NCBI GenBank assembly: GCA_001784585.1
Contig: MFRN01000027.1
Location: 1 to 41,181, forward strand
Direction of reading: 5' to 3'
DNA length: 41,181 nucleotides
Source: Candidatus Melainabacteria bacterium RIFCSPLOWO2_02_FULL_35_15
GTDB lineage: Bacteria; Cyanobacteriota; Vampirovibrionia; 2-02-FULL-35-15
Below are positions 1 to 41,181 of this stretch, one piece after another (within the stretch, counting starts at the first letter, position 1; every line of letters starts with the position of its first letter). Both the position numbers and the translations under genes were made by a program. The notes under the pieces are model-generated. The model was not told the origin of the DNA. It made no database searches and saw nothing but the letters and a program-made list of their open reading frames with translations.

Positions 1-1
1 A

Positions 2-3000
2 AATTTATCTTGTACTCTATCTTCTTCCAGCGGTTCATCATCTACCCAGAAATTTATCGTGGGGGTGTCAAGTGAACCAAATGGTTTAACTTATTTATTC
101 TCAGACGGCATTAATAATGTAAACAATATTACTATTTCAGGAAGTGAGGTTCCTTCTCTTAACATGTGGCACCATATTGCTTTTACATTTGATGGAACTA
201 CTGCATGGAATTATTACCTGGATGGAATGCCTGTTAAGAGTGGTAATTTTTCTATTCCAATTAATATAGTTAGCAATGCCCTTGAAATCGGCAGCAGAAC
301 TGATACACCTACTCCTTACTTTCTACAGGGGAAACTGGCCAATGTCAGGATATATAACTATGCTTTAACAGCTGATGACATTAATCAACTGTATATTTCT
401 GGAGTAGATGATTTCACATGTACTTCTTCCAGCAGCTCGTCATCATCGAGTTCTTCTTCTTCCTCATCAAGCAGCTCTTCCAGTTCATCATCTAGCTCAT
501 CATCAAGTTCATCTTCAAGCTCAAGTAGCAGCAGCTCAGGAGGAGCAGGCGGATGCACTGGTAGTATTTTTGCTTCAGGAGTTAGTTATATAGCAGGATC
601 CTACCCAACTTCAATTGTAAAAGGAGATTTTAATAATGATTCTAAGCTGGATTTAGCTGCTGGTAATTATTCCGGTAACTCAATTTCAGTTTTTCTGGGA
701 AATGGAGATGGAACATTTGCAAATCAGGTAGCTTATCTTACAGGTAACACTCCATTTGCACTTGTAAGTGGAGACTTTAATAAAGATTCTAAACCAGACT
801 TAGCTACGACTAATTATTCAGGCAATAGTGTTTCAATTTTACTGAATGCTGAAAGCGGAATGTTTTCAAATCAGGTTACATATGCAGCAGGATTAAGTCC
901 AAGAGGAATTGCTGCGGGAGATTTAGATAATGATTCTAATTTAGATCTGGTAACAGCAAACAACCAAGGCGATAACATCTCTCTTTTATTTAATAATGGA
1001 AATGGAACATTTGCAAATCAAGTGATTTATTCAGCAGGCAATAATCCTCAGGCAGTAACAATAGGGGACTTTAATAAGGATACGTTACAGGATCTGGCAG
1101 TTACAAATTATGCAGACAATAATGTTCACATCTTATATCAGCGGGAAGATGGAACATTTGGAAATCTGGATATATATTTAGTGGGGATTGCACCCGGGCA
1201 GATTCTAAATGAAGATCTTAATTCTGATTCAAATCTGGATCTTGTGGTTGTAAGTCAGGGTAATGGCTTATCTGTCTTGCTAAATAATGGAGATGGAACA
1301 TTTGCAGATCAGGTAATATACCCGGCAGGTGCCCAGCCTTTATCAGTGACAACAGGAGAGTTTAATAACGATGGAAACACAGATTTAGCAATAACTAATC
1401 AGTCAGGGAGCAATATTTCAGTTTTTCTAGGGAATGGAGATGGAACTTTTGAAAGTCAGATGAACTATTTTACACACTCAATACCAAGAGCGGTAACAAC
1501 AGGAAATTTTAATGGAATTGCAGGGGATGATCTTGCCATTGCTCATTATTCAGGCACAAATATTATTTCTGTTTTACTTAATTCATGTTCTTCTGGTAGC
1601 AGCAGCTCTTCTTCATCGTCAAGTTCCAGCAGCTCTTCTTCAGGAAGTTCATCATCTTCCAGTGGATGCCCATCAGGACAAATCTTCTGCGGTACTTCCT
1701 GTGTAAATGGTAATTGTTGTAGTGACTCTCAGTGTGTAGATGGTCAGACATGCCAGGGTAATTTCTGTACTTGTCCATCAGGACAAATCTTCTGCGGTAC
1801 TTCCTGTGTAAATGGTAATTGTTGTAATGACTCCCAGTGTACTGGTGGTCAGATATGCCAGAATAATTTCTGTACTTGTCCATCAGGACAAATCTTCTGT
1901 GATCCTTCCTGTGTAAATGGTAATTGTTGTAGTGACTCTCAGTGTGTAGATGGTCAGACATGCCAGGGTAATTTCTGTACTTGTCCATCAGGACAAATCT
2001 TCTGTGATCCTTCTTGTGTAAATGGTAATTGTTGTAGTGACTCTCAGTGTGTAGATGGTCAGACATGCCAGGGTAATTTCTGTACTTGTCCATCAGGACA
2101 AATCTTCTGTGGCACTTCATGTATAAGTGGTGATTGTTGTATAAATGCTCAGTGTCCAGGTAGCTGGAGATGTCAGGATAATTTCTGTGGTGGTACCGGT
2201 GGTTGTTTCTGTTCTCCAAATGAAACTATTACTGAGATTAATATTCCAACCTTAAACAATAATCCGTTTTATATTGCTTCAGGACCGGATGGAAGCACCT
2301 GGTTTACAGAGTATTCTAAAAATAAAATCGGCAGGGTTTTTCCTGGCAATGCAATTCTTGAACTTAACATTCCAACACCCAATAGTTATCCACGTGGTAT
2401 TACAGCAGGACCAGATGGGTATGTTTGGTTTCTGGAAAGTGCTGCAAATAAAATTGGCAAGATTAGACCGTTTGATAATAAGATTACTGAGTTTAAAATT
2501 CCAACACTTAATAGTGCTCCATATAGTATTACTGCAGGATCTGATGGAAATCTCTGGTTTACAGAGTTTGGTGCTAATAAGATAGGCAGGATTTCACCAT
2601 TTGATAATCAGATTACTGAGTTTAATATTTCACCTACTACCCCCACTGGTCCATATGATATTACCTTTGGATGGGATGGAAATGTCTGGTTTACAGAAAG
2701 TTCCCGGCATAGAATTGCTAGGATTACACCATCTGGTGTGATTACTGAGTTTAATATTCCAACATTTAATAGCAGTCCGCATGGTATTACTTCTAGCTAT
2801 TGGGATGGCAATATTTGGTTTACAGAAGCTAATGCTAATAAGATAGGCAGACTTACACTGTGGAACAATGAGATTACTGAGTTTAATATTCCAACGCCTT
2901 TTGCTTACCCGGAAGATATAACTGCAGCATATGATGGAAACATCTGGTTTACTGAGTATGGTGTAAATAAAATCGGTCGGATTACACCTGGTGGTGTGAT

Positions 3001-6000
3001 TACTGAGTTTGATGTTCCAGAGATTACCATACCAGGAGAAAGTAGCAGGCCATTTGGGATTACTACAGGAGAAAAAGACTGTTATATTTGGTTTACAGAA
3101 GCTGGTACATTTACAGAACCAGTGCTTGGTACACAAAGAATAGCTAAGATCCCTTATTGTTATGATAGACCTTCTTCTTCTTCAAGCTCCTCAAGCAGCT
3201 CATCATCCGGAAGCACATCGGGCTCAACATCTGGAAACACGTCGGGGAGCACTTCAGGAAGCAGTAGCTCAAGCTCCTCAAGTAGTTCTTCTTCGAGCTC
3301 TTCCTCATCGTCAAGTTCCAGTTCATCTTCCAGCAGTTCAAGTTCATCGTCATCATCTTCCAGTTCTTCATCAAGCAGTAGTAGTTCCTCTTCATCTTCT
3401 TCCAGTAGTTCTTCTTCTGGTTTTTTTGGAAGCATCTGCGGAAACGGTATTTTGGAAATAGGCGAAGAGTGTGATGATGGAAATACAAATGATGGTGACG
3501 GCTGTTCAGCTGCTTGTCAGAATGAATTTGGTGAAGCATTTTGTGGAAACGGTATTTTGGAAATAGGCGAAGAGTGTGATGATGGAAATACAAACGATGG
3601 CGACGGCTGCTCAGCTGCTTGTGTAAATGAAAGTGGTTCTTCATCAGGAACCTGTGATGGAAGTGCCAGGCTTAGCGTAAGGTTTGACCAGGTAGAAAAT
3701 CGTGGAAATGGTAACCTAGAGCCTGTGGTTTTTCTTGGTGATGGCACACTGTTTAACAGTGAGCAAACTTTTGATCTTGTAATTGATGGACTATCTATTA
3801 CTGATCCAGATTTTGATCCGAATGTACCAGGCCTTGCAATCCGACGTGGCGATGGTTATATAGATCTAATTCATTATGGCCGTTTGGATGGTAATTATCC
3901 TGATCAGCTTGAAGCTGTGCTTGGACAGCTTAAATTTGACGGAGCAATAATTGCAGAAATTACCAATATACCTACTCTGGAATTTGAAGAAGATGGATTA
4001 GAAAATCAAGGAAACTTAACTTATGATTCTTCATATGAAACCCCAGATGATGAAATATTTACTGACGGTAACTTCTTTCTTTCAGTAGGCACAGACAATG
4101 ACTCTGCAAGAATTTATTATGATATACCTGCGTGTGAATCATTTAGCAGCACGTCTGGTTCAACATCTGGAAGCACGTCTGGTTCAACATCAGGAAGTAC
4201 TTCAGGTTGTGAAGTATTTGCTTCAAAGGTAGAGGACTTCAGTTCAGAATATCCGGGATGGGAAGCTACAATGGCACTTGGCAACCCTGATTGTGAACTT
4301 GGTACCCTGTGTAGTGATATTACCTGTGCATGGGCAGCACTTCCTGCAAATAGCGAAAGTGAATATTTAGATCTAAAATTCCCTACAACACAGGCAAAAG
4401 CAGTCAGGATCTATGAAATACACACAACTGGCGGAGTTTATAACATTGAACTATTTAATGAATCCGATGGATCGATTAAGAACATTCCAGTCTCTGATTG
4501 TTTAGTAAATAGCTGTACGCCAAACGCTTATAATATTCTTGAAGTACCAGTTCCAGACACAAGTGCATCTATTTCCAGAGTAAGAATATATACTCGTAAC
4601 AATGGATGGAATGAAATTGATGCTGTTTCATTAATTCCTAACGGTTGCTCTTCCACTGGCACTATTTCATGTCCAAATAATTCTTCTTCCAGCTCATCTT
4701 CAAGCAGCAGCAGTTCATCTTCCAGTTCAAGTTCTTCATCATCTGGTTCGTCAAGTTCCAGCTCGTCTTCCAGTGGCTGCTGGATTGTTAGAGGTTATGG
4801 AATTGATTGCAATGATTGCGGCCGTTTTACTAAGGAGCCTGACGAAATAGTTGTTACTGAAGAGCCAAATATAGAAGATGGTTATTTTCATTACTTTTGT
4901 GAGTGTCCAGCTGCAGAAATTCATTTTACTGGTGGTAGATATTTAGATACTGATTTTAAGATTGGTACTGATGGCCTTCCTTTGAAGTGGTATCCTAATG
5001 AGCCTTATTACCCTCAAATTCGTTCTTGCCCTCCGCTTGAATCTTCCAGCAGCTCCTCAAGTTCCAGCTCTAGTTCATCTAGTTCTGGCGATATTTGTTC
5101 AGCTTTCTTAAATGGAGTCCTGGTAGTTAGTCCTTGTGGATCTTCATCCTCATCAAGCGGAAGTTCTTCTTCGTCAAGTAGTTCCTCTTCCTCCAGCTCA
5201 TCCAGCTCATCATCTTCTAGTTCTTCGGGCAGCTCATTCAACGAAGCGTTTTGTAAAGATGGCATAGCTGAATGTCCGGATTCTACTCTGGTTCCATCCT
5301 GTGAAGCAGGATCAACTAGATTCTGTGTAAATGATGACTCAGATCCAATTTGCTATAACTTTATTACCAGTGAGCTAACCATTGCCAGATGTGGAACAGA
5401 AGCTCTAGGTACTATTCCTGTATGCATAGGTGGTGAACCGACTTGTAATAACGGAGGAGTTTTTGAGTGTGAATCTGGTGCTACAGACTTCTGTTCGATA
5501 AGTGATGGTTTAGAACCAATTTGTGTCAGCCCAGGTAGATTTAGAAGTGGTCGCTGTTTTATTTCAGGTGGCTCATCAGCTTCTCTACGTTCTCACCTTT
5601 TAAACAGAACATCTTTGTCTTCTTTGTCCGACTCTGATATTATTCGCAACCCCCGCTATCGAAACAACACTCCTTACTGCAGCGATAACCACAGGCTCAA
5701 ATGTGAAAAGGGTTCTTACATAGGCTGGGATAAGGGTATTCCCGGGTGTTATGAATTTAAATCCTTTAAATTTATTTATCAAGGTTCTCCTGCATGTGTA
5801 CCCAGATCACCGCTACCCTCAGCCCCGGCACCTTTAGCTCCAGTACCTTCATTACCACCACCTGCTGCTCCTTCACAAATCCAGTCACCATCCATCTTTG
5901 TACCACCTCTATCTCCTTCTATAGATGCTATAAAACAGCCAGATACAGTTAAAGAACCTGTTATACAAACAGATTCCCCAGCTACACTACCACCAGTTTC

Positions 6001-6151
6001 ACCACCTATTCAGGCTAAACCTGTAAGTCCGGTAAAACCACCACCAGATTTAACCAAGAGTACATCTAAAAAACCAGTTAAAAAGAAATCTAAAAAGCCT
6101 GCTAAAAACAAATCTAAAAAACCCGGGGCTAAGAATAAGAAAAAAAGATAA
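2..6151 (+). CDS. giant secreted/surface mosaic protein with poly-serine linkers (5' end outside window)
   Basis: The frame is open from base 2; the GTG at 59 is internal because an SSSSGSSST linker precedes it, so the N-terminus and any signal peptide lie upstream. Modules by nucleotide: LamG/concanavalin-like lectin (about 50-410); seven FG-GAP/VCBS repeats of GDFNxDxxxDLA type (560-1590), enough for one integrin-like seven-bladed propeller; five 35-residue Cys repeats (1667-2191); seven WFTExxxNKIGR repeats typical of Vgb/streptogramin-lyase propellers (2215-3160); two Myxococcus-type CGNGxLExGEECDDGN repeats (3437-3631); an unrecognised domain (3650-4135); a discoidin-like galactose-binding fold (4209-4660, tentative); small Cys-rich units (4775-5800); a Pro-rich region (5806-6045) and a Lys-rich tail to the end. 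Poly-Ser or TSGS linkers separate most modules. The content points to an extracellular adhesin or matrix protein; the ligand is unknown. No LPXTG or SLH motif is visible at the C-terminus. Module calls rest on motif recognition. Confidence 0.9.
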   Translation, partial: NLSCTLSSSSGSSSTQKFIVGVSSEPNGLTYLFSDGINNVNNITISGSEVPSLNMWHHIAFTFDGTTAWNYYLDGMPVKSGNFSIPINIVSNALEIGSRTDTPTPYFLQGKLANVRIYNYALTADDINQLYISGVDDFTCTSSSSSSSSSSSSSSSSSSSSSSSSSSSSSSSSSSSSSSGGAGGCTGSIFASGVSYIAGSYPTSIVKGDFNNDSKLDLAAGNYSGNSISVFLGNGDGTFANQVAYLTGNTPFALVSGDFNKDSKPDLATTNYSGNSVSILLNAESGMFSNQVTYAAGLSPRGIAAGDLDNDSNLDLVTANNQGDNISLLFNNGNGTFANQVIYSAGNNPQAVTIGDFNKDTLQDLAVTNYADNNVHILYQREDGTFGNLDIYLVGIAPGQILNEDLNSDSNLDLVVVSQGNGLSVLLNNGDGTFADQVIYPAGAQPLSVTTGEFNNDGNTDLAITNQSGSNISVFLGNGDGTFESQMNYFTHSIPRAVTTGNFNGIAGDDLAIAHYSGTNIISVLLNSCSSGSSSSSSSSSSSSSSSGSSSSSSGCPSGQIFCGTSCVNGNCCSDSQCVDGQTCQGNFCTCPSGQIFCGTSCVNGNCCNDSQCTGGQICQNNFCTCPSGQIFCDPSCVNGNCCSDSQCVDGQTCQGNFCTCPSGQIFCDPSCVNGNCCSDSQCVDGQTCQGNFCTCPSGQIFCGTSCISGDCCINAQCPGSWRCQDNFCGGTGGCFCSPNETITEINIPTLNNNPFYIASGPDGSTWFTEYSKNKIGRVFPGNAILELNIPTPNSYPRGITAGPDGYVWFLESAANKIGKIRPFDNKITEFKIPTLNSAPYSITAGSDGNLWFTEFGANKIGRISPFDNQITEFNISPTTPTGPYDITFGWDGNVWFTESSRHRIARITPSGVITEFNIPTFNSSPHGITSSYWDGNIWFTEANANKIGRLTLWNNEITEFNIPTPFAYPEDITAAYDGNIWFTEYGVNKIGRITPGGVITEFDVPEITIPGESSRPFGITTGEKDCYIWFTEAGTFTEPVLGTQRIAKIPYCYDRPSSSSSSSSSSSSGSTSGSTSGNTSGSTSGSSSSSSSSSSSSSSSSSSSSSSSSSSSSSSSSSSSSSSSSSSSSSSSSSSSSSGFFGSICGNGILEIGEECDDGNTNDGDGCSAACQNEFGEAFCGNGILEIGEECDDGNTNDGDGCSAACVNESGSSSGTCDGSARLSVRFDQVENRGNGNLEPVVFLGDGTLFNSEQTFDLVIDGLSITDPDFDPNVPGLAIRRGDGYIDLIHYGRLDGNYPDQLEAVLGQLKFDGAIIAEITNIPTLEFEEDGLENQGNLTYDSSYETPDDEIFTDGNFFLSVGTDNDSARIYYDIPACESFSSTSGSTSGSTSGSTSGSTSGCEVFASKVEDFSSEYPGWEATMALGNPDCELGTLCSDITCAWAALPANSESEYLDLKFPTTQAKAVRIYEIHTTGGVYNIELFNESDGSIKNIPVSDCLVNSCTPNAYNILEVPVPDTSASISRVRIYTRNNGWNEIDAVSLIPNGCSSTGTISCPNNSSSSSSSSSSSSSSSSSSSSSGSSSSSSSSSGCWIVRGYGIDCNDCGRFTKEPDEIVVTEEPNIEDGYFHYFCECPAAEIHFTGGRYLDTDFKIGTDGLPLKWYPNEPYYPQIRSCPPLESSSSSSSSSSSSSSSGDICSAFLNGVLVVSPCGSSSSSSGSSSSSSSSSSSSSSSSSSSSSSGSSFNEAFCKDGIAECPDSTLVPSCEAGSTRFCVNDDSDPICYNFITSELTIARCGTEALGTIPVCIGGEPTCNNGGVFECESGATDFCSISDGLEPICVSPGRFRSGRCFISGGSSASLRSHLLNRTSLSSLSDSDIIRNPRYRNNTPYCSDNHRLKCEKGSYIGWDKGIPGCYEFKSFKFIYQGSPACVPRSPLPSAPAPLAPVPSLPPPAAPSQIQSPSIFVPPLSPSIDAIKQPDTVKEPVIQTDSPATLPPVSPPIQAKPVSPVKPPPDLTKSTSKKPVKKKSKKPAKNKSKKPGAKNKKKR
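1667..2191 (+). repeat. five tandem 105-bp repeats encoding Cys-rich 35-residue units
   Basis: Units begin at 1667, 1772, 1877, 1982 and 2087 with an exact 105-bp period. Each encodes CPSGQIFC...SCVNGNCC...QC...G..C..NFC, with eight or nine cysteines. Units 1, 3 and 4 are almost identical in DNA, including synonymous sites; unit 5 is the most diverged. This indicates recent duplication or gene conversion inside the giant gene. Confidence 0.95.
3171..3420 (+). repeat. longest poly-serine linker with (TSGS)n insert
   Basis: About 80 residues of almost pure Ser interrupted by a TSGSTSGNTSGSTSGS stretch (about 3207-3260). All six Ser codons (TCT, TCC, TCA, TCG, AGC, AGT) are mixed. Similar linkers lie at 422-540, 1591-1663, 4681-4773, 5041-5086 and 5141-5237, and a TSGS linker at 4141-4206. 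Such linkers are known as flexible spacers between domains of secreted proteins, for example in Saccharophagus degradans carbohydrate-degrading enzymes. Confidence 0.95.
3437..3631 (+). repeat. two tandem Myxococcus-type Cys-rich repeats
   Basis: Two units start at 3437 and 3542, again 105 bp apart, and are identical in DNA apart from a few third-position changes. Each encodes CGNGILEIGEECDDGNxND followed by GDGCSAAC, the signature of the Myxococcus cysteine-rich repeat found in secreted proteins of many bacteria. Confidence 0.9.
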
Positions 6152-6231
6152 TACTAATGGTTACCCCTTGCTGATAATATTTGATAGCTTTGTAAACAAA
6201 TAACAAGGATTAAATTAAACTAATTTATTTA

Positions 6232-6247
6232 TGTGACATGCGTCATT
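6232..6247 (+). promoter_or_regulatory. possible CRP/FNR-family operator
   Basis: TGTGA-CATGCG-TCATT resembles the CRP consensus TGTGA-N6-TCACA, with a perfect left half and three of five bases in the right half. Its centre lies about 41.5 bases before the start of transcription predicted from the promoter at 6247-6274, the class II activator position. No CRP-family gene is in the window, so the binder is unknown. Confidence 0.35.
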
Positions 6248-6274
6248 TGAATCCTGAAAAATTAAGGGTATAAC
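6247..6274 (+). promoter_or_regulatory. predicted sigma70-type promoter of the subtilisin gene
   Basis: TTGAAT (6247-6252), a 16-base spacer, and TATAAC (6269-6274). A strong ribosome binding site, TAGGGAG, follows at about 6280-6287, ahead of the ATG at 6299. The rest of the 147-base gap 6152-6298 holds no gene that I can see. Confidence 0.45.
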
Positions 6275-6298
6275 AAATCTTAGGGAGTAGTAGAACAT

Positions 6299-9109
6299 AT
6301 GAGAAAATTCTTTGTAATTATTTTAATTTTATTTCTTTTAATACCATTTGCTTATCATGCAAATGCTCAAGTCTCATCAGTTATAAATATCCAATCTTTT
6401 GATGTAGAAGTTAATCCAAAAACAAATAAAATTTATGCAACAAATGCACCTGATTCATTGTCAGTAATTGATGGTTCAACAAATGCAATAATAAAAACAA
6501 TTAATTTGATGGGGGAAGCTAGAGCTATAGCCATTAACCAGGATACAAATAAAATTTATGTCACAAACAGAATTACAAATGAAGTTCACGTTATTAATGG
6601 TGCTACAGATGCTCTCGAAGCAACAATTCCAATAAGCCAAAGTTATGTCGGGCTTGGAGAAATTGCTGTTAATATTGTAATGAATAAAATATATGCTTGT
6701 GGTGAAAATTCTGACAGTGTTTATGTAATAGATGGTGCAACAAATTCACTCCTATCTACTATACCAGTCGGGAAAACCCCCACTTCAATTGTTGCCAGTC
6801 CAATTTTAAATTTTATGTTTGTGGGACTTGGTGGTGCTCACTTTGTAGTCAGTATTGATTGTTCTAAAGATAAAGTAACCATTACAAATTCACGTTATGG
6901 TAGCAGTGTTGTTTTAGGTGTAGACCCAGTTACATACAAAATATATATAGCCGATGGGCAAACAAAAAAAATTGATCATCTTACTAGTGGTGCTGATAAT
7001 AATGTTTTGGCTTCATCTTTACTTACCGGTGGTATCCCAACAGGAATAGCAGTGGATAACACCTTGAACTATGTATATGTAATCTCTTCTGTAACTGAGG
7101 CTCCAATAGTTACGGTACTACAAGGGGGTTCCTTAAGTAAGATAACTAACTTTCCTATTGGTGGGAAACAAGGTTTCTACAATATAGCTGCTAATCCTAT
7201 TACCAATAAAGCCTATATTGCTGGTAATACTACAAGGGGGATTTTTGTAATTGACGGTAACAATTTAAGTCAACAAGGATCCTCTTCTAGTTCTTCTAGC
7301 AGTAGTGGCTCAACTAGTGAACCGTTTACAATTCCTGAATGCAAATTTTCTAATAACTCTTCAAACTTTCTTAGCCAGGTTACAGAAAACGATTTTGAAA
7401 ATTCCGAGATTGATCCTGAAGAAGATTCAAATAGTGAATCTCTATTTTCAATAGATTCAGTACTGAGTGATTTGAGCAGTATAAAGGGAAATATAACTCT
7501 TGAATTCTCAAAAGTACTAAACAGATCTCTTAGTTCTGTAGCAAACAAGATTAAAAAATCAATTAAACTTATTACAAATGCCAGAGATGCAGCTAGAGAT
7601 AATGATGCTGATGTATGTAGTGAGAATATTACAGATGGAATTGACCAATTAGACTTTGCAATCAGTCTATTAGAAAAAAAACAATGTAAAACAAAAAGTA
7701 AAAATTTACAAAGTTGCATTTCACCAACAATCGTTGAAAAATATATTTCAAATATAGAAGATTTATTTAATAGTCTTGAGGAAAATTTATTAATCGATGA
7801 AGATCAAGATGGCATAGCAGATGCTTGTCTTTCTTCTGAGTTTAAAAGCTCTAAAGAACCAACCAATAATAATTCAAATACAGAAAGTACACTTAGTACC
7901 CCGATTAAAGATCAGTTTATTTTAAAATTTAAGGCATCTGAAAAAGATCCATCACAAATAGCTTCTGAATTGGCATCAAAATATGGATTGCAGATTCTGC
8001 ATGTATACAAACACGTTTTTAATGGTGCAGCTGCAATAGTTCCTCCAGGCAAAGAAAAGACTCTACTTGAAGAGCAAAATATTAAAGAAGTAATTCAAGA
8101 TTACACAATTTTCCCTGCTAATAATTTAACTTATCAAACTGATAAAACAACACGATATTTAGTTAATGATCAAGTACTTACAACTGGGATAAATTGGATA
8201 GATGCTGAACTGAATCCTAATGAAGGAGATGGTTGTATGGTAACAGTAGCAGTCTTAGATACAGGAATTGATTTTAGCCATCCCGATCTGGATGCAAATA
8301 TAAACACTAATTTAAGTGTTAACTGTACTACTCCTAGTGCAACACAGGCATGTGTTTCTGGTGGACAAGATGATTACACGATTGGTATTAGGGGACACGG
8401 AACAGCTGTAGCAGGAATAATTGCAGCAGAAGACAATAACATAGGTGTACTAGGCGTTGGTTCAAAAATAGAACTGGTTTCTGTAAAAGTTTTGCCTAAT
8501 GGAAATGGTAGTTTTGGGGATGTAATTGCAGGGTTAGATTATGTTACACAGAACGCAGATATTATAGAAATAGCAAATTTAAGTTTAGCAGCTACATTTT
8601 CCTCCTATCACCCAATTATTAAGATCGTACAAGAGGCAATTCAGAAAACTATAAACTCTGGTGTAATTTGTGTAGTTGCGGCAGGTAACTCAGGTGTAGA
8701 TGTTACTCAAAGTCTTGTTGTACCAGCAATGTTTCCTGAAGTTATTACTGTATCAGCATTATACGACACTAATGGCGAGCAAGACAAAGAAGATAATTGG
8801 GGTATTTGGAAATATGGTTCAAGTAATTACGGAAGCGAAATAGATATTATTGCTCCAGGATCATTTATAACAACTACAGCACTGGGAGGTGATTATCTCG
8901 TCAGTGATGGTACTAGTTTTGCAACACCATTTGTCTCGGGAACTATTGGACTTTATATAGCAAAAAATGGAAGACCTTCAAATGCTGATGCAAGATCTTT
9001 AACACCTCTCATAGATGCTATTTCAAAACCACGTTCAGGCTATTATACAAATGAACCTGTAGATGGTGAATATGAACCTGCATGTTATGCAAACGGACCT
9101 AGACTTTAA
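6299..9109 (+). CDS. secreted subtilisin-like serine protease with N-terminal YVTN beta-propeller
   Basis: A 936-residue exported protein. Residues 1-23 form a signal peptide ending AYHANA. Residues ~30-325 carry YVTN-type propeller repeats (NPxTNKIYxxN...VIDGxTN). A short poly-Ser linker sits at ~326-337, then a charged region with DEDQDGIADAC (~499-511), which looks like a thrombospondin type 3 calcium motif. An inhibitor-I9-like propeptide (~537-606) precedes the S8 catalytic domain (~640-915). The catalytic triad is visible: Asp654 in VLDTGID, His700 in GHGTAVAG and Ser873 in GTSFATP, with oxyanion Asn797 in AAGNSG, so the enzyme should be active. A propeller placed before the propeptide is unusual and would be released if the propeptide is cleaved. 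It lies downstream of the giant mosaic gene but has its own predicted promoter. Confidence 0.92.
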   Translation: MRKFFVIILILFLLIPFAYHANAQVSSVINIQSFDVEVNPKTNKIYATNAPDSLSVIDGSTNAIIKTINLMGEARAIAINQDTNKIYVTNRITNEVHVINGATDALEATIPISQSYVGLGEIAVNIVMNKIYACGENSDSVYVIDGATNSLLSTIPVGKTPTSIVASPILNFMFVGLGGAHFVVSIDCSKDKVTITNSRYGSSVVLGVDPVTYKIYIADGQTKKIDHLTSGADNNVLASSLLTGGIPTGIAVDNTLNYVYVISSVTEAPIVTVLQGGSLSKITNFPIGGKQGFYNIAANPITNKAYIAGNTTRGIFVIDGNNLSQQGSSSSSSSSSGSTSEPFTIPECKFSNNSSNFLSQVTENDFENSEIDPEEDSNSESLFSIDSVLSDLSSIKGNITLEFSKVLNRSLSSVANKIKKSIKLITNARDAARDNDADVCSENITDGIDQLDFAISLLEKKQCKTKSKNLQSCISPTIVEKYISNIEDLFNSLEENLLIDEDQDGIADACLSSEFKSSKEPTNNNSNTESTLSTPIKDQFILKFKASEKDPSQIASELASKYGLQILHVYKHVFNGAAAIVPPGKEKTLLEEQNIKEVIQDYTIFPANNLTYQTDKTTRYLVNDQVLTTGINWIDAELNPNEGDGCMVTVAVLDTGIDFSHPDLDANINTNLSVNCTTPSATQACVSGGQDDYTIGIRGHGTAVAGIIAAEDNNIGVLGVGSKIELVSVKVLPNGNGSFGDVIAGLDYVTQNADIIEIANLSLAATFSSYHPIIKIVQEAIQKTINSGVICVVAAGNSGVDVTQSLVVPAMFPEVITVSALYDTNGEQDKEDNWGIWKYGSSNYGSEIDIIAPGSFITTTALGGDYLVSDGTSFATPFVSGTIGLYIAKNGRPSNADARSLTPLIDAISKPRSGYYTNEPVDGEYEPACYANGPRL

Positions 9110-9119
9110 ACTCAGGGCT

Positions 9120-9146
9120 TTGCAATAACAAATTGTGTTGTACAAT
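9120..9146 (+). promoter_or_regulatory. predicted promoter placing the PhoU start at the mRNA 5' end
   Basis: TTGCAA (9120-9125) and TACAAT (9141-9146) are separated by 15 bases, shorter than ideal. The -10 box ends 7 bases before the ATG at 9154, and no Shine-Dalgarno sequence precedes that ATG, so transcription could begin at or next to the start codon (leaderless mRNA). Confidence 0.35.
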
Positions 9147-9153
9147 ATTCCTC

Positions 9154-9819
9154 ATGAATAACACAGCTCGTACAACATTTCAGGATGAATTAATTAAACT
9201 TCAGTCTCTTGTTTTGGATCTTGGACAAAAAGTTAAAGCAAATGGTGAACTCCTGCTCCAATTTCTAACAAACAAAGAAATGGTTAATGAATTATTTTTA
9301 CAAATCAAAGAAAAAGATAAAGAGATTGATAATGCCAGATGGCAGGTGCATGACTTTGGTGATCAGTTAATTGTATTACAACAGCCTGTAGCAAAGGATT
9401 TTAGACAGATAATAACCTCTATTCAGATTACCGATAATTTGGAAAGAATTGGAGATCATTTAAAAAAAACTGCCCGGTTACTTGAAAAAGTTTCTTTGGC
9501 TGAAAATGAAATCCCTGAGGAAATTATTGAAATGGCAAAATCCGGATTAAAAATGCTCTCTGAGTCAATTGATGCATATTCAGAAATATTTGACGGGAAA
9601 ATTAATAAAATAGCTCTGCTTGATGAACACGTAGATTCTCTTTACAAACAAACTATTAAAAAAATTGTTCTCTTAATTAAAAAAGCTCCTGAAGAACAAA
9701 TAGACAGTCTTTCAAAATTATTTTTTGTAGCTCAAAGTTTTGAAAGGGCTGCTGATCATGCTGCAAAAATTGGTCAGTTGGTAAATTATGCAATTACCGG
9801 TGAGAGAACCAAGCCGTAA
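9154..9819 (+). CDS. phoU: PhoU-like phosphate signalling/transport regulator
   Basis: The 221-residue helical protein shows the two PhoU repeats, each with an ERxxDHxxxxA-type metal-binding motif: NLERIGDHLKKTA and SFERAADHAAKIG. PhoU proteins adjust the PstSCAB phosphate transporter and the PhoR/PhoB sensor pair, and bind metal clusters at these motifs. No pst genes are nearby, so the partner is unknown. I chose ATG 9154 over the TTG at 9133 because the seven extra residues (MCCTIFL) do not match the family and a -10 box lies inside that extension. The gene ends one base before the convergent gene on the other strand. Confidence 0.88.
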   Translation: MNNTARTTFQDELIKLQSLVLDLGQKVKANGELLLQFLTNKEMVNELFLQIKEKDKEIDNARWQVHDFGDQLIVLQQPVAKDFRQIITSIQITDNLERIGDHLKKTARLLEKVSLAENEIPEEIIEMAKSGLKMLSESIDAYSEIFDGKINKIALLDEHVDSLYKQTIKKIVLLIKKAPEEQIDSLSKLFFVAQSFERAADHAAKIGQLVNYAITGERTKP

Positions 9820-9820
9820 A

Positions 9821-10276
9821 TTAATTTGCCAGAGCCTTCTTTATTTCCTTAACCGGATGTTTTAAAACTTTTTTAGTATCAAAATTATGAATAATTCTAT
9901 TTATTAAGAAATATGTTGAAAATTTTCTGTTTGGATTAAAAAACTGATCACATAAAAAGTGAGCTAAGAGCGAAAGCGTAACTCCTACTCTCCACGGAGT
10001 TAATGAAGGATCTAATGTCAGGAAAAAATAAAGGAGTAAAAGCTCGTAGGAGTGTAACGGCGCATATAATTTCCCGCTGATCCTTTCATGATGAGCAGCA
10101 TTAACTTTTTTCCAGTCCCATTTTTTGCCATGAGCATAAAGGTAATCAATAATATGATCAAGGTCTATCAGCGTTCCTACTAAAAAACTTGCAAGGGCCG
10201 GTCCAAGTTCACCATAGCTGCTATATGTAAACACAGCTACTACAGCAGATACTGCTATGTGGCCTGAAGTTCGCAT
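9821..10276 (-). CDS. YdjM-like membrane-bound putative metal-dependent hydrolase
   Basis: A 151-residue protein with several hydrophobic segments and conserved polar motifs: an N-terminal HIAVSAVVAV, a central DLDHIIDYL, a PLHSYE motif and HFLCDQF. This His/Asp pattern between membrane helices matches the YdjM/DUF457 family of predicted inner-membrane hydrolases; the substrate is unknown. The C-terminus is basic. It converges on phoU with a one-base gap and is divergent from ispF. The family call rests on motif pattern and size. Confidence 0.65.
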   Translation of the reverse strand: MRTSGHIAVSAVVAVFTYSSYGELGPALASFLVGTLIDLDHIIDYLYAHGKKWDWKKVNAAHHERISGKLYAPLHSYELLLLYFFLTLDPSLTPWRVGVTLSLLAHFLCDQFFNPNRKFSTYFLINRIIHNFDTKKVLKHPVKEIKKALAN

Positions 10277-10346
10277 ATCATCTTCTTACCCTTTGCACTT
10301 ATATTAGAAACCAGATATGTTAAATTCTTATTAAAGGAAAATTAAT

Positions 10347-10811
10347 ATGCCAATTGGCCACGGTTATGACATACACAAGCTTGTTCCGGGAAGAAAATTA
10401 ATTCTTGGAGGTGTAGAAATTCCTTATTCAAAAGGTTTGCTTGGACATACAGATGCAGATGTTCTTATTCATGCAGTCATTGATGCACTTTTAGGAGCTG
10501 CCGGGCTTGGAGATATAGGCCAGCACTTCCCTGACAGTGATCCAAAATGGAAAGATGCAAATAGCCTGGATTTATTAGAAATCACCTGTGAATCTATAAA
10601 AAACAAAGGCCATGAAATTATAAATATTGATTCTACAGTTGTTGCAGAAGAACCAAAGCTTGCTCCATACATTAGTAAAATGAAAAAAAACTTTTGCAGC
10701 ATAGGGTTAAAAGAAAATCAAATAAATATAAAAGCAAAAACAAATGAAGGTCTTGATTCAACCGGACAAAAAAATGCAATCTGTGCCTGGGCTGTAGCTC
10801 TTATTGAATGA
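10347..10811 (+). CDS. ispF: 2-C-methyl-D-erythritol 2,4-cyclodiphosphate synthase
   Basis: IspF forms the cyclic diphosphate intermediate of the MEP isoprenoid pathway. The 154-residue length is typical. The zinc-binding residues sit in GHGYDIH (Asp8 and His10) and in LGHTDADVLIHA. HFPDSDPKW and the C-terminal GLDSTGQKNAICAWAVALI segment are also characteristic. AAAGGA lies about eight bases before the ATG. The pathway's second enzyme gene, ispC, is at 17118-18326 on the other strand, so the two are not in one operon. Confidence 0.97.
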   Translation: MPIGHGYDIHKLVPGRKLILGGVEIPYSKGLLGHTDADVLIHAVIDALLGAAGLGDIGQHFPDSDPKWKDANSLDLLEITCESIKNKGHEIINIDSTVVAEEPKLAPYISKMKKNFCSIGLKENQINIKAKTNEGLDSTGQKNAICAWAVALIE

Positions 10812-10890
10812 AAAGTGTCAGGGGATATCCCTTGTCATAACTTAATTTTAACTATTTACTGATATTAAATTAAATCAATATTTGTGACAT

Positions 10891-10897
10891 GGAAAGG
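10891..10897 (+). promoter_or_regulatory. Shine-Dalgarno that decides the start of the VWD protein
   Basis: GGAAAGG ends six bases before the ATG at 10904. The upstream in-frame ATG at 10889 overlaps this site and has no ribosome binding site of its own, so 10904 is preferred. Confidence 0.6.
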
Positions 10898-10903
10898 TTT
10901 TTT

Positions 10904-11842
10904 ATGGTTAATCCAATTGAACAAAATAATTCTAATAACACAGTGCAATCAGGCAGCACAAATAATCCTGATGAAAGTCTTAAAAATGCATTATACATAC
11001 AAGAGCCTACTTTGCCAGAAGTAAACCGTGAAATTGATACTGAAGATGAATCTGTACTTAAAGCTATGATTGATAAAGGACCAGCCTATGAGTATATAAA
11101 TAATCTTGGAAATAACGGTAAGTTAGGTAAGATCACTGTTGATGCAAATGGACAAGTTACCTATGATGGCAATGTAACACATGCTGTAACCGGAAAACCT
11201 ATAGCATTATATGTACTTGAAGGCGATCTGCCTCCTCCTCCTTCTCCAGCAGTAATTCCTGATGCAGTTTCCAGGGGACAGGGAGATCCGCATTTTACAG
11301 GATTTAACGGGCATCGTTTTGACTACCATGGAATTCCTGGCCATATATTTAATCTTTTATCAGATGCTAAGATTCAAATTAACTCACTATTTGGTTCATG
11401 GGGAGACGGCGGGGCCACCGTAATGAATCAAATAGGGGTTCTTATTGGCAAGGATAAACTGCTTGTAAGTAGTAGCGGACATCCAAATCTAAACGGAAAC
11501 AGCTTAGGATCAGGACAGTCAGTAGAGCTAAAAAACGGAGCTGTTACAGTATCAGGAAATACTGTTTCAATCTCTACAAAAGAATATTTAATAAACATAT
11601 TTGACAGAGGTGTGTGTCTGGATATAGATATTAAAACAACCTCTGAAGGAATAAACAGAGATGAAGTAATGCCAGGTGGAATAATCGGGCAAACAGCTTC
11701 TGGTAATGGGAGTTTGTCTGTAGGTGATTTTATTGTTCATGATGGAATATTTGGAACTAATGTCGCATCTAACAGGTATGGAGCAAAAACCAAAACAGAT
11801 AAACTAAAAGATAAAATTAAAGAAAAATACAATTTCATATAA
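10904..11842 (+). CDS. von Willebrand factor type D domain protein
   Basis: A 312-residue protein. The N-terminal ~110 residues are polar and Asn-rich with no recognisable domain. A Pro-rich hinge (LPPPPSPAVIP) leads to a VWD-like domain beginning GQGDPHFTGFNGHRFDY and running through KIQINSLFG and MNQIGVLIGKDKLLV. VWD domains occur in extracellular multimerising or adhesive proteins, where Cys pairs stabilise them; this one has almost no Cys. No signal peptide is visible, so export is uncertain. It sits among genes for secreted proteins. The C-terminal Lys-rich helix (KTKTDKLKDKIKEKY) is unusual. Function unknown beyond the domain. Confidence 0.75.
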   Translation: MVNPIEQNNSNNTVQSGSTNNPDESLKNALYIQEPTLPEVNREIDTEDESVLKAMIDKGPAYEYINNLGNNGKLGKITVDANGQVTYDGNVTHAVTGKPIALYVLEGDLPPPPSPAVIPDAVSRGQGDPHFTGFNGHRFDYHGIPGHIFNLLSDAKIQINSLFGSWGDGGATVMNQIGVLIGKDKLLVSSSGHPNLNGNSLGSGQSVELKNGAVTVSGNTVSISTKEYLINIFDRGVCLDIDIKTTSEGINRDEVMPGGIIGQTASGNGSLSVGDFIVHDGIFGTNVASNRYGAKTKTDKLKDKIKEKYNFI

Positions 11843-11981
11843 TAATCTTAAAAAAAATCTCATAAATATTTACAATGATACCCCTGATTAGGCTAGGAAG
11901 ATTTTGCTATCCCTAATTCATAATAATCTGCACTGAGCATAATATTTTCAGTAAATTAGAAAATATGAAAGGGTTTGTAAA

Positions 11982-12875
11982 ATGAAAAAAATAAATATTA
12001 TTGCTGCTGTATTAATTATGTTAATAGTAAGTTTCAATCTTATGAGTTTAAAAGGATTTGGTCAGTCTACAGGCCCACTAGATACTTACACAATTACATT
12101 AACAAATAAAAGTGGAAAAATAAGCCTTAACAGTCCAACCAGTGCACTGAATATTAAAGTAGCCCCGGGCGGACAGGGTGTTAGTGGACTCGATACAGGT
12201 GTTTCTTTTAAAGCAACCGGTGCAACCGGATTACTAACAAATATTGACTCTACAACCAATGTAATAACTATCGTATGGAGCGGAGGAATCTCAGACGGTA
12301 AAGCCACGATTACAGGTATGCTTAAACAAGGTAATACAATCGCTCCTGATTTTACAGTAATCAAAATAGAAAAAGATGGCGGAAAAGATATTACGGGAGA
12401 TTTAAATATAGCTGTAAATCTTAGTTCTTCTGTACCAGTATCCTCTTCTTCCAGCAGTTCCAGCGGTTCAGTATCTTCTTCAAGCAGCTCAGGAGATACT
12501 GCTACCACTTCAAGCAGCTCTGGTGGATCCATAAGTTCTAATGATCCAAGTGTAACATTAAGCGGACCGGAAGAATTTGTAGTAAAGAGGCCAGGCTCGA
12601 ACATCTTCAAATTAAAAGTAAAGGGAAGTAAATTTTCCAAGACTTCAAGGTGTGAAATTGAGGTTTCCGATGACTCATTACTTAGAATAAGACCTAAAAG
12701 ATTTCTTCTAAGGGCAGCAAGGAGTTCCGGAACACTTTTAGCTAAAGTACCGAATATTGCAGTAAAAGATCTAATTGAAACAAATTCATTTGATATAGTT
12801 ACTGTTGACTTATCATGTTCAAATGATGCAAGCGATTCAATAGATATAATTATTACATCACCTTCTGCTGAATAA
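11982..12875 (+). CDS. secreted two-domain protein with poly-Ser linker, function unknown
   Basis: The 297-residue protein begins with a signal peptide (MKKINIIAAVLIMLIVSFNL, cleaved around GFGQS). A beta-rich N-terminal domain of about 125 residues (TITLTNKSGKISL...ITGDLNIAVNL) somewhat recalls a cohesin-like fold, but I cannot assign it. A Ser/Gly/Thr linker follows at about nt 12421-12540, then a second domain of about 110 residues containing the only two cysteines outside the signal region. The linker uses the same mixed Ser codons as the giant protein at the left edge, suggesting one protein style for exported proteins. GAAAGGG lies about seven bases before the ATG. It converges on dnaX with a 12-base gap. 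Confidence 0.75.
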   Translation: MKKINIIAAVLIMLIVSFNLMSLKGFGQSTGPLDTYTITLTNKSGKISLNSPTSALNIKVAPGGQGVSGLDTGVSFKATGATGLLTNIDSTTNVITIVWSGGISDGKATITGMLKQGNTIAPDFTVIKIEKDGGKDITGDLNIAVNLSSSVPVSSSSSSSSGSVSSSSSSGDTATTSSSSGGSISSNDPSVTLSGPEEFVVKRPGSNIFKLKVKGSKFSKTSRCEIEVSDDSLLRIRPKRFLLRAARSSGTLLAKVPNIAVKDLIETNSFDIVTVDLSCSNDASDSIDIIITSPSAE

Positions 12876-12887
12876 AAATAATTACAA

Positions 12888-14522
12888 TTATTCTATCTGC
12901 CTTGCACCTAAAAGTTCGCTGACTGCATTTGTAAAATCATCTGTAGAACGTGGTTCGTGGTTTGTGGTTTGTGATCTGTGACTTGTTATTTGTTGCCTGC
13001 TTTTTATTTGTTTTGGAACTACTTTAAATTTAATTAGTTTTGTATCCAGTCCTGAAGCTAGTTTTACAGCTTTTAAAATCATTTCTTTTTTCTTTGCATC
13101 CTGATCCAGTCTGGGCAAAAACATATCTTTTGACAAACCAACTTCCACAAGCTCTTCTGTTAACTGTAAGAGATAACTTTCAGACTGGGTAAGCAAGGTC
13201 TTTGTAGGATTGCTTTCTATAAGGGTAACTATTTGCTGCCATAGAACATCTAAATCTGAAGGTAAATTTTTATCAGTAGCACCATTAGTGTCTTCAGGCT
13301 CTTGGGATTGTTTTGTCAGGATTTCATCTTTCCTCGTAATGATATGTGGAGTTTGTTCTTCATGCTTTCCTTTTTCCAGCTTCTCTATTCTCTCCTTTAA
13401 TTTGGCCATTGACACTAAGAAATCCTCATCAAGCATACTCATAATATCTGCCATAAACTGTAGTTCCTGACTAAGAGCAAAGCGCAGCTTAGACTGTGTA
13501 TCATGCAGCCTGTCTATAATCTTAAGTAAATGTATCTGACTAACTTTGTCTAAGATCATCAAATCACTGGATAATTCAAGTTTAAGTTTATTTCTATATT
13601 CAGAATCAATTTTTGCTTTTGCCAGATCAATAATTAATTCAAGCAGATCTTTAAATAATTCACTTATATCTTTTCCGCTTTTTATCAGGTCTTCTGCCAA
13701 ATCTACAGACATTTTCCTGTTAAAGCTTAGTACTGATTCCATCAATTTAAATAAACTTGTTCTGTTAACAGTTCCAAATAATTCAAAAACTTCATCCGGA
13801 GAAATTGATTTGTTTTCTGTCTGTAAAACACTTATCTGATCCAAAAGAGAAATGGCATCACGTAAACAACCGTTTGATCTTTTTGCAATAAACTTAATTA
13901 TAGTTTCATCCACATTTATTTTTTCTTTAAGTGCGATTTCCCTGACTCTTTTTTCAAGTTCTTCCTGTACAATAGGTTTAAAATCAAGCTTCTGACATCT
14001 GCTAATAATAGTCGGTATAACTTTGTATTCTTCTGTAGTAGCCAGGATAAATATTACATTTTTCGGCGGTTCTTCAAGTGTTTTCAAAAGTGCATTAAAT
14101 GCATGATCAGTCAGCATGTGAACTTCATCAATAATATAAATCTTAAAGCGTGATCCGTAAGTTCCCAGACTGACTCTGTTAATTAGATCTTCGGCATCTT
14201 CTACTTTTCTGTGACTTGCTGCATCTATTTCTATAACATCCAGAGAATTACCGTTTGTAATTCCCTGACAGCTTACACACTGCCCACACGGTTCTATAGT
14301 AGGGACACAGCATGCTGTGTCCCTACAACAATTTAACGATTTCGCCAGTATCCTGGCGGTAGAAGTTTTTCCAGTCCCGCGTGGCCCACAAAACAAATAA
14401 GCATGCACGATTTTATTGTAAGAAATTGCATTCGAAAGAGTCTTAGTAACTACTTCCTGACCTGCAAGCTCAGATAATTTTTGAGGGCGGTATTTTAAGT
14501 AAAGAGGTTGGTATTGTTTCAT
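12888..14522 (-). CDS. dnaX: DNA polymerase III subunit gamma/tau
   Basis: DnaX is the ATPase core of the sliding-clamp loader. The 544-residue protein has the AAA+ Walker A (GPRGTGKTSTARILA), a zinc module with Cys residues in LNC, PCGQC and VSC, Walker B DEVHML, and the ISRCQ sensor/arginine-finger motif, followed by the DNA polymerase III domain and a tail rich in Gln, Thr and Ser. Two features are odd. The zinc module contains a segment RDTACCVPT encoded by a perfect 28-bp palindrome (14299-14326) that adds extra Cys residues. The C-terminal segment QITSHRSQTTNHEPRS is encoded by seven-base tandem repeats (12950-12984). AGAGG lies five bases before the ATG, just downstream of a long hairpin. 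Confidence 0.97.
   Translation of the reverse strand: MKQYQPLYLKYRPQKLSELAGQEVVTKTLSNAISYNKIVHAYLFCGPRGTGKTSTARILAKSLNCCRDTACCVPTIEPCGQCVSCQGITNGNSLDVIEIDAASHRKVEDAEDLINRVSLGTYGSRFKIYIIDEVHMLTDHAFNALLKTLEEPPKNVIFILATTEEYKVIPTIISRCQKLDFKPIVQEELEKRVREIALKEKINVDETIIKFIAKRSNGCLRDAISLLDQISVLQTENKSISPDEVFELFGTVNRTSLFKLMESVLSFNRKMSVDLAEDLIKSGKDISELFKDLLELIIDLAKAKIDSEYRNKLKLELSSDLMILDKVSQIHLLKIIDRLHDTQSKLRFALSQELQFMADIMSMLDEDFLVSMAKLKERIEKLEKGKHEEQTPHIITRKDEILTKQSQEPEDTNGATDKNLPSDLDVLWQQIVTLIESNPTKTLLTQSESYLLQLTEELVEVGLSKDMFLPRLDQDAKKKEMILKAVKLASGLDTKLIKFKVVPKQIKSRQQITSHRSQTTNHEPRSTDDFTNAVSELLGARQIE
12950..12998. repeat. heptanucleotide tandem repeat inside dnaX
   Basis: On the plus strand, units read GTGGTTC, GTGGTTT, GTGGTTT, GTGATCT, GTGACTT, then the degraded GTTATTT and GTTGCCT, all exactly seven bases long. 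Because seven is not a multiple of three, the encoded peptide changes frame from unit to unit. Heptamer tandem repeats (STRR sequences) are known in cyanobacteria, usually between genes. Confidence 0.8.
14299..14326. repeat. perfect 28-bp palindrome inside dnaX
   Basis: GTAGGGACACAGCA followed by its exact reverse complement. It is read in frame in the zinc-module loop of DnaX. It resembles short palindromic repeats scattered in cyanobacterial genomes. Related palindromes occur at 17125-17159, 35329-35350 and 35832-35861. Confidence 0.9.
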
Positions 14523-14531
14523 AATTACCTC

Positions 14532-14560
14532 TTTGTCATTGCGAGCGAAGCAATGACAAA
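14532..14560. repeat. hairpin of the CATTGCGAG/GAAGCAATG repeat family, upstream of dnaX
   Basis: Perfect 11-base arms TTTGTCATTGC and GCAATGACAAA flank a seven-base loop. The arms match the ends of the 94-bp element in valS (19632-19725). In the dnaX mRNA the hairpin would end just before the AGAGG ribosome binding site. Confidence 0.85.
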
Positions 14561-14618
14561 ATATGGAATATTCATTGTATCAGGAAAACTCATATATAAT
14601 AATTAAGTATCCCACATT

Positions 14619-15104
14619 ATGATATTTTACAATTCAATATTTATTCTTTTCTTTTCAGTTTTTTCTATATTTCCAGGATTCTCTCCGCACTCACAGAATC
14701 CGGATTATGTACCGCATCAGCTTATAGTTAAACTAAAAAACAATGATAAGCCATTGCAGGCTATCTTAAAAAGTCTAAATATTAATTATAAGGAAATTAA
14801 AAGGCTTCATACTATTGTTCCTGTTATTTATAAAGTAAAGAAAGATTTAAAATTAGAAAAAAATAAGAAAGGGAAATATTTATTTTTAGATAGGGAATAT
14901 AAAAATATAGATGATATTCCGGAAGAAGAATTGTTTAAAATAGCTTACGATAAGATGAGTGAAATTGAAAAAAAAATTTACAGAACTTATATAGTAACTT
15001 TCCCGGAAAATACTGAAACAGAAAAAATTATCCTGCAGTTAAAAAGTAATCCGGATATCGAGTCAATTGATAAAAATTTGATTATGAGGATACAGGAGAA
15101 TTAA
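14619..15104 (+). CDS. stand-alone subtilase prodomain-like (I9/fervidolysin-type) secreted protein
   Basis: A 161-residue protein with a hydrophobic N-terminus (IFILFFSVFSIFPGF) suggesting export. The mature part begins DYVPHQLIVKLKN, matching the start of fervidolysin-type N-terminal prodomains (VPxxxIVKFK). After a Lys-rich middle it repeats the pattern in YIVTFPENTETEKIILQL and ends SNPDIESIDKN, the usual exit of I9 prodomains before a protease domain. No catalytic domain follows; the gene stops and converges on the next with a four-base overlap (shared TTAA). Known prodomains fold and inhibit subtilases, and free-standing I9 proteins exist, so an inhibitor or folding helper is plausible. 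The two prodomain-like halves could also be one diverged domain. A TATAAT at 14595-14600 may be its -10 box. Confidence 0.55.
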   Translation: MIFYNSIFILFFSVFSIFPGFSPHSQNPDYVPHQLIVKLKNNDKPLQAILKSLNINYKEIKRLHTIVPVIYKVKKDLKLEKNKKGKYLFLDREYKNIDDIPEEELFKIAYDKMSEIEKKIYRTYIVTFPENTETEKIILQLKSNPDIESIDKNLIMRIQEN

Positions 15105-16429
15105 TAAGGAAACCTGGATGCCAGGTAGATGGGATATCTGTGTAATCTTTTTTCTTTATCAATGCCAAAATTCTGAGCACTGAAAATTATGCCATAAGTA
15201 GGTTTATATTTTTCCATGAAAACTCTTATGCTTCTTGATCTGATGTTCCAGCCTGATTTTACTTCTATAGGGATTACTTTGTCATTTACTTCCCTGACAA
15301 ATTCTAGCTCAGACTGAGATTCACTCCATGCATATAGCTTGTCTGCTTTACCTAATGAAGCAGTGAATTCCTGTGCAATAAAATTTTCAGCAAAATATCC
15401 TTTGTAAGTTCCATAATTATAATTTAATATTACTCCCGGGTTTAAATTACTTAAAGCACCAAGTATTCCGACATCATAAATAAATAACTTAAAAGTATTT
15501 TCATTACTATAAGCTTTTAACGGTAACATCCCAGAATTTATAATTGGGATTCTTAAAATAAGACCACTGGCTTCAAGCCAGTCAATTGTACCTGCAAGTC
15601 TGGAGTAACTTTTTAATTTTGGAACTACACCCTTGATTTTATATTTAGGCGCAGTTGCATCGTGCTCTCTGGCTAGCTGAGAAGGAATATTTGACCAAAC
15701 TCTTTCTACATGCATTGAGTTTTCCTTCCCGGAATGTTTAGCTATATCAGCCAAATGAGTTTTGATCAGTATTTCCTGCTTTTCTCGTACCTTATTCAGA
15801 GCATTAAGTAAATCTTCTTTGTATTCCATGAAAGTTAGAATCGATTCTGGCAAGCCGCCTGTAACAAAATAAATTTTCAATAAATCAAATGCTTTGCTAT
15901 GAATTGCATCTGCAAGTTTTTCTTTTGGATTCCACTCTTTTAGATACTTAAGTAGTTTTAATTCTCCAATAGCTTCAAGAAACTCAAAAAACGACATTGG
16001 ATACATATTTAACAATTCAACTTTACCTACTGGAAAGGATTCCTGGCCTAACGTTACACCAAGCAGTGAACCACAGGCACAAATTGCAAAACCCGGGATG
16101 TCTTCATTAAAATATTTAAGACTTGTAACTGCTCTTGGACAATTTTGGATTTCATCTAAAATGAGCAAATCACTTTTTAAGTTAATTGAACTATTAAGGT
16201 AAATTTCAAGCTCTTTAATTATTCTTTTTGGATCCAGATCTTTTTCAAATGAGTTACAAAGTTTACTTTCTTTCTCAAAGTTAATATAAAAGTGTTTTTG
16301 GAAAAGTTGTTCTCCAAATCTTTGAAGTATGTAAGTTTTTCCAACTTGCCTTGCCCCAAGAAGTATTAGTGGTTTTTTGCTTTTCTTTTGTTTCCAGCTG
16401 ATTAGTTTTTCAAAAACAGTTCTTTTCAT
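15101..16429 (-). CDS. AAA_14 ATPase with DUF4143 (Fic/nuclease-like C-terminal) domain
   Basis: The 442-residue protein opens with a Walker A motif, LILLGARQVGKTYIL (~20-34), and a Walker B, SDLLILDEIQNCP, followed by sensor ACGSLLG. The second half has the DUF4143 signature, including YFAENFIAQEF and the ESQSELEFVREVNDKVIPIEVKSG segment, whose E-x-EVKSG pattern recalls PD-(D/E)XK nuclease folds. This family is abundant in anaerobes and uncultured bacteria, often patchily distributed, and its role is not settled. It is preceded by repeated AAAAGTCACAT boxes that may form an operator. It converges with the prodomain-like gene and lies downstream of pth. Confidence 0.9.
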   Translation of the reverse strand: MKRTVFEKLISWKQKKSKKPLILLGARQVGKTYILQRFGEQLFQKHFYINFEKESKLCNSFEKDLDPKRIIKELEIYLNSSINLKSDLLILDEIQNCPRAVTSLKYFNEDIPGFAICACGSLLGVTLGQESFPVGKVELLNMYPMSFFEFLEAIGELKLLKYLKEWNPKEKLADAIHSKAFDLLKIYFVTGGLPESILTFMEYKEDLLNALNKVREKQEILIKTHLADIAKHSGKENSMHVERVWSNIPSQLAREHDATAPKYKIKGVVPKLKSYSRLAGTIDWLEASGLILRIPIINSGMLPLKAYSNENTFKLFIYDVGILGALSNLNPGVILNYNYGTYKGYFAENFIAQEFTASLGKADKLYAWSESQSELEFVREVNDKVIPIEVKSGWNIRSRSIRVFMEKYKPTYGIIFSAQNFGIDKEKRLHRYPIYLASRFPY

Positions 16430-16453
16430 AGCAGATATTGATATTTATACCAC

Positions 16454-16510
16454 AAAAGTCACATAAATGTGACTTTTTAAGCCCATTATTTCACCAATAT
16501 GTGACTTTTT
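16454..16510 (-). promoter_or_regulatory. triplicated GTCACAT box upstream of the AAA ATPase (operator or pth terminator)
   Basis: AAAAGTCACAT (16454-16464) and ATGTGACTTTT (16467-16477) form an 11-base inverted repeat with a two-base centre. A further direct copy, ATGTGACTTTTT, lies at 16499-16510 and overlaps the pth stop codon. On the minus strand a TATAAA box follows the hairpin directly, then the ATPase ATG at 16429. Either an operator for the ATPase gene or a terminator for pth would fit; the extra copy favours an operator. Confidence 0.45.
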
Positions 16511-17112
16511 TAAGATAAAATTTCTATTCCGTTAAACTTATTCATTGCCTCGCCAACGTCCTTTGTAATTATCGCTTCAAGGGCAGATATTGAAAGCTCA
16601 GTAACTTTCCCTAAAAGAGATTCTTCTTCTTTTGAAAACTTTCTTAAAACATAATCAGCTCTTATATCACCGCCAGGATCAGGGCCTATACCGATTCTTA
16701 GTCTGGTAAACTCCTGATTACCGCCAAGCATCCGGATTATTGATTCTATACCATGATGACCGCCTGCACCACTGTTAAAATTAATTCTTATTTTTCCAAG
16801 ATTTAATGCTACATCATCATGCACCACGATTAAATCCGAAGACTCCAGTTTAAACCAGTTCAATAATTTTATCACTGCATCTCCGGAATGATTCATAAAC
16901 GTAGTAGGCCATGCCAGAATAATTTCATGATTCTCTTTTTCAATTTCAATTTTTTCTTTACCGCACCAGGACAATAACTTTTTTTCTTCTTTCCCTAAAA
17001 TCTTATATTTCTCCCCAAAAGCATCAAGCACTGCAAAGCCTACATTGTGGCGGGTGTTTTCGTATTCATTACCTGGATTTCCTAAAGCTATGATTAGTTT
17101 TTTAATTGGCAT
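16510..17112 (-). CDS. pth: peptidyl-tRNA hydrolase
   Basis: Pth frees tRNA from prematurely released peptidyl-tRNA. The 200-residue protein has ALGNPGNEYENTRHNVGF (catalytic His in TRHN), FMNHSGDAV (the substrate-binding Asn) and VVHDDVALNLGKIR (Asp), then GAGGHHGIESI. Its ATG lies five bases after the ispC stop, suggesting a shared transcript valS-ispC-pth. The C-terminus is typical in length. Confidence 0.97.
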   Translation of the reverse strand: MPIKKLIIALGNPGNEYENTRHNVGFAVLDAFGEKYKILGKEEKKLLSWCGKEKIEIEKENHEIILAWPTTFMNHSGDAVIKLLNWFKLESSDLIVVHDDVALNLGKIRINFNSGAGGHHGIESIIRMLGGNQEFTRLRIGIGPDPGGDIRADYVLRKFSKEEESLLGKVTELSISALEAIITKDVGEAMNKFNGIEILS

Positions 17113-17117
17113 GATTT

Positions 17118-18326
17118 CTAATTTGTAGCAATGGACACAATAAATTGCGTCCCTATTGATTTTACAAATTCATTTGCTCTTATACGAATCTCTCTATCAA
17201 TATCTAAAATTTCCTCTAATGATTTAGGGGTGATCGGATTATGATTTTCTAAAGTTCTTGAAATAATTTTTTCAATGTCTACAAATGAAATTTGCTCTTT
17301 TAAAAATAAATCAACTGCTACTTCATTGGCAGCATTTAAAACTATTGGATAACTTTGGCCTTTTTTTGCCACATCATATGCTAATTTCAGACATGGAAAT
17401 CTTTCAAAATCAGGTTTTTCAAATTCAAGTTTTCCTACAGACAAAAGATCACAAAACAAATTAAACGGTAGTTCTTTTCTCTCCGGATAAAAAAGTGAAT
17501 ACTGAATGGGAAGTTTCATATCTGTAGCACCAAGCTGTGCAATTATATTTCCATCTATAAACTCAACTGCACTGTGCATAATGCTCTGCGGATGGATAAA
17601 TACATCGATCTGATTTACTCCAATATCAAACAAAGCCATAGCCTCAATAATTTCAAGTCCTTTATTCATAAGGGTGGCTGAGTCAACTGTGATTTTCTGC
17701 CCCATTACCCATGTAGGATGTTTTAGAGCATCTTCTTTTTTTGCATTTTGAATCTGGGATTTAGTCCAGCTTCTGAATGGCCCCCCGGATGCAGTAAGGA
17801 TTATTCTCCTTATCTTTTCGTGAAGACGTCCCACCGGAACATCTCTACCAAGGCATTGATGAATAGCTACATGTTCACTGTCCAGCGGAATAATCTCACC
17901 TTTGTTTTTCACCAGAAGATCTTTAATCAGACTCCCTGCAATAACCAGTGTTTCTTTATTTGCAAAAGCTACTCTTTTCCCATGGCTTAATGCTGAAATA
18001 GTAGGTTTCAAACCTATTGCTCCAACCAGACTGTTTACCACTATGTCACATGAACACGATGAGATAAACTCAAGACCTATATCTCCCCAGAATATTTCAA
18101 TTACAGGATTTTTTAAAATTGATTTTAACTCCTGGGCTAAAAAAGCATCTTTAACCGACACAAACCTGGGGTTATGTTCTTGTATTTGCTCAGCAAGAAG
18201 AGGTGCATTTTTACCTGCAGCAAGTCCAATCACTTCAAAATCATCCTTAAAAGCAGATAAAACATCCAGGGTTTGCCTGCCAATTGATCCTGTAGAGCCT
18301 AGTACAGTAACTTTCTTTCGTTTCAT
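17118..18326 (-). CDS. ispC: 1-deoxy-D-xylulose 5-phosphate reductoisomerase
   Basis: IspC (Dxr) converts deoxyxylulose phosphate to methylerythritol phosphate using NADPH, the committed MEP step. The 402-residue protein has the N-terminal nucleotide site GSTGSIGRQTLD, the metal and substrate motifs LDSEHVAIHQCLG, LTASGGPFRSW and VDSATLMNKGLEIIEA, and HPQSIMHSAVEF. The last residues (GTQFIVSIATN) are encoded by an imperfect palindrome at 17125-17159 and may be a replaced tail. The ribosome binding site GGAGGA is separated from the ATG by a 22-base hairpin (18333-18354). It lies 36 bases after the valS stop. Confidence 0.97.
   Translation of the reverse strand: MKRKKVTVLGSTGSIGRQTLDVLSAFKDDFEVIGLAAGKNAPLLAEQIQEHNPRFVSVKDAFLAQELKSILKNPVIEIFWGDIGLEFISSCSCDIVVNSLVGAIGLKPTISALSHGKRVAFANKETLVIAGSLIKDLLVKNKGEIIPLDSEHVAIHQCLGRDVPVGRLHEKIRRIILTASGGPFRSWTKSQIQNAKKEDALKHPTWVMGQKITVDSATLMNKGLEIIEAMALFDIGVNQIDVFIHPQSIMHSAVEFIDGNIIAQLGATDMKLPIQYSLFYPERKELPFNLFCDLLSVGKLEFEKPDFERFPCLKLAYDVAKKGQSYPIVLNAANEVAVDLFLKEQISFVDIEKIISRTLENHNPITPKSLEEILDIDREIRIRANEFVKSIGTQFIVSIATN
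17125..17159. repeat. imperfect palindrome over the 3' end of ispC
   Basis: GGACACAAT (17133-17141) and ATTGCGTCC (17144-17152) pair with one mismatch around AA. The flanks, GTAG on the left and CCTA on the right, match the ends of the perfect palindrome in dnaX, so this is probably a decayed copy of the same family. Confidence 0.6.
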
Positions 18327-18332
18327 TTTGTT

Positions 18333-18362
18333 GAGACTCCCGATGGGGCGTCTCTCCTCCTG
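18333..18362 (-). promoter_or_regulatory. ribosome binding site separated from the ispC start by a hairpin
   Basis: On the minus strand the order is the valS stop, CA, GGAGGA, then a 22-base hairpin with GAGAC/GTCTC and CCC/GGG pairs (18333-18354), then AACAAA and ATG. Linear distance is too long for normal initiation, but folding the hairpin brings the Shine-Dalgarno to about six or seven bases from the ATG. Confidence 0.5.
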
Positions 18363-21188
18363 TTATTTTAAAAGTTCTATCTGTTCATTAATTGTTTTTA
18401 TCTGATTCTCTAATTCTGAGACTCTTGTCTTAACCTCATCTATTTTATCCTGTGCTGCATTGTTAATAAAGTTTGCATTGTTAAGTTTTAATTTCTGGTT
18501 TTCCATTTCTTTTTTAAATAAAGTTTTCTTTTTATTTAAACTGCTTAACATATTGTCAATGTCCACAAGACCTGATATAGGAATAAGAATCCTTGTATCA
18601 AAAATCAAAGCTCCTGTCGATGGTTTAACAGGTTTAAAATTTTCAAAAATAGATACTTTGGATTTAGTTAAAAATTCTATATACTCCACTGAGTGCTCCA
18701 GTATATTTTTCTCTTGTGTGTTTTTTGTAAAAAGCTTAACATCTATTTCATTTACCCACGGGATTCCCACAGTCTGACGCAGGTTTCTAATAGTCCTGGT
18801 CGTATCAATAACATGTGAAAAACTTTTTGCCTCGATATTACTGAAGTTTTGATCACATGCCGGGTATGAAGTTAAAGAAATATATTTTTCTTTTTTGTTT
18901 ACTAAAGGAAGTGACTGCCAGATTTCTTCAGTAATAAATGGCATTATCGGATGAAGTGCTCTAGTAATACCTTCAATTATATAAAAGAGTATTTGCTGAG
19001 TTTGTTCCCTTAATTCTGGTTCTAATAGCTGCCTTTTTGCAATCTCCAGATACCAGTCACAGAACTCATCCCAGATAAACTTATAAGAAGATCTTGCAAT
19101 TTCTAAAAAATCATAAGTATTAAATAATTCAGAGTAAGAATTAATTTGATTTGTATATTGATGTAAAATCCATTTGTCAGCCAGTGTAAGTAAAGGCAAT
19201 TCATGAATTGCCTTTACTTCATACGTTTTATTTGGCTCCAGATTCTGCATTACAAACCTGCTTGCATTCCAGAATTTATTTGCAAATCTTTTATATTGTT
19301 CTAAAACATCAGATTCCCATCTTCCTTCTTTGTCTTTCCTTCCGGGGAAGCGTACATCCTGACTACCTGTTATACCAAGGCTAAAATACCAGAATCTGTT
19401 TGCATCAGCACCGTATTTTTCTATCAGATCAAGCGGATCAATTGCATTTCCTTTTGATTTTGACATTCTTTTGCCATCCGGAGTCTGAATAACAGGATGA
19501 ATTAAAACTTCTCCAAAAGGCACATTACCGGCAAATTCCAGCCCCATAAAAACCATTCTTGAAACCCATAGATTTATTATTTCCCTGGCTGTTGCAAGAA
19601 CACTTGTCGGGTAAAATGTTTTAAAGTAACTTGTCATTGCGAGGAGTCCGCCTTTGGCGGACGACGAAGCAATCTCATTTTCGTTATAACTATTATGAGA
19701 TTGCTTCGCTTCGCTCGCAATGACAGAGCTCTCAGGCCATCCAAGCGTAACAAAAGGCCAAAGTGCCGAGCTGAACCACGTATCCAAAACATCAGGATCC
19801 TGAGTTAGATTTTTACTTTTACATTCAATACATTCTTTTGGAGTTTCTTCATCTGCTGTAGCATGATTGTTTTCACAGTACCAGACTGGAATCTGATGTC
19901 CCCACCAGAGCTGACGGCTAATACACCAGTCTCTGATGTTTTTTAGCCAGTTTAAATAATGATTTTTATAACGCTCCGGAGTAAATCGAATGCGAGGGGC
20001 CGGACCCTCGCTTACAGCTTTTATAGCCGGTCCTGCAAGTGGTTTCATCTTCACATACCACTGTTCTGAAAGATAAGGCTCTATAACAGTTCCACATCGA
20101 TCGTGTTTACTGGAAGCCTGTTCATATTCCGCAATTTGTTTTAATAAACCAAGTCCTTCAAGTTTTTGAACTGTAAGTTCTCTTGCTTTAAAGCGGTCCA
20201 GATTTTGAATGTCTGCCGGTATTCCAATATTTTCCTTATCTGTAATTTTTCCGTTTGGAGACATAATTTCAGGATACTTTCCAAGTTCTCTGTGTCTTTC
20301 AAAGATCTCATAGTCAGTAGCATCATGCGCTGGTGTAACCTTCAGACAGCCTGTTCCAAAATCCAGCTCTATAGCTTCATCACCGACAATCGGGATTTGT
20401 TTATTTATAAAAGGAAGAAAAACCTTTGTCCCGATTAATTTTTTATATCTGCCGTCATTCGGGTTTACTGCTACTGCAATATCCCCGAACATTGTCTCAG
20501 GACGGGTTGTAGCTATAGTCAATCCGCCCTTGGAAATATTTTTAATATCAAAGGGATATAAAATATGAAAAAGTTTTCCTTTAATTTGTTCAGTTTCTAC
20601 CTCCAGATCACTAATGCTTGTTAAACACTTCGGGCACCAGTTAACTATTCTTTTCCCTCTGTAAATTATATTTTTTTTAAATAACTCAACAAAAACTTTT
20701 CTTACTGCTTTTGTATAATTTTCGTCCATTGTAAAAACAAGGCGATCATAGTCCAGCATGCAGCCTAGTTTTTTCATCTGGTTTATAATTTCATTTCCAT
20801 GTCTTTCTTTCCAGCTCCAGACACGTTTTAAAAACTCTTCTCTGCCTAAATCTTCTTTCCTTTTTTTCTCATTTTTTGAAATATCTCTTTCTACTAAAAC
20901 CTGGGTGGCAATTCCGGCATGATCTGTACCGCCCTGCCAGAGAACATTTTTTCCATTCATTTTGTTATATCTGATTAAGACATCCTGAATAGTATCCCCA
21001 AATGCATGTCCCATATGAAGACTGCCGGTTACATTTGGCGGAGGAAGTGCTATGGAAAAGTTTTCTTTATCCGGTTCTATCTTTGATTTAAAAAGTTTTT
21101 CATCAAGCCAGATCTTTAACCACTTTTCTTCAACTTCTTTTGGATTATAGGTTTTTGAGAGTTCAGTCATACCCTTAACTTTTACCAT
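18363..21188 (-). CDS. valS: valyl-tRNA synthetase
   Basis: The 941-residue class I synthetase charges tRNA-Val. It shows the HIGH region PPPNVTGSLHMGHAF, an editing (CP1) domain with TTRPETMFGD and a DWCISRQLWWGHQIPVWYC segment, the KMSKS motif GKRMSKSKGN, the anticodon-binding domain, and the C-terminal coiled coil of ValS. Between GWPE and TFYPTS there are about 30 extra residues (SSVIASEAKQSHNSYNENE and onwards to AMTSYFK), encoded by the 94-bp element at 19632-19725; canonical ValS has a short loop there. The start is uncertain: an ATG seven codons later (21170) is also possible. It probably leads the valS-ispC-pth transcript. Confidence 0.97.
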   Translation of the reverse strand: MVKVKGMTELSKTYNPKEVEEKWLKIWLDEKLFKSKIEPDKENFSIALPPPNVTGSLHMGHAFGDTIQDVLIRYNKMNGKNVLWQGGTDHAGIATQVLVERDISKNEKKRKEDLGREEFLKRVWSWKERHGNEIINQMKKLGCMLDYDRLVFTMDENYTKAVRKVFVELFKKNIIYRGKRIVNWCPKCLTSISDLEVETEQIKGKLFHILYPFDIKNISKGGLTIATTRPETMFGDIAVAVNPNDGRYKKLIGTKVFLPFINKQIPIVGDEAIELDFGTGCLKVTPAHDATDYEIFERHRELGKYPEIMSPNGKITDKENIGIPADIQNLDRFKARELTVQKLEGLGLLKQIAEYEQASSKHDRCGTVIEPYLSEQWYVKMKPLAGPAIKAVSEGPAPRIRFTPERYKNHYLNWLKNIRDWCISRQLWWGHQIPVWYCENNHATADEETPKECIECKSKNLTQDPDVLDTWFSSALWPFVTLGWPESSVIASEAKQSHNSYNENEIASSSAKGGLLAMTSYFKTFYPTSVLATAREIINLWVSRMVFMGLEFAGNVPFGEVLIHPVIQTPDGKRMSKSKGNAIDPLDLIEKYGADANRFWYFSLGITGSQDVRFPGRKDKEGRWESDVLEQYKRFANKFWNASRFVMQNLEPNKTYEVKAIHELPLLTLADKWILHQYTNQINSYSELFNTYDFLEIARSSYKFIWDEFCDWYLEIAKRQLLEPELREQTQQILFYIIEGITRALHPIMPFITEEIWQSLPLVNKKEKYISLTSYPACDQNFSNIEAKSFSHVIDTTRTIRNLRQTVGIPWVNEIDVKLFTKNTQEKNILEHSVEYIEFLTKSKVSIFENFKPVKPSTGALIFDTRILIPISGLVDIDNMLSSLNKKKTLFKKEMENQKLKLNNANFINNAAQDKIDEVKTRVSELENQIKTINEQIELLK
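19632..19725. mobile_element. 94-bp MITE-like palindromic element inserted in frame in valS
   Basis: Perfect 12-bp terminal inverted repeats, TGTCATTGCGAG (19632-19643) and CTCGCAATGACA (19714-19725), enclose a second perfect 13-bp inverted repeat, GAAGCAATCTCAT (19666-19678) with ATGAGATTGCTTC (19695-19707), and a GTCCGCC-TTT-GGCGGAC hairpin. It encodes no protein of its own. Its ends match the hairpin at 14532-14560. Peptides of the VIASEAKQS type are known from similar repeats inserted in many bacterial genes. Confidence 0.85.
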
Positions 21189-21297
21189 AAGAAATCAGTT
21201 CCAGAGAATTAGTTATACCTCTTGATTAAGAAGGTTCATTTGTGGTGAAATATTTATACAAAGAAAAGTCAGAGAAAAGAAATAAGGAGTATAAATT

Positions 21298-21798
21298 ATG
21301 TCAGCTATTCCAGTGGGTGCGATCGTTCCGGTTTCTGTAAGAAGAAACCTGTTAGGTGAGAGAGTAGATCGAAGTATTCAGGTTCTTGGAGATGAAAGAG
21401 GTGGTTTTATTCCGGTCAGGCAGCTTGGAAATGGTGATAAATCATATACCTTAATTCCAGCAAGCAAGCTAAACGGTTACTTGTCATCTCCCCTTGTAAA
21501 AAAGCATGGTACTGATAAAACTGCCTCAATAACAGCTGCTGATCAAAATATTAGCAAGCTTTGGCAATATCTTACAAAAAACCCGGATGCTGAAAAGTTT
21601 TTTGCAACCTTTGATGAGCAAGGATTAATTAAATCATTTACCAAGCCTGGAGAAAATGGTGAGCTAAATGAAGGCTCCAATGCAGAGTTTGTTGTTCAGG
21701 GAGATGGAACAGTATCTTTGCTCGCAAATAATACATTTAAAATTGGAGAGCAGGTAGACTTTTTAAACTGGCTCCTTGCAAATTTAAAAACTATCTAA
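21298..21798 (+). CDS. protein of unknown function
   Basis: I do not recognise this 166-residue protein. It lacks a signal peptide, membrane segments and cysteines. The sequence is soluble and mixed, with an N-terminal Val/Ile/Pro-rich segment (IPVGAIVPVSVRRNLLG) and a Gly/Asp-rich middle. A clear ribosome binding site, AAGGAGT, lies nine bases before the ATG, so it is very likely expressed. It precedes cutA by 51 bases on the same strand and is divergent from valS. Other possibilities: a lineage-specific structural or regulatory protein. Confidence 0.7.
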   Translation: MSAIPVGAIVPVSVRRNLLGERVDRSIQVLGDERGGFIPVRQLGNGDKSYTLIPASKLNGYLSSPLVKKHGTDKTASITAADQNISKLWQYLTKNPDAEKFFATFDEQGLIKSFTKPGENGELNEGSNAEFVVQGDGTVSLLANNTFKIGEQVDFLNWLLANLKTI

Positions 21799-21849
21799 AA
21801 CATAATACCCCCCTATTCATGTTAAAATCTCACTATTGAGGTTTAACTT

Positions 21850-22191
21850 ATGGCTGAGTCAAAAGATCCAATTATTGTTTTAATGACCTGCAAGGATGTC
21901 ACTGAAGCAGAAAAAATTGCAGGAGAGCTGGTTAAGGATGGTCTTGCTGCCTGCGTTAACATCATTAACAAAGTTCGCTCAGTTTATCGCTGGCAGGGGG
22001 AAATTTGCAGGGATACTGAAGCACTTTGTGTTATAAAAACAGTTAAAGGAAATTTTGGAACACTAAAGGACAAAATTAAATCTTTGCATAGTTATACAGT
22101 TCCTGAGGTTATCGGGCTTCCTATAGATATTGGATCAGAAAAATATCTAAAATGGCTTGTTAAGGAAACCAAAATTCTGGCAAAAGTCTAA
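21850..22191 (+). CDS. cutA: CutA1 divalent-ion tolerance-like protein
   Basis: A 113-residue protein with the CutA trimer signature: IVLMTCKDVTEAEKIAGELV, then GLAACVNII, SVYRWQGEI and SYTVPEVIGLPIDIGSEKYLKWL. CutA1 is PII-like in fold and very stable; copper tolerance was its first described role, but its general function remains unclear. TTGAGG lies about eight bases before the ATG. It sits between two genes with their own ribosome binding sites. Confidence 0.95.
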   Translation: MAESKDPIIVLMTCKDVTEAEKIAGELVKDGLAACVNIINKVRSVYRWQGEICRDTEALCVIKTVKGNFGTLKDKIKSLHSYTVPEVIGLPIDIGSEKYLKWLVKETKILAKV

Positions 22192-22282
22192 AAAATGTTT
22201 ATGGTGCTGGACATTTTTATTATTATTTTATAAAATTTTAATTAATTTTGAAACAGACAAATCTGCATAAACAAAGAGGATT

Positions 22283-23899
22283 ATGGTGGGAAATATAGTT
22301 GATGTAATAATTGGCAGCCATGCTTATCAGCCTCCCGGCAGACTTAAAAACATAGTTCAGTATCATCCCTTCCCGGATGCTCTCAGAGATGTTAAACTGC
22401 CTGATGACTTAGTGATCGATCCTTATAATGGTTCAAAGGATTATACAGCTGTTGCAACCGAAGAATGTTATAAACCTTGCGGAGAACACAAAATACTTGC
22501 ACTGGCAAGTGGAGATTTTTCTCCGACTACACTATCCTATCTGGAACAAGGAAGGCCGACTGTTAATTGCAAGCCTAGTCCATATGATCTAATTAGAATG
22601 AGCTATGGAATAAGCAAAATGAATTTTGGCGGACATGCATCTTTCTTAATGCAGGGAGGGTATGACCATTTAATATTTCCTTTTGAAACTCCTGAAGTTA
22701 AAGATATTCAGGTTTCAATGGCAAAAGAGGCATTTAAAGCACATTTTGGAGAATATCCAAAAGGTGCCTGGGCTCCTGAAGCAGGAATTGATTTACAAAC
22801 ACTGGAAACTTTTGCGAATAACGGAATAGAATTTACTGTTCTTGCACCGTGGCAGGCACACGGCATAAAAAAAATCGAAAGTGAAAATTGGGAATACGTA
22901 GGCAGTGCTATTGATCCCGGGAAAACATATAAATGTTCTCTACCCAATGGAAAATCAATTGCAATTTTCTTTTTTGATGAACCTCTTGCAAGAAAAATCG
23001 CACATAATTATTGTGGAATATATTCATCTTCAGATAACTTTCTGGGTCACATAAAAAACACAAGACAGAACGGACTTACTGTAACTTACAATGATTTAGA
23101 AACCTGGGGACATCACTGGGGTCTTCACAAAGGAGTAGATTCAGTAAAAACAGTCTCTGAAACACTTTTAGCTTTATACGATGGCAAAGAGATAGATGGA
23201 ACTATCTACAAATTAACAACCTTCAGTAAATATTTAAAAGAGCATCCGCCTGAATATGAAGTAAGTATAAAAGGATGGACATCATGGAGCTGTCATAGAA
23301 ATGGATCAGATCACGGACTTGGAAGATGGGGTGACCATATAAGGACTGATTGTGATTGTGGTGACGTATGGGATTCAAAGTGGAGAAGTAATCTAAGATA
23401 TGCACATGAATTTTTAAATAAAGAAACAGAAAAAATTTTCTTCCATAAAGTTGGTCCTGATTACTTTATCGATCCAAAACAAGCCCTTAAAGAATATGTT
23501 TTAGTTTTATGTGGAAAAGAAGGACTTAAAGATTTTTTAAAAAAACATGCCAAGCCAGGGGTTAAGAATTTTGAAAAAATGTATAAACTTCTTGAAATGC
23601 AAAAGTTTTCTATGCTTATGAACACAAGCTGCGGCTGGTTTCACGGTAATTTAAAAAGAATTGAACCTATTATGAATATGGTGGCTGCAAACAGTGCACT
23701 TAGAATATTAAAAGAAATCCTGCCTAGAGACAGGGGGCAGGATATTGAAGGGCGCTTTATTGAGCTTTTATCCCAGGTTCATGTGGACTTTACTAGTGCC
23801 GACAACGTTTTTAGAGAAGCTATTGCTGCAAATCCTAATTACTATGGAAATGGCAAACCAAAGTCATTTTTGGCTACAGCACCAGTTGTAGCAGCATAA
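22283..23899 (+). CDS. GH57-type glycoside hydrolase family protein (DUF3536)
   Basis: The 538-residue protein carries GH57 features: a nucleophile region GAWAPEAGIDLQTLE, a later YNDLETWGHHWG motif matching the D-x-E-x-GHH region of the family, and GWTSWSCHRN. The second half matches DUF3536, including KMYKLLEMQKFSMLMNTSCG. GH57 enzymes act on alpha-glucans (amylase, branching enzyme); DUF3536 members have no firm substrate. Most relatives I know are about 800 residues, so this one is short at the C-terminus. AGAGGA precedes the ATG. A role in glycogen metabolism is inference. Confidence 0.85.
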   Translation: MVGNIVDVIIGSHAYQPPGRLKNIVQYHPFPDALRDVKLPDDLVIDPYNGSKDYTAVATEECYKPCGEHKILALASGDFSPTTLSYLEQGRPTVNCKPSPYDLIRMSYGISKMNFGGHASFLMQGGYDHLIFPFETPEVKDIQVSMAKEAFKAHFGEYPKGAWAPEAGIDLQTLETFANNGIEFTVLAPWQAHGIKKIESENWEYVGSAIDPGKTYKCSLPNGKSIAIFFFDEPLARKIAHNYCGIYSSSDNFLGHIKNTRQNGLTVTYNDLETWGHHWGLHKGVDSVKTVSETLLALYDGKEIDGTIYKLTTFSKYLKEHPPEYEVSIKGWTSWSCHRNGSDHGLGRWGDHIRTDCDCGDVWDSKWRSNLRYAHEFLNKETEKIFFHKVGPDYFIDPKQALKEYVLVLCGKEGLKDFLKKHAKPGVKNFEKMYKLLEMQKFSMLMNTSCGWFHGNLKRIEPIMNMVAANSALRILKEILPRDRGQDIEGRFIELLSQVHVDFTSADNVFREAIAANPNYYGNGKPKSFLATAPVVAA

Positions 23900-23906
23900 G
23901 ACCCTA

Positions 23907-23935
23907 TGGACAATAAGGTTAACTACCTTTATAAT
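23907..23935 (+). promoter_or_regulatory. strong predicted sigma70 promoter
   Basis: TGGACA (23907-23912), a 17-base spacer, and a perfect TATAAT (23930-23935). This is the best consensus promoter seen in the window. It lies 79 bases before the ATG at 24014. Confidence 0.65.
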
Positions 23936-24013
23936 TAACCCTAATTACAAAGAGCTAGGAACATTTAATACTCTAAAGAATTCTAGTGTATTAAGAAAAA
24001 AAAGAGGAAGTAC

Positions 24014-24700
24014 ATGGGCGTACGGCCACTCAGTTTAGAACAAGCATCAAAGTCATATGGATTATCATCTGCTGCACTTAAATCAAAAGTAGACGGTATT
24101 AGAACTCCTATAGGTGGCTATGAAGCTGAAATAGATTCAGAAATTGAAACACCACGTTATTACAACAAAGACGGTAGATTAATTCATGACTGGAAATTTA
24201 TACAAAGGCCTGTACTTCTGACAAAGGGTGGCAAAAATGATGGTGTTTATCTGGTTGAAATAAAACCCAGTCACTATAACCTCTCAGCTATTTTAAAAGA
24301 ACCTGATGAAATATACAGACTTGAAAACGAGATTTGCAATATAGCTACCCTGCCCAGAGTTAAACATTTAATTGCAAGTTTATACAAGTGTGAATTAGTT
24401 AATGGAACAAGTCCTGACAGGCTTGCAGGATTTTTTCTAAACAGAAAAGGGCTTATGGAAAATGAATATAAACATTTAAGTCTGGTTCATGTGGAAGGCA
24501 GGTTGTATGAAAGGTTGTTAGAAAATCATGCAATTGATCACTTTACCCATGATAATGTACCTGATGCAATTACAGACAATGGTAATTTTAGAAGTGCTGC
24601 AATTCTTGCTTCAAAAGAACCCCCTACAGTAAGCCATTTAAGGCTTTTTACTGGCAATAGTAATAACGAAGCACCGGATACATCCATTTACTATTCATAG
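24014..24700 (+). CDS. protein of unknown function with near-consensus promoter
   Basis: I do not recognise this 228-residue protein. It has no signal peptide or membrane span. The sequence is polar, with a central segment (WKFIQRPVLLTKGGKNDGVYLVEI) and later HLSLVHVEGRLYERLLENHAIDH. AGAGGA lies about six bases before the ATG, and the promoter at 23907-23935 is strong, so high expression is likely. It converges with the TPR gene with a 22-base gap. No function is proposed. Confidence 0.75.
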   Translation: MGVRPLSLEQASKSYGLSSAALKSKVDGIRTPIGGYEAEIDSEIETPRYYNKDGRLIHDWKFIQRPVLLTKGGKNDGVYLVEIKPSHYNLSAILKEPDEIYRLENEICNIATLPRVKHLIASLYKCELVNGTSPDRLAGFFLNRKGLMENEYKHLSLVHVEGRLYERLLENHAIDHFTHDNVPDAITDNGNFRSAAILASKEPPTVSHLRLFTGNSNNEAPDTSIYYS

Positions 24701-24722
24701 TAAGAGCAGGTTTTAGAAATAC

Positions 24723-25880
24723 TCAGTCATTAGTCAAAATATTTTCATCTTTATCCGGATTTAATTCATACAATTTTCTTATTGTATTTTTATCCCTTTG
24801 GGAAAGTTTTAGTTCTTTTACTTCTCCTTCAAACATTAAATCATCAGGGTTTGGACTAAATCCCCATAAACCCAGTGCATGCCCTACTTCACGTGCACTG
24901 ATAATTTTTAATTTTTTTATTTGCTCTTCTTTGGTTAATTTACTTAACGGCTCAAGAGGAATTGCAATCTGTGACTGGAAATAAATGTACGGACTTATCA
25001 TAATTACACCAAGCACACGAAAGTCTTTTTTGTCCCTGATTATTGGAAAACTCTGTGCATCAATTTGTGCGGCAACTGGATTTGCAGGATCTCCTTTTAC
25101 CTTAAACCGGGACGGAAAAACTACAGTTATTTGGGATCTGTCAATAACTTCTTTTTCCGCTGTTTTTTTACCTGAGAGCTTTTGTAGAACTGAATTACTT
25201 AAAACTTCAAATTTTAAATCTGGCAGAGCTTCCTGCCAGAGCTTGGCACCTTCTAAAAAGGCATCCTTAAACTCAATTCTGTAATTTGGAACACCATTTG
25301 CCGGATAAAAATAAATTTTTACAGGAGAGCTTAAATCCCATCTTACATAATGCTCTTTGCCCTGATGTTTTGTTTTTACAAGAGACAGGTAGTCTTCTCC
25401 TTTTATAGCTTCTTCACCATATCTTAAAAGATAAGTAAGATATTTTACTGCTTCAAGAACTGTTTTTCTGTCAGGAGCTGCTTTTGGTGCAAACTTTAAA
25501 TAGTTATTATAAGCATCCAGAGATTTTTTATATTCTTTTTTACTGTCATATGCCTGCCCAAGTCCAAGATACGCTACCCATAAATTTGGATCTATGTTAA
25601 TAGCTTCTTCCCAGAGCTTAATAGCTTTCTCTGTATTTTTTAACTCCCAGCTTTTAACAGCCTCGTTAAATTGTAAAATTGATTCCTTTTTATAATATTT
25701 CTCTGAAACCTCAAGAGGTAATTCACCCTGAGCAGAAGCAGGCTCACAAAATACAGATTTAGTGTTTAAGGCAAAGGTTAATACAAAAAATAGTAAAATT
25801 AAAAGCTTTTTTAGAATTTTAAAGCCTAAATAACAGGAAAGCACCTGTTCATATTTCTTAACATGAGCTATATTAATCAT
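24723..25880 (-). CDS. exported TPR protein with degenerate matrixin-like metalloprotease domain
   Basis: A protein of about 385 residues from the ATG at 25880; the longer frame to 26045 would overlap the response regulator and adds nothing recognisable. A hydrophobic segment, KKLLILLFFVLTFALNTKSV, suggests export; a GTG just before it is an alternative start. Two TPR-like repeats follow (EKAIKLWEEAINIDPN, YKKSLDAYNNYLKFAP). The C-terminal half resembles M10-type matrixins up to AREVGHALGLWGFSPNPDDLMF. Active relatives have HExGHxxGxxGH; here the first His is Arg (CGT) and the third is Phe, so only one of three zinc ligands remains. This predicts a non-catalytic protein. It is divergent from the RpaB-like regulator, 52 bases away, and converges with the unknown gene at 24014. 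Confidence 0.8.
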   Translation of the reverse strand: MINIAHVKKYEQVLSCYLGFKILKKLLILLFFVLTFALNTKSVFCEPASAQGELPLEVSEKYYKKESILQFNEAVKSWELKNTEKAIKLWEEAINIDPNLWVAYLGLGQAYDSKKEYKKSLDAYNNYLKFAPKAAPDRKTVLEAVKYLTYLLRYGEEAIKGEDYLSLVKTKHQGKEHYVRWDLSSPVKIYFYPANGVPNYRIEFKDAFLEGAKLWQEALPDLKFEVLSNSVLQKLSGKKTAEKEVIDRSQITVVFPSRFKVKGDPANPVAAQIDAQSFPIIRDKKDFRVLGVIMISPYIYFQSQIAIPLEPLSKLTKEEQIKKLKIISAREVGHALGLWGFSPNPDDLMFEGEVKELKLSQRDKNTIRKLYELNPDKDENILTND

Positions 25881-25916
25881 TAAGCAACTTAAAGTATATC
25901 CCAAAATTATTATAAC

Positions 25917-25923
25917 GAAGGAG
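25917..25923 (+). promoter_or_regulatory. Shine-Dalgarno of the response regulator
   Basis: GAAGGAG ends nine bases before the ATG at 25933 and fixes that start. The 52-base gap to the divergent TPR gene must hold both promoters; TATTAT at 25908-25913 is a candidate -10 box. Confidence 0.6.
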
Positions 25924-25932
25924 TTAATTTTT

Positions 25933-26712
25933 ATGGAAGCTGTTTTAAAAACTGAAAACGAAGCCATCCAGACTTTAACTACTTCTGAGTTAGCAGAAAA
26001 AGAGCCCAAAACAAAAGTATTAATTGTTGATGATGAAACTGCCATACGAAGAATTCTTGAAACCCGTTTAAAATTATCCGGCTACCAGGTAGATATTGCT
26101 GTTGACGGTGAAGAAGCAATCGAAAAGTTCAACACTTATCATCCTGATATTGTAATTTTAGACATAATGCTTCCAAAAGTTGATGGCTTTGCAGTATGTA
26201 AAGAAATAAGATCATATTCCGAAGTACCTGTAATTATTCTCTCAGCAGTTACAGATGTGTCTGATCGAATTAAAGGGTTGGAAATGGGTGCAGATGATTA
26301 TGTAACCAAACCATTCAGCCCGAATGAACTGGAAGCCAGGATTAAAGCAGTTTTAAGACGGGTAACAGACAGGCCGATGGATCAGGCAGTTGGTCATTCA
26401 AATAATGTTATTGTAGTTGGAAATTTAAAAATTGATACAAGCAAAAGACAAGTCTACAAAAACAATGAAAGAATCAGATTAACCGGAATGGAATTTAATT
26501 TGCTTGAGCTTTTAGTAAGTAACTCAGGAAAACCATTCTCGAGAGGAGATATCTTACAGCAAGTCTGGTCCTATCCGGCTGATCACAGAATAGACACCAG
26601 GGTAGTAGATGTTCATATAAGCAGACTGCGTTCAAAGTTAGAAGAGGATCCTGCAAATCCGGAATTAATTCTTACCTCGCGTGGAACCGGTTATATGTTT
26701 CAGAAGATTTAA
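25933..26712 (+). CDS. rpaB: RpaB-like OmpR-family response regulator
   Basis: A 259-residue two-domain regulator. The receiver has VLIVDDE (acid pocket Asp33 and Asp34), phospho-acceptor Asp77 in VILDIMLP and KPFSPNELEARI. The linker VVGNLKIDTSKRQVYK and the winged helix (RLTGMEFNLLELLVS, RVVDVHISRLRSKLEEDP, LTSRGTGYMFQ) match my memory of cyanobacterial RpaB very closely. RpaB controls light and stress genes in cyanobacteria by binding the HLR1 motif, with the kinase Hik33/NblS. No histidine kinase is in the window. The first ~27 residues (Thr/Glu-rich) exceed typical RpaB. It is divergent from the TPR gene. Confidence 0.85.
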   Translation: MEAVLKTENEAIQTLTTSELAEKEPKTKVLIVDDETAIRRILETRLKLSGYQVDIAVDGEEAIEKFNTYHPDIVILDIMLPKVDGFAVCKEIRSYSEVPVIILSAVTDVSDRIKGLEMGADDYVTKPFSPNELEARIKAVLRRVTDRPMDQAVGHSNNVIVVGNLKIDTSKRQVYKNNERIRLTGMEFNLLELLVSNSGKPFSRGDILQQVWSYPADHRIDTRVVDVHISRLRSKLEEDPANPELILTSRGTGYMFQKI

Positions 26713-26722
26713 CTCCATGTTT

Positions 26723-26728
26723 TAATAT
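26723..26728 (+). promoter_or_regulatory. -10 box seven bases before the argH ATG (possible leaderless start)
   Basis: TAATAT ends seven bases before the ATG at 26736, and no Shine-Dalgarno lies between. The position predicts transcription starting at or beside the ATG. The box overlaps the short gap after the response regulator gene, whose stop is at 26712. No convincing -35 hexamer was found. Confidence 0.35.
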
Positions 26729-26735
26729 AGTGTGT

Positions 26736-28130
26736 ATGAACAAACCCAACGATAAAAAGTTCTGGTCAGGACGCTTTAGTAAAGATAGTGCTGAACTTCT
26801 GGACAGATTTAATTCAAGCTTAAGTTTTGATAAGAGGTTATATAAAGAAGATATTACCTGTTCAATAGCTTATGCAAAAACACTTGCTCACTGCAAAATA
26901 ATATCCAGGCATGAATCTGATGAAATAATCCGTGGTTTAAATAAAATCTTTGAAGAAATTGAGATTGAAAAGGAAAAATGGTTTTGTGAAAACAAGAATG
27001 AAGATATCCATTCTGCCATTGAAAACAGACTGATAAATATAATTGGAGATATTGGTAAAAAACTTCACACAGGAAGAAGCAGGAATGATCAGGTTTCATG
27101 CGACATAAGATACTGGTTAAAAGAAGAAATAAAGCAAATTATTTCTTTATTAAAAACCTTAAGGTCTACATTTATCACTCTGGGAAGAGAATATTTCAAA
27201 ACAATAATTCCAGGTTATACACATCTTCAGCATGCACAACCCGTTACATTAGGGCATTATTTTATGGCATATGAGCAAAAAATAAGCAGGGATATTCAAA
27301 GATTTGCTGAAGCACTGGAAAGAGCTGATGTTCTGACTTTGGGTTCAGGAGCACTGTCTGGAACCAGTTATCCAATCGACAGAAATTTCCTGGCAAAAAT
27401 GCTTGGTTTTAAAAAGATTTCGGAAAATAGCATTGATGCAGTTTCAGATCGCGATTTTATAGCTGAATGTCTTTTTAATATTGTTCTTTTAAATGTACAT
27501 TTAAGTCAATGGGCAGAAGAAATGATTTTGTGGAATACAGAAGAGTTTAAGTTTATTTTTATTTCAGATGCATATGCTACAGGAAGCAGTATGATGCCAC
27601 AAAAGAAAAATCCGGATATTCCGGAATTAATCAGAGGAAAAACAGGAAGATTTATCGGTAATTTAACTGCGATACTTACCCTTTTAAAGGGCTTACCACA
27701 GGCTTATAACAAAGATCTGCAGGAAGATAAAGAACTGATTTTCAATTCTACAGATAATATAAAAATAATTTTAGAAATTACGAATGAGTTTTTGCAAAAC
27801 ATTACATTTAATACGGACAGAATGCTTGAGGCTGCAAACAGTAGCTTTATAAGTGCTACAGATATAGCTGACTACCTTACAAAAAAAGATGTGCCATTCA
27901 GGATAGCTCATGAAGTGGCAGGAAAGATAGTAGCTTATTGTATAGAAAGACAAAGGACATTTAAAGATCTGAGTATGAGCGAATGGAATACATTTCACAA
28001 ATTGTTTGGAGATGATATTATAGAAAAAATAAAGATTGAATCCTGCATAGAATCTAAAAATGTTTATGGAGGAACTAATCCTCAACAAGTTTTACATGCA
28101 ATAGACAGGGCAAATAAAAAGCATGAATAA
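26736..28130 (+). CDS. argH: argininosuccinate lyase
   Basis: ArgH releases fumarate from argininosuccinate to give arginine, the last step of arginine synthesis. The protein has 464 residues from ATG 26736; the GTG at 26730 adds only MC. Motifs include KFWSGRFSKDSAELLDRFNSS, HTGRSRNDQVSCD, GYTHLQHAQPVTLGHY (catalytic His) and the fumarase/lyase signature GSSMMPQKKNPD. The catalytic Ser is in this last loop. The 3' end overlaps the nucleotidyltransferase start by eight bases, implying coupling. No other arg genes are in the window. Confidence 0.97.
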   Translation: MNKPNDKKFWSGRFSKDSAELLDRFNSSLSFDKRLYKEDITCSIAYAKTLAHCKIISRHESDEIIRGLNKIFEEIEIEKEKWFCENKNEDIHSAIENRLINIIGDIGKKLHTGRSRNDQVSCDIRYWLKEEIKQIISLLKTLRSTFITLGREYFKTIIPGYTHLQHAQPVTLGHYFMAYEQKISRDIQRFAEALERADVLTLGSGALSGTSYPIDRNFLAKMLGFKKISENSIDAVSDRDFIAECLFNIVLLNVHLSQWAEEMILWNTEEFKFIFISDAYATGSSMMPQKKNPDIPELIRGKTGRFIGNLTAILTLLKGLPQAYNKDLQEDKELIFNSTDNIKIILEITNEFLQNITFNTDRMLEAANSSFISATDIADYLTKKDVPFRIAHEVAGKIVAYCIERQRTFKDLSMSEWNTFHKLFGDDIIEKIKIESCIESKNVYGGTNPQQVLHAIDRANKKHE

Positions 28131-29217
28131 ACACAACCAAGCAATGATACTTGCAGCCGGAGTAGGCTCAAGGCTTGATCCGCTTACATCACAGCTTCCT
28201 AAGCCACTTTGCCCAATCTTTGGAAAACCTGTAATGGAACACATTATAGCTTTATGTAAGAAACACGGATTTATAAATCTTTCAGCAAACACACATGTAA
28301 TGGCTAAAAAAATGTCTGAGCATTTTAAAGATATAAATAAAAAACTTGGAGTGAATTTGAATCTGATTTATGAAGATGAGCTTACAGGGGTAGCCGGTGG
28401 AATAAGAAGCTGTAAAAAATATCTTACTGATGATGTAATCCTGATTATTATGGGTGATGCTCTGACAGACACAGATCTAAGCTCCCTGTATGAAGCACAT
28501 ATAAATAGTAATTGTGCAGTAACTGCAGCTATTAAAGAAGTAAATGATACCTCTCAATACGGAGTGGCTGTAGTAGATAAAAATAACAGAATAATTTCAT
28601 TCCAGGAAAAACCTAAAGCACAGGATGCAAAAAGTAACCTGGCAAATACAGGGATTTATTTTTTCAACCAAAGTGTTTTAAGTGAAATACCACCTGTAGA
28701 AGAAGCACTTAAGTTTGATGTAGCCACTGATCTTTTTCAAAAACTCATGTCAAAAAATATCCCTCTGCAGGGAATCAAGGTAAACGCATACTGGGCAGAT
28801 ATAGGAACTATAAAGCAATACAGAGAAAGTATTAAAGACATCCTTCACATGAAAGTAAAAATTGAAATTGATGCTGAAAAAACTTCTTATGGTTATAAAG
28901 CAAAAGGAGCAGTAATAGATCCATCTGTAAAAATTAAAGGCAGAGCATATATAGGTGATAATGTAAAAATCGGTTCAAATGTAACACTGATGGGTAATAT
29001 TTACATTGAAAAAAATTGTACTATTGAATCAAATTCATATATAAATGACTCCATCATATGGCCAAATTCCTACATAAGTAAAAATGTAAAAATAATTAAT
29101 TCTATAATTGGAAATAATTGTACTGTTCATGAAGATACTGAAATAATTTCAAATTCTGTATGGGCGCCGGAGACTGTGATAAAGAATGATACAAAACCAA
29201 GCATTATATTTTCATAA
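28123..29217 (+). CDS. sugar-phosphate nucleotidyltransferase with beta-helix tail
   Basis: The 364-residue protein starts with the nucleotide-binding motif MILAAGVGSRLDPLT followed by KPLCPIFGKPVMEH, typical of the NTP-transferase family that makes NDP-sugars (GDP-mannose, dTDP- or UDP-glucose). GDALTDTD carries the metal-binding Asp, FQEKP and NTGIYFF follow, and the C-terminal third (IKGRAYIGDNVKIGSNVTL) is a hexapeptide left-handed beta-helix. The precise nucleotide and sugar cannot be read from sequence; mannose-1-phosphate guanylyltransferase is one candidate. It may feed the envelope polymers handled by the CsaB and WecG genes further right. It overlaps argH by eight bases and is followed after three bases by rimM. 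Confidence 0.9.
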   Translation: MNKHNQAMILAAGVGSRLDPLTSQLPKPLCPIFGKPVMEHIIALCKKHGFINLSANTHVMAKKMSEHFKDINKKLGVNLNLIYEDELTGVAGGIRSCKKYLTDDVILIIMGDALTDTDLSSLYEAHINSNCAVTAAIKEVNDTSQYGVAVVDKNNRIISFQEKPKAQDAKSNLANTGIYFFNQSVLSEIPPVEEALKFDVATDLFQKLMSKNIPLQGIKVNAYWADIGTIKQYRESIKDILHMKVKIEIDAEKTSYGYKAKGAVIDPSVKIKGRAYIGDNVKIGSNVTLMGNIYIEKNCTIESNSYINDSIIWPNSYISKNVKIINSIIGNNCTVHEDTEIISNSVWAPETVIKNDTKPSIIFS

Positions 29218-29220
29218 TTC

Positions 29221-29721
29221 ATGTTTTTAATCGGCACAATCGTAGGCACATTTGGAAATAAGGGAGATCTTAAAGTAAATCCTTCTATACATCCTGATAA
29301 TTGCCTTTCATTAGTTAAATCAATTTTTATAGAAGATGAGGATGGAAGAAAGCAGGAATTTAATGTTATAAGAGCAAAAAAACACAAAAATATTTTTGTG
29401 TTTACCCTTGAAGGTATTGATGATATGAATGTGGCAGAGAATTTATCAGGTTTGTCTGTTTACCTTTCCACACTTGATTTTATTGAACTTCAAAAAAATG
29501 AATATTTTTATCATGATCTTGAAGGCATGGATGTTTACACCAGTGATGGAAATTTAATCGGTAAGGTAGATCACATTATGCAGGGTGGAAATGATATCTT
29601 AGTAATAAAAGATGAACATGATAAAGAAATTATGATTCCTTTTGCAGATGAGCTTATCCCTGAAGTAAACTTAAAAGAAAAGACAATAACTGTTAATGCT
29701 ATAGAGGGATTGATAGATTAA
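29221..29721 (+). CDS. rimM: ribosome maturation factor RimM
   Basis: A 166-residue protein that assists maturation of the 30S head and binds ribosomal protein S19. The N-terminal RimM domain begins LIGTIVGTFGNKGDLKV and includes the ENLSGLSVYL segment. The PRC-barrel domain starts at EYFYHDLEGMDVYT and ends with the MIPFADELIPEVNLKEKTI stretch. It lies three bases after the preceding gene. The usual neighbours rpsP and trmD are absent here. Confidence 0.95.
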   Translation: MFLIGTIVGTFGNKGDLKVNPSIHPDNCLSLVKSIFIEDEDGRKQEFNVIRAKKHKNIFVFTLEGIDDMNVAENLSGLSVYLSTLDFIELQKNEYFYHDLEGMDVYTSDGNLIGKVDHIMQGGNDILVIKDEHDKEIMIPFADELIPEVNLKEKTITVNAIEGLID

Positions 29722-29728
29722 GATAAAA

Positions 29729-30370
29729 ATGTCTAACATTCGAGTTAAAATCTGCGGAATCACATCAGTCTATGATGCCAGGATGGTTTGTTCATTTCCT
29801 ATTCATGCAATAGGTTTAAATTTTGTAAAAAGATCGAAAAGAAGAATAAGCTTACGAACTGCCAGGGAAATCTTAGCCAAGATTCCGCCGCTTATTGAAC
29901 CTGTTTTAATTTTTGAAGATGAAAGACTTAGTGAGGTGATTTACACTGCTGCAACGCTTGGTATAAGTACTTTACAACTGCATGGCACTGAAACTGTTTC
30001 ATACTGTCATGATTTAAAAAGATTTAACAAACATCTGAAAATAATTAAAGCACTCCCTACAAGAGAAGCATCAGTAAACCAGCTTAATGCATATAAAAAA
30101 GTCTGTGATTGTTTTTTACTTGATTCGTTTGACAGAAAAAATCAGATGGGCGGAACAGGTAAACCATCTGACTGGAATATTGCACAGGAAATAGTTTCAA
30201 AAACCAGACTGCCGGTAATGTTAGCCGGAGGACTTAATCCCTATAATGTAAACAGCGTTATCAAACGTGTAAAACCTTTTGGCATAGATGTAAACAGCGG
30301 TGTTGAATCCAGAGTCGGGAAAAAAGACAAAAGCATAATTGAAAGATTATTTGAAGAATTGAATTCGTGA
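29729..30370 (+). CDS. trpF: phosphoribosylanthranilate isomerase
   Basis: TrpF isomerises phosphoribosylanthranilate in tryptophan synthesis. The 213-residue TIM-barrel protein has the N-terminal KICGI motif with the catalytic Cys, the LLDSF segment with the catalytic Asp, GGTGKPSDW, AGGLNPYNV and DVNSGVESRVGKKD. It lies seven bases after rimM. No other trp genes are present, so trpF is detached from its pathway cluster, as is often seen in cyanobacteria-related genomes. The 3' end is 30 bases before alaS. Confidence 0.96.
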   Translation: MSNIRVKICGITSVYDARMVCSFPIHAIGLNFVKRSKRRISLRTAREILAKIPPLIEPVLIFEDERLSEVIYTAATLGISTLQLHGTETVSYCHDLKRFNKHLKIIKALPTREASVNQLNAYKKVCDCFLLDSFDRKNQMGGTGKPSDWNIAQEIVSKTRLPVMLAGGLNPYNVNSVIKRVKPFGIDVNSGVESRVGKKDKSIIERLFEELNS

Positions 30371-30386
30371 CACATCACCTTTCCGT

Positions 30387-30392
30387 TATAAT
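30387..30392 (+). promoter_or_regulatory. perfect TATAAT eight bases before the alaS ATG (possible leaderless start)
   Basis: TATAAT at 30387-30392 is followed by eight bases and the ATG at 30401, with no ribosome binding site. GTGACA (30367-30372) resembles a -35 box but is only 14 bases upstream. Transcription would start at or near the ATG. Confidence 0.4.
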
Positions 30393-30400
30393 AATTCTGT

Positions 30401-33133
30401 ATGCAGCCTAAATCTTCAAAAGAAATCCGTGAATCCTGGATCAGTTTCTTCTCCAAAGAACATGCTCACAAATGTGTCTCAAGCAGCTCATTAATTCCTG
30501 ATAATCCAACACTACTTTTAACCGGTGCTGGTATGGTTCAGTTTGTGCCATATTTTCTGGGCTTGAAAGAACCGGAATTTAAAAGAGCAGTAACTATTCA
30601 AAAGTGTGCACGCGTAGGTGGAAAAGATTCTGATCTGGAAAATATAGGCAGGACCTCGAGACATCATTCATTTTTTGAAATGCTTGGAAACTTTAGTTTT
30701 GGTGATTATTTTAAAGCTGATGCAATTCCATGGGCATGGGATTATGTAACAAGAGTTTTAGAACTTCCAAAAGAAAAATTAATTGTTTCTGTATTTAGCG
30801 GGGATGAAATTACACCATTTGATTCTGAAGCATTTGAGATCTGGAAAAAGCTTGGCTTAGATGAGAATAAAATTAAAAAAATGAGCAGAAAAGATGTTTT
30901 CTGGGGGCCTCCAGGTCCTACTGGTCCTTGTGGACCATGCTCTGAGATTTATTTTGACAGAGGGGACTCTTTTAAAAATCAGGATGAAAGGTTCCTTGAA
31001 ATCTGGAATCTTGTTTTTATGCAATTTGAAAAAGATGAAGAAGGAAAATTCAAACTCCTGGCAAAAAAAAATATTGACACCGGAGCAGGTCTTGAAAGGA
31101 TAGCACTTATATTACAAAATAAACCAAATACATTTGAGACAGATTTATTAAAACCAATCCTGGATGCTGTCTGTGAGGTAACAAAGGTAAAATACGACAG
31201 CAGAGACGCCTCGATGGTGCATCTCTATATAAAAATTATCACTGATCATATTCGATGTATATCATTTCTAACTGCAGACGGTATACGACCCAGCAATCTT
31301 GGCCGGGGTTATGTTCTTCGTATGCTTATAAGACGTGCTGCAAGGTTTGGATATTTGCTCGGGGTCAAAAAACCATTTTTATTTAAATTACTAAAAACAG
31401 TGAGTGATAATTATTCGGATTTTTATCCTGAGTTTGCAAAGAACTTAAACATAATTTCTGATGTTATAAAACAGGAAGAAGAACGATTTGGAGAAACAAT
31501 TGAAAGAGGGTTGATTTATTTAGATAGCCTGCTCTCAAAATCAGGACAAATAATTTCAGGTGAAGAAGCATTTGATTTATACTCTACATACGGTTTTCCG
31601 CTTGAATTAACTGTTGATATTGCGGGTGAAAAAAACAAAATCGTGGATTTAAAAGACTTTGAAGCCGCCAAAGAAAAACATTCAGAAGTTTCAAATAAAG
31701 ATATTTTTGCAGTAAAGCTTACAGATCAGAAAATCTACGGAGATTTATTAAAAGAATTCGGACAAACAAAGTTTTTAGGTTATGAGAAAGAAAAATGCGA
31801 AGCAAAGGTTCTCTCAATACTAAATTCAAGTGGTGAAAAGGTTGAAAAAATAAAAAAAGGAGAGAAAGGAGAAATTATATTAGACCAAACTGTTTTTTAT
31901 GCTGAGTCCGGCGGTCAGGTCGGTGATCAGGGAAAAATAATTACTGATAACGCCACACTGTTTGTAAATGATACTCAAAAGTACGAAGGACTTTTTTCAC
32001 ATTCAGTAGAAACAAAATCCGGAGAAATTAAAGCAGGTGAAAAAGTTTCATGTATAGTTGACTTATTTAAACGTAACCGCACAAAACACCACCATAGTGT
32101 TACTCACCTTATGCACTCGGCACTTAGAAAAGTATTTGGAGAGAGCTTACAGCAGGCAGGATCAGAAGTAAATCATGAAAGAACAAGATTTGATTTTACT
32201 CTGGATCGCGGAGCAAAACCGGAAGAAATAAAAAAGATTGAAAGTATGGTAAACACCTGGATTCAAAAAAAATTACCTGTAGAAATAAAAGAAATGTCAT
32301 TTAATGACGCTATAAAAACCGGTGCCCTGGCGTTTTTTGGAGATAAATACGGTGATCATGTTCGTGTAATAAAAATGGGAAATGGAAAAGATCTGGCTAG
32401 TGTAGAACTCTGCGGCGGAACACACGTAAAAAACACTGGTGAAATCGGTGGATTTAAAATTATTAAAGAAAGCTCAATAGCTGCCGGCACGCGAAGAATA
32501 GAAGCTGTTGCTGGTGAGGTTTTGAAAGAGTATCTTGAAAAACTTGAAAAAGAAAAAACAGTTAAAAACAAAGAACTGGAAGAAAAATATGAAAAATTAC
32601 ACAGGAAGCTTATTAAGCTGAACGCTGCAGGTGAATTACAAGAGACAAACAATCTGCAGGAAAAAATCTTACAGGCAGAAAAGATTATTACAAAATTAGA
32701 GACCAGTCAAAACATTGAAAAATTAAAATCCCAGGAAAATAAAATTCAAAAATTATCAAATGGTATCTTACTTTTTATTGCTGAGCCAGGCAACTATGGT
32801 AATGAAGCAATAAAAATATTCATAGAAGGAAAATTAAAAAATACTCCCGTAAAGACAATTCATGAATTGCCTCAACAAGAGGTAATAATAATCACCGATC
32901 TGACAGAAAAAAATAAATTAACATTCTATGCTGGTGTAACAAAAGATCTAATCCAAAAAGGTCTTAAAGCAAAAGACCTGGTAAATAAAATCGCTGAGGT
33001 TACAGGCGGAAAAGGCGGTGGCAGAGACGATTTTGCACAAGCAGGCGGAAGAGATGTTTCTAAGATAAAAGCAGCTTTGGAAACGGGATATGAATTAGTT
33101 AAACAGCTCATGTTAAACCACAACATCACTTAA
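30401..33133 (+). CDS. alaS: alanyl-tRNA synthetase
   Basis: The 910-residue class II synthetase charges tRNA-Ala. Motif 1 and 2 regions appear as LLTGAGMVQFVPYFLG and RHHSFFEMLGNFSFGDYF; the DGIRPSNLGRGYVLRMLIRRA segment is typical. The editing domain has HHHSVTHLMHSAL and CGGTHVKNTGEIG, and the C-terminal DHHA1/C-Ala domain ends GGKGGGRDDFAQAGG. A decayed palindrome at 31202-31226 encodes RDASMVHL in a loop of about normal length. A TATAAT box eight bases upstream suggests a leaderless mRNA. The end overlaps the convergent kinase gene by 21 bases. Confidence 0.97.
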   Translation: MQPKSSKEIRESWISFFSKEHAHKCVSSSSLIPDNPTLLLTGAGMVQFVPYFLGLKEPEFKRAVTIQKCARVGGKDSDLENIGRTSRHHSFFEMLGNFSFGDYFKADAIPWAWDYVTRVLELPKEKLIVSVFSGDEITPFDSEAFEIWKKLGLDENKIKKMSRKDVFWGPPGPTGPCGPCSEIYFDRGDSFKNQDERFLEIWNLVFMQFEKDEEGKFKLLAKKNIDTGAGLERIALILQNKPNTFETDLLKPILDAVCEVTKVKYDSRDASMVHLYIKIITDHIRCISFLTADGIRPSNLGRGYVLRMLIRRAARFGYLLGVKKPFLFKLLKTVSDNYSDFYPEFAKNLNIISDVIKQEEERFGETIERGLIYLDSLLSKSGQIISGEEAFDLYSTYGFPLELTVDIAGEKNKIVDLKDFEAAKEKHSEVSNKDIFAVKLTDQKIYGDLLKEFGQTKFLGYEKEKCEAKVLSILNSSGEKVEKIKKGEKGEIILDQTVFYAESGGQVGDQGKIITDNATLFVNDTQKYEGLFSHSVETKSGEIKAGEKVSCIVDLFKRNRTKHHHSVTHLMHSALRKVFGESLQQAGSEVNHERTRFDFTLDRGAKPEEIKKIESMVNTWIQKKLPVEIKEMSFNDAIKTGALAFFGDKYGDHVRVIKMGNGKDLASVELCGGTHVKNTGEIGGFKIIKESSIAAGTRRIEAVAGEVLKEYLEKLEKEKTVKNKELEEKYEKLHRKLIKLNAAGELQETNNLQEKILQAEKIITKLETSQNIEKLKSQENKIQKLSNGILLFIAEPGNYGNEAIKIFIEGKLKNTPVKTIHELPQQEVIIITDLTEKNKLTFYAGVTKDLIQKGLKAKDLVNKIAEVTGGKGGGRDDFAQAGGRDVSKIKAALETGYELVKQLMLNHNIT
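31202..31226. repeat. imperfect palindrome within alaS
   Basis: AGAGACGCC at 31202-31210 faces GGTGCATCTCT at 31216-31226, pairing AGAGA with TCTCT and GC with GC. The core (GAGACGCC, CGATGG, TCTC) closely matches the hairpin between valS and ispC at 18333-18354, so both may come from one repeat family. Confidence 0.5.
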
Positions 33134-33796
33134 TTTGTTTTTTATTTCAAGGAACACATCCTGAGGTTCTTTTGTAGCATCAATTTCAATAAAATTATAT
33201 TCTTTTGACATTTCATCCAGAATACTAATTAATTTTGTCTGGTAGTTAACAAAACTTTCATATAAATCTTCACCTAATTTAAGATCCATGCCTGACTCCC
33301 AGTGATTAAATCCTTTTGCTCCAAGTACACGCGGGATTAGATCACCAGGAGTAATCTTCAGATAAAAAATAATATCCGGTATAAGGGCTGTTCCATAAAT
33401 TTCTTTTAACCATTCTCTGTCTACACCCCGAACTACTGCTCTGGCCATTAAGGAATAAATATAACGATCATTCAGTACAATAAACCCTGCTTTTAGAGCA
33501 GGTAAGATTTGTTTTTCAAATCTGTCAGCAAAATCCGTGGCATAAAATAAACTTAAGGTGATTGGACCTAAAGTATGTCCTTCTTTTGCTCTTTTAATTC
33601 CTTTTCCGGCAAGCTCAGATCTTGCAGCACCTGTATCAACTACAGCATAACTCTGGCTTTCCAGATAGGACCTCAACATTAATGCCTGAGTAGTCCTGCC
33701 AACGCCATCTGTCCCTTCAATAACAATTAACTTGCCAGGATAAACACTGGTTTCAAATTTATATGAATGTAATCCGTAAAAATCCAGTTTTGTCAT
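33113..33796 (-). CDS. tmk: thymidylate kinase-like protein with Arg in Walker A
   Basis: The 227-residue P-loop kinase resembles thymidylate kinase, which phosphorylates dTMP: IVIEGTDGVGRTTQ, the DRYIYSLMARAVVRG substrate segment and PDIIFYLKI. The P-loop lysine is Arg (codon AGG), although Lys is nearly invariant in Tmk. A lineage with GVGR[ST]TQ P-loops is familiar to me and may be a paralog family, so activity or substrate may differ. An N-terminal extension of about 20 residues (MTKLDFYGLHSYKFETS) precedes the core. It converges on alaS with a 21-base overlap. No other tmk is in the window. Confidence 0.85.
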   Translation of the reverse strand: MTKLDFYGLHSYKFETSVYPGKLIVIEGTDGVGRTTQALMLRSYLESQSYAVVDTGAARSELAGKGIKRAKEGHTLGPITLSLFYATDFADRFEKQILPALKAGFIVLNDRYIYSLMARAVVRGVDREWLKEIYGTALIPDIIFYLKITPGDLIPRVLGAKGFNHWESGMDLKLGEDLYESFVNYQTKLISILDEMSKEYNFIEIDATKEPQDVFLEIKNKLSDVVV

Positions 33797-33849
33797 AATT
33801 AAAATTACCCGTTAGAATATATAAGATCATAACATTATCAGAGGAACCA

Positions 33850-34563
33850 ATGTTTAACGCATTTCTTATCTCTAAAAAGCTCTTAGGTAAATTCAAAATA
33901 AAGCAAAAGAATCCACTGGCTTTAAACTGTGAAAAGGTTACTGAAACTCCACGAGCATATAGTACAGCACAAATTAAAAGTGCTACAGAAAATATCCTGC
34001 TTGTAGATACTGAGGAAAATATTTTACCTGAAATAATCACAAAGTCTACAGAGTATCTCTTAAAAGATCTATTTATACAAATGCATCAGACTGGTTTATA
34101 TAACAGACAATTCAAATTATGGAAATCACTTGCAAATATAATTGAAATTTCTGTATCAAGACTGCAGAAAGGATTGTTTAAAAAAAGTGAACTTAATGCT
34201 TATGTGATTGATTTTTTCATAGATCCAGAAGCTCAGTGTATCTCCGGTATTATAGATGAAAATAAAAACACTGACGAATTTAAAGTTTACTTAGACAGAG
34301 TAGTTTTTAGCAGTAATTTAAACAGGTTAAAAGGAATTTTTTATTTTTTAAACTATATGCCGGATGAGAATCTTGTTACAAAACTTAAATTTTGTACAAA
34401 CTCACCTGATAAAATTTCAACATACGAATCAATACTATTAAAAACAAACGATGTCAGATTAAATGTCATTAGTTATCACAAAAATAATGAAAAATTTGTT
34501 TTCAAACACTTTTATCCTGAATTAAAGTTCGTTAAACATGAAGATGCTATAACATTACAGTAA
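33850..34563 (+). CDS. protein of unknown function
   Basis: I do not recognise this 237-residue protein. It has a basic N-terminus (FKIKQKNPLAL), no signal peptide or membrane span, and alternating Lys- and Asn-rich strands in the second half. GAGGA lies about five bases before the ATG. It sits 53 bases from the divergent kinase gene and 12 bases before hisA, so it may be cotranscribed with hisA. No function is proposed. Confidence 0.7.
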   Translation: MFNAFLISKKLLGKFKIKQKNPLALNCEKVTETPRAYSTAQIKSATENILLVDTEENILPEIITKSTEYLLKDLFIQMHQTGLYNRQFKLWKSLANIIEISVSRLQKGLFKKSELNAYVIDFFIDPEAQCISGIIDENKNTDEFKVYLDRVVFSSNLNRLKGIFYFLNYMPDENLVTKLKFCTNSPDKISTYESILLKTNDVRLNVISYHKNNEKFVFKHFYPELKFVKHEDAITLQ

Positions 34564-34575
34564 ACTTACAAACAA

Positions 34576-35322
34576 ATGCCAGAAGACTTTGAAATTATTC
34601 CAGCAATAGATATTATGGACGGGAAGTGCGTACGCTTAACTCAGGGACAATATGACAAAGTAGAGGAGTTTTCAACTAATCCACAGGAAATGGCACAGAA
34701 ATGGATTGATTCAGGTGCAAAAAGGCTTCATCTTGTTGATTTGGATGGTGCAAAACAGGGTTATCCTGTCAATTTTAATCTAATTTCTAAAATTACGAAA
34801 ATCCCAAATATAAAAGTACAAATTGGCGGTGGGATAAGAACTGAGGAAACAATAAGAAAATATCTGGATGAGGGGGCAAGTTACATAATTTTAGGAACCA
34901 GGGCTTTTCAGGACAAAGATTTTTTTAAGCATGTACTGGGGCTATATGGTGAAAGGATTATCCTCGGACTAGATTTAAAAAATAACAGGGTAGCTTTGTC
35001 AGGCTGGCACCAAACAATTGAAATCAATCTCAATAATCTGGAAAATCATCTTGGCAATATAAAGCAAATCATTTATACCGACATCTCAAAAGATGGTACC
35101 TTAAGTGGTCCAAACCTTAAGTCTCTGGAAGAAATTGCAAGCTCAGTTAAGTCAAAAGTAATTGTTTCAGGCGGCATATCCAGCATGGATGACATCTTTG
35201 CAGTTTTAAAACTAAAGAAAGAAAAGCATCAAAATATATCAGGAGTGATTCTTGGAAAGTCATTGTACAAACAAAAAATTGACCTAAGGAAAGCCATAGA
35301 ACTTATAAAAAAGAGTTTTTGA
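34576..35322 (+). CDS. hisA: phosphoribosylformimino-AICAR ribotide isomerase
   Basis: HisA catalyses the fourth step of histidine synthesis. The 248-residue TIM barrel has the start IIPAIDIMDGKCVRL (catalytic Asp), VDLDGAKQGYPVN, QIGGGIRT, the second catalytic region YTDISKDGTLSGPN and VSGGISSMDD. It follows the unknown gene at 33850 by 12 bases. No other his genes are here. A 9-base-arm hairpin (35329-35350) lies just downstream. Confidence 0.96.
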   Translation: MPEDFEIIPAIDIMDGKCVRLTQGQYDKVEEFSTNPQEMAQKWIDSGAKRLHLVDLDGAKQGYPVNFNLISKITKIPNIKVQIGGGIRTEETIRKYLDEGASYIILGTRAFQDKDFFKHVLGLYGERIILGLDLKNNRVALSGWHQTIEINLNNLENHLGNIKQIIYTDISKDGTLSGPNLKSLEEIASSVKSKVIVSGGISSMDDIFAVLKLKKEKHQNISGVILGKSLYKQKIDLRKAIELIKKSF

Positions 35323-35328
35323 GAAGTA

Positions 35329-35350
35329 CAGACACGCCATAGCGTGTCTG
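35329..35350. terminator. 9-bp-arm hairpin after hisA
   Basis: CAGACACGC (35329-35337) and GCGTGTCTG (35342-35350) pair perfectly around CATA, seven bases after the hisA stop. No U-tract follows, so it is either a weak terminator, an mRNA-stabilising hairpin or another copy of the palindrome family. Confidence 0.45.
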
Positions 35351-35553
35351 ATAGTCGTTTATCGTGTCGTTTAGGTTTACCTCTTATGCAGACTTCGTGA
35401 TCATAAATGTTATTTTTCTAAAACAGCGATTGACTAAATTCTAAAAAAACGTTACTTTGCTATTAAGGCCGGGTATAGATATCAAGGAAATTAATGAATG
35501 TAGTTGAAGAGTATTGTTAAGCAACATCAGTTACAAAAAATAAAAATATTAAA

Positions 35554-35736
35554 ATGTTCAAAAAAAATCAAATCAAAAACAAAGATGACGTGATTGATAA
35601 ACGCACTTATAATGCAGATTTGGCAATAGTTCCCACCTCTATATTAATCAATCAAACTTTGGCCAGATTAAGATTTTCATGTGAAAAGAAATTAAAATTT
35701 GTATCTGGACTGCGAGATTCATATAAGTTTAGATAA
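35554..35736 (+). CDS. doubtful 60-residue hypothetical protein
   Basis: A basic frame (MFKKNQIKNKDDVIDKR...) without a ribosome binding site before its ATG. It is kept because it fills an otherwise empty region and ends 28 bases before the micro-ORF. It has no recognisable domain and may not be translated. Confidence 0.2.
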   Translation: MFKKNQIKNKDDVIDKRTYNADLAIVPTSILINQTLARLRFSCEKKLKFVSGLRDSYKFR

Positions 35737-35751
35737 AAAATTTACCAAAAG

Positions 35752-35758
35752 AAAGGAG
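35752..35758 (+). promoter_or_regulatory. strong Shine-Dalgarno for the micro-ORF
   Basis: AAAGGAG ends six bases before the ATG at 35765. It is among the best ribosome binding sites in the window and is the main support for translation of the 19-residue peptide. Confidence 0.7.
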
Positions 35759-35764
35759 ATAATA

Positions 35765-35824
35765 ATGAAAAAGAAAGCTAAAAAGAAAGCAGCTAAAAAA
35801 ACAGCAAAAAAAAGAAGAAGATAA
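35765..35824 (+). CDS. 19-residue Lys/Ala/Arg-rich basic micro-protein
   Basis: The peptide is MKKKAKKKAAKKTAKKRRR: 10 Lys, 3 Arg, 4 Ala, 1 Thr and no acidic residue. The composition resembles the tails of histone H1-like bacterial proteins, so nucleic-acid binding is a reasonable guess. AAAGGAG lies six bases upstream, and a hairpin begins eight bases after the stop. It is too short for standard gene callers. Alternatives are a leader peptide or chance translation, but the strong ribosome site argues for a real product. Confidence 0.55.
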   Translation: MKKKAKKKAAKKTAKKRRR

Positions 35825-35831
35825 TTATATA

Positions 35832-35861
35832 AGTAGAAGCATGCTATAACATGCCTCTACT
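35832..35861 (+). terminator. hairpin after the micro-ORF
   Basis: AGTAGAAGCATG (35832-35843) and CATGCCTCTACT (35850-35861) pair with one mismatch around CTATAA. TGCTTAATTTT follows, a loose U-rich tract. It could terminate the micro-ORF transcript, or be another palindromic repeat of the GTAG...CTAC type. Confidence 0.45.
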
Positions 35862-35870
35862 GCTTAATTT

Positions 35871-35911
35871 TCAGCCGTAGTGGGTGCTTTATTAGATATC
35901 CCTACGGCTGA
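35871..35911. repeat. long-loop inverted repeat before yggT
   Basis: TCAGCCGTAG (35871-35880) and CTACGGCTGA (35902-35911) pair perfectly around a 21-base interval, in which GGG and CC can extend the stem. It lies 15 bases before the yggT start. Confidence 0.6.
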
Positions 35912-35926
35912 GTCTTTATAAACTAT

Positions 35927-36178
35927 ATGTCTTCAATAATAATGATTTTAATAACTTTAGTTCAGGGTTATACCTTTTTAATGTTTGTTTGGGTGATTTT
36001 ATCGTGGATTCCAGATTTAAAGTTTTCAGCATTTTACAGATTCCTTGATCGAATCTTTATGCCGTTTCTTGAACCATTCAGAAGAATTATCCCACCGATT
36101 AATGGCATTGATATATCTCCAATTTTAGGTTTTTTTGTACTACAAGTCATAACAACTCTTTTAGGACGGCTTTTATGA
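35927..36178 (+). CDS. YggT family membrane protein
   Basis: An 83-residue protein with two membrane helices (about 5-26 and 62-82) around the conserved loop ILSWIPDLKFSAFYRFLDRIFMP, followed by EPFRRIIPPINGIDISPI. YggT proteins are linked to cell division, plastid nucleoid arrangement (YlmG) and osmotic protection. Its TGA is one base from the mraY ATG, so the two are probably translated together. Placement beside mraY supports an envelope or division role. Confidence 0.92.
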   Translation: MSSIIMILITLVQGYTFLMFVWVILSWIPDLKFSAFYRFLDRIFMPFLEPFRRIIPPINGIDISPILGFFVLQVITTLLGRLL

Positions 36179-36179
36179 A

Positions 36180-37124
36180 ATGAATTACAGCTATTTAATT
36201 TTATTTGCAACTTCCCTTATTTTCTCTCTAATTACTGGAAAATGCTTAATCTCCATACTTAAGTCCATAAATGCAAAGCAAATTATAAGAGAAGATGGCC
36301 CTTCTTCACATATAGCTAAAAAATCGCAAACACCAACAATTGGGGGGTTAATTTTTTTAATCCCTGTATTTCTGATAACCCTGGTTTATTCCATATTAAA
36401 AAAAGATTTTCTTACTTTGAATTTAAGTGTTGTACTTTGCACCACCTTTGTTATGGCATTACTCGGATTTATAGACGACTATCTTAAAATTAGAAAAAAA
36501 CATAACAAGGGAATCTCCGGGTGGATAAAATTATTAATACAGCTTGTGGTAAGTTATTTAATCTTTCATATATATAAGGAAGGCGGAAGCCTTTTTTATC
36601 TTTTATGGTTCTTTTTTGTAATTGCTGGTAGTAGCAACTCATATAATTTAACAGATGGTTTAGACGGACTTTTAGGCAGCATTACTCTTACAGGTTTATT
36701 AGGATTTTTTATTTTGTTTTATCATACTGGTAAGTTTGAACTGTTAATCTTTTCAGTTATTTTTTTTGGAACATTGGTTGGTTTTTTATACTTTAACTGG
36801 TACCCGGCAAAAGTGTTTATGGGTGATACAGGAAGCCTGGCAATTGGGGGAGCTATTGGTTCGCTTGCAATTGTATCCGGGGCAGAGCTATTTTTAATCT
36901 GTTTTGCAACTATTCCAATTCTGGAAGCACTATCAGTAATTTTTCAGGTTATAAGCTGTAAATATTCAAAGAAATTTTTTGGAGTTGATAAAAGGCTGTT
37001 TAAAATGGCACCTTTGCACCATCACTTTGAATTAGTCGGATGGAAGGAAACAAATATTGTTACAAGATTTTGTATGTTTCAGATTATTTGTGTATTAATT
37101 GGAATAGTGCTGATTATGTCCTAA
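36180..37124 (+). CDS. mraY: phospho-N-acetylmuramoyl-pentapeptide transferase
   Basis: MraY moves phospho-MurNAc-pentapeptide onto undecaprenyl phosphate, forming lipid I for peptidoglycan. The 314-residue multispan protein has TPTIGGL, the catalytic Asp pair in FIDDYLKIRKK, NLTDGLDGL, FMGDTGSLAIGG and the PLHHHFE motif. It lies one base after yggT. It is separated from the usual mur/dcw cluster, and its stop codon shares CTAA with the convergent PATAN gene. Confidence 0.97.
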   Translation: MNYSYLILFATSLIFSLITGKCLISILKSINAKQIIREDGPSSHIAKKSQTPTIGGLIFLIPVFLITLVYSILKKDFLTLNLSVVLCTTFVMALLGFIDDYLKIRKKHNKGISGWIKLLIQLVVSYLIFHIYKEGGSLFYLLWFFFVIAGSSNSYNLTDGLDGLLGSITLTGLLGFFILFYHTGKFELLIFSVIFFGTLVGFLYFNWYPAKVFMGDTGSLAIGGAIGSLAIVSGAELFLICFATIPILEALSVIFQVISCKYSKKFFGVDKRLFKMAPLHHHFELVGWKETNIVTRFCMFQIICVLIGIVLIMS

Positions 37125-37771
37125 TCCAGCTCCGGCATGAACACCTGTGACCCATCATTAAACGGGGATGTATTGTCTACAGAGATAATATCCAGAAAGT
37201 TATTTGTAAGCAAGAAAGATAAAATAGTAACTAATTTTCGTCTGTTATATCCAAGCTGATTAGCAATTTCACCAAGGGTTTTTACACCGTCTGTTGTCTG
37301 GAGAAATTCCTGATCTGCCTGAGCCAGATGAATTGTACCTTCTTCTTCTTCAGCTATCATCCTGGCAATTTCTTCCTGGGATTTTGCTTTTAAGACTGTT
37401 CTTGAATTAATTCCAAGCTTGCATAATTTTCTCCATCTTTCGTCATAGCGTGCACCAGTAAGAATTAAATCTTCTGTAGGTCGCTTAATTGTCTTTGGTC
37501 TTTGAACTGGAAGAGAGTAAAATGCAAATTTTCCAGTCAGCCATAAAAATATTTCATAAATTGCATCTTCACCGTCATATGTAAGTACATGAGCATCAAT
37601 TACCTGACCATGTTCAAAATATATAATTCCATACAATGCACCTTTTTTTATTTGCAAAACTCCGTTTGCATTGCAGTCATTAAGCAGCTGAAGTATATGC
37701 ACCAGATTGAATTCGGATAGTTCCCCGACTAAAACTGGTGCTGTCAAAACTTGTTGTGTAGTTGTTTCCAT
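37121..37771 (-). CDS. PATAN-type (DUF4388) regulatory protein
   Basis: A 216-residue protein beginning with the PATAN/DUF4388 signature: LVGELSEFNLVHILQLLND, GVLQIKKG, IYFEHGQVIDA and the YEIFLWLTGKFAF segment. PATAN domains regulate motility, phototaxis or signalling in cyanobacteria and myxobacteria, often in protein-protein roles with receiver domains. The C-terminal ~100 residues include a helical part (KAKSQEEIARMIAEEEEG) and LGEIANQLGYNRRKLVTIL, which looks like a winged-helix element. It is divergent from csaB and converges with mraY. Partner unknown. Confidence 0.88.
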   Translation of the reverse strand: METTTQQVLTAPVLVGELSEFNLVHILQLLNDCNANGVLQIKKGALYGIIYFEHGQVIDAHVLTYDGEDAIYEIFLWLTGKFAFYSLPVQRPKTIKRPTEDLILTGARYDERWRKLCKLGINSRTVLKAKSQEEIARMIAEEEEGTIHLAQADQEFLQTTDGVKTLGEIANQLGYNRRKLVTILSFLLTNNFLDIISVDNTSPFNDGSQVFMPELD

Positions 37772-37840
37772 AGATATCTTCTAGAGATGTATCTGGCCGA
37801 ATTAATATCTGACGAAAAGCCACATTATCCTGATTTATTA

Positions 37841-37915
37841 ATAAAAAATAGGGCTTCTCTTGATAAATTTGCCACAAAAAGCTTAAAATCAAACTGTAAT
37901 ATAAAAAATAGGGCT
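37841..37915 (+). repeat. 15-bp direct repeat in the divergent PATAN/csaB region
   Basis: ATAAAAAATAGGGCT occurs at 37841-37855 and again at 37901-37915, exactly 60 bases apart. Both lie between the two divergent genes, where regulatory sites are expected. TAATAT (37898-37903) partly overlaps the second copy. Confidence 0.6.
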
Positions 37916-37924
37916 AGTCCTACT

Positions 37925-39004
37925 ATGCAAAAAATTTTAATCAGCGGATATATCGGCTTTGAAAACTTTGGTGATGAAGCTTTGCTTCATGTTCTAATTA
38001 AATACCTTGTAGAACTTGGTATTCAAAGACATGATATAACCGTCTTGTCAAACAAGCCAGATGTTACATCAAGTACTTATAATGTAAATGCTATAAACAG
38101 GTGGAATTTCTTTGATGTATTTAATGCTTTGCTTAACCACAATAAATTAATTTTTATAGGAGGAATATTTCAGGATAAAACAAGTTTTAAAAGTTTTATT
38201 TATTATTTTTTACAGCTTTTTTTTGCAGGATTATTCGGAAAAGAGGTTACATTTTTTGGGACAGGAATCGGTCCATTTCAAAGAAATATCTCACAAAAAT
38301 TATTTAACTTTGGATTAAAGTCTGTAAGCCTCATGACAGTAAGGGATCAGGCTTCTGCAGAATATATTCCACATAGTAATAATGTACTTATAACCTGTGA
38401 TCCTGCATGGGACATGGAAGCAGATTATTCTTTTCAAAGACTAATAAAAGGGATAAACTGGCAGCTTCCGGTACTTGGGATCTCACTTAGAAACGATAAA
38501 TATCTAAAAAGCAGTCATATACTAAGTTTTGCTGACAAACTCTCCAGGATTATAAATGGCATGAAAGACTGGCAGATAGTTCTCATACCATGCATGCCTC
38601 AGGAAGACTCACCAGTTTTGTATGAACTGCAGGATCTTACAATAAAAAAAGTAAATGAACCAGGCAGAATAATTATGCTTGAAACATTTCCATATCTTTC
38701 AATTCCACAACAAGCCGGTGTACTGGCAAGCTGTGATGCAATGATTGCCATGAGATATCATGCTCTTTTAATTTCACTGTCAAACGAAAAACCTGTTTTT
38801 GGATTAATTTATGATCAGAAGGTTAAATCACTTCTGGACTTTGCATCTCAGGTAGGAATTGGATTTAAGGATGATATTGATCAACCCTGGAATTACTTCT
38901 GGCAAAACATGCAACACTCAATTGAAAAAGCAAAATTGGCAAAAAAGAAAGCACATGAGTTAAATAAAAGAAATATTGAAATGTTAAAAAAGTTTCTGGG
39001 GTAA
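37925..39004 (+). CDS. csaB: polysaccharide pyruvyl transferase
   Basis: CsaB adds pyruvate to cell-wall polysaccharide; the pyruvylated sugar anchors SLH-domain proteins in several bacteria. The 359-residue protein starts MQKILISGYIGFENFGDEALL, the family's hallmark, and has KLIFIGGIFQDK, FFGTGIGPF, TVRDQASAEY and the late AMRYHALLISLSNEKP. The frame extends back to 37751, but those 58 codons do not fit the family and cross the PATAN start, so ATG 37925 is chosen. It is followed after 16 bases by wecG/tagA, a pairing that suggests a shared role in wall polymers. Confidence 0.95.
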   Translation: MQKILISGYIGFENFGDEALLHVLIKYLVELGIQRHDITVLSNKPDVTSSTYNVNAINRWNFFDVFNALLNHNKLIFIGGIFQDKTSFKSFIYYFLQLFFAGLFGKEVTFFGTGIGPFQRNISQKLFNFGLKSVSLMTVRDQASAEYIPHSNNVLITCDPAWDMEADYSFQRLIKGINWQLPVLGISLRNDKYLKSSHILSFADKLSRIINGMKDWQIVLIPCMPQEDSPVLYELQDLTIKKVNEPGRIIMLETFPYLSIPQQAGVLASCDAMIAMRYHALLISLSNEKPVFGLIYDQKVKSLLDFASQVGIGFKDDIDQPWNYFWQNMQHSIEKAKLAKKKAHELNKRNIEMLKKFLG

Positions 39005-39020
39005 CTTGTAAGATAAAAAA

Positions 39021-39770
39021 ATGCGCAAAAGAGTATTAAATCAGCCTATTGACACTTTTACTTTAGATGAAGTGGTATTCTTTGCAAAAATGGCTTTATC
39101 AAATCCAAAACAGTTAAAAATAGTCACTCTTAATCCTGAGATGATTGTAAATGCTATGAAAAATATTGAACTTCAGGCTGCAATAAACAATGCGAATCTT
39201 ATTGTTCCGGATGGAACAGGAATAGTATGGGCATTTAAAACCCTAAACAAAAACGACCTGGCAAAAATAGAACGTGTTCCTGGAATTGAACTTGCAGAAA
39301 AGATCTTAGAATCTGCAAATGAATTAAAAAAGAGAGTTGCTATTTTTGGCAGCACCCGAACAATCATTGAAAAGGCAGCTGCAATAATGCAGAATAAATA
39401 TCCAGACATAATTATTGTAAAAACAACAGACGGTTATCACGGGATTGAAAAAGATTTACAGGTTGCAGAAGAAATTGCAGATGAAAATCCTGACTTAATT
39501 TTAGTAGCTCTTGGCAGTCCAAGACAAGAAATCTGGATAAACAAACACTCTGATTTTTTCCCAAAAAGCATTTTGATTGGCATTGGTGGAAGTCTGGATG
39601 TCTGGGCTGGAAAGATAAAAAGAGCCCCAAGATGGTTCAGGGATAATAATCTGGAATGGTTTTACAGAGTAGTTTCCCAGCCAAAAAGAACAATAAGAAT
39701 TTTAAAATCACTGCCACAATTTGTGTGGATGGTTTTTAAATCTTCACTCCAAATAAAACAGGATTTCTAA
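39021..39770 (+). CDS. WecG/TagA/CpsF-family glycosyltransferase
   Basis: A 249-residue enzyme of the family that adds N-acetylmannosamine-type sugars to lipid-linked precursors in teichoic-acid or enterobacterial common antigen synthesis. Motifs are TLNPEMIVNAMKN, the VPDGTGIVWAF segment with the catalytic Asp, RVPGIEL, VALGSPRQEIWINKH, and GIGGSLDVWAGKIKRAPRW. The sugar donor cannot be fixed from sequence. It follows csaB by 16 bases. Its end overlaps the convergent secD by 35 bases. Confidence 0.94.
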   Translation: MRKRVLNQPIDTFTLDEVVFFAKMALSNPKQLKIVTLNPEMIVNAMKNIELQAAINNANLIVPDGTGIVWAFKTLNKNDLAKIERVPGIELAEKILESANELKKRVAIFGSTRTIIEKAAAIMQNKYPDIIIVKTTDGYHGIEKDLQVAEEIADENPDLILVALGSPRQEIWINKHSDFFPKSILIGIGGSLDVWAGKIKRAPRWFRDNNLEWFYRVVSQPKRTIRILKSLPQFVWMVFKSSLQIKQDF

Positions 39771-41181
39771 GTGCCTGAATTTTTGTAGCAATGGAAAGCA
39801 ATGTCTTTGTAACAAAAATTGCTGAGAACATACTGACTAAAACACCGATTGCCAGGGTAATGGCAAAGCCTCTGACAATACCGGCTCCAAAAATTAAAAG
39901 CACAAAGCAGGCTATTAATGTGTTTATATTACTGTCAAAGATACTGCTAAATGCTCTTTCAAAGCCAGCATCAATTGCATTAAAAAAACTTTTTCCTGCT
40001 TTTAATTCTTCCTTGGTACGTTCAAATATAAGAATATTTGCATCTACTGCCATACCAATACTGAGTATGAAACCAGCAACGCCAGCTAAGGTAAGAGTTA
40101 CTGTCTGTTCAAATATTGCAATAGTAACCAAAGTGTATAAAAGCAGTGCAAAACCAGCTATTAAACCCGGCAATCTGTAGAAAAGAATCATAAATATAAT
40201 CACAAACAATATTCCGTACAAACCTGCATGAAGACTTTTATCTATAGAATCCTGTCCAAGAGTAGCACCTACAGATCTTTCCTGAATAATTTTTACAGGT
40301 GTAGGCAGTGCACCGGCATTTAACTGAACAGCAAGATCCTGGGCCTCTTCTGCAGTAAATCTGCCTTCAATTTGTCCCTCACCTCCAGTAATAGCTGAAC
40401 GGACTATAGGGCTGGAAATTAATTTTCCATCTAAAAATATTGCAAGAGGTTTCTCTATTAATCTCTCAGTTAGTTTTCCGAACTTTTCAATTGCCGGACC
40501 TCTAAGTGAAAATGCAATTAACCAGTTTCCTGCACCATCCGTAACTGCCTGAGCTTTTTTAAGATCTTTTCCTGTAATCCCGCTTGAATACCAGATATAT
40601 TGATCTGGTTTATCAATATCAATCTTATCTCCTGGTTTTTTATCTATGTATTTGGCAGGTTCCTTAAATTCTAAAAATGCGGTTTTTAAAAGTCTTCTTT
40701 TTACAATTTCCGGATCTGCTCCCGGGATTTCTACCAGTATCCGATCTTTTCCCACCTGCTGAACAATTGCTTCTGTAGTACCTGAGGCATTTACCCTGTT
40801 TTCAAATACCTTAATTAACCCGGCAATAACATCTTTGTTTACTTCTTTTACATCGGGGCCAGTCAGTGCCTGAAATGTAAGCTGCGCGCCACCTACCAGA
40901 TCTAATCCAAGTTTAAGCTGAGATAAAACTGTAATAAAAGAGTTTGTAAAAATTACCTGTGATCCTTTTATTTTGGTATCTATTTCTTTTATGGTCTGAT
41001 TGGAAACATTTTTTTCCTGTTTAAACTTTTGCATTGGATCTTCAGCAGGAGTTTCATTTAAACCAACTACAGTTTCAGTTAGAATTAGTTCTTTTTGTAA
41101 TCTAGCCTGAGAAAGTTCTGACTCTAACTGCTTAAGATGTTTATAAGAGCTGGTAAAATAAACAGAAAAGAAAGAAGAAAA
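39736..41181 (-). CDS. secD: protein translocase subunit SecD (N-terminus outside window)
   Basis: SecD is a membrane component that helps SecYEG move proteins across the membrane using the proton gradient. The frame remains open from the ATG at 41034 to the right edge, and the upstream part has a hydrophobic start (FSSFFSVYFTS), so the gene continues beyond 41181. Visible are LGLDLVGGAQLTF, the periplasmic region, FLDGKLISSPIVRSAITGG, and the C-terminal RND membrane part with GFILSIGMAVDANILIFERTKEELK and GIVRGFAITLAIGVLVSMF. About 75 charged residues lie between the first helix and the LGLDL motif, more than usual. It overlaps the wecG/tagA gene by 35 bases. Confidence 0.95.
   Translation of the reverse strand, partial: FSSFFSVYFTSSYKHLKQLESELSQARLQKELILTETVVGLNETPAEDPMQKFKQEKNVSNQTIKEIDTKIKGSQVIFTNSFITVLSQLKLGLDLVGGAQLTFQALTGPDVKEVNKDVIAGLIKVFENRVNASGTTEAIVQQVGKDRILVEIPGADPEIVKRRLLKTAFLEFKEPAKYIDKKPGDKIDIDKPDQYIWYSSGITGKDLKKAQAVTDGAGNWLIAFSLRGPAIEKFGKLTERLIEKPLAIFLDGKLISSPIVRSAITGGEGQIEGRFTAEEAQDLAVQLNAGALPTPVKIIQERSVGATLGQDSIDKSLHAGLYGILFVIIFMILFYRLPGLIAGFALLLYTLVTIAIFEQTVTLTLAGVAGFILSIGMAVDANILIFERTKEELKAGKSFFNAIDAGFERAFSSIFDSNINTLIACFVLLIFGAGIVRGFAITLAIGVLVSMFSAIFVTKTLLSIATKIQALRNPVLFGVKI

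Follow-up and report, generated by a model that had tools for sequence, protein, structure and literature searches.

A palindrome of the double-foot GTAG REP type lies in frame within dnaX of a Melainabacteria bacterium and recurs in other core genes of its family

Results

The window, by which we mean the whole stretch of 41,181 nt that was analysed, carries dnaX, the gene for DNA polymerase III gamma/tau, at 12888–14522 on the minus strand. The open reading frame exceeds the cut-offs of both NCBIfam PRK05563 and TIGR02397, its product can be aligned (about 1e-65) with the gamma/tau structures of E. coli, and the Walker A motif and the four zinc-ligand cysteines are intact. Within the gene, at 14299–14326, lies GTAGGGACACAGCATGCTGTGTCCCTAC, a strandless, perfect 28-bp palindrome with 14 pairs and zero loop, whose symmetry stops at both edges. 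A palindrome check and the coding path confirmed that it sits inside the zinc module, as stated in the original prediction. It is read through the codons TGT AGG GAC ACA GCA TGC TGT GTC CCT ACT, that is CRDTACCVPT, and the surrounding peptide is LNC-CRDTACCVPT-IEPCGQC; the palindrome had been said to encode RDTACCVPT, which is correct as to the frame, but ten codons rather than nine are touched. From base composition, 4.9e-4 perfect 28-bp palindromes are expected per 41,181-nt window, and the longest palindrome arms in 60 Markov shuffles of the window measured 12 bp; the palindrome is far beyond chance.

The exact 26-mer of the dnaX palindrome occurs only once in its own genome, and since there is no second copy, no donor can be named. 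Outside this genome, seven unrelated groups share the identical 26-mer, in nine contig stretches altogether (Poribacteria, Electrothrix, Chloroflexi, Pseudanabaenaceae, Ignavibacteriales, Nitrospirae and Peribacteria), where the copies lie mostly outside recognisable genes. A viral origin was considered and rejected, no exact match having been found among viral contigs.

The window contains further copies, all strandless. A second perfect 28-bp palindrome, GTAAAGGCAATTCATGAATTGCCTTTAC, at 19190–19217, is in frame in the valyl-tRNA synthetase gene valS (18363–21188, minus strand), where it encodes VKAIHELPLL and changes the length by about −1 codon net relative to G002 and G009. A further copy with this architecture, now decayed, encodes VKTIHELPQQ and lies in frame at 32849–32876 in the alanyl-tRNA synthetase gene alaS (30395–33130, plus strand; TIGR00344); it is partly common to G001 and absent in G002, G003 and G009. 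The copy GTAGAAGCATGCTATAACATGCCTCTAC (35833–35860) is outside open reading frames. A comparison with endpoints at 17125 and 35329 had also been proposed. The latter belongs to a decayed copy with the same 28-bp architecture, GTACAGACACGCCATAGCGTGTCTGATA (35326–35353), while the former is a probable relic in the last codons of ispC (17125–17158), imperfect and with indels, the ends of which do not match exactly.

Repeats of another kind, CGTC-like and palindromic (GTCATTGCGAGCGAAGCAAT...), are found at 19665–19728 in valS and at 14531–14560 upstream of dnaX. The inverted pair in valS adds about 30 codons (ASEAKQSH...), an insert common to G002 and absent in G001, G003 and G009. Positions 1–12900 encode large predicted surface proteins with serine-rich linkers and repeated domains, among which a cysteine-rich repeat, CGNGILEIGEECDDGNTNDGDGCSAAC, occurs at 3437–3637.

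The loop that carries the palindrome in DnaX was compared with that of nine genomes of the same family, two of them from the same genus. Between zinc ligands 1 and 2 there are 12 residues here and 7 in 9/9 relatives (for example LNC-ESGITVE-PC); structure alignment shows that the E. coli loop also has 7. The net effect is a gain of five residues and three cysteines beside the zinc ligands, which bears out the lengthened loop and the added cysteines of the original prediction. Conservation of the same residues in other DnaX proteins would have told against an insertion, and the alignment run on this point found CRDTACCVPT in 0/29 other DnaX sequences. As the element is absent from the relatives' DnaX, the change is recent and, within the set of species examined, limited to this one. 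The site has gained 15 nt net despite a 28-bp element; 28 not being a multiple of 3, about 13 nt of host sequence were lost, and the element was not simply inserted. DnaX presumably still functions, since its loop lies at the periphery and none of the four zinc ligands is missing.

The element has the architecture GTAG-N3-C-N12-G-N3-CTAC, 28 bp with a self-complementary stem. A search for TAGGGAC...GTCCCTA with a free centre returned 4 copies in the genome under study (G000), 8 in G001 and 10 in G009, nearly all of total length 26 and with a self-complementary centre. The genome-wide count, which like all copy numbers given here derives from pattern searches, yielded 21 copies of the wider form GTAGNNNC-N12-GNNNCTAC in G000 and 6–76 in eight family relatives (76, 23, 17, 6, 18, 8, 52 and 62 in G001, G002, G003, G004, G005, G006, G008 and G009, respectively), as compared with 0–1 matches for a reversed-pattern control and 0–1 copies in four genomes from other families of the class. 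In 41 copies taken with their flanks, each variable stem pair is Watson–Crick in 35–39, versus 12–29 after shuffling, so the element is repeated across the genome with its stem complementarity maintained. Complementarity wanes beyond the 28-bp edge, and in the flanking target only −1/+1 is clearly enriched (23/41 versus 13.6). The hairpin of the dnaX palindrome is bounded by 5′ GT[AG]G and 3′ C[TC]AC; its GTAG pairs with CTAC instead of standing unpaired at one end as in one-sided GTAG REPs, and it does not show the combination of CGTC end, AT at the stem base and CCA-like tail that marks CGTC REPs and Rickettsia palindromic elements (RPEs). On sequence grounds, the element is assigned to the double-foot GTAG REPs and the dnaX copy is a new instance of a known element type.

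The view that such repeats are usually intergenic does not hold in this family, in which from 3/20 to 18/23 copies are inside open reading frames. Besides the copy in dnaX, 10 of the 19 fetched from G000 lie well inside open reading frames of at least 150 aa, the corresponding figures being 3/20 in G001, 10/23 in G009 and 18/23 in G008. NCBIfam or Pfam confirmed the host families prpB, glpK, queA, gltX, mtnA, alaS and thiO, as well as an N-acetylmuramoyl-alanine amidase, a patatin and a GNAT protein; hemB, rluD, dapB, radA, uvrD, prmC, rsmG, trpA, alr, nadD, queG, mqnC, mqnA, cca and hom were named by sequence only. The intragenic elements are read solely in the two frames where GTAG yields no stop. 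Tolerance of a palindrome within an essential replication protein had seemed notable, yet copies in core genes are many here and in-frame precedents have been published (PMC3733652, PMC6006769); those in replication, repair and tRNA-synthetase genes (PMC3733652) provide a precedent for the tolerance of dnaX.

Two further features of the intragenic copies were observed. The peptide encoded by the element has grown in tandem in queA (L095, HATSLRHATSPPHATSLL), mqnC (L187, LLQQVSTLLQQVST) and cca of G000 (L237, AYGGDVAYGGDV), which suggests local expansion after insertion. In addition, many elements stop just before a core beta-strand motif (for example IIIDPGHGG, ALDIGTGSG, VLDIGSGGG, VDADTGF or TICNTG), ending in ...PLL or ...PT as if feeding into the strand.

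Length was compared at 27 intragenic sites with orthologs devoid of a recognisable relic. At the median, a site has gained 1 codon net rather than some 9–10, and only 2/27 sites reach +9 or more, namely alaS (+9) and mqnC (+15), the latter containing three repeat units. There is no net change in rluD, radA, alr and thiO, while fad has gained 1 codon, dnaX and dapB 5 each, and hemB 8; perfect, undecayed copies are among those with a small net change (dnaX +5, valS −1, rluD 0, fad +1). Some sites have orthologs of more than one kind: in prmC, nadD and mtnA, long inserts belonging to other repeat types are present in other species, which makes the medians for these genes negative and calls for caution; some orthologs scored as element-free may hold old, erased copies. 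Taken across these sequences, the element mostly takes the place of host codons instead of supplying extra ones, presumably through some form of exchange. Because a bare 28-bp insertion would throw a gene out of frame, exchange seems to be required in essential genes. We found no published description of such a near length-neutral pattern of REP insertion in the accessible literature.

Several loops are occupied in more than one species. In mtnA, the GTAG copies of G000, G001 and G008 differ in their stems, and G002 and G003 have CGTC-like inserts; in gltX the same place is occupied, with different stems, in G000 and G008 and is free in G001–G003; queG carries a copy in both G009 and G001, as does cca in several species. 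These loops are either hot spots or old sites at which the stem has turned over. The prmC site holds a GTAG element in G009 and another repeat type (PAKAGIQ...GMT-like) in G003 (L230) and G001 (L231), which makes one and the same loop a target for more than one repeat family.

A protein search identified two intact RAYTs in G000 (C10 and C37), both missed by the Pfam search alone, and others in 7/9 relatives. The motifs are NHVH, WQ and YIMNNP in C10 and DHLH, WQ and YTINNP in C37, and the two were scored as RAYTs of the NH[IFV]H, WQ, YIxNNP type. C10 obtained 73.9 bits against NF047646, REP_Tyr_transpos (REP-associated tyrosine transposase), for which the NCBIfam cut-off is 80; the slight shortfall is possibly due to the in-frame insert of the protein. 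Alignment to E. coli TnpA_REP (4ER8) extends over the Tyr half. Both RAYT genes of G000 have a REP palindrome in frame between the HUH and Tyr motifs, and the RAYTs of G001, G003, G005, G008 and G009 carry an in-frame palindrome at the same position, mostly with different stems. The stem types inside RAYTs agree with common dispersed types in G000 and G009, whereas those of G008 do not, so that cognate pairing of the two is putative. In about 1.5 kb of RAYT flanks, the only palindrome copies seen were the RAYT-internal ones.

At six RAYT loci (L163, L171, L174, L167, L165 and L168), the internal site is the same but every gene has a different palindrome of its own, in most cases a perfect one, which implies stem turnover with complementarity preserved. 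Little was found in the way of palindromes around weak Pfam RAYT hits. An IS200/IS605 end was also considered and discarded: the ends of L003, the sole PF01797 gene (IS200-type) from the Pfam search, are unlike it, and no palindrome of this kind lies close to that gene.

Discussion

We regard it as highly probable that the palindrome in dnaX is a short, non-autonomous double-foot GTAG REP of TnpA_REP subclass 2.4 (RAYT group 4), moved by RAYT and swapped into coding sequence. This explanation builds on family membership, copy numbers, stem complementarity, RAYT-internal copies, absence from the relatives' dnaX and length changes, from which we infer RAYT mobilisation, single-step replacement and neutrality for DnaX. 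The two RAYTs of this genome, as HUH single-strand transposases, would probably recognise the hairpin and the GTAG foot on ssDNA and move the element, which may enter coding sequence by exchanging a short host stretch for 28 bp. In dnaX, about 13 nt of the zinc-module loop would have been traded for the palindrome, with a net gain of five codons. Surviving copies would then be those in which the frame was kept and the position fell in a tolerant loop.

It is tempting to speculate, as a tentative proposal, that the 28-nt hairpin takes the place of a host segment of about its own length in one step, in a manner resembling oligonucleotide recombination with an excised ssREP at the replication fork, and that the loops of mtnA, queG, gltX, cca and prmC have been rewritten repeatedly, with different stems or even different repeat types, REPs acting as a loop-diversifying mutator of essential proteins. 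The main alternative to one-step replacement, which we consider possible rather than probable, retains the same element family and assumes purely additive insertion followed by gradual loss of neighbouring codons under selection on loop length, leaving a small net gain. Decayed copies of some age are numerous (for instance in prpB, queA and mqnA), which leaves time for trimming, and alaS still retains its nine additional codons. Against this, the frameshifted intermediate should be lethal in dnaX, hemB, valS and gltX, and the perfect copies in dnaX, valS, rluD and fad have small net gains already, before any decay.

A quite different possibility is that the element has been kept in dnaX because it is useful, either as an mRNA hairpin that acts on translation or on the tau/gamma ratio, or in the form of a zinc site with extra cysteines. 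The palindrome RNA alone indeed folds as a 12-bp hairpin of −20.8 kcal/mol, and the three added cysteines stand beside the zinc ligands. The element is missing, however, in all nine relatives, and it lies near codon 66, which we take to be far from the E. coli tau/gamma frameshift site. Since comparable copies occur in dozens of unrelated genes, a role specific to dnaX is not needed, and we think this explanation improbable. Still less credible is a local birth of an immobile palindrome through replication slippage or template switching, one arm being made the inverse of the other. The presence of just one exact copy in the genome would fit, as would the AGGGA that the replaced dnaX segment of a sister species, TCAGGGATTACT, has in common with the element arm; nevertheless, the length, the GTAG/CTAC ends and the self-complementary centre recur at 21 sites in this genome and hundreds in relatives, with a control near zero, and this recurrence, together with the 26-mer shared by seven unrelated groups, largely refutes such an origin. 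Finally, a CGTC-type or RPE-type element can be dismissed almost entirely, for although in-frame insertion in core genes is the RPE hallmark and CGTC-like repeats are present in the genome, the ends are GTAG/CTAC, there is no ATTGC stem, the 41-copy consensus shows neither a CGTC end nor a CGTC-type stem, and the CGTC-like inserts add tens of codons where the GTAG ones are near length-neutral.

REPs are commonly seen as intergenic, and the interest of the double-foot family of this lineage is raised by its distribution, largely within core genes (dnaX, hemB, valS, alaS, gltX, radA and uvrD among them), and by its replacement-like pattern. Should the near length-neutral pattern reflect one-step replacement, it would reveal the way in which RAYT substrates enter DNA, and would mean that mobile DNA rewrites loops of essential enzymes. 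Sister species with and without the element in the same loop offer natural test cases.

Among known systems, the REP/BIME elements of E. coli, with TnpA_REP (PDB 4ER8), are similar in that a hairpin and GTAG foot are recognised by a RAYT, but differ in their one-sided foot, bulged stems and extragenic location. RPEs resemble the present element as palindromic repeats in frame within functional core proteins, although they have no GTAG foot. They also add sequence rather than replace that of the host. The RPE-4 and RPE-6 types are CGTC-tagged (PMC3733652). Closer are the GTAG-tagged palindromes of 20–40 bp described by Di Nocera et al. (2013), with intragenic copies in UvrABD, RecBCD, DnaE, DnaE2, PolA, tRNA synthetases and pseudouridine synthases (PMC3733652). 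Those REPs, in an account that does not mention dnaX, have an unpaired GTAG at one end and are mostly intergenic (PMC3733652), whereas in the present family GTAG is base-paired to CTAC and as many as 18/23 copies are located in open reading frames. The best counterpart is subclass 2.4 of Quentin et al. (2018), defined by the motifs NH[IFV]H, WQ and YIxNNP and by double-foot REPs with 5′ GT[AG]G and 3′ C[TC]AC, found in frame within tnpA_REP genes and scattered across phyla (PMC6006769). Subclass 2.4 (RAYT group 4) and the present family are alike in the end motifs on a long hairpin, the RAYT motifs, the REP between HUH and Tyr and the scatter among phyla. They are unlike in that insertions into other genes are only cited for subclass 2.4 (PMC6006769), while in this family many core genes are filled as well and host codons are mostly replaced.
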